Of a stretch of 64,000 nt of DNA, positions 1 to 64,000 are shown piece after piece. The translations under genes were made by a program, and so were the position numbers. Each line of letters begins with the position of its first letter. Within the stretch, counting starts at the first letter, position 1. The notes beneath the pieces are model-generated. The model was not told where the DNA came from. It saw nothing but the letters and a program-made list of their open reading frames with translations, and did no database searches. This DNA comes from Gracilariopsis chorda (taxonomy: Eukaryota > Rhodophyta > Florideophyceae > Gracilariales > Gracilariaceae): assembly GCA_003194525.1 (NCBI GenBank), contig NBIV01000342.1, positions 1-64,000 of the forward strand, read 5' to 3'.

Positions 1-3000
1 GTCGCGTAGAGCCTCTCTGGTGAAGTGAAAGCGAATATCAATGTGCTTAGTACGCTTGTTCACAACTCCATTTCGAGCAAGGTCGATGCAACCTTGGTTG
101 TCCACGTACACAGTTGTGGGCTCAACCATTAGCGTCACTGACTCATCCACGTGTAGTCCACTTGCGTTGCCAATGCCAATTCCACAGTTCGTCTCAGCCA
201 GATCGCCTCCTTCGTCCCACTGCACAGACTCACATTACTTCAGCCTCAGCGCTAGACAATTGCAACTACTTCCTGTTGGCGCGAGCTCCAAGACACAGGA
301 GCACCGCACATCATGAACACATACCCACTGGTGGACTTGCGGTTGGATGTATCACCTGCCCAGTCAGAGTCTACGTATCCATACAGCTGAGTATCAGTCG
401 TGGTGCCATAAGTAAGTCCGAGGAGCGACTGCCATTGAGGTAACGCAGAACACGCTTGACCGCTTTTCCAATGAGTCTCTCCAGGTTTCTCGACATACTT
501 GGCTAGCTTGGACACTGCAAACGAGATGTCCGGTCGAGTGCCACAGAGAGATACATCAGACAACCGATCACCTGGCGATACGGGATGTTCGTCAGAGGCT
601 CTTCTACCTTAGTGAGGTCAGCACCGGAGTCCATGGGAGTGTCCATTGGTTTGCACTGCAACATGCTAAAACGTTCTAAGACCTTACGCGTGTATGCAGA
701 CTGTGTCAGGTACAGCTGTCTTTTGGATCGATCACGATGGATCTCGAACCCAAGTACCATGCGCGCTTCACTGAGATCCTTCATCTGAAAACGTTTTGAC
801 AGTTCACGCTTTACGCGATTCATTGTCTCCATACTTGGACTCGCAATGAGCAAGTCGTCCACATAAGAGCAATGATCACAAGCGCTCCCAGTACCTCTCC
901 GGTGTAAACGCACTCGTCTGCGACGTTTGGCTTCAGACCCATCCAACCAACGAGGAACAAGTACATCTTTGCAAACCACTGCCTTGATGCCTGTCGTAGC
1001 CCATAGATGGCTTTCTTGAGAAGGCATACCAAGTCCTCGTTCCCAGGTTTGATGAATCCGTCCGGCTGCTCCACGTACACAGTCTCTTCCAGGTCGCCAT
1101 TCAAGAATGCAGTCTTCACATCCATCTGGTGCAGATGATAGTTCTGCACTGCTACAATGGACAGAATCATTCTAATGGATGTGAATTTGACCACTGGTGC
1201 ATACGTCTCGGAGAAGTCTACACCTTCGATCTGCAGAAACCCTCGAGCCACCACACGAGCCTTGTACCTCACTGTCGGTTCATCGTTGTCGCCAGCCTCA
1301 TATTTTTGCACAAATACCCACTTGGATGATATCACGTTGCTGTTAGCTGGCCTTGGCACTAACTCCCATGTGTCATGCTCCATCAGAGACTCGTACTCAC
1401 TGTTCATGGCCTTGGTCCACGCTTTTTGAATCAGGACGTGACACCGCATCGGAGTATGAAGATGGGACGTCATAACTGGCAGTGAGTAGGGCAGTTCCGC
1501 GCCACCACGAGGTAGGCGCTCTACGCTCACGAGTGGATCTCCGAAGTGGTTGTGGATCTGGTACGTCTGGCTCAACTTCTGTCTCAGCTGTAGCCTCATC
1601 GTGGCCACTGCCTGAAGCTTCTTCTGGTGGAGTATCTGGTGCAGCGGGTTCAACTTGCGCAGCATCGGTGGGTGTAGTAGAGGTGGAGGTGATGTTTGAT
1701 TTCGGCTTGTCCGAGATGTCGATCTCAGCATAGTCGTCATCATCAACGTGGTCAGTACCTTGATCTGAACCACTACATTCGTCAAACCTCACATCTCTCG
1801 ACACAACCACCTTCTTCTTTTGCGCATCCCACAGTTTATAACCGTTCGATCCAGATGTGTACCCAATAAAGATTGCCTCCACGGCACGTTGCTCCAGCTT
1901 CTTCAGCTTGTGGTCCACCACTTTGTACCAGCACCGGCTACCGAACACACGCAGATTGCTCAAGTCAGGTTCATATCCACTCCACATCTCGAGTGGTGTC
2001 ACGTCACTCAGAAGGGCCTTGCAGGTGACTCGATTGCGCACATACACTGCAACGTTCAATGCTTCAGCCCAGAAGCTCTTTGGCAGTTTCTTGTGATGCA
2101 GCATCGATCTCACCAAGTCCATGAGTGTTCGGTTGAACCGTTCGGCCAGACCATTCTGATGTGGATTGTAAGGCACCGTTCGCTGATGTTCAATACCGTG
2201 ACGTTCAAGTTCTTGTGAAAACTTCTTTGACACATATTCACCAGCATTGTCTCTGCGTAACGCATGTAGCACAGACTCACGTGCGGTGATGGTTTTCACA
2301 TGTCGGTCACTCTGATTTTGAACCATCTTGAGCCACTTCACGAACACGTGGAACACCTCCTCCTTGGTCTTGAGCATGTACAAGAAGCAAAAACGGGAGT
2401 GATCATCGATGAATGTGACGAAATAGCGTGAACCTCCCAAGGAACCTACTTGGATTGGACCACAAATGTCCGAATGCACTAGGTCCAATGGGTGCAAAGC
2501 CCGTTCCCCCCTTGCTTGGGAGTTGGAGCACGTGTAGATTTTCCCACTACACAAGAGTCACACACATCCATCGATTGATTCAAGTCCACATTCAGCCCTG
2601 ACACAACACCGTTACGAGCCATATGTTTGATACCATCCACATTCACATGAGCCATTCGAGCATGCCATAGTGACAGGTCAGTCACAAGTGCGTTGTCCAT
2701 GTCTTCTGGTACTTCAATCGCGGTACATAGGTAGTACAGTCCTTTGATGCGACGGCCCTGGGCGATCATGGTGTTGCCTTTGTATACACATACTTTGGTT
2801 TTGTCAAACACCACTCGCGCACCCAGGTCACACATCGCAGATACTGACAGCAGATGATACCTTAGATTCGGTACGTGCACTACTTCACCCAACCGGCACT
2901 TGCTCTTACGCCCTTCAACAGCGAGATCGAGGTGGACACTGCCATGACCAAGAGACTCCAGCTTCGAGTCATTGCCGATACTCACACTGGCAGACTCTCT

Positions 3001-3902
3001 TTTGCTATAACTGTCAAACATTGACTCGTCATACGTCATATGGGCGGTGGCACCAGAGTCGATGATCCAGTCACTGATACTTTCTTCCACAGAACCTGTC
3101 GCAATGAGACAAACAAAGTCAGAGTCACTGTCACATCCTCGTTTCTCGTTGCCGGGATCGGTCTGCACAGCTGGGTTTGCGGCAGCACTCTGCTCTTTGC
3201 TAGCTTCGTCACGTTGTCTCTTGAAACAGTTTCTCTGGATATGCCCCTTCTACCACAGTAGTAGCACACCATGGACTTCTTTCGTGACTGCGCACCGACC
3301 AAAGCCGTGTCACTTCCGGACTCCTCCTTGGCACGATCGTTCATTCGCTGTTCCTCTTGCAGCAAACGACTCTTCACAAACTCTAAATCGAGTTTACGAT
3401 TACCAATCGTGGTGTCAATAGCGACAATGAGGTGTTCGAAGCGGTATGGTAGCCCACATAGGATTGCCATAGCGATGTCTTCTTCCTCAACCACTACTTC
3501 CATGCTCTTCAGATCCGATGCAAGATGACGAACACGATTGATGAAGTGTAACATTTTCTCATCATCTCGCATCTTGGCTGTGTAGAAGGCACGTCTTGCA
3601 TTGATTCGGTTGAGCAGCGTTTTACGCTGGAACACATCGCAAATGGCTTTCCACATTTCCGCAGCATTCTCGGTATCCCTCACATGGTCCAAATTCTCAT
3701 CACTGATGCTGAGACCAATAACAGCCCTGGCCTTGGCGTCTTTCTTCTTCCATGCTGACAACTCGTCATCGTCCGTAGGCCTGGTTGATTCAAGATGGTC
3801 ATCGAGGTCCTTGAGTGCAAGCAGCAACTCAACCTTTTGCTTCCATACATGGAAGTTATCCTCACCCAACTTTTCAATCTTGATGCCACCGAATGAATCC
3901 AT
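1..3902 (-). pseudogene. copia Gag-Pol polyprotein of copy A, frameshifted
   Basis: Codes for a Ty1/copia polyprotein starting at the ATG at 3902 (MDSFGG). Order: Gag with the N-terminal helical region; zinc knuckle near 3250; aspartic protease with IDSGATAH near 3060; integrase zinc region (CDSCVVGK) near 2570 and DDE core (HSDICGP, LRRDNAGEY, NGLAERFNR); RT; then RNase H. Compared base by base with copy B, A carries single-base indels near 3253, 2512 (G6 instead of G7), 1426, 866 (at the YVDD box), 545 and 455. Each shifts the frame, so the gene is read in six overlapping segments. Most indels lie in short homopolymers, so true decay and assembly error are both possible. A keeps the first Cys of the integrase CxxC, which B and G have as Trp. 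Confidence 0.9.
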
Positions 3903-5127
3903 TCTTTGTAGATGTCAACAAAAAGCACAGGTGCGATGAAAGACCTACGGCACTTAAGTAGTACAAAAATGGCAACAACGACAACAATAACAACAAAAAC
4001 AACGACAACAACAACAACAACAACAAAACTTCAAATTCGGGCGCAGTGACGGGAGAAACTACCTCCGCTACCCTAGAGTGTCGGACCCCTGGCCCCCGGA
4101 GATGCTCCGGGTACAAGACGTCTTCTTCTGTCTTCCCTCTCCTACGTCTAAGGAGAAGATGCGTCGCTCTCTACGAGGCTTCCAGAGGATGGGTAATGAC
4201 CCAAGATACGCCTTCACCAAGTATAACCCTCTCTGGCCTCTTGCAAGAACGTGCACGACCTCGCAACTGAAGCTACTATGGCAACCAAAGTACGCTGCTA
4301 ACGCGCAATCACTTAAGGTCACACGCGGCCTGATCCTAAGAAGGAGGTCAGCCTACGCCACGTCGCCTCCCCGCACAAACGCCCAAGGGTCAGATGCACG
4401 GATCAAAAGCTCGTTATGGAATACCTTCGCAACAGCCCAAGAATCCCGACACGCAGTCAGGATCAAAACAAATAATTCAATCACCCACACCAGCGCAGTA
4501 CGCCACGGCACCCCGTCCACAGATGCACCCGCTGAACTTACCAGGTCTTAACGACCTTCACCGTTATCTGTCCAAATGGACCGGTGGGAAGCCGCTCGAC
4601 AGTACACCCGCTTTGGTTCAAGCCGCCAGGCTCACGTCCCCGGATACCTGGAATCACCCAAAGTAACCCGGATCAACCGCTCGTCGCACTGGACACCAGA
4701 TGATGATTAAGAAACACGAAAAACAAACAACTGCTGGGCACACGATCACGGAGCCCAGACTTGGAAACTACACCGACTCGACCTCACGGATACGACCCGA
4801 CAAACGACTCGGGGATCCCAAAACACAAGATAGAGGGAGTGTCACACCCAAAGTAGATAGCGATCGACAACACGGGCAACAACGGAGGCCCAACTCAACA
4901 ACGATAGGAAGCAAACGTCGAACCACTACCACCCCAACGCCCTCAGGGAGGAACGCAAACCAAAGGAGAATGACCAACACCGACCAACAATGGGATCAAG
5001 ACACCCGACGCAACGACGAAAGAGGCAGCAACAGCAAAACGGATGAACGGCGGTGAGGGAGAGCGGCGACAGACGAACGATACGGAAAGGGATAGCGGCA
5101 GCGGTCAGCGGGGCTGGGCCTATAACC
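3903..5127 (-). other. 5' leader of copy A with primer binding site
   Basis: Untranslated leader of about 1.2 kb between LTR and gag. At 5113-5127 the minus strand reads GGTTATAGGCCCAGC, one mismatch from the anticodon-stem complement of initiator tRNA-Met. Next to gag is a (GTT/GTC)n tract (plus-strand AAC repeats, about 3965-4026). At 4039-4075 lies the leader block shared with family 2, and at about 4092-4112 a CCCGGAG-CAT-CTCCGGG hairpin. A 157-codon ORF on the opposite strand (4078-4551) is discussed as a finding; I do not call it a gene. Confidence 0.75.
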
Positions 5128-5906
5128 TGTTGAAAGTTGAAAGGAAGTTGAGGGGATGGAAGGGAAGTTCGCCAGCTCTAGCTTGGATTTACTTGGAGGT
5201 CCTTCAGGCACATCTTATGTACCACTCTAAACTCGAATTGCGCGGGAACACCAACTACAAGTAAAACCTAAACCACTAAGCAGGGACACTCAATACTACC
5301 AATCATCATCTAACATGACATAGCCAGCTCAGCACAACCTCATTACACCAACGCACACCAACGCACCAACGTTCTGTAATAGTTACGTGCATACACATGA
5401 CCATGACAAGGCACAAATTCACGACTCCAACACACGCCAGCACATGCCAACACATCACGGTAAGTCAACACGTTACGGTAAGTCGGCACGTAACCTGTGG
5501 TGTTAGTGCCATGTCATCATGTGGCAATGCACACAACACCCACGTCATCAATATACCCGTGCATGTGTAAACCTGTTGACAGTGCATGCGCACCTTACCA
5601 TTGTACCAACCACTGCTGTACCACTTGTACCAGGTGTCAACCACTTCATCAGTATCCCCTGCACACAACGTACACTGTGACCACTGTAGTAGCTGGACAC
5701 GTGGGTGTGTCCAACCGATCCAGTTATGCCATACCACTTGTACGCACCACGTTGCATATGTACATTTGCAGTAGCCAATCAGAAGCCAGTTTCACGTTGG
5801 GTTCGCGCACACGCGCATATGCGCTTTTGCAGAGGTACCCTCTAAAACAGCCCATGCTCCCCGGAACATTTGGTTTTCAGTGACAGCACACGTACTACTG
5901 CCAACA
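5128..5906 (-). repeat. 5' LTR of copy A (779 bp)
   Basis: Bounded by TGTTGG...TCAACA on the minus strand and the same length (779 bp) as both LTRs of copy B. U3 holds the perfect palindrome GCGCATATGCGC (5813-5824), then CAACGTGAAAC and an ATTGG (inverted CCAAT) box. The inner end adjoins the primer binding site directly. Confidence 0.93.
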
Positions 5907-7441
5907 CTCGATGCTTAGAAAGTTGACCAGAAGCTAATATGAATTCCTGATCGCGATACAGCTATTGACTTGCAGCTCATGTCACACTATGAGGAGGGAA
6001 CTGGAGCGGAGTATCTCAAAACTCAACAGCGAGGGCGCCAGCGGAGACCGTGTAACCAAGTCTCAACGCTGGTCCAGACGCGTCTGGTACGCAAATCACA
6101 GGCGGAGGTCCGGTTTTCTACGCCCGGAGTATAGTCACGAGTAGCTCTGAAGCAAACTCGGAAACGAAAATAACTTCGTAAAGGCGGGCGCACTGACGGG
6201 AGAAACTACCTCCGCTACCCTAACGGTTGAACCCCTGGACCCTGGTAACTCTCTCCAGGTGAGGTACGAAATTCTTCTTGACCTACCCTGTTCTGTGCAC
6301 TTCAGAACGAGGGGCTTTCCAATCCGTACGTGTCGTCCCAGGGAGGTTAGTAGCTGTCGCGATAAGCGTTCACCAGTGAACCCCTGCTAGACACTTGCAG
6401 GAAAATAGCGCGGTCTTCTTTGTGCGCTGAAGTAATGGAGCCGGGATCGGAACAGGTGCAGGTCGGCTTACCAGAAAAGGTGTCTCTGAACGCTTTGCCT
6501 ACTTTCACCACAGCACCAAATACTTCCACAAGACTCGCAAAGATGATCTGCGCAAGACGATGAATCGAACGAAAGAAAGTCAAAAGAGCGCGACGTCTGC
6601 AAAATATCGACGCTTTGGGCCCATAACCTGATGATGTAAACGATAGTTGGGCTTCGGCGGAAATGAAAAAGGAAAGAAAGAAAGAAAATAAAGAGTGAAG
6701 GTTGCCAGGCTTGGGGCCGAGTTTAATTGGTACTGCGACTTCAGAGTCTTATATAGCACATCTACTTCGCACTTCCACTACAAGAAAACCCTACAGCACT
6801 AAGTGGGGACACCCAATACTACCAATCATAATCAAACATAACACAATAAGGGTTGCACAAACTGATTACAGCTTAGTACAACCAGGCATAACAACATTAC
6901 AACACATTGCAACCACGCACACCAGGTGAACCAAGCAGCCAACAACGCACAATAAGTGAACCGGACATGCCAACAATGTGCCAGCATGCTGCAGCACTGT
7001 ATACACACTTCTTCGCATCATCATGACAATGACAAAGCACAAATACACATGCCACCGCATCCATGTACATACCCTAGGTGTGTTGCGTGCATGGCACGTG
7101 CTTACTTGCACAAGCGCATACATGACACACTTCCATATACCTGTAAACCACATGTAGCCACACATATTCTTCAGTACCATCCCCATTCACCTTATGCCAA
7201 GTAGCTAGTTCCGTGCCCAGGACCCATACAATGCATAACACTTGTAACCAATACGTTGCATATGAGTATTTGCAGTATCCAATCATATGCCCGTTTCACG
7301 TTGGGTTTGAGAACACACGCATATGCGCTTTTGTAGAGCAGGTCCCAAAAACAGCCCTCCGTTATATCAAACTTTGGTTCCAAGTGTTGCTTTACGATGT
7401 CCCAGGACTACCAGGCACTCGACTATGTGCTAACATCAACA
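5907..7441 (-). mobile_element. copia family 2 copy F: LTR plus leader only
   Basis: Minus-strand remnant. The LTR is 6629-7441 (TGTTGATG...CATCATCA on the minus strand), followed by a primer binding site GGTTATGGGCCCA (6616-6628) and a leader running down to 5907, where the LTR of A interrupts it just before gag. The leader matches that of D, including the conserved block at 6185-6221 and a CCTGG/CCAGG hairpin. The right LTR end is joined to the integrase coding sequence of copy C, so F is an insertion in C. Its coding region would lie beyond A, left of the window. U3 has ACGCATATGCGC, CAACGTGAAAC and ATTGG. Confidence 0.85.
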
Positions 7442-8996
7442 CAAGGCAATGTACTCTTCGGCATTGTCAGAGTGCAGCTTTCGAATAAGCACATGCTCTC
7501 CTCCAAGCTGTTTGAGCTTCTGTCTCACACCCAAGAACACTTGTGCAATCTCAGACCTATGCATCATGAACCCAAGTACTGCATATCGCGATTGATCATC
7601 CACAAATCCAGATGCATACCGGAATCGATCTGGGAACGATGGCACTAATGGACCCCTAATGTCTGAGTGCACAATGTCTCCAACGTTGTCAGATCTTTCA
7701 AACTTGCCCAGAAATGGCAGTTTATGTGCTTTGCCAAGCCGACACGATCGACATATCTCCTCCATGCACTTGAGTTTTGGGACTCCGTCGACATGTTCAT
7801 GAACCTTTTGTAGGTCATACTCATTCATTTGTGCCAGTCTGCGATGCCACAATGTACTTGTGCTGTCGTCTGTTGCAGAAAGCATCTTGGATGTATCCCA
7901 GTGGTCAATGGGGTTGGGTAGCATGTACAGACGGGAACGATTATGACGAGTCCCACGTCCAATGTCAAACCCGTGCTCATGTTGTAGGGTTACCTCCTTA
8001 CCACAGAACCGTGACTGGATACCCTTGTCAGCTAAGCGACCTACAGATACTAGGTTATATCCAAGATTCGGAACTAGCAGCACTTTCGCCAACCTGAGCT
8101 TCACATCCGAGAAGGGTAGTATGACATCTCCTTGTTGCGCGGCATTCACCGTGGTGTTGTCAGCTAGCTCAATTGTCTTCTCTGGTATGTCAATCAGTGT
8201 GTCTGGAACGAACGCAGATACAGAACAGAAGAAATGAGACGTAGCACCACTGTCCGCATAAGTGTCGATGTGACTAATAGCTGGCGGTACCACTGAAGAC
8301 TTCTCAGTAGCAACACCAGCAATCTCAACTTTGGACGCTCTACTGGATGACTTCCCAGAACGCTTTGGCTTCTCAACTGCGTTCACCCTCAGGTGGTCCA
8401 AGATTGCTTGTGGCAGATGGTTGTCAGGGTTGTCTGGATTCACGTGACATCGGTCTTGGGTATGTCCATCACGGTCGCAGAAGGTGCAGTGGTACACGTT
8501 TCTGCTTCCAGCAGCATACGCACGACCAGTGGGGTCGTTAACAGTGGTCGAATCTGACGCGTTACCATCATTTTCATTACCAATCGATGATCTGCTGTGT
8601 CCACTTAGTCGGGCACCACCCTTGTACCTGTTCTTTTTGGGATTACGACCTCTACTGGAACTACCTGGACCCATTTGACGAGCATTAGATTCATCAATCA
8701 GGGTTGTCGCCACATAGTGCCATGTCAGTTCGGAGATCTCCTTGGTACTAAATGCTGCTGCAGTTGATTCCAAAGAGCAGTTGGGGTCAATAGAGGCCAG
8801 AAGCATAGGTGCCTTGTGAGACTCAGGTATAGCTGCATCCTTGCCCATGCGGTCCAGCTGCGAGAACAGACAGGCAAACTGGTCCACATACTCAGACATT
8901 TTTTGGCCTTTGTATGACATTCTGAACAGCTGAGTCTGCACAGCTATACGAGACACAGTCCTGTTTGAGGCATATCTCGCATCCAGTATGTTGAAA
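7442..8996 (-). pseudogene. copia family 2 copy C: Gag-protease-integrase fragment
   Basis: An uninterrupted minus-strand coding stretch of about 518 codons with both ends removed by insertions. It starts in mid Gag (ILDARYASNRTVS, matching residue ~118 of D). Then come a zinc knuckle CTFCDRDGHTQDRC (CX2CX4HX4C), protease box YADSGATSHFF, integrase zinc site CRSCRLGKAHK, first catalytic Asp in VHSDIRGPL and second in HSDNAEEY. It ends where the LTR of F begins, before the catalytic Glu. The 5' side is cut by the LTR of D at 8996/8997. No internal stop is present, so C was probably fairly young when D and F landed in it. Confidence 0.9.
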
Positions 8997-9718
8997 TGTT
9001 GAACTCTACAAGTGGTCGAGTGCCTGTCCAACCCCCACAGAAGGTGTCAGCTTGGTCCAAAACCAAACCTTCAGGGGACGATGGGCACTTTTGGAGCCCC
9101 TCGCTCCAAAAGCGCATATGCGCCTCTGCTCAAACCCAACGTGAAACGGCAATGTGATTGGCTACTGCAAAATGCTATATGCATTGTATACCGTACAAGT
9201 GTTATGGAGTGTATGGTACTGGATTGCGGATATGCACAAGTGGAGCAATGTGGTTGGTCCAAGTGTGCGCGCAGTAGACGGTTGTGCTGCAATGCCGAAG
9301 ATGCGAATTGGAGCTGTATTGGGTGATTTGGGACAATGTGCGTTTGCGGGCTGCGCGGAGGGGTTGGAGTGCAAGGATGGTAATTGTTGATTTTCTAGAG
9401 CTGGTTCCAGATCAAGGGACTGGCAATGGATTTGCCGCATTGGTTGATTTAGTTATTTGAAATTGTGACCCTCTAGATTGTGTGCGCTTTTCGTGTACAC
9501 CTGCACACACGAATAACGTGTAGTGTAATGGTGCAACCACCACCGTCGCTTGCTGCGACGACGGTGAAGTGTGTGCGGTAGGGTATATGTAGATTGGCTT
9601 TGCCTGCTGTCGAGTAAACTGGTCGACTAAGGCTGACAACCTTCCTTGTTTTATTTTCTTGTTTCTTCTTCCTCCCGTTGTTTCTTCCCCTTTGTTTTCA
9701 TAACCCGCGTGCGAAGCA
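8997..9718 (+). repeat. 5' LTR of copia family 2 copy D (~722 bp)
   Basis: Starts TGTTGAACTC exactly where the gag homology of C stops and ends AGCA just before a perfect primer binding site. The first 35 bases resemble the LTR start of F (shared TCGAGTGCCTG). U3 has GCGCATATGCGC (9112-9123), CAACGTGAAAC and GATTGGCTAC, as in family 1. A 24-bp pyrimidine-rich stretch lies at 9655-9690. The 3' partner LTR is absent because B interrupts the element. Confidence 0.85.
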
Positions 9719-10508
9719 ACGGGTTATGGGCCCAGAGCGTCGACTTTTTGCAGACGTCGCACTCTGCTAATATCTCTTTGGATTCTACGAAGACTGGTTT
9801 TTCTTTCGCGCAGGTACGCGTTGCGTTGCGAGCGAGCGAATCTTGTGGAAGTCGAGTGGCAGTGGTGAAAGTAGGCAAAGCGTTCAGAGACACCTTCTCT
9901 GGTAAGCCGACCTGCGCCTGTTCCGATCCCTGCTTCTTTGCTTCAGCGCACAAGGAAGACGGTGCTATTTTCCGGCAAGCGACTAGAAGGGGTTAACTGG
10001 TGAAAGCTTATCGCGTCAGCTACTAGCCTCCCTTGGACGTCTCGTACGGATTGTAAAGCCCCTCGCTCTGAAGTGCGCAGAGCAGGATTGGTTGCAGAAA
10101 CCGCATCTCACCTGGAGAGAGTTACCAGGGACCAGAGGATTCGGACCTCTAGGGTAGCGGGGATAGTATCTCCTGCCAGTGCGCCCGTCTTAAGAAGTTT
10201 TATTTCTGTCCAGGCTCGTATCAGTACGTCCTGTGAGTATACTCCGGGCGTTGATTACCCGAACTCTGCCTGTGATCGCGTACGAGACGCGTCTCGACAA
10301 GAGTAGTAGACTTGGTTACACGGTCTCCGCTGAAGTTTTCGCTATTGAGTGTTTGAGATTCTTCTCCGCTCCAGTTTTTCTGGTTCTTCGTGTAACAGAA
10401 GCCTTGAAATCCCTCTTTTGGCTTCAATACATTGCGTGGATATCACTACATTTGGCATCTACATAGTTGCTTTTGTTGCTTTTCTTTGGTTCTAGTCCCG
10501 TAGGAACC
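9719..10508 (+). other. leader of copy D with tRNA-iMet half-molecule primer site
   Basis: The primer binding site GGGTTATGGGCCCAG (9721-9735) complements the anticodon stem-loop of eukaryotic initiator tRNA-Met, the mode known for Drosophila copia. CATAACCC at 9699-9706 (LTR end) pairs perfectly with GGGTTATG at 9721-9728. Farther down are a CCTGG...CCAGG hairpin (10111-10129), an AGAGG/CCTCT hairpin (10133-10149) and the block CTAGGGTAGC...GTGCGCCCG (10149-10197) shared with family 1. The leader ends at the gag ATG. Confidence 0.75.
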
Positions 10509-13253
10509 ATGTCCGACTCCGAAGTTGAAACGGAATCCACATCTGGAATGAAAATTCCTCGTTTCCATGGTAAGCGTGGTGATGATGATATGCTGTGGCG
10601 TCACCGTCTCCGTGCTGCATGCCGTATTAATGGTGTCTGGAATGTCGCGAATCCCTCTGGCGTTCAATCTACCACAGATATTTCAACTCAAGAAACAACT
10701 ACCGCAGGTAATGGCACTGAAATAGCAACTCCCCGTATCATTGCGAAACGAGAAAAGGCTTGTGGTATCATCATCTGTGCTCTTGGTGATGCTCCATTAC
10801 GCGTAGTCATGGACGTGGATGATGATCCTGCACGTATGTTGCAACTCTTGGATGGACGTTATGCCTCCAATAGGACTGTATCTAGAATTGCAGTGCAGAC
10901 ACGATTGTTCCGAATGTCGTACAGCGGTGAGAACATGTCCAGCTATGTGGATCAATACACGGCATTGTTCGCTCAGTTAGACCGTATGGGCAAGGATGCT
11001 GCTATACCGGAGTCTCACAAGGCACCTATGCTACTTGCTTCCATTGATCCGAACAGCTCGTTGGAGTCCACGGCTGCTGCACTCCGTACCAAGGACATAT
11101 CGGAACTGACTTGGGACTATGTGGCAACCACTTTGATCGATGAGTACAATGCTCGTCTGGTCAGTTCTTCTAGTTCTGGACGTACGCGAAGTCGAAAGAA
11201 GAACAGAATCAAAGGTTCTGGTGGTTCACGTGTGTCCCGAAACTCCAGTCACACTCACATCAGGGATGGAAGTGACTCTGATGATCGGCCAAGTACAACT
11301 GGTAGAGCATACGTGGTGTCCAGTAACCGGACTTATCACTGTGAATTCTGTGATCGTGATGGTCACACAAAGGACAGATGCCATGTGAATCCCGATAACC
11401 CAGATAATCACTTACCCAAAAGCATCCTGGACAAGCTTAACATCAAATCGAAGAGCAAATCTGGGGCGTCCAAGTCTTGCAATAAACCGGGTGGTAGTTC
11501 ATCAAAGATTGAGGTATGTGGTATGGCACTGGAAAATTCTTCCATCGTACCTCCCGACAGTTGTGATATGGACACCTATGCCGATAGTGGTGCTACATCA
11601 CACTTTTTCCTTTCGGTGTCTGCGTTTATTCCCGAGTCTTTGCACAACGTAGCAACTCGAACCATCATGCTTGCCGACAATACTGAAGTATGTGCAACGC
11701 AGCGGGGTGACATAGTATTGCCATTTGAGTACGCAAACCTACGATTGACTGACGTCCTGTTCGTTCCAGAACTGGAATACAATTTGGTGTCCATAGGATG
11801 CTTGGCGGACAAGGGCATTGAATCTTTCTTTCGCTCAAGTGAAGTTCGTCTCACCTTGGACAATGGGTTTGTAGTCGGCAGTGGCCATCGCGATCGACGC
11901 TCGGGGTTGTACACCTTACCCGATCCGATATTGCAAGGTACCAACCCAACCCCATCCTCGTCACCAACTACTGGAGATCATTGCATGAATACATCGGAGT
12001 CCAGTATTGCTAATCTATGGCATCGGCGACTTGCCCACATCAATGCGCGCGACCTCCAGTCAGTTTACAAACATGCTGAAGGGGTGCCGAAGATGTCGGG
12101 AATGGAGGAGATATGCCGCCCGTGTATGCTTGGTAAGGCACATAAACTTCCGTTCCCTGGCAAATACGACCGAGCATCAGCCGTAGGTGAGGTGGTACAC
12201 TCCGATATACTAGGACCTCTTGTAACTTCATTCCCAGAAAGGTTTCAATATGCCTCTACCTTCCTTGACGAGCATTCAAGGTATGCACTCTTAGGCTTCA
12301 TGACCCACAAAAGTGAAATTGCTGTTGTATTCGATGCAGTTGAGCACAAGTTCCAGCAGCTTCGAGGAGTGGCCATTGCGAAAGTGCACTCGGATAATGC
12401 CCAGGAGTATATTGCGTTGCAGCTGAACCCTGCCAACAATCTTCAAGACACTTCTTTCTCTCCTCCGTATACTCCGGAACACAATGCAATAGCGGAGCGC
12501 ATCAATCGCACAATGGAGGAAGCTGCTCGAGCTTTGCTCATACAGGCAAGTCTCCCAGAGTGCTTGTGGCCATACGCATTAAAGCACGTCATACATGTTC
12601 GCAATAGGGTTTATCACTCAGCAACTGGAAGCAGCCCTTACCTTTTGATGACTGGTTCAAAACCATCCCTGAAGCATGTCAAAGTGTTTGGGTGTGCTGC
12701 GTTCGTGCTTAAGATGAAACCGGATACCAAGTTCGAGTCTCGTGCACTTGAGGGAGTGTACTTGCAGACTCTTGAGCATGGTGTGTATGATGTTTTAGTC
12801 AATGATAGTGATGAGATTCCACGCATTGTAAAGTATCGGCATGTGACATTTGACGAGTCCAAGTTCCCTGGGGCACCATTTCTGGAACATGTTATGAGTG
12901 ATGAAGGTGCATCAGATGATACTTATGAATGCACAGATCACTCTGAAATCGATACTGAGAGTGGTAGTATGGTTTCTGTGGACACGCCATTCGACATTGA
13001 GAGTGATACGGAACATATTGAATCCACTCCTATACCAACGGCACAGAGCATTGAAAGCGGTACCGATCATCCAGATGATAGCGAGCATACTTCTGGTGAC
13101 GATTCGGACCCAGACAATTGTGGTGAGCATGCCCCAAGTGCTAGTCAACATACTTCGGACACTGATGTCTTACCGGAATCTGAACCAGAACCACGCTATC
13201 CTCGCCGTACACGACGTGCACCAGCTAAGTGGTGGTACATGGCCGGTAGTGCA
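10509..13253 (+). CDS. copia family 2 Gag-protease-integrase of copy D, 3' truncated
   Basis: Open reading frame of about 915 codons. I chose the ATG at 10509 (MSDSEVETES) because it follows the leader and resembles the start of copy H. Order: Gag; zinc knuckle CEFCDRDGHTKDRC at about residues 281-294; protease YADSGATSHFF at about residue 357; integrase zinc region (RRLAHIN..., CRPCMLGKAHK); DDE core (HSDILGPL, VHSDNAQEY, NAIAERINRTM); an acidic Ser/Glu-rich hinge; and the basic patch RYPRRTRRAP. The frame is intact until 13253, where the LTR of copy B begins, so RT and RNase H are missing. They are not found after B, which implies a rearrangement. Confidence 0.93.
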
Positions 13254-14032
13254 TGTTGGCAGTAGTACCTGTGCTGTCACTGAAAACCAAATGTTCCGGG
13301 GAGCATGGGCTGTTTTAGAGGGTACCTCTGCAAAAGCGCATATGCGCGTGTGCGCGAACCCAACGTGAAACTGGCTTCTGATTGGCTACTGCAAATGTAC
13401 ATATGCAACGTGGTGCGTACAAGTGGTATGGCATAACTGGATCATTTGGACACATCCACGTGTCCAGCTACTACAGTGGTCACAGTGTACGTTGTGTGCA
13501 GGGGATACTGATGAAGTGGTTGACACCTGGTACAAGTGGTACAGCAGTGGTTGGTACAATGGTAAGGTGCGCATGCACTGTCAACAGGTTTACACATGCA
13601 CGGGTATATTGATGACGTGGGTGTTGTGTGCATTGCCACATGATGACATGGCACTAACACCACAGGTTACGTGCCGACTTACCGTGACGTGTTGACTTAC
13701 CGTGATGTGTTGGCATGTGCTGTCGTGTGTTGGAGTCGTGAATTTGTGCCTTGTCATGGTCATGTGTATGCACGTAACTATTACAGAACATTGGTGCGTT
13801 GGTGTGCGTTGGTGTAATGAGGTTGTGCTGAGCTGGCTATGTCATGTTAGATGATGATTGGTAGTATTGAGTGTCCGTGCTTAGTGGTTTAGGTTTTACT
13901 TGTAGTTGGTGTTCCCGCGCAATTCAAGTTTAGAGTGGTACATAAGATGTGCCTGAAGGACCTCCAAGTAAATCCAAGCCAGAGCGGGCGAACTTCCCTT
14001 CCATTCCCTCAACTTCCTTTCAACATTCAACA
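13254..14032 (+). repeat. 5' LTR of copy B
   Basis: TGTTGGCAGTAGTACC...CAACATTCAACA. The palindrome GCGCATATGCGC is at 13336-13347, followed by CAACGTGAAAC and GATTGGCTACTGCAAA, the U3 block seen in every copia LTR here. Joined upstream to the integrase hinge of D. Confidence 0.95.
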
Positions 14033-14047
14033 GGTTATGGGCCCAGC
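14033..14047 (+). promoter_or_regulatory. primer binding site of copy B
   Basis: GGTTATGGGCCCAGC directly follows the 5' LTR. It complements the anticodon stem and loop of eukaryotic initiator tRNA-Met (GCTGGGCCCATAACC), not the 3' CCA end, indicating half-tRNA priming as known for Drosophila copia. Confidence 0.85.
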
Positions 14048-15043
14048 CCCGCTGACCGCTGCCGCTATCCCTTTCCGTATCGTTCGTCTGTCGCCGCTCT
14101 CCCTCACCGCCGTTCATCCGTTTCGCTGTTGTTGCCTCTTTCGTCGTTGCGTCGGGTGTAGTGATCCCATTGTTGGTCGGTGTTGGTCATTCTCTTTTGG
14201 TTTGCGTTCCTCCCTGAGGGCGTTGTGGTGGTAGTGGTTCGACGTTTACTTCCTATCGTTGTTGAGTTGGGCCTCTGTTGTTGCCCGTGTTGTCGATCGC
14301 TATCTACTTTGTGTGTGACACTCCCTCTATCTTGTGTTTTGGGATCCCCGAGTCGTTTGTCGGGTCGTATCCGTGAGGTCGAGTCGGTCCAGTTTCGAAG
14401 TCTGGGCTCCGTGATCGTGTGCTCAGCAGTTGTTTGTTTTTCGTGTTTCTTAATCATCATCTGGTTTCCAGTGCGACGAGCGGTTGATCCGGGTTACTTT
14501 GGGTGATTCCAGGTATCCGGGGACGTAAGCCTGGCGGCTTGAACCAAAGCGGGTGTACTGTCGAGCGGCTTCCCACCGGTCCATTTGGACAGATAACGGT
14601 GAAGGTCGTTAAGACCTGGTAAGTTCAGCGGGTGCATCTGTGGACGGGGTGCCGTGGCGTACTGCGCTGGTGCGGGTGATTGAATTATTTGTTTTGATCC
14701 TGACTGCGTGTCGGGATTCTTGGGCTGTTGCGAAGGTATTCCATAACGAGCTTTTGATCCGTGCATCTGACCCTTGGGCGTTTGTGCGGGGAGGCGACGT
14801 GGCGTAGGCTGACCTCCTTCTTAGGATCAGGCCGCGTGTGACCTTAAGTGGTTGCGCGTTAGCAGCGTACTTTGGTTGCCATAGTAGCTTCAGTTGCGAG
14901 GTCGCGCAAGTTCTTGCAATAGGCCAGAGAGGGTTATACTTGGTGAAGGCAAATCTTGGGTCATTAACCATCCTCTGGAAGCCTCGTAGAGAGCGACGCA
15001 TCTTCTCCTTAGACGTAGGAGAGGGAAGACAGAAAAAGACGTC

Positions 15044-15186
15044 TTGTACCCGGAGCATCTCCGGGGGCCAGGGGTCCGACACCCTAGGGTAGCAGAGGTA
15101 GTCTCTCCCGTCAGTGCGCCCGAATTTGAAGTTTTGTTGTTGTTGTTGTCGTTTTTTTTTGTTGTTATTGTTGTCGTTGTTGCCAT
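15044..15186 (+). other. structured leader block and (GTT)n tract upstream of gag, copy B
   Basis: Contains the hairpin CCCGGAG-CAT-CTCCGGG (15049-15065), a weaker AGGG/CCCT stem, then the block CTAGGGTAGC...GTGCGCCCG (15084-15122) that also occurs in family 2 leaders. A GTT/GTC-rich low-complexity tract (about 15132-15183) follows, about 70 bases before the gag ATG. Its position suggests packaging, dimerisation or translation control; that role is inference. Confidence 0.6.
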
Positions 15187-15252
15187 TTTTGTACTACTTA
15201 AGTGCCGTAGGTCTTTCATCGCACCTGTGCTGTTTGTTGACATCTACCAAGC

Positions 15253-18200
15253 ATGGATTCATTCGGTGGCACCAAGATTGAAAAGTTGGGCGAGGATAAC
15301 TTCCATGTATGGAAGCAAAAGGTTGAGTTGCTGCTTGCACTCAAGGACCTCGATGACCATCTTGAATCAACCAGGCCTACGGACGATGACGAGTTGTCAG
15401 CATGGAAGAAGAAAGACGCCAAGGCCAGGGCTGTTATTGGTCTCAGCATCAGTGATGAGCATTTGGACCATGTGAGGGATACCGAGAACGCTGCGGAAAT
15501 GTGGAAAGCCATTTGCGATGTGTTCCAGCGTAAAACGCTGCTCAACCGAATCAATGCAAGACGTGCCTTCTACACAGCCAAGATGCGAAATGATGAGAAA
15601 ATGTTACACTTCATCAATCGTGTTCGTCATCTTGCATCGGATCTGAAGAGCATGGACGTAGTGGTTGAGGAGGAAGACATCGCTATGGCAATCCTATGTG
15701 GGCTACCAGACCGCTTCGAAAACCTCATTGTCGCTATTGACACCACGATTGGTGATCGTAAACTCGACTTAGAGTTTGTGAAGAGTCGTTTGCTGCAAGA
15801 GGAACAGCGAATGAACGATCGTGCCAAGGAGGAGTCCGGAAGTGACACGGCTTTGGTCGGTGCGCAGTCACGAAAGAAGTCCATGGTGTGCTACTACTGT
15901 GGTAAGAAGGGGCATATCCAGAGAAACTGTTTCAAGAGACAACGTGACGAAGCTAGCAAAGAGCAGAGTGCTGCCGAAAACCCAGCTGTGCAGACCGACC
16001 TCGGCAACGAGAAAAGAGGATGTGACAGTGACTCTGACTTTGTTTGTCTCATTACGACAGGTTCTGTGGAAGAAAGTATCAGTGACTGGATCATTGACTC
16101 TGGTGCCACCGCCCATATGACGTATGACGAGTCCATGTTTGACAGTTATAGCAAAAGAGAGTCTGCCAGTGTGAGTATCGGCAATGACTCGAAGCTGGGT
16201 CTCTTGGTCATGGCAGTGTCCATCTCGATCTCGCTGTTGAAGGGCGTAAGAGCAAGTGCCGGTTGGGTGAAGTAGTGCACGTACCGAATCTAAGGTATCA
16301 TCTGATGTCAGTATTTACGATGTGTGACCTTGTTGCGCGAGTGGTGTTTGACAAAACCAAAGTATGTGTATACAGAGGCAACACCATGATCGCCCAGGGC
16401 TGTTGCATCAAAGGACTGTACTACCTATGTACCGCGATTGAAGTACCAGAAGACATGGACAACGCACTTGTGACTGACCTGTCACCATGGCATGCTCGAA
16501 TGGCTCATGTGAATATGGATGGTATCAAACATATGGCTCGCAACGGTATTGTGTCAGGGCTGAATGTGGACTTGAATCAATCGATGGATGTGTGGGACTC
16601 TTGTGTAGTGGGAAAATCTACACGTGCTCCAACTCCCTAGCAAGGGGGGGAACGGGCTTTGCACCCATTGGACCTAGAGCATTCGGACATTCGTGGTCCA
16701 ATCCAAGTAGGTTCCTTGGGAGGTTCACGCTACTTCGTCACATCCATCGATGATCACTCCCGTTTTTGCTTCTTGTACATGCTCAAGACCAAGGAGGAGG
16801 TGTTCCACGTGTTCGTGAAGTGGCTCAAGATGGTTCAAAATCAGAGTGACCGACATGTGAAAACCATCACCGCACGTGAGTCTGTGCTACATGCGTTACG
16901 CACAGACAATGCAGGTGAATATGTGTCAAAGAAGTTTTCACAAGAGCTTGAACGTCACGGTATTGAACATCAGCGAACGGTGCCTTACAATCCACATCAG
17001 AATGGTTTGGCCGAACGGTTCAACCGAACACTCATGGACTTGGTGAGATCGATGCTGCATCACAAGAAACTGCCAAAGAGCTTCTGGGCTGAAGCATTGA
17101 ACGTTGCAGTGTATGTGCGCAATCGAGTCACCTGCAAGGCCCTTCCGAGTGACGTGACACCACTCGAGATGTGGAGTGGATATGAACCTGACTTGAGCAA
17201 TCTGCGTGTGTTCGGTAGCCGGTGCTGGTATAAAGTGGTGGACCACAAGCTGAAGAAGCTGTAGCAACGTGCCGTGGAGGCGATCTTTATTGGGTACACA
17301 TCTGGATCGAACGGTTATAAACTGCGGGATGCGCAAAAGAAGAAGGTGGTTGTGTCGAGAGATGTGAGGTTTGACGAATGTAGTGGTTCAGATCAAGGTA
17401 CTGACCACGTTGATGATGACGACTATGCTTAGATCGAAATCTCAGACAAGCCGAAATCAAACATCACCTCCACCTCTACTACACCCACCGATGCTGCCCA
17501 AGTTGAACCCGCTGCACCAGATGCTCCACCAGAAGAAGCTTCAGGCAGTGGCCACGATGAGCTCACAGCTGAGACAGAAGTTGAGCCAGACGTACCAGAT
17601 CCACAACCACTTCGGAGATCCACTCGTGAGCGTAGAGCGCCTACCTCGTGGTGGCGCGGAACTGCTCTACTCACTGCCAGTGATGATGTCCCATCCTCAT
17701 ACTCGGATGCCGTGTCACGTCCTGATTCAAAAGCGTGGACCAAGGCCATGAACAGTGAGTACGAGTCTCTGATGGAGCATGACACATGGGAGTTAGTGCC
17801 AAGGCCAGCTGACAGCAACGTGATATCATCCAAGTGGGTATTTGTGCAAAAATATGAGGCTGGCGACAACGATGAACCGACAGTGAGGTACAAGGCTCGT
17901 GTGGTGGCTCGAGGGTTTCTGCAGATCGAAGGTGTAGACTTCTCCGAGACGTATGCACCAGTGGTCAAATTCACATCCATTAGAATGATTCTGTCCATTG
18001 TAGCAGTGCAGGACTATCATCTGCACCAGATGGATGTGAAGACTGCATTCTTGAATGGTGACCTGGAAGAGACTGTGTACATGGAGCAGCCGGACGGATT
18101 CATCAAACCTGGGAACGAGGACTTGGTATGCCTTCTCAAGAAAGCCATCTATGGGCTACGACAGGCATCAAGGCAGTGGTTTGCAAAGATGTACTTGTTC

Positions 18201-19277
18201 CTCGTGGGTTGGATGGGTCTGAAGCCAAACGTTGCAGACGAGTGCGTCTACACCGGAGAGGTACTGGGAGCGCTTGTGATCATTGCTCTTTCTGTGGATG
18301 ACTTGCTCATTGCGAGTCCAAGTATGGAGACAATGAATCGCGTAAAGCGTGAACTGTCAAAACGTTTTCAGATGAAGGATCTCAGTGAAGCGCGCATGGT
18401 ACTTGGGTTCGAGATCCATCGTGATCGATCCAAAAGACAGCTGTACCTGACACAGTCTGCATACACGCGTAAGGTCTTAGAACGTTTTAGCATGTTGCAG
18501 TGCAAACCAATGGACACTCCCATGGACTCCGGTGCTGACCTCACTAAGGTAGAAGAGCCTCTGACGAACATCCCGTATCGTCAGGTGATCGGTTGTCTGA
18601 TGTATCTCTCTGTTGGCACTCGACCGGACATCTCGTTTGCAGTGTCCAAGCTAGCCAAGTATGTCGAGAAACCTGGAGAGACTCATTGGAAAGCGGTCAA
18701 GCGTGTTCTGCGTTACCTCAATGGCACTCGCTCCCTCGGACTTACTTATGGCACCACGACTGATACTCAGCTGTATGGATACGTAGACTCTGACTGGGCA
18801 GGTGATAGATCCAACTGCAAGTCCACCAGTGGGTATGTGTTCATGATGTGCGGTGCTCCTGTGTCTTGGAGCTCGCGCCAACAGGAAGTAGTTGCATTGT
18901 CTAGCGCTGAGGCTGAGTATGTGAGTCTGTGCAGTGGGACGAAGGAAGCGATCTGGCTAAGAAGACTGTGGAGTGGCATTGGCAACGCAAGTGGACTGCA
19001 CGTGGATGAATCAGTGACGCTAGTGGTTGAGCCCACAACTGTGTACGTGGACAACCAAGGTTGCATCGACCTTGCTCGAAATAGAGTTGTGAACAAGCGT
19101 ACTAAGCACATTGATATTCGCTTTCACTTCACCAGAGAGGCTCTACGCGACAAAGAAGTCCAGTTGCAGTACTGTTCCCCGGAAGACTTGGTTGCCAATA
19201 TGCTGACGAAAGCGCTCGGTCGAGTTAAGCTGGCAAGGTTCCGCGGTGACTGTGGCTTGTTCCCCTTAGACCTTTGA
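15253..19277 (+). pseudogene. copia Gag-Pol polyprotein of copy B, one frameshift and three stops
   Basis: Starts at ATG 15253 and ends at TGA 19275-19277. Order: Gag; zinc knuckle CYYCGKKGHIQRNC at about residue 215; protease IDSGATAH; integrase (DSCVVGKS, HSDIRGPI, RTDNAGEY, NGLAERFNRT); RT (VDDLLIAS box, preceded by Ser where YVDD has Tyr); RNase H (SDWAGD, SAEAEY) to the C terminus. One base is missing near 16197 relative to A. TAG stops occur at 16638, 17262 and 17430 where A has AAG, GAG and GAG. The integrase zinc motif has WDSC where A has CDSC. From 17433 to the end RT-RNase H is fully open. Confidence 0.92.
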
Positions 19278-19285
19278 AGTCAGTG

Positions 19286-19297
19286 ACAGAGGGGGGT
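19286..19297 (+). promoter_or_regulatory. polypurine tract of copy B
   Basis: CAGAGGGGGG immediately before the 3' LTR, the expected plus-strand DNA primer. The same TGA-AGTCAGTGACAGAGGG context recurs next to the LTRs of E, of the scrap at 22119 and of G. Confidence 0.75.
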
Positions 19298-20076
19298 TGT
19301 TGGCAGTAGTACCTGTGCTGTCACTGAAAACCAAATGTTCCGGGGAGCATGGGCTGTTTTAGAGGGTACCTCTGCAAAAGCGCATATGCGCGTGTGCGCG
19401 AACCCAACGTGAAACTGGCTTCTGATTGGCTACTGCAAATGTACATATGCAACGTGGTGCGTACAAATGGTAAGGCATAACTGGATCGGTTGGACACACC
19501 CACGTGTCCAGCTACTACAGTGGTCACAGTGTACGTTGTGTGCAGGGGATACTGGTGAAGTGGTTGACACCTGGTACAAGTGGTACAGCAGTGGTTGGTA
19601 CAATGGTAAGGTGCACATGCACTGTCAACAGGTTCACACATGCATGGGTATATTGATGACGTGGGTGTTGTGTGCATCGCCAAATGATGACATGGCACTA
19701 ACACCACAGGTTACGTGCCGACTTACCGTGATGTTTTGACTTACCGTGATGTGTTGGCATGTGCTGGCGTGTGTTGGAGTTGTGAATTTGTGCCTTGTCA
19801 TGGTCATGTGTATGCACGTAACTATTACGGAACGTTGGTGCGTTGGTGTGCGTTCATGTAATGAGGTTGTGCTGAGCTGGCTATGTCATGTTAGATGATG
19901 ATTGGTAGTATTGAGTGTCCCTGCTTAGTGGTTTAGGTTTTACTTGTAGTTGGTGTTCCCGCGCAATTCGAGTTTAGAGTGGTACATAAGATGTGCCTGA
20001 AGGACCTCCAAGTAAATCCAAGCTAGAGCTGGCGAACTTCCCTTCCATCCCCTCAACTTCCTTTCAACTTTCAACA
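19298..20076 (+). repeat. 3' LTR of copy B
   Basis: Same 779-bp length as the 5' LTR; ends CAACTTTCAACA. Palindrome GCGCATATGCGC at 19380-19391. Downstream is not D but mid-gag sequence of element E. Confidence 0.95.
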
Positions 20077-20569
20077 GTTTGCTGCAAGAAGAGCAGCGAA
20101 TGCATAAAAGAGCAAAGAAAGAATCTGGTAGTGACGGAGATTTGGCCGACAGGGAGTATCGGAAGAAGTCCATGTTGTCCTACTACTGCGGCAAGAAGGT
20201 TCATATCAAGAGAAGCATTTTTAAGACACAGTGTAATGAGGCTAACAAAGGACAAGATGCTGCTGCCCACCCAAGTCCGCACCCGGTTCTTGGCTACGAT
20301 GACGCTGCGAGGTGCAGTGATTCTGAGTACGTGTGTCTCATTTCCCGCGATTCTAACAAGGCCACCAACAGTGACTGCACCGTTGACTCGGAGGAACGGT
20401 GCACATGACTTGTGATGCCTGCATGTTACAAACATACGAGAGCAAAATGTAATGTGGTGTGGGCATCGATAATGATTCCAAGCTGGAGTCACGTGGCCAT
20501 AGGATTGTCAACATTGATCTTGCGTTGAAAGGCAAAAGCGTAAGTGCCGGTTGAGAAATGATGTGCATG

Positions 20570-21130
20570 TATGAGCAAGTATGTGAGTTGAGGAAACCAG
20601 AACGTTGCGTGTATGCATGTCTGGTTATGTTATTCCTCTTCATGCTCATTGATGTGTTTTGCTCAGAATGTTGCTGTTTGACATGCCCAGGATGCCTGTT
20701 TCGTTTTCGTTTTGTTGGATTGAGTCTGGGAAGTTGCGATATTATGCATGCCTGGGACAGCGAGACACCTGTTTGAGTTCAAGATGTAGTAGTGTTATGC
20801 CTCTCTGGGACTGAGCGAAACATATTTGAGCCCGAAGCTTGCCATTTTCGCATATCTGGTGAGTTTTTATTCAAAGGTTTGTCGCTCTGAAAGGTTTCCA
20901 CGTTTTGCATGTTCGGGGGACAAAGACGTTTTCATGATCTGGAAGGTTTCCTGTTTTGCATGTCTAGGTCACATTGAAGAAGAGGTAAACTTGGAAGGTT
21001 GTTTCTGCATGTCCAGGTGGTACTTCGATGCAGTTCGAGAAGTTGCAAGAGGTTGTGGTTATACATGCTTGACACGTATGAAACTCTGTATCTCCTTGAT
21101 TGGAACTGGAATGAGGGGGTTATGTGAAGA
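20570..21130 (+). repeat. degenerate ~50-65-bp tandem motif inside E
   Basis: A motif close to TTGCATGYCTGGG recurs about nine times, near 20611, 20680, 20745, 20796, 20850, 20907, 20957, 21006 and 21061, at spacings of roughly 49-69 bases, often with AAGGTTT beside it. It replaces the pol region of E. Individual copies are strongly diverged. Confidence 0.5.
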
Positions 21131-21157
21131 AGTATGAAGTCAGTAATAGAGGGGGAG

Positions 21158-21900
21158 TGTTCGAAGTCAATCTGTGATGTTGCAGTCATTGTATTCTATC
21201 AGTAGTATTTGGATGACGTACTTTGATGTCACTGAAACGCACTGTGCCGGAGTGGAATGGGGTGGCACATACACGTGTGCAGATAGTACATTGAGCACAC
21301 TGTAGAGTACACCCAGGTATGGTAGGTAAGCAAAGGGCACAAGTAGTACAGCAATGGTACTATGTTGCAGAGTAATATATCTGGCATGAGGTGTACAGGT
21401 ACATGAAGCTATTGATGACGTGTGAGTTAATGTGCTGACGTGTGAGCTTGTTGGCTATGTCACACTTGTCTTTGTTTGAATTACGGTGACGTGCACGGAT
21501 GAATTCCGATGTGATGACAGGTAAATTGGTGCTTTCTCACTATATTGTGTAGTCACGTAACTTGTTGTGCTACGCTGGCACATTGTTGTGCTATGCTGTC
21601 ACATTGTTGTGCTACGCTGGCACATTGTTGTGCTACGCTGACACATTGTTGTGCATGGATAATGTAAGCTGTTGTGAGTTTGTGCTTACAGGACTCTGTT
21701 ATGTCAGACAAAGATTGGTAGTATTGAGTTTCTCTGCTTTGAAGATTAGGTTTACTCTGAGTTAGAGTCAGAAGTTGGAGGCAGATGGAAGTTATATATA
21801 AGTTGTGATTTACAAGCCTCCGAAGTAAATCTGGGTTGGAGCTGGCGAACTTCCTTTGCACTCCCCTACCTTCCCTTTCCCTTCCGCTTCAACTTCTAAC
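21158..21900 (+). repeat. 3' LTR of E
   Basis: Starts TGTTCGAAG after GAGGGGGAG and ends in the pyrimidine-rich stretch ...CTTCAACTTCTAAC, as family 1 LTRs do. Diverged from B, with an internal 21-bp tandem repeat. Confidence 0.7.
21560..21655 (+). repeat. 21-bp tandem repeat, ~4.5 copies
   Basis: Units CATTGTTGTGCTACGCTGGCA at 21560, 21581, 21602 and 21623, with a partial one at 21644; one or two substitutions between units. It lies inside the LTR of E and is absent from the other LTRs. Confidence 0.9.
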
Positions 21901-22161
21901 GCTGTAGTAGCTGGACACGTGGGTGTGTTAATCTAAACCACTTTTTCACTACCACTTGTACGCACTACTGTGCATATATACACTTTCAGTAGCCAATCAC
22001 AACCCAGATTCACGTTGAGCTTGCACAGCGACACATATGTGATTTTGCAGAGGCACCCTCCAACATAGCCCATGCTCCCCGGAACATTTGGTTTTCAATG
22101 ACAGAACAGGTACTTGCCCAACACCCTCCCTCTGTCACTGACGTCATACGTCTAGCGGTAT
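21901..22161 (-). repeat. partial copia LTR (U3 part) with polypurine tract
   Basis: Minus-strand U3 piece of a family 1-like LTR ending TGTTGG at about 22118. It is followed by the polypurine tract and the last bases of a pol gene (GACGTCAGTGACAGAGGGAGGG on the minus strand). Its palindrome has become CACATATGTG, still symmetrical. The LTR of G begins right after it, so G is inserted beside or in this older element. Confidence 0.75.
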
Positions 22162-22940
22162 TGATAGCAGTTGAAGTAGAAGGGAAAGGAAAGGTAGGGA
22201 AATGCAAAGGAAGTTCGCCACATCTGGTACCCATTTACTTGGAGGTTGTACAATCACAAATTATATAAACCTCTAACTTCGTCTTCGTCGCAAATTAGAA
22301 TTCAACTGAAACCTAAACCAGTAGCCGGGGACACTGAATATTACCAAGAATCATGTAACATAACATAACCTCGCTAGCACTACTCATGATACCTTACATA
22401 AACTGAACACAATAACGTGCCAACACGGCACCATAAGTTACGTGCCTACGCACAACCATGACAAGTCACAAATTCAAAACAAACAACACAAATTGACATT
22501 CCAATGCATGCAAACGCATCCAAATTCATCCATGCACGTCCCAGTAATTCACCACATCACGTGTAAGTGTAAGTGCACCAATTCACACGTCATAAACGAC
22601 TTCTTGTACCTCTAAACATGATGACAGTACCCATACTCCTCACCAAAGTTGAACCGCTGTAACATATGTCCAGTGTGTCCAACTATCATAAGTACGTGCC
22701 CTATAAACTGTGCAGACTGTACTAGCTGGACATGTGGGTGTGCCAATCTAGTCCACTTGTGCACTACCACTTCTACGCACTACAGTGCATATGTGCATTT
22801 GCAGTAGCCAATCACAAGCCAGATTCACGTTGAGTTTGCACAGCGACGCATATGCGCTTTTGCCGAGGCACCCTCCAAAAAATCCCATGCTCCCCGGAAC
22901 ATTTGGTTTTTTCAGTGACAGAACAGGTACTTTTCTAACA
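22162..22940 (-). repeat. 3' LTR of copy G
   Basis: Minus strand begins TGTTAGAAAAG after GAGAGAGGG and ends CAACTGCTATCA. Same length as the LTRs of A and B, though well diverged. CGCATATGCG at 22847-22856, CAACGTGAAT and ATTGG are kept. Confidence 0.85.
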
Positions 22941-22957
22941 CCCTCTCTCTGTCACTG

Positions 22958-25900
22958 ACTTCATAAGTCTAGGGGTAGAAGGCCACCGTCACCGCGGAAG
23001 TTCTCCAGCTTCACCCGCCCAAGTGCCTTCGTAAGCATATGAGCAACCATGTCTTCTGTGGAGCAGTACTGCAACTGAATAGCTTTCTCACGTAGAGCCT
23101 TTCGTGTGAATTGAAAGCGAATTTCGATATGCTTCGTACGCTTATTGACAACCCAATTGCGAGCGAGGTATATGCAGTCTTGAATGTCCACATAAACCGT
23201 TGTGGGTTCAACCATCAGCCTTATGGACTCATCTACGTGCAGGCCAATTGCTTCACTGATGGCACTCCCAAGTCTTCTCAGCCAGGTTGCCTCTTTCGCT
23301 CAGGAACATAGATAGACTCACATACTCAGCCTTGGCACTGGACAGCGCAACTACGTCTGTTGGCGTGAGCCCCAAGACACAGGAGCACCACCCATTATGA
23401 ACAGATACCCACTAGTAGACCTGCGTGTCGATATGTCATCTGCCCAGTCGGAGTCTACATATTCATAAAGCTGAGTATCCGAGCAGGATCCATACGTGAG
23501 TTCAAAAGATCGAGTGCCGTTGAGGTACCTCAGTACACGCTTGACTGCCTTCCAATGAGTCTCTACAGGTTTGTCGACATATTTTGCTAGCTTGGACAAT
23601 GCAAAAGATATGTCCAGTCGAGTACCCACAGAAAGATACATTAGAGAGCCAATCTGTTGCCTGTATGGGATGCTTGTCATAGGTTCCTCAATCTGAGTAA
23701 GGTCCACTTTGAAGTCCATGGGAGTGTCCACTGGCTTCGAATGAAACATGCCAAACCGTTCGAGGACCTTGTACGTGGACACTGACTGCCTCAGGTACAA
23801 CTTTTTCTTACCTTCGTCCCGACGAATCTCGAATCCTAGAATCATGCGAGCATCATCCCTGTCCTTAATTCGAAGACGGTTCGACAGCTCAGTTTTCAAT
23901 CAATCTATTGCATCCATTGATCGAAATGCTATAGTTAGGTCGTCTACGTACAGAGCAATGATTACCAACACTTCCAGTATCATCTCGATGTAAACACACT
24001 CTTTAGCACAGTTTGGCTTCAGACCCAGTTCTTCGACAAGGAAGGCATCAATCTTTGCTTTCCATTGCCTTGGTCCCTGTCGCAGCACATATAGAGCTTT
24101 CTTTAGATTGCACACCACGTCCTCGTTGCCAGATTTTACGAACTCATCTGGCTGCTTCATATACACAGTTTCCTCGACGTCGCCAGTCAAAAATGCATTC
24201 TTCACATCCATCTGGTGTAGGTAATAGTCCTGCACTGCCACAGTGGACAGAATCACTCTTATGGATGTAAACTTGACTACTGGCACATATGTCTCTGAAA
24301 AGTTGACGCACTCAAATCGTAGGATACCACGAAAAACCATGCGAGCCTTGTAACGCACTGTTTGGTCACCACATACATTGACCTCATACTTTTGCATAAA
24401 TATCCATTTGGACGAAATAACGTTGTCGTTGGCTGGTGTTGGCACTAAGTCCCACTTTAAATGCTCCATCAATGACTCATACTCACTACCCAAAGCTTTG
24501 ATCCATGCCTTGGAATCCAGTCGTGACACTGCATCCAAATACGAAGATGGGATGTCATCAATGGCTGTGAGTAGGGCTGTGCCACGCCACCAAGAGGTAG
24601 GAGCTTTGCGTTGAAGAGTGGATGTTGGGAGTGTTTGTGCTTCTGGTATCTCGGAGTCACTATGAGAAGCAGCTGTGGGCTCATTATGACGGCCTGAATC
24701 ATCGTCAAGTGCAGTGTCTGGTGCAGCAGGATCATCTTGAGCAGCATGGGTGGGTGTCGTAAAAATAGGAGTGACTTTCGATTTGAACTTTTCTGATACG
24801 TTAATTTCAGCATAATTGTCATCATTGACGTGGTGAGTACCCTGCTTGGAATCACAAAACTGGTTAAATCTCACATCCCTGGACACAACTACCTTGTGTT
24901 CCTGATGATCCCACAATTTTAACCCATGCGAGCCAGATTTGTACCCAGTACAGGTCGTCTCTATTGCACGTGGCTCTAGCTTTTTGAGCTTGTGGTCCAC
25001 TACTTTGTATCAGCATCTACTACCAAACACACGCATACTGCTCAACTCAGGCTTTTGTCCACTCCAAAATTCGAATGCTGTCACGTTATTTTGGAGGGCT
25101 CTGCATGTCACTCTCTTGCGCACGTACACTGCAACGTTCTGTGTCTTAGCCCACAAACGTTTAGGCAGATTCTTGTAAAGCAACATTGAACTAATGAAGT
25201 CCATGAGTGTTCTTTTAAAGATTTCTGCGAGACCATTCCGATGTAGATTGTAAGGCACCGTGCGCTGTTGTTCAATAAAATGGCATTCAGGTTCGTGTGT
25301 TAACTTGTTTGACAAATCACCACTAGCGTTGTCTGTGCATAACGCATGTAAGACACATTTGCGTGCAGTTAAAATGTTCGCATGCTTGCCGGTCTGGTGT
25401 TTGGCAAACTTGAGCCACTTTACAAACATTTGCAGCACCTCATCTTTGGTCTTGAGCATGTACACGAAGCAAAAATGGGAGTAATCATCAATGAATGTGA
25501 CAAAGTAACGCGAGCCACCCAAGAAAACAACCTTTATTGGACCACAGATATCAGATTGAACGAGTTCCAGTGGTGTTTTAGCCCGTTCTTCCCCTTGCTT
25601 GAGAGTGGGAGTGCAGGTAGACTTTGCCACAATACAGGAGTCCCACACATCAATCGATTGAGTCACACCCACATTCAGCCCGGCCACAGCACCACTTCGA
25701 GCCATATGGTTGATGCCATCAACATTTATATGAGCCACTCGTACATGCAGTAGTGACAAGTGTGACAGAATTGCGCGATTGGATGGTCTCGATGGGTCAA
25801 TGTCGGTGCACAAGTAGTACCGGCCTTTAATTCGACGCCCTTTTGCAAACAGCGCCGAGCCCTTATACACACATACTTCGTGCTGGTCGAGAACCACAGT

Positions 25901-26979
25901 AGCACCCCAGTCACATATCAACGATACCGAGAGCAGATGGTACTTCAAGCTCGGTACACGCACCACATTTCTCAACCGGCAATCACGGTTTGCCCTTCAA
26001 CAGCAAGATCAATGTTGATACTGCCATGGCCACGTGACTCTACCTTGGAATCACTACCGATGCTCACACTAGACGACATTTTGCTCTCTTATGTTTGGAA
26101 CATGGAGTCATCATAAGTCATTTTCGCAGTTTCTTCAGAGTCACCGATCCAGTCACTTTTTGTGGCCATGATAGAACCGCTGGAAATGAGACACACGTAT
26201 TCAGAACCACTGCAGCCCACAGCGTCTTCGTTGCCGAGAACAGTGTGCAGACTTGGGTAGGGACCAGGACCTTGTTCTTTGTTAGCATCATAACGTTGTT
26301 TCTTAAAACAGTTTCTCTGGATCCTTCTTGCCACAGTAGTACCACACAACGGACTTCTTCCGAGACTCCCTGCCCACCAAAGCTGCGTCACTACCAGATT
26401 CTTCCCTTTCAAGTTCATGCATTTACTGCTCTTCTTGCAGCAAACGACTCTACACAAACTCCAGTTCGAGTTTGCGGTCACCAATTGTAGTCTCGATAGC
26501 AACGATGAGGTGCTCAAAGCCTTCCGTTATTCCACATAAGTAGCCATAGCAATGTCTTCACCCTCACCCGTGACATCCATACTCTTAAGATCCCATGCGA
26601 GATAACGTACGCGATTGATGAACTGTAACATTTTCCCGTCATCCTGCATCTTGGCGGTATAGAAGGAACGTCGCGCATTGATTCGGTTGAGCAGCTTCTT
26701 GCGCTGAAACACATCGCATATGGCTTTCCACATTTCTCCAGCATTGTCCGTTTCTCTAACATGATCCAAATGCTCATCACTGACGGTCAGAGGAATCACA
26801 GTTCGTGCCTTGGCATCTCTCTTTTTCCACTCTGACAAATCGTCATCGTCCGTGGGTTTGGTTGTTTCGAGATGGTCATCGAGGTCTTTGAGTGCCAGAA
26901 GCACCTCAACGTTTTGCTTCCATACGTGGAACTTGTCTTCTTCCAGCTCCTCGATCTTCATGCCATCGAACGAGTCCAT
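22958..26979 (-). pseudogene. copia Gag-Pol polyprotein of copy G, decayed
   Basis: Start ATG at 26979 (MDSFDGMKIEELEE). Gag runs to about 26100 with frame breaks near 26525 and around the knuckle. Integrase lies at 25975-25010 with WDSCIVAKS and an altered catalytic region (ARNG-type core changed to NGLAEIFKRT; second Asp in CTDNASGDL). RT lies at 25000-23900 with an intact ALYVDDLTIA box, then 23899-23351, and RNase H to 22961. Shifts and stops separate the segments. Like B, it has Trp for the first Cys of the integrase CxxC. Confidence 0.88.
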
Positions 26980-27749
26980 TGTAGGTGAAAATGAACTACA
27001 AGGTGCAATTACAACAACAGACAGTCACCATTAGTAAGAAACAAACAAAAAATATAAAAACTTAAAATTCAGACGCACTGGCAGGGAGTACTATTCCGGC
27101 TACCCTATGGAGTAGAACCCTTAGCCTTCGGAGACCCTCCGGGTAGGAAATGAATTCTTCTGTCTACCTCCTCCTACATTTGAGGAGAAGGTGCGATGCT
27201 CTCTACGAGACGTCCAGATTATGGTTGCTGACCAAAGATATGCCTTCACCAATACAGGCTCTCTGGTGTCTTGCAAGAACTTGCGCGACCACGAGACTGA
27301 AGTTGCTCTGGTATCCAAAGTACGCTACTGATGGGCAATCAAAATAGGCCACGCGCGCCCTTATCCTGAAAAGGAGGTCAGCCTACGCCACGTCGCCTCT
27401 CCGTACAAACGCCGAAAGGTCAGATGCACAGATCATAAGCTCGTTATGGAATACCTTCAACACAGTCCAAATATCCTGACATACAGTCAGGACCAATAGG
27501 AAGAGATAAATACTCGCACCAGTGCAGTACGCCATGGCACCCTCCCCACGAAAGCACCCGCTGAAGTTACCAGGTCTTTACGAGCAACACATTTATACAC
27601 CCGAAAGGACCGATGGGAAGCCGCCCCACAGTACACGTGCTTTGGTTCCAGCCGCCAGGCTAACGTCTCCGATTACTCGGATCAACTGCTCGTCGCACTA
27701 GACACCGAGTATACCCCAAACCAGTGCTGGGCAACACAAAACTCCTTAA

Positions 27750-29400
27750 GGCTTTTATGTGACATTTTTGGCACGGGAGCTCAGCTTTATGACCCTTGAT
27801 GCCAAGAATTTTGCTTGCAGCGGGCCAATCAGCGGTGATAAAGAGAAGCAATGCATGTGCAGTTCTAACTGTTGAATCATGACAAAGCATAGATACCACC
27901 TTTTCGAGTTGCTGTAGGTCTTTGACAAGTGGCGCAAGGAATCAGTCAAAGTTCTTTGTTACATGACATCCAGGGACAAATCCAGAAAGAAGAGCGTTTG
28001 AAGCTTGAAAACGGTACTCAGGTGGATAATGCAAAACCGTGAACATCAAAGGCCACAGAGATTCTTTCATCGTTCGCACTCTGTACACTTCGACACAATT
28101 CGTGGAGGTGGATAAGAAAATTTAAAGCTCTGCATGTCTGTTCCAAAATTGCATTTCGTATGTATGCTTATCTCTGAAGTACTCGCCACTGTAATAGTCG
28201 ACATACAGCATATCAGTCTTGTTATTAGAAATAGAGGTATAGGTTTTTATGCATTCGTTCATAAGGCACTCAAAGGAATTGAGCTCTCTGCACAACGCTG
28301 AAAGCTGCTCAGAAATCAATCAGTACCAATACTTGCGATGAACGGTGATGCAACTGTAACAACCAAATCTTGGGCACTTTACGTCATGAAAAAGTCGTGC
28401 TATCACTGGCGCATGATCATGATGGCACATAGCTCCAAAGCATCTTCGTACTCTTACTCGTTTCCTATTATACTGACAGATCACATCATTGCTAAATTTG
28501 GAAGCTATAAAACTTGTTCGAAAAAGTCACCCTGCTTGACTATCGAAAAGTCCTCCAAATTCAATTACGAACAGTACTTCCATCAACCGTTTCGACTCGG
28601 CCTCCTTCAGGTCTTCCATTTGTCTAGAAGGACGACCGCCAACGAAGATAATTTCATGAGCTCCCATGTCGGAAGACAGAGTTTCTGTGACTCCGAGAAT
28701 GAGCTGCATTCATCCATGAATGTTTCAGCGACATCCCAATTCTTTTGAAACAAAAGAACGTTTTGCTCGGCTTCATTACTGTACATATCAACACCAACAC
28801 TACATGCGGTCTCTATTTGCGCCATATAGGCCAAATTAAACGTTTTTCCAGCATCATCTTCAGCACTCTGATGATCCTGTGCTGGTTCCTGTGGTAAATT
28901 GTTTTCCCGAACTATGCTCTCTCGATCCATGGGTTTGATAACCACGCAATCGTGATCCTTTGGCTATTGCAGAGCTCTGTGGCCAGTCTGGCTGTGTCCT
29001 TCATCGTAACGAATAATATCACGGGTTCTTGCGGGGCCAGGGCTACGGTCACAATAATAAACGTTCGATGGATTACTCGATGAGTTCTCTTTTGAATTCT
29101 TTGAATTCGGGCAAGAACCATTCCCTTGGTCTGGTTCCAGCGCTTGAAAAGGTCTTGCAAGGGACTTTGTGATTTTCACTCTCTTCGAAGGTGTAGGCAA
29201 GGAATTAAAATGCTGCTCCACCTGATTACCTGGAGCTCCACTGTGTTTGCTACCTGTTTCTCTTCGTGTCTCAGAACCGCCTGTCGATGAACAGCTTTGC
29301 TCACTGTTTGTACTTTCCTCCCCCGTACAACCTTCCAGGCCAACAAACTTCCAGAAACTCTAGTACCTGCATTTTGACAAAAGCGTTGCCTCGACGACAT
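27750..29400 (-). pseudogene. CACTA (EnSpm) tnp2-type transposase remnant
   Basis: Between about 28090 and 27750 the minus strand reads as a tnp2-family stretch: LHYPPEYRFQ, then LLSGFVPGCHV, FLAPLVKDLQQL, and ITADWPAASKILG followed by CQKCH. These match the family pattern of P(E)xR, gIipG, LxPLVxEL, DxPAxxKxxG and CxxC. Upstream, 28319-28122 and 28945-28607 (acidic, Cys-poor) and 29400-28964 (basic, Ser-rich, KRVKITKSL) may be more N-terminal exons or frames of the same gene; I cannot prove they join. G truncates the C-terminal side. The family name rests on the tnp2 motifs only. Confidence 0.6.
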
Positions 29401-30052
29401 GCGTGCAAGGTGATTACAGGTTACCTTGGCTAGAAAAGAGAAGGTGCAAATACGACGTCAAAACTAGGGCACGCACTTTTCAGGATATCACGAATCAGTT
29501 ATAGACCATGCAGAATAAGGACTCCTGCCTTTCCGAAACGAAACGGTACTCCTCCGAAATGTATAAATACGACACCTTCAACGATGGTAACGATACAAGT
29601 CCCTCTCTTCTCCATTTCAAAGTTGTGTGGCAGGCTTGTTGGTCTCCCACTCCTTGCTTCTCCTACATATTATACTTCTGTTTCTCACAGTCGGGAACAT
29701 CGGCAACCCTGATGAGTCCCCCCATCTAATCCGTTCAAACCTGCAACCCAGCGCAGCAGGCACCACCCTAGTCTGAAAGAAACGCGTTCTTTCAATTCAT
29801 ACTCGGGCTGAGTCCCGACGAAGGAACAGTTCTGGTGTGGAAGGTAAAGGCTTACAGAAACGCATGCGGGAGGTACTCAACCGAAAAATGGCAGTCCTAG
29901 AACGTCGTTAGTATCGTCCTGATTATCCTCTTTCCGAGGAATTTGTGTTTGCTGCAATGCGAAGTATAAGAGTGTATATTTATTGCAAAAGTAACTTACC
30001 AGATAATGGCACGCTGACTTACCGTTAACTGGTTCGAAATAACCCAAGTATT
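29401..30052. other. unassigned stretch; possible short intron on minus strand
   Basis: No recognisable protein. On the minus strand an open segment (30116-29877, MDPPPSEESDNVF) contains a GT-AG unit of 48 bases (about 30002-29955) with a strong donor (CTG/GTAAGTTAC) and acceptor (TTGCAG), and a second donor-like GTAAGT about 20 bases upstream. The encoded peptide is not one I recognise. Near 29704 lies CTGATGAGTCCC, discussed and rejected as a hammerhead. Confidence 0.35.
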
Positions 30053-30607
30053 GTGGTAGAGCTGCAATCCAAAACCGAAAGACATTATCGGATTCTTCGG
30101 AAGGCGGAGGGTCCATGGGTCGTAAAAATTCTCATAAAAGAGAGCCTCAGGAGGGACCGGAGCTACAATACGGTTCGTAGTGTTCCACGTCTGGAAGCAC
30201 GACCCAGGGATAACCTCTCAGCTGCATTTCCCAGTATCAATTCGAATGAAGAAGGGGCAGATACTGCCTCTCATCTGCAACGAGAACGGAATGACGATGC
30301 AGGAGCTATCATGCCGCCAGTTCCCCGAAATCTTGAGCAGAGCACTAGAGGTTGTTCAATTGAAAACGAAGACGACGATGAGATAACACCTGTATTCTCC
30401 ACATCTGTTCCATTGCTGACGGAAAAGAGAGAGTCATTTCAACCTGAAGTACCGAATTCGCATGTGCCAGCTGAGAGTATGGGTTCAATCACTCAGTCCG
30501 CAGCGGAATCTATACCTGTAGCTCAGCCAAATGTCGAACGCCGTAGTATATCTGGACAACCACACCTGCAAAATATTCATCAGCACAGCGCAACTCGAAG
30601 AAAATAA
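30053..30607 (+). CDS. hypothetical protein, 184 codons, unrecognised
   Basis: Open frame starting MVELQSKTERHYR. It is rich in Ser, Glu, Asn and Gln, with an acidic run (ENEDDDEI) near the middle and a basic tail (SATRRK). No signal peptide, membrane span or zinc motif is visible. It sits between CACTA remnants and a copia remnant and could be a second ORF of a DNA transposon or a chance frame. The true start is uncertain; a methionine further in would also serve. Confidence 0.3.
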   Translation: MVELQSKTERHYRILRKAEGPWVVKILIKESLRRDRSYNTVRSVPRLEARPRDNLSAAFPSINSNEEGADTASHLQRERNDDAGAIMPPVPRNLEQSTRGCSIENEDDDEITPVFSTSVPLLTEKRESFQPEVPNSHVPAESMGSITQSAAESIPVAQPNVERRSISGQPHLQNIHQHSATRRK

Positions 30608-31069
30608 GCGTCTGGTAGTAACGTTATAGGCCACAGTCGCATTCGTTCTGTTATTAGAAAGCGTGGTGGTTCCACCGTACCGAGGCGGGACTTAAGTTGA
30701 CCCTATTGGATTCCAATAAGAGCCATTCTTAGGAGACAGTGCTGTGCAGAGTTCATTTCTAAAATGGTAACAACACGACACACCGTGTACACGAACGATG
30801 CTTCCCTTGAGTGCGGTCGGAATGCATGGCATACGCGCCGAATCACTTTCGCCTCTAATCCTGCAACCACATCACAAGTTTGGCGTTGCAGGAGATCAGT
30901 AATAACGCTAATCGCATGTTACAGAACTGGCAGCTTGGTCGCGTTAAGCGCAAGGGCGCCATAGTCGTTGACGAGTTTGATGGCATCTTCTCGGCACATA
31001 ATGGTCAAAGACTTGGACAGTATGGGTCTAGGGTCATGAATAAGTTTGGCCGTGCCACATTTGAACGGC
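30608..31069. other. unassigned stretch
   Basis: No recognised gene. A 64-codon plus-strand frame at 30880-31074 (MALQEISNNANRM, with a basic VKRKG) is the only suggestive one and has no known match by eye. Confidence 0.3.
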
Positions 31070-32650
31070 TCTGATTTCTTCTGTTTCTGTGACACCAGCA
31101 CCAGTTTTGATGTGGATCTGGCAGGTGGCAATTTTTCCCGCTGTATTTTTTGACTCATCATACGTGCATCAGTGGTGCATCCATTTCTACAACAATGTAT
31201 CCAGTGCGCATCCAATGAGAGTCCTTGGCGTATCAACATGTCTCACTGGGTTCTCCATTTGATCTATCTGCGAGAATAGGGACGCAAACTGGTCGACACA
31301 GTCCGACATATTCTGAACATTCTACGACATTCGGAATAGCTTGGTCTGTACAGAAATACGTGACGGTGTCCTGTTAAACGCATACCTCGCATCAAGAAGT
31401 TGGAGCATACGCCAAGGGTCATCATCGACGTCTATACCCACACGCAGAGGGGCATGTCCAAGTGCGCATATTATGATTGCGCAAGCCTTTTCTCATTTGG
31501 CAAGTACACGAGAAGTAGTCTGCAGAGCGCTTGAGCCCGACGTCTGCGTCATGGCAGTACTGGATGAGCCCTCCGAGCCTGACATTACGACATTGCAGAC
31601 TCCTTTGATGCGACATGCAGCCCGTATACGATGTCCCCATAACTTATTAGTCTCACCACTTTTACCATAGAAGCGTGGGATTTTCACACCATAGGTGAGT
31701 TCGCACTCAAAGTCAGAGTCAGATGTTGTTCCAGAAGGATTTCCCATACCAAAGTAATGAACAAAACTGTAGCTGGGTGAGGGACTCGATGCTTTGAGTC
31801 TACGATCAGCTGGGACTAGAAATAGTGGATTGCGTTACAGCCATTGAATTGTAGCTGATGTCACACTTAAAATAAACCACTGGAGTTGAGATTTGTCGAC
31901 ACTCAACAGCGCAGATTCCAGCGAAGACCGTGTAACAAAGTCTCAACCTCGTAGAGACGCGTCCCATATGCAAATCACAGGAGGACTTCGGATACTGAAC
32001 GCCCGGAATATACTCTTAGGCTGGTGTGATACCAGAGTGCAAACAAATGAAACTTCTTAAGACGGGCGCTCTATCAGAAGATACTATGCCGGTTACCCTA
32101 GAGGTCTGAATCCTCTGGTACCTGGTAGCTTTCTCTTGGTGAGATGCAGTTTCTGCGACCAGTTTTGCTCTGCGCACTTCAGAGCGCGGAGCTTTACCAT
32201 CCGTACGAGACGTCCAAGGGAGGCTAGTAGCTGACGCGAGAAGCTCTCACTAATGAACCAATTCTAATAGGTTGCCGAAAAAGATCGCAATCTTCCTTGT
32301 GAACTGAAGCAAAGAATCAGGGATCGGAATCGTCGCAAATTGGCTTACCACAGACGAGTCCTTGACAACTTGGCGCACTTTCACCACTGCGATTCGTCTT
32401 CCACAAGATTGCCTTGCTAGCAACTCACAGCGTACCTGCGCAAATATAACCAAGTCCTCGTAGAATCCAGGAGATAAATTAGTAGAGCGCGACGTCTGCG
32501 AAAATTCGAACCTCTTGGCTCATGACCTGACGAAACGTACACAGATTAGGAACCGAAAAAGAAGAATCGAATTGAAGTTGAACAAACAAGAAAGTAAATC
32601 AAAGAAGTGTTTCAGCCTTGATTGTTTAATCGTACTCCAAAATTTATCTC
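31070..32650 (-). mobile_element. copia family 2 remnant H: gag start, leader, partial LTR
   Basis: Minus-strand remnant. The gag start is at 31747 (MGNPSGTTSDSDF, then VKIPRFYGKSG, matching D) and decays through 31400-31080. The leader runs from 31748 to about 32514 with the conserved block at 32060-32101 and an AGAGG/CCTCT hairpin. A degenerate primer site (GGTCATGAGCCAA, 32515-32527) is followed by about 120 bases of LTR end. It is the most diverged family 2 copy in the window. Confidence 0.75.
31080..31747 (-). pseudogene. gag 5' part of copy H
   Basis: The first 84 codons align with the Gag of D (KIPRF, W-HR-RAACRI-GV-NV). Afterwards frame breaks dominate, but QTKLFRMS and a later basic QKQKKSEPF remain visible. 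No zinc knuckle survives. Confidence 0.75.
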
Positions 32651-33419
32651 TTTGTTGTATCATGCACCTAAAGAGCCACAATATAAGTAGCATAAACGCG
32701 TTTTACCATTGGCTGGACATATATAACATGCAATGGATTTCTCAATCACGTCTTTTTGCTTCAGTACGGCTGAAAAATCCGTTATTAAAGATTCTTTGAC
32801 CGACGGATAGTCTCTAGCAGCTTTCATCAGACTTTCATCTTGAGAGTAACTATGATAGTAAAAACTGAAAGCTGCTCCACCTAATAGTATCATTAAAGCA
32901 ATAGATTTCTCTTCGATTGAATTTCCATTCATCTCAACTTTTTTGTAGTAGAAAAAAGGACTTGTTGATGTCTTCATCTTCGTTTCCTTCGATGAAAGCC
33001 ATATTGTTTTCGTGGTAACTAACGGCCGCCCTCCTAGAGAGTAACATGATATGACCCCTCCCTTTTCCCAGAAGTTCACGGCAGTGGGGGTAAGTTATAT
33101 GCTGAATCCGACGTGCTGCTTCCGGTTGCAGGGAGCAGTGACTAATAGGACTGCGTATGATATCCAAATAAATCTACGTGATTTCTGGACCTGTGGCTAA
33201 CGCCCAAAAGGCAGCCAGCTCGGTTGAAGGCCACGGCAGAAACCGACTTGAAGACTACAGCAGCAATAATTCTGGATTGGTACACATCTTTTGGCGTATC
33301 AGTGCTGGATATCTAACCAAGGAACTCATTTCAAAAATTTGTTTATCAAACGATTTGCAAACGCCCTGAAGGCCCACCATCATATTACTTTGCCGTAATG
33401 CCAGTGGAGTAACGGATTC
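32651..33419. other. unassigned stretch between copia remnant and gypsy1
   Basis: A 139-codon minus-strand frame (33079-32660) has a hydrophobic segment (IALMILLGGAAFSF) but no recognised family, and its 3' part overlaps LTR-like sequence. The outer end of the gypsy1 5' LTR may lie here; its alignment with the 3' LTR fades upstream of about 33420. Confidence 0.3.
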
Positions 33420-33976
33420 GTAGAAAGTATATTATATTGAGATCTTTCCACGTGGGCAATGCAAACGGCACGTTTAATGGTTCGTATACCAAGCGGGTTA
33501 GAGTGACAAACTAGTTAGAGTACTAAATTATTTAATTATTTTAGATAGGTAGTGATACTCCGCTACTGTTCCATAGGGCCATACCACTAGAGCAAGCTCC
33601 AACGAATGCCCTGTAGCCAAATGCACCTGAGGTTGAGCCTCACTCATCCTTAAGGTAGCTGCATCCCTTTCTCTCCAAGAATGGTAAACGTAAGCACCTC
33701 TTGCCAAATTGAGATACCATTTCGGTTTTAAAGTCAACCTTTTGGTTTAGCTATGACTATTACGACTCTACTAGCCCGTGTGTGCTGTAGACCAAAACTT
33801 CCAATTTCTTACGTTCAGCCTGACTGGCTAACTTGCGCTCGTAATGGCTTGCTTTTGCCACCATCATTTGGTTACCCAGCTTCCACCCTTCAGGTTGAGC
33901 TCTCGTCGCGATCAAATTAACGGTTATCCAAACGGACTACTGAGCTGGTAATTGACACCCGGCTGGTTGAACCACA
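33420..33976 (+). repeat. 5' LTR of gypsy1 (outer limit approximate)
   Basis: Aligns with 48430-48983, for example GGTAGTGACACTC, CACCTGAGGTTGAGC, AAGCACCTC and GGTTATYCAAACRGACTA. Identity by eye is roughly 70-75%, so the copy is old. Ends ...ACCACA four bases before the primer site. Confidence 0.75.
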
Positions 33977-33980
33977 TGTT

Positions 33981-34000
33981 TGGTCTTCCAACCTAGAATC
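33981..34000 (+). promoter_or_regulatory. primer binding site of gypsy1
   Basis: TGGTCTTCCAACCTAGAATC, a decayed version of the gypsy2 site TGGTCTCCCGACCTAGAATC; compatible with priming by the 3' end of a tRNA-Tyr (CCA, discriminator A, G72). Confidence 0.6.
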
Positions 34001-34118
34001 TGGAACTATTAGTACTGGCTTCGGAAAAGATTTTGGAAGGAACTGTATTTTGGAACAATGTTTGGTTTTGGTTATCATTAGAAATCGATTCAGTTAAGTA
34101 TATGTTTACCAAATAAAT

Positions 34119-35100
34119 ATGCCACAACAAAACACAAGTTGCAGAGGTTTTTTGAGACGAGTAACAAGCGCGGGCGTATCCAAGGGATTCTTCAAACCGA
34201 TACTGGACAATCTGGAATGTTCATTACAAAGAACTAACGTACAGGTCTTTCCCGACGATAGGGAGCAGACTGCAGAGGATGCCACTTCCCTGGTAACCAT
34301 TGCAGTAGAGCACGTGTCCCAGATAGGTCTGAGGACCGGTACTACATCCGACCAAACTGTAGAGAACAAAAATAAAGACAAAGATAAGGTGGTGCTTCCC
34401 AAGTTGGATTTGGATACTATTACCGACATGATGATTGATGGAGCAACTCACACGCTCGCAAATCAAATACTTGCTTTTTTCTTTCAAGGTTTTGAGCATC
34501 AGAATCGGGAATGTATAGGCTGATTGGTGGAGGAGTTCCTGCACCAACTTTGACGGGTGGCCCAACACAGCCCCCAGACTATTCCGGTAATGACGGCAAC
34601 CAATCAACGTAAACCACAGGGTTACTCAGTAGCGAACGTTATCCAGCAAACCCTTCCTACAAGACCAACTGATGAGAAGCTTCTCAACCCATTTTGAGAA
34701 ATTGCAGACCTTAAGATAGACGAAGGCCAGGGGTATATATCCTTTTTGGACCAGCTGGTAGAACCAAACAGGGCTCCGACGGTGGAGACTCTGGTGGTGG
34801 TGGTTCGGCGAGCACAGATTATGAGCTGTGACGGAGACCATAAGAAAAGAATACGACCAATAGGAGAAGGAGAAAGAGCCGTTGGGCGGGCCTTGGCTCC
34901 TCGAACTCCAACAATGTCAGAGAACGACGAACAACGTAAAGGGAGAGAACAGAAGAAGGAAAAGCACCGGAAAAGCTGAAGAAAAACCAAAAATCTAAAA
35001 AGAGATGGCATGAGTAATCTGATGAAAATAGAGGCATTACGAAACAGAGATTATTTTCAAATGAATAAATTTCGTGACTTCGTAGGCTACACGTATCGCC
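34119..35100 (+). pseudogene. gypsy1 gag, N-terminal part
   Basis: Plus-strand frames from 34119 (MPQQNTSCRGF) through a Lys/Glu-rich stretch (34900-34980) to a segment ending FVGYTYRLSR near 35100. This corresponds to LVSYRYYRLENSS in the gypsy2 Gag. Gag resumes near 37890, after the Harbinger transposon. Frame breaks and stops are present. Confidence 0.55.
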
Positions 35101-35149
35101 TTTCACGAAGTGGTGTCACGAATGATTACGCTGCTCACTTGGGCGGCAT

Positions 35150-36315
35150 TCGTGAGTACGACTAACACCCTCCTACGTGCCACCCGTGCAATGCAGCAGA
35201 AAGATTACTCCATCACAATTGCAGAACGACGAAAAAGACGTCGCAAGCGTCTCATGCATGCCGGTATCTTGCTCAAAGTAAGCGCACCGCTCTTGTTACG
35301 GGCATGATAAAGGTGTCATCTTGCATTGCGAAACTACAATCTCATACGTCTCAGGTCACTGCATGTCTCAGGAGCGACGTTCAACATTAACAAATTCGAT
35401 CAACAGGAATGCCTGCGCCATTTTCGCTTTCCAAAGAACAAACTCAATTGCATACGCGATCTAACCAACTGGGTTTCAGGGATGACCGAGCGGAACATGT
35501 ACAAATTTGACCCGTTTACAGCTCCCTGCGTCTTTCTAAAACTTCTATTGTTCCCAACAAGGTTATTGGACGTGGAATTCATGTTTAGCATGCGATCATC
35601 TGCTTTATGCGAAGTGTTCTTGGAAGTTACGGAGAGTTTTATGGGTAAGCACCTAATCGAATCTTTGAGGAGTAATCTGATGCAAAGAAGGGCCGCGATG
35701 TACGCTCAAATAATAGAGGACAGAGGTCCTCCGTTGGACACCTGCGTGGGATTCATCGATTGCACAAAGATACAGATGAGTCGTCCACACGGGGCTGGAG
35801 CCGATCAGAGATCCGGTTAGTCTGGACATAAGCGCTTCCATTGTCTAATACACCAAACAGTATCCACTCCCGATGGTCTTATATTCCATTCCACCTGTAC
35901 GCCCTCGATGTCGATCGAAGACACGATATGACGCTTTATTACCAGAGTGGGATAGGTCTTGCTCTACAGGGCGTGCTTTTGCATGGTTGAAGGCAGTTTT
36001 ATCTCTACGGAGGTGCCGCTAATTTCATGGGTCTTTGCCTACAGGTCGCTTACGAACGTGCAGGGGCAACGGCGGAGGAGAGCATCTATAATAGTGGTAT
36101 GAGCTCCGTACGGGAGGCGGTTGAATGTTCGTACAAAGATGTGAAGCAAATGTGGTCTTATCAAGATTTCAAGAGATATTTGAAGGTGTTATAATCTCCC
36201 ATACCGCTTTTATACAAGTCTGCTGCGCTTCTTTGGAACATTGAGATGGGAATGATTCATGGAGGAAAAACGGCTACGTACTTCAACTGCCCTCCCCCTG
36301 TCAGACAGAGTACCT
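35150..36315 (+). pseudogene. PIF-Harbinger transposase (DDE_Tnp_4-like)
   Basis: Reads from a basic N terminus (ERRKRRRKRLMHAGILL near 35230) through CLRHFRFPKNKL and MRSSALCEVFLEVTES to GFIDCTKIQMSRP near 35755. After one shift/stop near 35818 follow SGHKRFHCL, TPDGLIFHS and RRHDMTLY, then near 36110 SSVREAVE-SYKDVKQMW, ending before TATYFNCPPP near 36290. FIDCTK...GHKR...PDG...RRHD is the usual Harbinger DDE arrangement, with D in FID and in RRHD. In-frame stops near 35305, a shift near 35818 and one near 36193 disable it. It disrupts gypsy1 gag. Confidence 0.85.
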
Positions 36316-36330
36316 GAATAACGAGTAAAG

Positions 36331-36376
36331 GCATTGCCCGTTACTGTATTTCCCGTTAGTGCATTGCCCGTTCGAG
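36331..36376 (+). repeat. three ~15-bp direct repeats
   Basis: GGCATTGCCCGTTACT, GTATTTCCCGTTAGT and GCATTGCCCGTTCG in tandem, just after the transposase gene and leading into the palindrome. Confidence 0.7.
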
Positions 36377-36393
36377 GGCGCGCCCTCGAACGG
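36368..36393. repeat. 26-bp perfect palindrome between convergent genes
   Basis: CCGTTCGAGGGCG/CGCCCTCGAACGG, perfectly symmetrical with a BssHII/AscI-like GGCGCGCC centre. It sits between the transposase and the Myb-like gene and could form a cruciform or be two abutting element ends. Confidence 0.9.
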
Positions 36394-36395
36394 AG

Positions 36396-36516
36396 TTTGG
36401 TCCTTTGGGTATCAAAGCCCGCGCCGCCCTCCTCACCCCCTGGCTCTGTCCATCAACTTCGATCCCGTGTCCCGACGGGGGGGGACAGCGCGGGCTTTGA
36501 TAATCAAAGGAACAAA
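36396..36516. repeat. 29-bp inverted repeat with 63-bp spacer
   Basis: Left arm 36396-36424 and right arm 36488-36516 match at 26 of 29 positions; the inner 15 bases (TATCAAAGCCCGCGC) match perfectly. The spacer holds a G8 run. It may act as a shared terminator or be a small nested element. Confidence 0.85.
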
Positions 36517-36599
36517 ACCCTGGAACGCAGGCTGCGCGCGATTTGAGAACCAAAAAGGTAAACAGGAGGCTTTACGAAATCTTGCTACTGTAGCGTCTT

Positions 36600-37447
36600 G
36601 ACCAAGGTGCCAAGAAAAGCAACCATTTTTCCTCACTCTGCGCGAATGTCACGTCTATTTTCTCTATCTGCGGCTGCGTGCTCCATTCCAAGATCCACGC
36701 GGCGTTCATATAACGAAATTCGCCGAGACTCGCCCTCGTCCAAGCGGTTCTGTCTGTCCATCGCCTGGGCATCGTTATTGCGATCGAGCTCGAGGCGATC
36801 TTGCTCCATCTTCAGCCGTTTAGTCTCCATGTCGTTTGTTGCAGCAACATGCATTTCAACCAGGTTTCGTTCCCCTTCACCCGAGTCCACGGTAACGGGC
36901 CTTCGTTTCTTTCCTTCTGTGCGCTCACCACCTCTTGGACTACACCATTCATCTGTAGTTGCTACATGCCTACTTTTCTTAGTCCTAGAAAGCGCTTTCG
37001 TTCTGATCTCTTTGCCGGCCAACAAAAACCTCTTGTCTAGATCAGTACACGCGTTGCGTTTACTTGGTCATTTTTCGTCCCATTCTTCCACTTCCAGCAT
37101 TAAATCATCAAGCAGCATTTCTAGTTCTCCCAGGACTTCGATTATGCCCAAGACAACAGCAGTTTTGTTAACAATGGTGCGGTGTTCGCAAAGACTGTTA
37201 TTGAATCGATCACTGAACGTCTTCCAAGTCAGAGTACACACGGTGTTGAAAGCCCCGGCGGGTGCAGAACACATGCATATATCCATAGCTTTTTCGAACC
37301 TTGATTGGATCCCTCTATAGGGTGGAACATTTTTATCAACTGCTGTGACGGATTTCAAGAGTAGGAGGTCATATACGGTCGAGAAGAGCTTACGCTCCTT
37401 CCCTTGGGTGTTTTGGGCGAAGCGGTTGCGTTTTCAGGTGTAGCCAT
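36600..37447 (-). pseudogene. Harbinger accessory Myb/SANT-like DNA-binding protein
   Basis: Minus strand, convergent to the transposase. Starts at 37447 (MATPENATASPKTPKG). After a shift near 37350 the SANT-like part reads LLKSVTAVDKNVPPYRG, RFEKAMDIC and TWKTFSDRFNN. A further shift near 37070 gives a basic charged region (RTKALSRTKK) and a long Glu/Arg/Asp-rich helix (ETKRLKMEQDRLELD), probably a coiled coil. PIF-Harbinger elements usually encode such a Myb-like partner of the transposase, which supports the assignment. Two frameshifts make it a pseudogene. Confidence 0.7.
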
Positions 37448-37879
37448 CACGGGAAAGGCCACAGTACCTTCATTAAAAGCGGGCTGAGGAGAGGAAGTTA
37501 AAAGGGGCGTGGGAATTGGAATGGGAGTTATGGTTTTGAGTGAGAGGGGTGAACGGTTGTTTATATGGTCACCAAAGAGTCGCTTTTGGCGCGAGAAGCA
37601 TCCCGCCTTCTAGCCAGATGAGCGGGGTGTCTTTGACGCTGTGTTTTTGGAATATCGCTTAAAAGGCGCTCAAACAAAATATGACATGGCCTGCATTCCA
37701 AATTGCGTCTTAGACGGTAAACGTATGTGACTTTTCGCCATATTCTGGAGACATGCGAAAAATCAGGCCTTGCGTAATCCCCCTAATGAGTCCAAAAAGA
37801 ATTTGGAACGAACTGGAGGTAGTTCAGCTATTGAAAGACATGATCACCAAGGTGCTTGATTACAGAACCTAAAGGTTAT

Positions 37880-38560
37880 GGAACTGGAATTCTGAGTATG
37901 CCTTACACAGAACTGAGAAGATTACCAAGCAGTATAAACGGCTTGGTCGCCAAATGGGTGATAGTAGCTTTACAGGTGATGATCCGATTGCGATCGTTGA
38001 TTTTCTTCCAGAATTGAATATCAATTGTGACCAGAATGGTCTTACAGGGGGTGTAGTCATGTGATTGTTTTGATTCTACTTGAATAAGCAGGACACATAC
38101 CTGCTTCACGGTAGGATGCAAGGGAACACCATGTCGGTTGATGAGGACCATATGGAGATGTTTCAGACATACCCGCTGGTCGTCAACTACCTTCTGAAAA
38201 CCTATGCGATCGATGAGCTTATTCAAGAAGCTTATGCGCAGCTTCTAGGCTACCTTTAGAGGTCAAGGCAAACCGAATGGGAATTCGCAAAATCATTGTT
38301 CGCGATGTCATCCCACTGTGTTAATGTGTTTACTACCACTCAGTTGTAGTCACTGTTAGCTGAGAACGTCGAACGGCCCATGAGCTCACGGGTAAGGAAT
38401 CAACGTACAACAAACCGAAAGGTGGATTACAACGGGCTTACATGGTATGTGCGAGCTCTTGGAGAAACGCAGCGATACTGCCGTATACAGCCCAGTGCGT
38501 TTGTCAAGCCTGGTAGGGATACACCGAAACTGCCCATTCTGGGCATGGATTACTCGTGAC
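37880..38560 (+). pseudogene. gypsy1 gag, C-terminal part
   Basis: Resumes with KRLGRQMGDSSFTGDDPIAIVDFL, which matches the gypsy2 Gag (KR, FSGEDPILVLDFL), then NYLLKTYAIDELIQEAYAQ and a region ending near GMDYS at 38560. Several stops. No zinc knuckle found. Confidence 0.7.
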
Positions 38561-40150
38561 CCTCCGAGGACGTGGCGCACGGTGTCACACCAGTTGGATC
38601 TACAGTCCATTTCGTAAACACCGGATCCACCTCTGCATTGGTTTCTCTATCATCGGCCTGGAAAACTACAATGGCAGCATCTATCGCGAAAGTATCAACG
38701 CCATCCACACAGACGTCCATCCCCAACCATCAGACACTGGCAATATAACCAGTAGAAAGGACCACACCAAAGAGTCAGCAGTCTTCGTGCCACACTCCAC
38801 GCTTCCAACCTATGGAATAGACGCCGATGCTCGGAACCTGGATTGCTTTGATGAATCCAATCACTGGAAATCTCCTCTTATTGTTTTGTGTATCACCCCA
38901 ACACTTGGCTATGACATGTCTGAGTGTAACTGCCCAGGTTTGAGCCCAAGTGCATCAGCAAAAACATTAGGTGTTATTTGGCGAAGTGGGTGGAAACCGA
39001 CAGGTTCAGGACAAACAATCTATTGTAAACCAACATGTTAGTCTGGTATCCGGTACGGACTCAGCAGGCTCAGCCGATGCCACACCACCCCAGGCGGAAA
39101 ACGCCTAGATTTCGGGCATGAGGCCACTCCCAACCGGTCTCATGTTGAAGGCAAACAGGCTATAGTGGTTTCTCGTATGGATATTCACCCTTTGGTTACT
39201 GGAAAAGAAGCGCTAGAAAACCAATCGGTACCTTCCTGTTTTCTGAAACAGTATCACTATAGGGTAAACATCGCCCTTGTGTTTTCTGTTTATCATTTGG
39301 TCCCGTGCACTGTGGTCTTATGTACGAGAGCTGGACTGGATTCGGGTTGATTCGAAGTTACCATCACCGAAGATGTTGCACAGCGTACAGTCATGTACCC
39401 TTACCAACACTTTGGTGGATGCAGGTAAGCGACCACTGGTGGTCTAGTGCAGCGTAGAGCTAATCTTGAACGTAGAAACCCTCATGGCTAGGGTACGGAT
39501 TATCGTCATCAACAATTGGCAACAGATTTTATCCTTGGAACTATGTTCATTGGCAACTATGTCCGAACATTTTTTGCTTCTAACCAGAACTTTTTTGTTC
39601 AACAAGGTCCCAAAGTAGCCATATGTGCTCGGCAGAAGTCGAAAACCGCATCCAGACCAGCACAGAAACTGTTCTTGGCAACAGGATCCAAATATGTTTA
39701 ACTTGCAAATTCAATCGGGTCCTGTCTATGCAAGAGGTGGTAGCCAAAGTAATATGCCATAGACCTGGTCTCCAATCACTATATAGCAACCATAAATTAT
39801 TGGAACGCCACATGGCCATGACAGCGATATGATATCGTAGAAAACATTCCAAAGCAAACTTTTCGGGTATGCTTAAGCAACTTTAGTAGCCATACGGTCG
39901 TAATAGCCAAGAATACCACTGCCAGATTGCATCTCTCACCCCGGGCAGTATTTTTACTCGTAAATCACAAATACAGTCCGGATAACGCCACCCTGTGCAG
40001 GGTGCGGGCGAAACCGATCGCGGAAGAAGGGAAACCAACCACGCCTTTAAACGCTGAAATGGCACCAAAACCGAACGAAAATACCAAAAGGAAAGAGGAT
40101 GTCCCCATCAGGACTAAGAGAAACCTTGCAAGGATCGTATTCTCCACCTA
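38561..40150 (+). other. gypsy1 protease-linker region, badly decayed
   Basis: No protease DTG/DSG motif could be placed. Near 39740-39830 a short stretch (VVAKV, GLQSLYSNHKLLE) looks like the Pro-RT linker. Otherwise only broken frames. Confidence 0.35.
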
Positions 40151-42980
40151 TTGGATCTGTTGAATACAATATGTTCAGGTAACCTAGAGGTGATTAAAGC
40201 CACGCAACACCGTATCGACCTGGTTCCTGGAGCTAAGCAGATACACCAAGAACTATACCAGGCAAGTCCGAAAGCCCAACAGTTCGAAATCGAAGAGTTA
40301 AAAAGAATTTTGGACGGGTTTATCGAAACTGCATACGCGGAATGGGCCATCTCAGTAGTATTGATCCAAATGAAGAAAGACATCAGAACGAGGTTTTGCA
40401 TCGAGTATCGAAAACGAAACTTGGTTATGGTCAGGGCTTCGTATCCGATACCTATAGTGAATGAATGTATTGATTCTCTCGTGATTGCAAAAGTCATCAC
40501 CCCACTGGACGCTAATGGCAATTGAAATGAAGTGGAGATACTCAAAACTGATAGGGACTTGACTAAGTTCACCTGCCAAGCTGGGCCCTCCCGCTTCTTG
40601 CGAAGGCCATTTGGTTTGCAAATTGCGCCAAGTACCTTCCAAAGAGCTCTAGATATAATCCTGTGGAACATAAGACGGCAGACCGTACTCGTGTACGATG
40701 AAGTATTCATCTCTTTTCGATCAGTTGAAGAACATTTTAGGCACTTCCAAATGACGCTTTATCTCCTGACGGATGCCTTAGTAACGCTAGACTTAGGCAA
40801 ATGCATGTTTTTTGACCAAAAGGTAGAGTGTCTGGGCCATATGATCAGCCCCAGTTCCCTGTAGGTAGCCAAAAAGATTATCCGAGTGATTCAGAAAGCG
40901 AAGCTCTCACCGACCCAAACGAATGTACGCTCCTTTATTGGTTTGTGTAATTTGTACCGAATGTGTATCAAGGTGTTCGCTCAGACTGCAGCTCCCCTGA
41001 AAAAGAAGCGACAGAAAGGAAAACCGGATCAGTCTGGATGCCTTGACGAGGATGAGATTAAAAGGTTTCAGAAGCGGAGAGCTATTCTGTCAAGACTGAT
41101 TATTTTTATGCCTTTCATAGCGAGGTATCCTGCACTTAAGCTAAATAGTGCAAGAAAAAGTGGATGTGAGCAGATTGCCGATCGGGTTCTGGACTAAGGC
41201 ACTGACCAGAACGGAGCAGAAATACACCTTGACGGAGAAAAATGCCTAGTGGTGTTGTGGAGCATGCTGATGCTCCGTACTTAAGTATACGGAAGTAAAT
41301 TCAACTTTTAGACAGATTATGATGCATTAAGATGGATATTAGTCTTCGCGGACTCTTCTGGACGGTTAGGCAGATGAAGGCTAAGACTATCGAATTTTGA
41401 GTATGAAGTACAATACCACCCAGCTATAAATCACAACGTGGCCGATGCCATATCACGCTTGAATACAAAGGTTTAAGAAGGGGATCAGTGGCGAACGATA
41501 TTCCGTGCTTCACTGTTCAATTCGGTTAAGAATGGATAAGAGGAGGAAACCATAGTAGGTACCTTCTTGTATGAAGAGGAAAAATTCTATCAGGTGATTG
41601 TCGCAGATGATACAAGAAACGGGATATTCGAAGTATAAAAGGAAGAGTACTCCCCCATTACCAATGAGGAATTCTTATGGAAGCAAGCAAACGGTATGTA
41701 TTGCAAGTCATTACTAAAAATTGATGGGCAGAAGGATACGCAGTTGGATGTGGACCATGACTTTTATTTAGTCAGGCGATCTGCGTTAAATGGACTGCTA
41801 CAAAAGTTCCTACCGGATTCGATCCGTCAAAAGGTTCCTCTCCTGACCCACCCGTAACGGCTGGCAGGTCAACCGCAAGGTAGAGGAATGTATGATACAC
41901 TAACGAAAGACTTCTACTGGCCCTGGCCGGCTCAAAAGGTTTATAACTATGTGGTGAGATGCATCTCGTGCATCAAAACCCGTGATGGTATTCGGAAACA
42001 TCATCGGTTTATGAAGGTACTCCGGGCGGTCACACCATTGGAGCTCGTAGCTACTAACCTATTGGGACCGCTTCCTGAAACAAACAAGAGAGACAAGTAT
42101 ATCAGGGTAGTTAACGATCAGTTTTCGAAGATCACTAGGGCCATCCCTCTCAAACACATGACCTCAACCGTCTTTGCGGAAGATTTATTCATCCAATGGG
42201 AGTACTGGTATGGTCCGCCAATCTATCTTCGGATGAATAATGGTTTTAGCCTGGATTCTAAGTTCTTGCATTAGTCCCTACAATGTTAGGTTTGAAGCAC
42301 TATTTCACTATTTCATACCTCCTCCAAGCCAAAGGGCAAGTAGAAAGGTTCCACAAGACTTTAGTGGTGCGTTTGAATCACTGTGCAGAAGAACGAAGAT
42401 GGGATTGGGCTGAGTTCGTACAGCGCTTGACGTGTGTTCACAACCTAGAGGAACACCGCTCATTTGGAAGCGCTATCTTTGGTTCTAGTCTACCATGTCA
42501 CCCTTCCGGTATTATCGTCCAAGAAGGTCCAAGTAACCGAAGAGCTAGAGAAACGCAATCCACCACTTAGGTAAAGGACGACATTCGCTGAAGTTACCCG
42601 TAGAGATTCTCTCAAGGTTGAGGGAATCCCTACCGGTAGCGACTGAAAAACTAACAAAGGCCCAGAAGCGTTATAAGAAAGAATATAACCAAAAGGTGAA
42701 ATCGATAACCAAATTGGAACAGGGAGGTTACTTCTTTGTAGACATGCCATCAAATAATGTTCTTCCATCCCCGAAACATGACATGGATGATCATTTGGTT
42801 GACGAGGGCATACGGTCAAAACTGCTGCCCAATTCCACGGGATCTTTCAAGTTTATTCGGTGTAATGACCAAAGGATAACCATCTTGGCAAACGGACTAG
42901 AGAATACCGTATGGGTAGAATGGGTGATAAGAGCCCCACGCTGTGAGCTCACAACTCATCTGGTAGGCCCAAAAAAATGA
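40151..42980 (+). pseudogene. gypsy1 pol: RT, RNase H, integrase, GPY/F
   Basis: RT at 40151-40864, same frame with TGA at 40523 and TAG at 40862 (HRIDLVPGA, PSTFQRALDII). The YxDD box is lost (VYDEVFIS). RNase H to about 41480 (LRLSNFEYEVQYHPAI, NVADAISRL). Integrase from 41888: VRCISCIKT zinc part; TNLLGPL for DLLGPL and MNNGF for SDNG, so two catalytic Asp codons read Asn; the Glu in KGQVERFH is kept. A GPY/F-like GSFKFI lies near 42840. Asp-to-Asn and Trp-to-stop changes fit G-to-A or C-to-T decay. Confidence 0.85.
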
Positions 42981-43149
42981 ATTCCTCATGAAGAGTGAGC
43001 CAAGACCAAGACGGAACCTCAATGAAGTTGGCCGTCTGGTGGAACAAGTCCCCCCCTCCACTTCCACAACCCAAGAACATACCATGCAGGCTGTGACCAA
43101 AAAGGTAACGGTAGAGCGAACCATTTTTTTAGCGATCCGCTCTATGGGT

Positions 43150-43290
43150 AGTGACCAACCACCTCAAGGGAATGAATCTATGAACACAGAAAGCGTGATT
43201 GAATCCATAGTCCGCCACGATCGTACCATTTTTGAGATTCGTTACGATGTATGGTGGTGTCAGTGGACGGCTTTCCATGGCATCATGTAG
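43150..43290 (+). pseudogene. gypsy1 Pol C-terminal chromodomain remnant
   Basis: Reads TESVIESIVRHDRTIFEIRYDVWWCQW, with VExIVxH...FxxRxxVxW spacing as in chromodomains of Ty3/gypsy chromoviruses and as in gypsy2 at 59710-59860. Only about 60-100 codons separate it from the GPY/F module, unlike the long linker of gypsy2. Confidence 0.55.
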
Positions 43291-43640
43291 CCGTCTCACC
43301 ACATATCTAATACCTTCCCCATAACTTACTGGCGCCAACGCGGCGAAAACCCACCAACTGGATCACTTATTGCCACTGTGGAGCAGTACCGCTAAAGAGG
43401 GGGGAGACGCTTTGGCGCAATACCAAGAGGTACATAACTAATACGAACTGACAATAACAAACAGAACTCATCATTTATGTACAAAAATACTCAGGCGTTG
43501 TCACAGGAGGATACCGAAAAAGAACCAGAATCTTACGGAGCATGAAGAGATGGATATCTACCACCGTATACGCCGCGTTCAATTCCCTGAGTGAGGAGTA
43601 ACGTACGCCCAGGACTGAGCCATTCACGACCACGGCCGGC

Positions 43641-46600
43641 CTAAACACCGATAGTGCGACCACCGCCTAGCGTAGTACCAGCGATAGGAGACACACTAGT
43701 TGAGAGACTGGCTTCACCAGATCGTAATATTTGAGTGATAGGAATAGGTAGAGGACGATTGGGATATTCCGGATGGGTTTGTGTCGGTTGAGCCGAAAAG
43801 GCCAGAGGACCAAACGAAGCCATGGTGTGAGCACCTGAATGGGAAGCAAAATCTGCCGAAGAAGGAAGTTGGAAAACAGTCGGTACAGACCCAGGTGGGA
43901 CACCAAATGGTTGGGATAGTCGTAAGACAGCCTGTTGGTTGTAACAAAAACCAATGAAGGGATTTTCGTCGATTATCTCAGGAAAAAGCTCCTACGGGTT
44001 ATGTCACCATCTGGTATAACGCGTGCTGGAACTGATCCCGGAACCAGCAAAGTCCATCTTTTTGAGCCTCACGCCGAGCCAAAAGCGGAAGGTAGCTAGT
44101 CAGGGTGTCTAAGGCCGTAATGTCATTCGGAGAAACCAGTTAGGTCAACTACTGCAGGCCACCACGATGGAGTCAAAGCAGAGCACGTTTAATACCATTA
44201 GGGTGCTTGCCGTCGCGAAGAACCAGGGGACTGACCACTAAGACAGAACGGAAGACACCACCAATGTTTGAAGAGCTGTAGTGGAAACAGTTTCACGAAA
44301 AGTGGGGGGTGCAACCATAGTAGGAGGCGTAGCAGCCACGGAGACGCTCGGAAGCAAAGCAGGATATTCTATAACAGATTGGGGCATACGGGCATCCGCG
44401 TCCTCTCCTTCTTCCCGATTGTGAAGACGAACTGGAAGGCTCTGTTTCTTTGCTGTAGCTACGTGGAGCTTCTTATGGTCCCACAACGCCCAGGCGTGAC
44501 CTGCATTCCAGGGCTGGTTCTCAGCCGCATCCAAAATGGCAGTGAGCTATTTGACCGAATACTGTGTATCTCTGACAAGGGTTTCCACACCAAGTTTGTC
44601 ACGGACAATTTCCACGACATTGTTCGACGTAGAGAAGATGCTACCAGCAGGATAGAGTGCGTGGGCTGGAAATGCGTGGTCGTTGGACAGCGTGGGCACG
44701 TCACACCTTCCAGAGCCGTTTGGAGGGATAGGATCGCCTTCATGGCAGCGAATTCTGCAAAGACAATTTTCCATATGGTACCTGCAAAATAGGAGCGATC
44801 CATGATAGCGCTGCTAAACTGGACCAGTACCGGTGGGGTTGGAACATCGAGGAAATGGTGGACCTCGTAATGCTGCCAACAACTTGGTCTTGGGACGTAC
44901 ATCCTGCGATGCATCGCGTCATCTTGTGAAAAGAACTAAAGTAGGTTGTACGTGTGCATCGTTCGCACGTTAGCTCTTTGGTGTCGGAGATGTGACTCTT
45001 CTGCTGAGTGCCTGGCCCCCGGGCTACGGTCCATGAACCAATTGGTATGTAACGGCTTGTCAAAACATACCATATTGAAGTTACATCACACGGCTGAGAT
45101 ATAAGGACCCATTTCGTACAGGGCCCAAACCACTCGGCGGAAGTATTCAAACTCTTGGAGACTGCTGAAGAAAGGAAAGTCAGACGGGACCATAGGAGGA
45201 ATGACGCACACGAATGGAATATGACGCCGCTTGTCATCGAATACCGCTGATCGGTTTTATTGAAAATTTGGGCTACCAGATGGTGAAGGAGCCCTACAGG
45301 TGGGAATTTGTGGGAGTCATTTGCAGTCTAATTGGCTGTACGTGACGTATGTATCCAAAGAGAGTCTACAGTACTCATTTGGAGCCTGAATCGAGTTGAT
45401 ATTGATAGGACAATAGGTGGAGTCGAAGATACAGGAATCAATGTCCTCCAGGGATGTCCCATCTCAACACCCCACTCTTAATGATTTACACATGTATGAG
45501 GGGGGTGTTGTTGATTGATGGGAGGCGGTGCGCCAATAAACCGCTCTGTATGCCCCTCTACGCGCATGCAAAACTGCCATTTGGCGCAACGCCTCCCTAC
45601 CACTTAAAAAATTCAGCAGCAGCAGCAAAGCTTCCTGCTTACTGGCTGGCACTCCCATAATGACTGCAGTGCCACCCAGTTACACAAAGCAACGTGTCAC
45701 GCTTTCTCATCATTGGCTGGCATTGCAGTCAATTTAGGCACCTAGGCGCCGCGGCGCCCCGTGGCTCTACGAGCGCTATTGCGAGCGCAAGCGAGCAAAG
45801 TGCTCGGAGAGCCTCCGAACGCCACGAAATACACAAAGCTACAAAACCAACGCGGCGCGCAGCGCCGCCCACGGCCGAAGGCCGTTTCCACTTGTATCAA
45901 CACCCCACTCTTAATGATTTACTCATGTATGAGGGGGGTGTTGTTGATTGATGGGAGGCGGTGCGCCAATAAACCGCTCTGTATGCCCCTCTACGAGCAT
46001 GCAAACCTGCCATTTGGCGCAACCCCTCCCTACCACTTAAAAAATTCAGCAGCAGCAGCAGCAGCAAAGCTTCCTGCTTACTGGCTGGCACTCCCATAAT
46101 GACTGCAGTGCCATCCAGTTACACAAAGCAACGTGTCGCGCTTTCTCATCATTGGCTGGCACTGCAGTCAATTTAGGCACCTAAACACAAACCCCTACGG
46201 CTCCACATACTCTCGGCGCCGCGGCGCGCCGTGGTTCTACGAGCGCCATTGCGAGCGCAAGCGAGCAAAGTGCTCGGAGAGCCTCCGAACGCCACGAAAT
46301 ACACAAAGCTACAAAACCAACGCGGCGCGCAGCGCCGCCCACGGCCGAAGGCCGTTTCCACTTGTATCAACACCCCACTCTTAATGATTTACTCATGTAT
46401 GAGGGGGGTGTTGTTGATTGATGGGAGGCGGTGCGCCAATAAACCGCTCTGTATGCCCCTCTACGAGCATGCAAACCTGCCATTTGGCGCAACCCCTCCC
46501 TACCACTTAAAAAATTCAGCAGCAGCAGCAGCAGCAAAGCTTCCTGCTTACTGGCTGGCACTCCCATAATGACTGCAGTGCCATCCAGTTACACAAAGCA

Positions 46601-48080
46601 ACGTGTCGCGCTTTCTCATCATTGGCTGGCACTGCAGTCAATTTAGGCACCTAAACACAAACCCCTACGGCTCCACATACTCTCGGCGCCGCGGCGCGCC
46701 GTGGTTCTACGAGCGCCATTGCGAGCGCAAGCGAGCAAAGTGCTCGGAGAGCCTCCGAACGCCACGAAATACACAAAGCTACAAAAACAACGCGGCGCAC
46801 AGCGCCGCCCACGGCCGAAGGCCGTTTCCACTTTTCTCTCCACTATAAGTATTTATACGCGTATGAGGGGGGTGTTCTTGATTGAATGGAAGCGTTGCGC
46901 CATAAAATCCTCTTCCACGCCCCCGTTTGCCCATGCAAATCGCCCATTTGGCGCAACGCCTCCCTACCATTTAAAAAATTCAGCAGCAGCAGCAGCAGCA
47001 AAGCTTCCTGCTTACTGGCTGGCACTCCCATAATGACTGCAGTGCCACCCAGTTACACAAAGCAACGTGTCACGCTTTCTCATTACTGGCTGGCACTGCA
47101 GTCAATTTAGGCACGTAGGCGCCGCGGCGCCCCGTGGTTCTACGAGCGCTATTGCGAGCGCAAGCGAGCAAAGTGCTCGGAGAGCCTCCGAACGCTACTC
47201 AATACACAAAGCTACAAAAACAACGCGGCGCGCAGCGCCCCCCACGGCCGAAGGCCGTTTCCACTTGTAGCCTCTTTAATGATCGAAAGACTTACCAACA
47301 GGACAAGGACGTGAACTTGGATCAAACATGGGAGAGATGGCAGCCTGAAGGGTGTGAGAGGTTCCAGGAATCAACATCCGATCGGGATAATTGTCTTGAG
47401 AAGTACAGGCATGCCTGCGGCCACGGCCGCACCCCAAACCACCTGCTGGGAGTCTGTGACCCACAAAGAGGTTGATAGCGAGTGACCCGTTTGGCTAACC
47501 CCCGGTACGGACCCATCTAAGAGTGACGCTTCATCGCAGAGGCGAAACTGATTGGTCTCGTGTGAAACCATGAAGTCAAAGTGTGAAGAGAATGGTCGAG
47601 GAATCATCCCAAGCAGTTACATTAGGGTCAAGAGACATCCCCCCCACTTATAGGGAAGCTTTCACACATTTTTGTTTTGCAACATCAATGAACGACCCCA
47701 AAGCACGAAGAAACCGCCAAAGCGACTTACGTGGCTCCTTCCACGCAGAAGGACCTGAATGGGCGTTCCAACTACCCTCATCGGTGGCAGCAGTCCGTGT
47801 TGGTGCGGAGGGAGCCCTGTGGCGAGGGAGCGCTTCTTCAGAACCATTCTGTGGATGAGCGAACGGGACACCTGCTCTGCTAGGTCCAGAAGAGCCCTCA
47901 ATTCCTCGGAAATACGGATCAAGAGGGGGAAAAAGATCGGCCAGTCTGCAGGAAGACCAGTGGACATCAAGGTAGCGCGAAAAAATTCTGTGAAACGTGA
48001 ACTGACCGGAATCAAAATTACCAAACGGAATGGAGATCAATCGTAGAAGATAAAAGGAATGGGGCTTTTCAGGCGACCAA
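43641..48080 (-). pseudogene. decayed antisense ORF of gypsy1
   Basis: Minus-strand coding remains between the chromodomain and the 3' LTR, homologous in place and sequence to the intact antisense ORF of gypsy2. Best blocks: QEFEYFRR near 45150 (gypsy2 AEFRYMRR, residues 273-280), and YVPRPSCWQHYEV...TPPV at about 44900-44830, which matches gypsy2 YVPIPPWWSHLEA...LPPV (residues 318-341) at ten of 24 positions without a gap, then a matching I-D...G-W. The probable N-terminal part lies at 48080-47269 and the C-terminal Pro/Ser-rich part ends at 43641. Many frameshifts; interrupted by the tandem repeat 45465-47268. Function unknown. Confidence 0.6.
45465..47268. repeat. four-unit 431-470-bp tandem repeat rich in hairpins
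   Basis: Units begin at 45465 (433 bp), 45898 (470), 46368 (470) and 46838 (about 431). Units 2 and 3 are almost identical; unit 4 has a divergent first third. In unit 1: stem CAACACCCCACTC/GAGGGGGGTGTTG (45465-45477, 45498-45510), stem GGGAGGCGGTGCGCC/GGCGCAACGCCTCCC (45520-45534, 45583-45597), palindrome GGCGCCGCGGCGCC (45745-45758) and ACGGCC-GAA-GGCCGT (45871-45885). A CAG run varies from 4 to 6 copies. No coding potential of note. It lies inside the antisense ORF of gypsy1. Confidence 0.92.
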
Positions 48081-48429
48081 AAAAGAAAAACCACTGAAAG
48101 GGTCACCAATCTCACGGGGAAGACAGCTTAAAGGGTAAGATGAATCAACTGCAAGGAAGACGTTGCCTAGCCTCGAAGGGTCAGACGCAAGCCATAAGGT
48201 AAAAGGCACACTCTACTAACCGGAAGGGAGCCTTGTGTTATGGAGAAAAGATAAACCATGTGGTTCCTATTGACCGCGAGTAGGATGAAACGCTGACGGT
48301 TGAGCAGGCTCCTGAATGGTGCCGCGCACGCTGAGCCACTAAGTGTGATCAAGTTGCTGCCAGAATGGTTTACCGATGCTAGCCACTGGGCCATAGTGTG
48401 CAGCCACAAAATCTGGCTTGTCGGTAGAT

Positions 48430-48983
48430 GGGAGTCTGTAATTCTGTGAGATCAGACCACGTGGGCACTGCAACGCACGCTGTACGAATTGGTTAGTACA
48501 CCAAATGGATAAGAGTTGCAAGCAAGTTAGAGTACTAATCTATTTCATCAGTTTAGAAAGGTAGTGACACTCTGCTACTGTGACAGTGTGACATGAAGAG
48601 AGGACCGACCCCAACGTATGCCATTTAGCTAAGCTCACCTGAGGTTGAGCTTCAGTTACTCTTAAAAAAGCCACAGCGCTCTGTCTCCAAGAGTGGTAAA
48701 TGTAAGCACATACTCCCTACTTCTGATACACTTTGGATTTTAAGTTCAATCTTTTGGTTTTGATAAGAATATTCCCACTCTACTATCTCGTGCGCGCCAT
48801 ACGACCAACACTACCAATTGGTTAAAGTCAGCCTGCATGGCCGTCTCGGGCCTTTAGTGGTTTGGTGCTGCCACCATCCTTTGTATATCCGACTTCTACC
48901 CTCCAGATTGAGCCGCCCTCTCATTAAAGGTTATTCAAACAGACTATTCATCTGGTACTCGAAATCCAATTTTTTGTATCACA
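48430..48983 (+). repeat. 3' LTR of gypsy1 (outer limit approximate)
   Basis: Counterpart of 33420-33976; ends ...GTATCACA at 48983. No matching 5-bp duplication could be fixed because the left LTR start is unclear. Confidence 0.75.
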
Positions 48984-49545
48984 AAAGGCGAATGACGCGA
49001 GATGGCAAACAGCAAATGGGCTATTGTTTCTGAATTTCAGTTTTTACACACCGCCTACCCATCTGTGTTACCTCGCAGCCAGTGTGTTCTCAACAATGCA
49101 CCAACTCGAAGACTAAACGGAGATTTTATGCTATCGGTATTCACTGGACGTCCGAGAGATGTTCATCCTTCTGCGATTATTATAAACAAACAGTTGAAGA
49201 CTGTGGAAGGTTTCGAAATGATACTGCAGACGTCTATCAAAGACGTGGAAACTTGACAAAATTCTTCCTTCAAGCTGCATAAACACTTCGCTGAGCGAGT
49301 CTAAGAGACAAAGGAAAGCTGCCGTTGACTCCCAAAACCGTCGGACCGGCTATTGACCAATACCATTTGCCAAAGGGGATTTTGCTCTTCGTGGTATTCT
49401 GCAGAGACATGCTGGACTATAGAAACATTCGAAAAATGTTTCGAATAAAATAGAACGTGTAAAACGAATTTAAACGTATTCGAAACGAGACAGCGTTCAT
49501 AAAAAGTTCGAAAATCACAGTTCAGATGTTGAACTGGAAGGCCAT
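48984..49545. other. unassigned stretch with short inverted repeat
   Basis: A Cys-containing plus-strand frame (49082-49282) and a further segment near 49350-49450 (GILLFVVFCRDMLDYRNI) look protein-like but match no family I know. ATTCGAAA/TTTCGAAT (about 49430-49449) is a perfect 8-bp inverted repeat in an AT-rich patch. Confidence 0.3.
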
Positions 49546-50530
49546 CTCAAATCAGTGCGAACCACGAAAAAATGGCTACAAGGTATCTTGTGCCGCGACG
49601 CCAGCAAAAACGAGGCGATAATCTTGCGCGCTGCCGCCGCCGCCACTGCCATCGAAGCATCCACACATAACCCCCGCTGCCGCGCCTGTGCGCACTGGCG
49701 TCGAGTCGCAACGCCTCCCGGCCACCGTCGCTGCCATTGTAACGTTTGCTAGCGCTTGTTTCCACGCATGCAGACGTTTCCAATGGTCGCCACAGCTGTG
49801 CTCGCCGCCGAGGTTATACTTCCGCACCCAACCGCACGCTGCTGCATATTTGCATGCCACAAACGCCGCGTTTGTTCTCGCTACCGCCGCTGAGTCTGCG
49901 CCTACAGTCAGCACGCCATCGCCGACGACGTTTGCACTCGCTGCTTCTGTGTCTGCCTTTGCCGCCAAGGCGCATGTGGCCGTTGCCGTCGCATCTGAAT
50001 CTGCCGCTGCCGCGCTTGCACAAGCCACCGTTTTATCTAATTCTGCAGCAGATGAGCCTGCAGCCGCAGCCACGTTTGTGTATGTCCTTGTCCCACCTGT
50101 GACAGCCGCAGCCTTGTCTTATCCTCTGCCACGGCGGCTGCACGCGCCGCCGCCACGTCTTCGCCAGCCAAAGATAAGTCACCGGTCCTCCTCGCTACCG
50201 TTTCTGCTCTCATTCTTCATGCACGCGTTCACCTCCGCCTTTGGATGCCCCACAAGTGGGTTGCGGCTCTTGCACGCACCTTGCAGGCACGAATACCCAC
50301 CACGTTGCATGTCGCCGCCACTATGTCTGCCCTTCCGTCACTGCCGAGCCTGTGAGTGCCGCCTCTGCCACGTTAGCGCCCATGGGCGCCTCAGAAATGC
50401 CCCCTTGAGCCGCGTCCGTCGTTTTCTAGTTGGGTATCGTTTGCTGGCATGTAAAGTTAGAAACCCCGTCTTCTTACGCGTCCTGGGTGCGCCCTGAACC
50501 GCGAGGCCGTGCTTTTATCGCAGCGAGCCG
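49546..50530. other. GC-rich, Ala-codon-rich island
   Basis: Dense GCC/GCT/GCA codons give Ala-rich frames on both strands: plus 49688-50497 (269 codons, Ala-rich middle then Pro/Cys/Arg-rich) and minus 50073-49576 (165 codons). Neither has a recognised domain. The composition differs sharply from the AT-rich neighbour at 49400-49545. It could be low-complexity coding sequence or a decayed simple repeat; the strand is undecided. Confidence 0.4.
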
Positions 50531-50731
50531 CAGAGCAGAACATCTTATAAATGCTGCGACCATGCGTACACCGAGCAAAAAAAGACGTCACCCCTTGAAC
50601 GTGTTCTCAGTTACGGGACTAGCGTTAGAGTAGGCTGTTACATTGCAGTATTTACGGAGGACCTATTCAGAACTATTGAAGACGACGCTATTGGGTATCA
50701 CATGTGGTGTTCCAATCTGTGACAAAGAGGT

Positions 50732-51494
50732 TTAAATGAGGACTTGCTCGTCATCCCATCCATCTTCTTCGACTGCAACAGTTTCAGGTTCGTCACTAAT
50801 TTCCTCCCCTTGTTCCCCATTGAGTTCAAGTACTCACACCATGAGTTTGCTAAATGCTTCACTTCGCTTATGGATCAAAGTACGGCGGAGCACTGTTGAC
50901 TTGTGGGCTACTGCAACTTGGCGTTCCAACGAGAGGTCCGCCATTTGACACCGCTGTGCTGAGAGCACTCGCTTCCCAGTTTTTTGATTGCGTTCTACAG
51001 CAGCAGTTGACGCCGGGGCACGATAGACCTTCTCCAAAGCCGCAGCCACGTGTGGAAGCTTCTCCTGAATTTGACCCCAAATGTAGCGTGGTTGGAACTC
51101 TTTAAAACGAGTCAGGAGAGCACAGGGATTCACGTTAAGCTCAAGATATTCGCCCAAGAGGAACTGGAAATGATATTCATCCGTCGCCAATGTTTCTAAA
51201 GCAGAATAAAACTGCTCAGTAACTGCTCCTTTGTCGAGCTCTAACGATGATGTGCCAAAGTGAAGGGATGGAAAATCATTGTAGCATGGATCAAAATGAA
51301 TGGCTAACTGGTAAACAGGGTTGTATACGCGATCCCAACGGCAATAGAGTGAAGATTCCAGAATCTGTTTTTCCGCAGCGTTGAGGAAAGAAGATGCACG
51401 CATTGTCCATAAAGTAGCCACGAAGGACGCATAAGCATCAGCCATGGTTGCGCAATCACTTCCTAAGAGACACATGAACGTCGCAAATGGATAG
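50732..51494 (-). pseudogene. hAT-like transposase, C-terminal half
   Basis: Minus-strand frame entering from the TSD at 51494: YPFATFMCLLGSDCATMADAY, then NPVYQLAIHFDPCYND, EFQPRYIWGQI, and the dimerisation-type motif APASTAAVERNQKTGKRVLS near 50980 (compare PASSAASER in hAT C-termini). An in-frame TGA at 50834 is followed by a further open acidic tail (ISDEPETVAVEEDGWDDEQ) to the TAA at 50732, so TGA is probably a nonsense change. The other half lies beyond gypsy2 at 62875 and onward. Confidence 0.7.
51490..51494. repeat. target-site duplication of gypsy2, left
   Basis: GATAG, identical to 62870-62874. Confidence 0.9.
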
Positions 51495-52396
51495 TGAAGT
51501 GCAATCCTCAAGGAGGAAGACTCAGCGATGCCCTGTGGACTTGGTGTTTTTGCCGCTTTCGCGTGTTTATGATTACTACCGCTATTAACGGGTGTCTCAG
51601 CCCTCAGCGGATCCGCACTGTGCACCAGGTGCACACCTGTGCATGCGCCGTGTGCCACCCAAGGCGTGAGTGGACCACGTGTGACACAGATAGTCAAGAG
51701 GAGGTTGGCACCACGGTGTGGACATTTAGTTAACTTATATTTATTATTTATTATTTATCTACGCTACAGTATGGAGATTACTACACTATATAGTGGCTCG
51801 GCGACCTCGCCCTGACACTGAGTAAACTTCCCCAACCAGGGTTCTTTGCTCTAAGTCTTTTCCGCTTTCGCCAGTCTTCTACGCTCCTCGGAGGTAAAAC
51901 CGCGTTACTAACGGTAGACCTATCCACCCTGCGTCACTAGGAGTATCACCGCCTTGGGCACTTGTCACGTAATTCACTACCGTCGTGTTCTCGCCCCTGT
52001 ATAGGGTTCCTTTGTACCTTTTTCCGTGGTCCCGTTGGCCCACACCCCCGTCGCCCCCAATCGGGCACCCCCCGTATTCCCCTTACCCCACTCTCGTGGT
52101 TTCTACCCCTTTGTGTGGTTGCTCGTCACCGCTGACGCGTGTCTCTCGTGCCGGTATCCCGTGACGTCTTCCCCCACTTACGTGGACTCGTACTCCTTGG
52201 AAGGGCTGTTTTCCCATTCGTGGTGATCCTAATCCTACCGTTTCAACTCTCCCCGCTTGGCGTGAGGGTGAGCCTCGGCTTTACAACCCGACTTCGTCGT
52301 GCTCATCCGGAGAGGCTCCGTTCGCTGTGTTACCCTCCAGAGGAGAAGATTCCGAACGTCTTCGTGTGTTGTCCCGCTTGCAGGTATTGCACTACA
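51495..52396 (+). repeat. 5' LTR of gypsy2 (902 bp)
   Basis: TGAAGTGCAATCC...TTGCACTACA. An AT-rich TTATATTTATTATTTATTATTTAT stretch (about 51735-51758) could serve as a TATA region in the sense direction. Ends three bases before the primer site. Confidence 0.95.
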
Positions 52397-52399
52397 AAG

Positions 52400-52419
52400 T
52401 GGTCTCCCGACCTAGAATC
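52400..52419 (+). promoter_or_regulatory. primer binding site of gypsy2
   Basis: TGGTCTCCCGACCTAGAATC complements a tRNA 3' end GATTCTAGGTCGGGAGACCA. G72 (paired with C1) plus discriminator A are eukaryotic tRNA-Tyr identity features, so tRNA-Tyr is the likely primer. The tRNA itself is inferred. Confidence 0.7.
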
Positions 52420-52511
52420 GGAAACGGTTAGGTTTTGTATTACCTCTCCTCGGAGATTCACTGTCCAAACTTTTGGTTTCTTACCACTTCGTGGGAGTTT
52501 TTGGTCTACAC

Positions 52512-54625
52512 ATGTCTCGGCGACCATCCTCCGCCGAACCCGTTGTCACGCAGAGTCGTTCCGTCAGTGACGTGGAACAGGCAGAGATCTCGAAGGTCCC
52601 CGCTGGCCACCCTCGACGTGCCACTTTGAAAGGCAAGTCGAAGGTCCAAGACTCGTCGAGAGCCGAGAAACCCCCGCCTAAGGCGTTGAAGAACGCTCCC
52701 AACTCTGGTGTCGACCCGGCTTTTGCCGATGTAGCTGCACCCCGGAGGGGAGAACCCGATACCGACGCCCCCCTAGTGTCCAAGCGCAGCTTGATGAGGT
52801 GCGTGAAGCACACAATACCCTCGTGGAGGAGTTTGAAGTGCTGCGTGTCAGGTTTGATACCTCTTCTATGAAGGATTTGGCTGAGGACATTCGCCTTTTA
52901 AGGGAAGATGTCAACACTGTGCTGGAATGTTTTGGTGGTCCTGCCAACTATGTTGAGAATGTAGAAACCCGATTTGATCGTGTCAGTGCCCGTCTGAGGA
53001 CGTTGGAGCAAACTATCTTGATGGATGACAACGTCCTGGGTGAGGCCGCTGCTGCCTCGCAAAAAGCGAAGCGCGAGAAGAAAGATTCTACCCGCCGCAC
53101 TCGTAAGAAGCAGCCCAAGCACGATCCCGACTCGTCGGATTCCTCCCTGTCTTCACAGGATTCTCACCATTCAGATGGTTCGGTGTCGTCGGATTCTTCG
53201 TCGGACGATGATCGTCGCCGACGCCCGTCCCATTCTAAACGGTCTTCTTCCACCCAAGGTGTGATTCGCCCCCGGAGGAAGGGGAGGAAGCACTTAGGAT
53301 TGAGGGAACTCAAATGTACTAATCCTCTCTACAAGAGGTTGGTATCATACCGATATTATCGGCTTGAGAACTCCTCATTGGATCGTACACCCCGTGGTAC
53401 GGGTAAGGTGAAGGACTGCATAAAGCGTATGCAGCTTTCCATTCGTAACCAGTCCTTTTCTGGAGAGGATCCCATATTGGTGTTAGACTTCCTCGGACGG
53501 TTCGTTTCCGAAGCGGACATACTTGGTATGAACGAAGGACAGGCGTTTATTGCCCTACCGTATTTTCTACGTGGCCTCGCCGAAGATCAATACAACTCTG
53601 TAAGAGGTTCTTCCCGAGCCTCCGAAGGAGGTGTACCGTGCTGGCCGGAAGCGGTTCAGTACCTCTTGCGATCCTACGCGACGAACAACGCTCTTCAAGT
53701 GGCTATTCTCGCTTTACGCGATACCCGCCAGAAATCTGGAGAGACAGAAACCGAATTCTCGGTACGCCTTAATAAGGCTTTGTACAGGTGTGGCAATGTT
53801 TACTACTCTGGAGAGCGCTGCACCATGTACATCGATGGATTGGATCCGGCAATCCGTACGCTGGTGGCCCGATATCGGGAGGATCGTCGTAACACCACCT
53901 ACCTGGAGTTGATTCAACACGCGCAAGCGGAAGTTGATGCACTTCGAGCTCGTATCCCTGCATCGAAGTCTCGTCCCGCCAAGGCGTTGATGATGGAAGC
54001 CAGTTCACCATCTTTATCGCTAGCAGCGAGTGGATGCCCTTCAAGGGACTACGATAACGTGTACCTGGCTCAATCCGGTGCTCAGTCTATTCCGACCACG
54101 GAACTGCCGTCCACGACGGATGTGTCCTACGACACAGCTCAGGAGCATTCCCTGCTGTATGTTGACGGACCCCGTGTCCACGGACCTCGCATTCCCTATG
54201 CGAATGGTGCCCTCCGGCAGAGTCGTCCCGGATGGAAGGATTCCCGCCCAGCGGTGAGAAACACGGATGCTCGTTCCGGTCAGCCGCCCCCACGTTCTGG
54301 AGTCTTATGCCACATATGTTACGAACAAGGTCACATTTCACCGGACTGCATCCTCACTTTGAGAGAAGTAACCCGAGTGATCAGTAACTATGAAGCCCTT
54401 ACTCCAGCGGAGAAGCAGACCGTTCCGATTGCATCGTACTTACGGGCGAAGACGGACTTCCCCCGGAATATCCCGGATACGAACCCGCCACACGCGTTGC
54501 TTTCTCCTGCTGAGCAGGTCACTAACCCCCGTCTTGTTCGACAAGACACCCCCGCTAGCGCTCCACTGCTAGTGGCTCAGGATTCTGAGACCCCGCCTCA
54601 GGCGGAACGGGCTCAGGAAAACTGA
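52512..54625 (+). pseudogene. gypsy2 Gag, with a -1 shift at a C6 run
   Basis: ATG at 52512 (MSRRPSSAEP). The first frame runs to about 52773. Coding then continues one base back at GCCCCCCTAG (PSVQAQLDEVREAHN...) to the TGA at 54623. Adding one C would give a continuous frame. Regions: Ser/Pro-rich start; coiled coil (VREAHNTLVEEFEVLRV); Lys/Arg then Ser/Asp-rich stretch (53060-53260); capsid-like part (GEDPILVLDFL, GLAEDQYNSV); zinc knuckle CHICYEQGHISPDC (CX2CX4HX4C) near 54310. The shift may be programmed, a mutation or an assembly error. Confidence 0.85.
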
Positions 54626-55200
54626 TTTCGGGAGTCACCCCTACGGGAGAGGCGCCCTCAGAGTTGAGGTTGAAGGCGCCGGAGGCGTCACTGCCTCGCT
54701 TCCCGGTCAAAATCTTTACTAGGAAACAGGCCGTCTCAGACGTGAACTCTGAACACTTTAGTGTTCTGCATCGACCATGGAAACGTGTTCGAAACAACCG
54801 GTTCCCGGACAGAGTTTTGGTAATGTCCAAGAGAAACTACAAGGTATATGCTGACCTTGGCCTTTCCACCCAGTTTATGGTGCGAGTTCTCACTGTTTTG
54901 GACACAGGTGCAGGCCCGAACTTCATCGTTGAGTCGCTCCTGCCACCGTCGTTGCAGTCTAAGATCCGCCATGGCGTGATACCGGATGTCGCAGATGCCA
55001 ATGATAACCCGTTATCAACGGTTGGGACAATCGACCTGGTCGTGCGCCTTGGCTCCTTTCTTGTGAAACTCACCTTTATTGTTTGTCGGAAACCTGGGAC
55101 TCTATAAAGCTCCGCGTTGCCGCGTCTGTCCAACTTCCACCGGAATCCCAAGTTTGGGTACGAGTCACTTCCCGTCAACACGGTTTACGAGTAATTCAAC
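54626..55200 (+). pseudogene. gypsy2 retropepsin-type protease, damaged
   Basis: Pol continues in the -1 frame relative to Gag; the Gag stop TGA at 54623 lies in the overlap. The protease box LDTGAGPNFIV is near 54895-54930. The frame meets TAA at 55105. The linker (QLPPESQVWVRVTSRQHGLRV, about 55130-55195) is in another frame, then the pol frame returns at about 55198 (NVLVANLGSTRQ). Part of the usual protease C-terminal half seems missing. Confidence 0.75.
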
Positions 55201-58200
55201 GTGCTGGTCGCCAATCTAGGCTCTACGCGCCAGTCACTGGTGAAAAACCAAGTCATTGGTTCGGTAATGCCCCACCCCACCGCGATGGTTCCCACGAGAA
55301 TGCCCGCCGCCGATGTCCTCGGTCTCGTTCACTCTAAGGAGGGGGAGGACACTGCCGTCCGAATGCCGAAATGCACGGATGCTAAGCCGGTTCCAACCAG
55401 TTACGACCGGATTGATCCCGTGAAAGAACTCGAGGAACTTGACCTCGGTCATGTGCCGGAATCGCACCGTGAACGTCTCCGTGAGATGCTACGGAATTTC
55501 ACCACGATGTGGGATGGCTCCCTAGGGGAGATTACTACAACGAAGCACCGGATTGACTTGCTACCTGATACCAGGCCGATCGCTCAGCACCCCTACAGGG
55601 CAGGCCCTAAAGCTCGAGAAGAGGAAGAATTCCAAGTGGAAAAGATGCTCCGAGCTGGAGTAATAGACCCGGCTCAGTCGCCGTTGGCATCCCCAGTGGT
55701 ACTGGCTCCGAAACAGGATGGATACTGGCGCTTTTGCATCGACTACCGTCGACTGAACGCCGTAACCATCAAGGATGTGTACCCGATCCCACGAATGGAT
55801 GAGTACATCGATTCACTCGGAAATGCTACCGTTTTCATGGCTCTAGACGCCAATTGGGGATACTGGCAGGTGCCCGTCAGGGAACAAGACCGCGAAAAGA
55901 CTGCTTTTGTCTGTCACTCCGGACTCTACCGTTTCAAACGGATGCCTCTTGGTTTGACAAATGCTCCCCCTACTTTCCAGCGTGCTATCGACATACTAAT
56001 GGCTCGCTTCAAATGGCGTACATGCTTCGTCTACCTGGAAGATATCATAGTATTCTCAGATAATCTGGATGACCACCTCACACACGTGAGAGATATCATG
56101 ACCACGCTACGTGAGGCTGGAGTTACTCTCAAGTTGAGGAAATGTGAGTTCTTTACAGATACAGTGAAGTATCTGGGCCACATAATCCGCCCTGGGCGTG
56201 TGATGATCGAGGAAGTTCGAGTTAAGTCGCTCCGTCAAGCGAAGGAACCCGCCACTGAAACGGAACTACGCTCCTTTCTAGGATTAGTCAACGTCTATCG
56301 ACGGTTTATCCCGAATTGTGCGGATATCTCAGCACCCTTGAACGCGCTCTTGCGGAAAGGCCAACCACCAAAATTGGAACCCTTTACGTCCGTCGAGACG
56401 AAGGCGTTTAACTCCCTCAAGGAGGCTGTAACATCAGCACCGATCTTATCGTTACCGAAACCCGGACTACCGTTTACCGTAGACACGGGTGCTAGTGACT
56501 ACCAAGTAGGTTGCGCTCTCTTTCAGACAACTCCTGAAGAAGAACGAACCCCTATTGGGTACTAGTCACGCTCACTGAATGTTCACGAGCGGAATTACTC
56601 CGTCTCGGAGAAAGAGTGTCTTGCAGTTGTGTGGGCACTCTCCACCCTCCGCCCCTATCTTATGGGTGTGCAATTCACCGTTTACACGGATCACTCGTCA
56701 TTACGATGGCTCATGACAGTCTCTGAACCGTCAGACCGCTTAATGCGTTGGAGGCTCCGCCTTGCGGAATTCGACTTCGAGGTGATCTACAAGAAGGGCA
56801 CAAAGAACGCTCAGGCGGACGCGCTGCCGCGTTTAACCACGGATGGTGAAACTCTACCCGCTGGGAACGAGGACATTTCTTGCTTCGTCGTCGACGGTCG
56901 AGAACCAGAGAACCCGGACCGTGAACCCGATAACTCGGATGAAGAACCGGAATCGGATGATGAACTGGACGCACTACTCGTCTCGGACGATGCTCAGAAA
57001 CCCCCACCGGGTAATTTCGTGCCAATACCCCTGGAGGAGATGGTCAGAGAACAGCAAGGTGATCCCTTCTGTACTCAGATTCGCGCCCGAATTAATGGCG
57101 GTGCGCAACTCCCTTTCGAGGTGAATGATGTTGGATACCTCGTCAGGACGGTTCAAACAACCCCACAGGTAGTGGTACCGCATACTCTACAATCTAGAGT
57201 GTTGCACTTGTCGCACTATGCGAAACTTGGTGGACACGCCGGTGGACGGAAACTTTACCTCACGTTGCGACGGAGTTACTATTGGCCACACAGGGCTGTG
57301 GACTGCTACGTGACTGTGCGGCCATGCACGGAGTGTGCCAAAAACCGGGTAAAAGTACGGAAGCACTCAACGAAGTTGAAGTTATTCCCAGCACGGGCCC
57401 CTCTAGAGTTTGTCGCAATTGACCTCTTGGGACCGCTGCTCAACACAAAGCGTGGACATAAGTTTTTACTCGTTATCACGGATCGTTTCTCCAAGTTGGT
57501 TCGCACCGTACCTTTACGGAAGATATCCGCTTTCGCGGTGGGGCAAGCCTTCGTCACCCATTGGGTATTTGTCTACGGACTACCGGTTAACATTCTATCC
57601 GATAACGGAAAGCAATTCGCATCGCGATTCTTTGAGGACGTGTGTCGGATTCTCGATATCAAGAATCTGTTCACAACGACCTACCACCCTCAGTGTAATG
57701 GGCAAGTCGAGCGGTTTAACCGAACGCTGTTAGCCTCTCTCCGTTCTTACGTTGCTGATCACCCCAAAACATTGGACCTGTACACTGACGCTTTGACGTT
57801 TGCGTATAACACACAGGTACACCGTACAACGGGTTTGACTCCATTTGAATTGGTACTTTCGCGTCATCCGCCCGCCGTAGCGTTGGAACCCCAGCCTACG
57901 CTGGCAAACTTCTCTTCCGTGAAGGATTATCGCCAACGATGGAAACCGTGGCTTACGAAGGTAATCCCGGTCGCCCGGAGCTCCATGGCACGAGCACAGG
58001 CCACGTACAAGCGTGATTTTGACTCTCGTGTACGAGATACAGCACCGCCAATTAAGGAGGGTGACTACTTCTTCGTCCGTAAGGAGCACTGGAACCCTGA
58101 TAAGGAGAAACGGCATAAGCTCTCACCCGTCGCGAACGGTCCCTACAAGGTCATATCAGTGGATAACGACACCTTAGTGGTGGAAATGAACGACGCTCAT

Positions 58201-59916
58201 GAGCGGATTTCCCGCGATCGCGTTGTTATGGCATCGCCACCCTCCGTAGAGGTTGCTTACGAAGATGAGAACCAACACAACCCAGTGGAACAACCCACAT
58301 CTGTGGTTAACAGGACTTCTGTGTTGCCACAACCTTCAAGGGGACTCTCAGATATACCGTCCTTATCGGACGCAGGCCCGAATGGCCTTTCTTCTCTAAC
58401 GCCACCACGCGGTGTCTATCCCCGCAGTTTGGGCGCTTCTACCACTCCCCATGCCGCCCCATCTAAGGAGGGGGAGGAGAACCCTAACTCCCGTCGAGAG
58501 ATTGAAACGGCTTCGTCGCGTCATGACAACCGTGGTGCACGGACCTCCGGACACATCGAAAAGGACAATAGTGGACCGAGAGTCCCGTCTACGGACGTGC
58601 CATCTTCGCATTTGCGCGCTACAGCTACCGCTGAACCCTCTCGAGGAATGTCTACCGCATCTGCGCCAGATCGCACTCCCCACCGGGATTCTAGTCGTCA
58701 AAATGCACCACGCAGTGGGAATTCTCTCGCCAAAGTGAAATCGTTGCAGGAAACTATTCGCGTTTGCGATACTGAACCGGCTGTGCCATCGAGCGTTGAT
58801 CCGCATTCCGTGGGTCACGGTTCGTCAACAACAGCTACGCTGGATAATGCAGAGCAGGCCCTCACGGGATCCTCTGAGCCGACTACACCGGACGTGGTAA
58901 CTCCTACTGCACGGCAGAACACACCGGCCAGGCCAGGCAAGCACACCGTACAGGACGGAAGGAAAACGACCAGCAAGCTGGATTCTGGTTTAGGACCATC
59001 GCGCAGTCGCGAACTCACTCCGAGTGTCTCGGTTGATCCCGACAGTGTCGCCAAAGTCGCACCGGTCACTCCGGAAGGAAAGCACGTCAAAGACGGAAAT
59101 ACTTCGTCGCCGAAGCGAGACAACACACCGACAGCGCCGTTGCAACCGCCCTCACGTGAGGAGGCGGAACGCAACACGGCGCGGACAACCCTCGACAATC
59201 CGTTGCAAACGGCACGTGACCCCGACACCGTACGGACGGCAAAGGCACCAATTACCGCCTGAGGCGAGTCGACGCGTACTGTACGACGCACCGTGGTGCA
59301 ACCGACTTCGTTGTCTGAAGCACCCCCGTCAAGACGGATATCTACACACAAACCTGTGGTTCGCGACCCAGATGCTCATCTTTCAGATGCGTTAGAAGCC
59401 CCTTAAAGGGTATCGTCAATAGACGCCCCCTCAAGGAGTGAAGAAACCGCGAAGCGGGATACTTTAACCCACAGCAAGGGTCCGGATACGCACCATCAAG
59501 TGGTCGACGCAACCGGCCGTGCTGAAGACCTCCAGGCACGCGAAGCGGATGAACCTACCCGGAAACCGGTTAATGACCCCTCGAAGGGCATGGACAGGCA
59601 GTACCAAGCCATGACCCTTCCGGGGAAGACTGTCCAACACCCACCAGTGGTGGTAGAGCCTGCCGTGCAGGACGCGATAATGCGAACACGGCGAGGCCGG
59701 GAAGTCTACAAACAGGAGTTTGTTGTTGACCACATTGTGGAACATTCTTACCATCCAGATGGTTACATCCAGTACCGCGTACGCTGGTAGGGGTTCGGGC
59801 CCGAATATGATTCGGATGAGCCAATAGAGCACCTCCCACGTTCGAAAGTGGTGTCATATCCTCGCAGAACGCGAACGGGAATCCTGGCATCGGTGATAAA
59901 CGCCCAAGTGGGATAA
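55201..59916 (+). pseudogene. gypsy2 Pol: RT, RNase H, integrase, GPY/F, chromodomain
   Basis: One frame from 55201 to the TAA near 59914, with four internal stops: TAG 56563 (for Trp in GYWSRSL), TGA 59260, TAA 59404 and TAG 59788 (for Trp in VRWxGFG). RT: KHRIDLLPD, PSPVVLAPKQDG-type core, YLEDIIVFS where the catalytic box is normally YLDD. RNase H: YTDHSSLRWL. Integrase: HHCC zinc site (HLSHYAKLGGH, CTECAKN) and DDE core (IDLLGPL, SDNGKQF, NGQVERFN). GPY/F: NGPYKVI near 58140. Then about 450 codons of Ser/Thr/Pro-rich linker and a chromodomain (FVVDHIVEH, YRVRW, PEYDSDEPIEHL) at 59710-59850. Confidence 0.93.
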
Positions 59917-60129
59917 GCAAGCCACTGCAGTGGAAGGAAGGAAATGAAGGATCGAGTTGTGGTGTGGAAAGGAAGAAAGGAAAGGAAAGAAGAAGGAACA
60001 CAAGTCAACTTAGATTTTATTCGATACGATCGATGGAACACCGACTAGTCGAAGGACTACACTACGTCACAAGGTTGCACCCCCATGGTGAGGGAACACG
60101 CCCGCTTACGGGTTGGAACTGCCCCCACC
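59917..60129. other. intergenic gap between convergent pol and antisense ORF
   Basis: Contains a 70-base purine-rich tract (GGAAGGAAGG..., about 59930-59998) that could act as an internal plus-strand primer or as a terminator for one of the convergent transcripts. No other feature seen. Confidence 0.5.
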
Positions 60130-61932
60130 TTAGTGGTTATTTCCCTGGAGTCGGGCTATCAGAGCATCCCGCATCGCGGTGAAATCACCACTGGCCTCGC
60201 TACCTCCCAGCCCTACTTGGCGGAGGAACTGAGAGATCACGGCAGCCTGACCCGCAGGGGCCACGTTCGCCTCACCTGGCGTAGAGGACCCACCAGTGGG
60301 AAGACCGACCGACGGATTGGACGGCTGACTCGCAGGGGCGACTCCAGGAGCATCCATACCATATGGTTCTCCCTCTGCCTCGGCGTGACCGGCACCTTCG
60401 TTGGGCTCGTTGTCGAACATTGGATCCTCACCGTCGTAGAAGTTGTAGTACTCATCGGCGTCAACAAAACCAGTCGGATGCCCCTCAGGGATATATCTCG
60501 GTGCAAACCGGAGCCCGTTCGCTTCCTCCGTGGAGATCTCATGCCTCTCCCAAGGGTTGAAGTAGATGAAGTCACCCGCGAGCGGAGTTTGACGCCCTGG
60601 CGACAGGTCCTGTATCCTGCTACCGGCAGTACGCCCACTCTGCTCTAGAGGAACCGAAGCCCAGTCAACCTGGTCGATGAAATCGAGGAGCCCCGCTACT
60701 TCGTCAGCGTTTGCCTCACCACCTAGTGGGATTCGTAAGTCCAGCGCTCGGATGGCGGCATGGACCCGCAACGGGAGGAACCACAGTCTGTACTGGTCAT
60801 AAACCTCGCAGAGGATGAAAGCCGTTGTGCGGACCGCCCATTTGGTGACCGCCACGGACCAGAGCCCGGACTGAGGATCCTCGATGAGGTATGAGCCGTA
60901 ATACGTGATCACGGGAGGCAACGCGATGTAGCAACCTCGGCACGCTTCGAGATGCGACCACCACGGTGGAATCGGAACGTACCGACCCTGTCGGTTGACC
61001 ACGTCTACGTTCTGATACGGAATCAAATACCCAAATCGGGACCGTGCTCGCCGCTCAAAGCGTATCATCGACAAGAAGCTGGCCCTCGCCAAGCGACGCA
61101 TATAGCGGAATTCAGCCCGAATGATCTGTCGTGTCCAGCACACCGCGTCTTGGCGCGCCGCGGGAATGCTTCTCCACAAGAGTGGTTCCAAACCCGCTAG
61201 GCCATCGAGGTACCCCATTTCACCTTGGGTGCGATACAATCCGATGTCGGAGCCCATACCATCGGGGATGGGATACTCAAAGGGAGCCCGGCGAAGCCGT
61301 TGATGAGCGAGTAAGACAAACGCCGCGTGCGCGGAAGCTGCTGATTCCCGACCCCGTCGGATTACCGTGCGCACGGGTATCGCTACGCGATTGCGCCAAT
61401 CCCACGAAGTGGTCACGATTGCCGGAACGTCACCCGGGAGCATTCCGTTTCCATCGGTATACATTGCCAGAAGCGCATCATTGAACACCGCAGTCGGGTG
61501 GAACCACGGCGCCAGCCGGAGAGTCATCGCATGTTGCGAAGGCTGCAGCCCGACCAGCATGTCGTACGACGGCCACGCTCCCATTAGATACCCTCCCGTG
61601 GGAGCCGCACTCGCATTTGCGCCTGTTTGTTGCGAAGGAGTCGAGAGACCGCTCTGCGGTAGAGGCACGGAATGAAATCCAGAGAAGTACTGTAACGGTG
61701 TGTTGCTGCCGGCGTTGCCGTTGTTGTTGCCGTTGTGGTTGTTCATCGTAGATGAAGGAAGCCGAGTAATCGGAGAAGAAGGACGCGAAAGCGTATGTGT
61801 TGTTGGAAGAACCTCGGAACAGTTGGTCGCAGATTCGCTGTTCGCAGCTAGGTGCTCGTTGCCCAGAGTGGGATGGAGAACCGGCGAGCCGGGCTTACAT
61901 TTAAGGACCTTGCCCGGTGCTTTCGTCGCCAT
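60130..61932 (-). CDS. 600-codon antisense ORF of Ty3/gypsy element, unknown function
   Basis: Intact frame on the opposite strand to gag-pol. It starts MATKAPGKVL at 61932, 36 bases inside the 3' LTR border (61968), and ends TAA/TGA-side at 60130. Residues 1-115 are Ser/Thr/Asn/Gly-rich (Asn-Gly run after a second Met at 63). Residues 118-400 are globular-looking and rich in Trp, Tyr and Arg (WFHPTAVFND, EFRYMRR, RYVPIPPWWSHLE, LPPVITYYGSYLIEDP, GLWSVAV). Residues 485-525 are acidic (DADEYYNFYDGEDP). The tail is Pro/Gly-rich with a final amphipathic helix (FTAMRDALIARLQ). No signal peptide or clear membrane span. A homologous decayed frame is at the same place in gypsy1. Antisense extra ORFs are known in some plant Tat-lineage gypsy elements (Grande), but I see no specific match. 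Transcription would have to start from the 3' LTR or nearby. Confidence 0.8.
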   Translation of the reverse strand: MATKAPGKVLKCKPGSPVLHPTLGNEHLAANSESATNCSEVLPTTHTLSRPSSPITRLPSSTMNNHNGNNNGNAGSNTPLQYFSGFHSVPLPQSGLSTPSQQTGANASAAPTGGYLMGAWPSYDMLVGLQPSQHAMTLRLAPWFHPTAVFNDALLAMYTDGNGMLPGDVPAIVTTSWDWRNRVAIPVRTVIRRGRESAASAHAAFVLLAHQRLRRAPFEYPIPDGMGSDIGLYRTQGEMGYLDGLAGLEPLLWRSIPAARQDAVCWTRQIIRAEFRYMRRLARASFLSMIRFERRARSRFGYLIPYQNVDVVNRQGRYVPIPPWWSHLEACRGCYIALPPVITYYGSYLIEDPQSGLWSVAVTKWAVRTTAFILCEVYDQYRLWFLPLRVHAAIRALDLRIPLGGEANADEVAGLLDFIDQVDWASVPLEQSGRTAGSRIQDLSPGRQTPLAGDFIYFNPWERHEISTEEANGLRFAPRYIPEGHPTGFVDADEYYNFYDGEDPMFDNEPNEGAGHAEAEGEPYGMDAPGVAPASQPSNPSVGLPTGGSSTPGEANVAPAGQAAVISQFLRQVGLGGSEASGDFTAMRDALIARLQGNNH

Positions 61933-61952
61933 CGTGGATGTCGTATTCGCAC

Positions 61953-61967
61953 CTCAGGAGGGGGATA
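61953..61967 (+). promoter_or_regulatory. polypurine tract of gypsy2
   Basis: CAGGAGGGGGATA ends at the 3' LTR; it overlaps the space just upstream of the antisense ORF start. Confidence 0.75.
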
Positions 61968-62869
61968 TGAAGTGCAATCCTCAAGGAGGAAGACTCAGCG
62001 ATGCCCTGTGGACTTGGTGTTTTTGCCGCTTTCGCGTGTTTATGATTACTACCGCTATTAACGGGTGTCTCAGCCCTCAGCGGATCCGCACTGTGCACCA
62101 GGTGCACACCTGTGCATGCGCCGTGTGCCACCCAAGGCGTGAGTGGACCACGTGTGACACAGATAGTCAAGAGGAGGTTGGCACCACGGTGTGGACATTT
62201 AGTTAACTTATATTTATTATTTATTATTTATCTACGCTACAGTAGGGAGATTACTACACTATATAGTGGCTCGGCGACCTCGCCCTGACACTGAGTAAAC
62301 TTCCCCAACCAGGGTTCTTTGCTCTAAGTCTTTTCCGCTTTCGCGAGTCTTCTACGCTCCTCGGAGGTAAAACCGCGTTACTAACGGTAGACCTATCCAC
62401 CCTGCGTCACTAGGAGTATCACCGCCTTGGGCACTTGTCACGTAATTCACTACCGCCGTGTTCTCGCCCCTGTATAGGGTTCTTTTGTACCTTTTTCCGT
62501 GGTCCCGTTGGCCCACACCCCTATCGCCCCCAATCGGGCATCCCCCGTATTCCCCTTACCCCACTCTCGTGGTTTCTACCCCTTTGTGTGGTTGCTCGTC
62601 ACCGCTGACGCGTGTCTCTCGTGCCGGTATCCCGTGACGTCTTCCCCCACTTACGTGGACTCGTACTCCTTGGAAGGGCTGTTTTCCCATTCGTGGTGAT
62701 CCTAATCCTACCGTTTCAACTCTACCCGCTTGGCGTGAGGGTGAGCCTCGGCTTTACAACCCGACTTCGTCGTGCTCATCCGGAGAGGCTCCGTTCGCTG
62801 TGTTACTCTCCAGAGGGGAAGATTCCGAACGTCTTCGTGTGTTGTCCTGCTTGCAGGTATTGCACTACA
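61968..62869 (+). repeat. 3' LTR of gypsy2 (902 bp)
   Basis: Same length as the 5' LTR; differences are mostly transitions (for example CCCCCGTCG to CCCCTATCG). The antisense ORF reads away from it, so any antisense promoter would lie in its first part. Confidence 0.95.
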
Positions 62870-62874
62870 GATAG
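62870..62874. repeat. target-site duplication of gypsy2, right
   Basis: GATAG, identical to 51490-51494. Confidence 0.9.
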
Positions 62875-63700
62875 AGAACAGTCTGTACTTCCCTTACACG
62901 ATTACAGAAGGCTGGGCTGGATATCAAGGATATCAGAGCAGGAGGCAGTTCAAACTCAGGATCAATGCCACGTGCTGTTTGTTCATTCACAAGAACGAAA
63001 GGAATTTAGTTCAACACCGACTGTACCTTAAGTAGATGGACCAGCATGATATTGATAGATGTCTACGTTGCTGGAGATAATAGAAGCATGGAATAAGTAC
63101 GATGTAGTTTTTCGAAGCAGATGGAGTCGAAAAACGTTTTTACAAGCCCAAACGTTTAGCAGTCTTCGATACGTAGAAAGCTTCTTTGACCTTTTTAGAA
63201 ATGATCCACAACTTTCCAATGTCCATACTAAAGTTTTGCAAACAATGCTTAGCACACCCGTATGTCCACTGGAAGATCTTGTGACCCACTGGAGTTTGTC
63301 TCAATAAACTCATCGCATTGCAAGAGCCAGATATCAATGGAAGGAAGATGGTGAGCCCACCAATTTTTATATTCTTAAACTACAATGCTTTACCCTTTCT
63401 ATGAAACAGATTGCTCATTGACGTTTCAAATCACTTTTCATGTAATTGATGAATATTGGCTGCGGTAAATGAATTATAAAATTGATGGTTGATTTAGAAA
63501 GCTTGTTTGTAGCGCCATCAAACCCAAAGAACACTACCACCAGAGTTTCGAATGCGATCAATACATAGATGTATTGTTTTCTTGTATACGTTTTCTACCA
63601 GTTCTCCAATTATTTTAACGTGAGAAAAAAGTTGCCAATGTAGAACTAGTGACTGATGAAAAAAATTAAACCAACATTGATGCTAAAATTTTCAAAACCG
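62875..63700 (-). pseudogene. hAT-like transposase, N-terminal half, decayed
   Basis: Minus strand. Near 63520-63480 it reads FGFDGATNKLSKSTIN (hAT/DUF659-type DGxTN motif); near 63270-63220 GCAKHCLQN (the CxxH part); and at 63020-62875 IPFVLVNEQTARGIDPEF through CNRVREVQTVL. This last part continues in frame with the piece at 51494 once one GATAG copy is removed. Several stops and shifts. The N-terminal zinc finger, if any, lies beyond the recognisable part or the window edge. Confidence 0.65.
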
Positions 63701-64000
63701 TGTGCCAGTTTAATGAAGAGCTTTTGCAAAAAGCAGATCTACTTGTGCTTTTCTTAATGAAGAAAACACATTTTGTACCATATATTGTAATGATAAATTT
63801 GAAGACTGGCAACGTCGATTATGATTGGCAGTGCTCAAAGAATCGGGCAGTGTTACGTCGTTTTAATCTATAAGTGCATTAATGAGTCTTTCGATATCCG
63901 AGCAAATTCTTATGTGAGTGTCTATGTTAATGGAAGATACCAAAACGCTCCTATGACAGTGCTTACATTTTGCTCGTGCTTTTTTCGTTCCATTTGGGGC
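63701..64000. other. AT-rich stretch, nothing assigned
   Basis: May hold more decayed hAT 5' sequence; no motif seen. Confidence 0.3.

Follow-up and report, generated by a model that had tools for sequence, protein, structure and literature searches.

The window, by which we mean the whole 64,000-nucleotide stretch of DNA that was analysed, contains a Ty3/gypsy chromodomain element of 11.4 kb at positions 51495-62869. Between pol and the 3' LTR of this element, on the strand opposite to gag-pol, lies an open reading frame (ORF) of 600 codons. The element and its surroundings are laid out as follows.

51490..51494, no strand: left copy of the target site duplication, GATAG, read from the sequence
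51495..52396, plus: 5' LTR, 902 bp, TG..CA, from comparison of the LTRs
52799..54625, plus: gag ORF, 608 codons when counted from the GTG of the ORF list, a putative start; assigned from its place and from the sequence by eye, with similar stretches in family B and no match to a gag profile in Pfam
54664..55107, plus: protease stretch, recognised by eye from DTGAGPN; Pfam search without a match
55201..56565, plus: reverse transcriptase and start of RNase H (Pfam RVT_1 9.1e-34, RT_RNaseH_2 1.3e-13)
56629..59262, plus: end of RNase H and integrase, then a long spacer (Pfam RT_RNaseH 5.9e-12, Integrase_H2C2 8e-11, rve 3.4e-8)
about 59704..59865, plus: chromodomain region of the pol tail, by translation; the like region of family B matches Pfam Chromo (1.5e-10)
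59914..59916, plus: usual pol stop codon, found in 39 of 41 copies
60016..60021, minus: AATAAA motif, 109 nt past the antisense stop
60130..61932, minus: antisense accessory gene, 600 codons, ATG start, from the ORF list, selection tests and comparison of families A and B
61956..61965, plus: polypurine tract upstream of the 3' LTR, by eye
61968..62869, plus: 3' LTR, from comparison of the LTRs; presumed source of an antisense promoter
62870..62874, no strand: right copy of the target site duplication, GATAG, read from the sequence

The two LTRs, which differ at 11 of 902 positions, start with TG, end with CA and are flanked by the 5-bp duplication; with the polypurine tract (by eye) and the pol order reverse transcriptase, RNase H, integrase (Pfam), the element has the features of the Ty3/gypsy group. 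It also carries a chromodomain at the end of pol, as elements of the chromovirus type do; this domain was identified by Pfam in one copy of a sister family, family B, and in the corresponding region of the window by translation, in agreement with the earlier note, which had described a chromodomain element. In the window copy, gag-pol is split into several ORFs, and a TAG at 59788 interrupts the chromodomain; this stop occurs in 1 of the 41 copies compared and is absent from the other 40. The end of integrase and the chromodomain are kept apart by a spacer of several hundred codons (window positions 58200-59700), and a spacer of this size between these two domains is unusually long.

GC content varies from 44 to 58% across 2-kb steps of the window. 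Much of the first 26 kb is taken up by Ty1/copia-like ORF pieces, recognised by eye at 820-3902 (minus), 7436-9031 (minus), 10467-13265 (plus), 15253-19277 (plus) and 23900-25975 (minus).

The antisense ORF starts with an ATG at 61932 and extends to 60130 on the minus strand, opposite to gag-pol, as had been reported from the first inspection of the sequence; its place and orientation are those of an aORF-3R. The start had then been put 36 bases inside the 3' LTR, which is wrong: the LTR begins at 61968, and the ATG is located 35 bp outside it. The length of the frame was compared with that expected by chance using 2000 first-order Markov sequences of 1968 bases each, with the local dinucleotide make-up, read in six frames. 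The longest open stretch in these sequences had a median of 159 codons, a 99th percentile of 294 and a maximum of 461, compared to the 600 observed. Because no Markov sequence passed 461 codons, a chance origin of the frame is excluded.

The antisense protein, of about 65 kDa, is made up of regions of distinct composition, much as the earlier note had described them: residues 1-115 contain 38% Ser, Thr, Asn and Gln, residues 116-310 are basic (pI 10.35), with 11% Trp, Tyr and Phe, and residues 491-545 are acidic, with 24% Asp and Glu and no Lys or Arg. Identity between the proteins of families A and B, taken per 40 residues, is 25-38% in residues 1-120, 47-70% in residues 121-520, 23% in residues 521-560, and 45% in the last 40 residues. 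The protein can be described as a variable head rich in Ser, Thr and Asn, followed by a core of about 370 residues (120-490) that is conserved and includes the basic stretch, then a linker of acidic character and a C-terminal end that is again conserved. No membrane-like stretch was found, the highest Kyte-Doolittle mean over 19 residues being 1.17 in family A and 0.88 in family B.

That the protein belongs to no recognised family, as had been stated from inspection alone, was confirmed by profile searches: in Pfam, PHROGs and NCBIfam, there was no match better than E 0.17, and in the PDB, the best match had an E value of 1.6 with a profile of three sequences, with none up to E 10 for the single sequence. 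In IMG/VR, 150 stretches fitted a pattern, of which 0 were confirmed. Comparison with the Gag of the element, again with a profile of three sequences, gave an hhalign probability of 0.15%. The Pfam search of the antisense proteins of both families detected neither PF04195 (TRP28) nor a bZIP domain; HTLV HBZ is a bZIP protein. An AlphaFold2 model of residues 115-490, made from the single sequence, had a mean pLDDT of 33.6.

A search of the host's own genome (91.3 Mb) with the whole antisense protein scored 76 matching places, some of which are two pieces of one copy. For a 196-residue core, the best 150 of 1318 candidates were scored, of which 62 belong to family A (79-100% identical to the window protein in the core) and 88 to family B (64-66%). 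Thus, there are two element families with the antisense gene in this genome, family A, which includes the window element, and family B, with 52% protein identity between the two. Among the 71 best-scoring of 1935 candidate places of family B, 58 are free of in-frame stops, a share that leans towards intact copies because of this choice of the best.

For comparison of copies, we used 40 places of family A, most of them almost full-length, and 7 places of family B. In 38 of the 40 A loci, the gene is clearly flanked by both pol-tail and LTR sequence; the exceptions are L015, which is without the pol tail, and L038, which extends only 18 bases into the LTR. All 7 B loci contain an open stretch of 157-631 codons bearing the chromodomain motif, in one of them assessed with Pfam, and in L050 and L052, this stretch was read as facing the antisense gene. 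The presence of the gene in many copies, and its conservation at a level like that of other element proteins, are again as in an aORF-3R.

Some copies are arranged in pairs. L009 and L013 (G000:C705:8852-10666, minus, and 12834-14648, plus) are two A copies that form an inverted, tail-to-tail pair with 2.2 kb between them. They have in common an in-frame stop at codon 274, which L029 carries as well; the pair may have arisen by palindromic duplication or by two insertions, or it may be an artefact of the assembly. L053 is an inverted tail-to-tail pair of family B (about 2039-5397 and 6297-9234), in which the antisense frame of one partner is truncated.

Selection in family A was assessed on the window copy and the 40 others by counting nonsynonymous and synonymous two-state variants and dividing their ratio by the one that neutrality would give. 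This relative ratio was 0.96 for singletons, 1.01 for variants found in two copies, 0.71 for those in three to five copies and 0.49 for those in six or more. In-frame stops, counted without frameshifts, are present in 19 of the 41 copies and absent from 22, and the distinct stop positions number 22, compared to about 28 expected under neutrality (688 two-state variants at 4.06%). Given that family A variation is mostly neutral, that 19 of 41 copies contain stops and that stops are hardly rarer than expected, the intactness of any one copy proves nothing. Differences from the window copy number 972, 959 and 1231 at codon positions 1, 2 and 3, respectively; relative to that copy, 80 of the 85 indels are multiples of three, and 40 of these 80 are accounted for by a single 15-base difference, seen 40 times among the 40 copies. 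Most of the variation in family A thus reflects the decay of copies once inserted, and selection is visible in the older variation only.

Comparison of the two families, over 584 aligned codons, reveals 218, 182 and 369 changes at codon positions 1, 2 and 3, with dN of 0.46 and dS of 2.61, so that dN/dS is a rough value because dS is near saturation. The antisense frame alone is open in both families, each of the other five frames holding 7-23 stops per sequence. Within family B, pairwise dN/dS is 0.12-0.46 (21 pairs from 7 loci, L053 being represented there by its truncated second copy). When each locus was represented by its single best match, the antisense gene had a pooled pN/pS of 0.28 (pairs, 0.11-0.40) and the pol tail of these loci one of 0.55 (pairs, 0.23-1.92). 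The contrast is a rough one, because a low-complexity spacer forms part of the pol tail and because a few single-base gaps, most of them in L051, disturb the frame in both sets.

The antisense frame, then, is under purifying selection as a protein. The earlier note had named random stops and dN/dS near 1 in other copies as observations that would speak against its proposal; both are found in the recent variation of family A, whereas the older variation of that family, family B and the comparison between the families show purifying selection. Judged from the sequences, the 600-codon antisense ORF is a real, selected protein-coding gene. Its age can be gauged from the identity between the families, which, compared to the 52% of the antisense protein, is 32-51% by stretch for gag, 55% for the integrase tail, 61-73% for the protease stretch, 67-79% for reverse transcriptase and 71% for RNase H-integrase. 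The divergence of the antisense protein is similar to that of gag and the integrase tail, and the gene thus fits presence in the common ancestor of A and B.

The reading that we favour, and consider fairly probable, is that a red algal chromodomain Ty3/gypsy lineage possesses, in this ORF, a genuine accessory gene, which is expressed from its own antisense mRNA and whose product acts in trans on the element. The parts of this reading that the copies themselves show are a frame kept in two families, purifying selection, a constant place and an AATAAA after the stop codon in both families. On the antisense strand, this motif is found 109 nt past the stop in family A, where it falls in the gap between two convergent stop codons, and 88-89 nt past the stop in two B copies. 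Within the LTR, TATA-like, AT-rich tracts precede the ATG by 281-333 nt in family A and by 254-256 nt in two B copies. These are candidate polyadenylation and promoter signals, read from motifs only. The antisense mRNA would start at a promoter in the 3' LTR, would probably be unspliced and would end at the AATAAA; because this motif stands in the 0.2 kb that separate the convergent stop codons, the transcript would not run into pol. The protein might act in trans on the nucleic acid of the element itself, in transcriptional regulation, in the handling of RNA or in steps within the nucleus; such a role is suggested by analogy with the antisense ORFs of plants, for which it has been proposed, and with retroviral antisense proteins, for which it is known.

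Several other explanations have to be weighed against this one. The open frame could be the by-product of a constraint that acts on the sense strand or on the structure of the RNA, or could owe its openness to the youth of the copies, and both the neutral recent variation of family A and the 22 of 41 A copies that are stop-free, largely because they are young, would fit such an origin; the other frames, however, are closed in A and B alike, the changes between the families pile up at third positions of the antisense frame, and the pN/pS of family B is 0.28, which makes this explanation exceedingly improbable. It also seems very unlikely that the ORF is a host gene which the element captured by transduction and now carries as cargo that plays no role for it. 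LTR elements are known to carry captured genes (PMC7264820), and our genome search scored the best places only, such that a spliced, diverged host homologue could have escaped it. Nevertheless, the gene occupies the same place and orientation in two families, has diverged about as much as their gag genes, lies clearly within the element in 38 of 40 A copies and is under purifying selection across the families; moreover, captured genes are described as mostly being in the sense orientation (PMC7264820).

The ORF follows pol and precedes the 3' LTR, which is where env is found, and its length is near that of Gag (600 and 608 codons); both would be in keeping with a structural protein, Env-like or a second capsid-like one, made from the antisense strand. 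We consider this quite improbable given the antisense orientation, because an Env-like protein would be expected in the sense orientation and with a transmembrane segment, which was not seen here (by hydropathy only), and given the lack of similarity to the Gag of the element (hhalign, three-sequence profile). It is rather unlikely that the protein mainly works against host silencing, whether this acts through RNA interference or through chromatin, or that it protects the element from dsRNA arising from antisense transcription. Convergent element RNA and antisense mRNA would be expected to form dsRNA, and the basic character of the core in residues 116-310 might be connected with such a role, but the protein resembles no known suppressor in Pfam, PHROGs, NCBIfam or the PDB. 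Our preferred reading thus remains that of an accessory gene with its own antisense mRNA, acting in trans. A more far-reaching reading is possible and is offered tentatively, namely, that the protein represents an undescribed accessory family, confined to red algal chromodomain gypsy elements, and that the gene is a regulatory one, gained independently of those of plants, fungi and retroviruses, with which the elements control their own expression or host silencing.

The gene content of the host genome was surveyed by profile search, which found 7 places of phycobilisome linker polypeptide, 1 of the phycobilisome family and 15 of light-harvesting proteins (the one that was read has light-harvesting proteins as its best PDB relatives), with 0 places for chitin synthase (PF03142). 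Contig C12 contains the best linker place together with two tubulin places and one light-harvesting place, and the linker on this contig is nuclear because tubulins share it. Nuclear phycobilisome linkers are a mark of red algae, and these genes therefore point to a red algal host; an oomycete, considered at first because of the look of the copia-like ORFs, was rejected in view of the linker, light-harvesting and chitin synthase results. There are four tubulin places in the genome, of which L057 (G000:C12) encodes an intronless beta-type tubulin whose PDB tubulin match extends only to residue 381 of 420.

LTR elements with an antisense ORF downstream of pol and ahead of the 3' LTR are already known as a class, represented by Grande, RIRE2, PvRetro13 and Boty, and the function of such ORFs is called unknown in PMC7264820. 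Grande gene23 and the ORFs of RIRE2 and PvRetro13 resemble the present gene in place, orientation and presence in most copies of a family, and the plant proteins are, as here, conserved to about the same extent as other element proteins (PMC7264820). The hosts of these three elements are plants, and the comparison of Grande and RIRE2 with the red algal gene is one of layout. The PvRetro13 protein is described there as having an SMC domain (PMC7264820), whereas Pfam detected none in the antisense proteins studied here. For Grande, a nuclear protein and a promoter of its own have been reported (PMC7264820). Retand likewise has a long region with antisense ORFs between pol and the 3' LTR, and DNA binding and a regulatory role have been proposed for its TRP28 protein (PF04195), as stated in PMC11963269; Retand, however, belongs to a non-chromovirus lineage with PF04195, whereas the present element is of the chromodomain type and lacks this domain.

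Outside plants, Boty of Botrytis cinerea and Sclerotinia sclerotiorum is named as an element with an antisense ORF in the same place, beyond pol and ahead of the 3' LTR (PMC7264820); its host is fungal, and the comparison with the red algal element is one of layout. HTLV HBZ, with an antisense promoter inside the 3' LTR (PMC7264820) and a nuclear protein (PMC11963269), shares only its layout with the model proposed here. Like the present element, the Chronos elements of oomycetes are chromodomain-bearing members of the Ty3/gypsy group whose hosts are neither plants, fungi nor vertebrates, and the accessible part of their description (PMC5348765) contains no mention of antisense, an additional ORF or an aORF. 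In Chronos, the gypsy RNase H is accompanied by a second one of plant type (PMC5348765); Pfam detected none at E up to 1 in the pol ORFs of the broken window copy (63 bases between two of these ORFs being outside the scan). Rotifer elements carry additional genes of other kinds (PMC5408684). The titles and abstract starts found in searches of an open-access library, which leaves subscription journals mostly outside, contained no report of an antisense ORF in red algal or oomycete gypsy elements. The layout, therefore, does not seem to be new, whereas the protein and the host do; accordingly, the suggestion in the earlier note that such a protein in a chromodomain element may be undescribed holds for the protein, which is of no recognised family, and not for the layout, established already and extending to the fungal Boty. 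Antisense genes near the 3' LTR, known from plant and fungal elements and from retroviruses, apparently extend to a red alga, and a genome in which such a gene shows a clear selection signal, in two diverged lineages and with many young copies, is a good place to learn the function of these genes.
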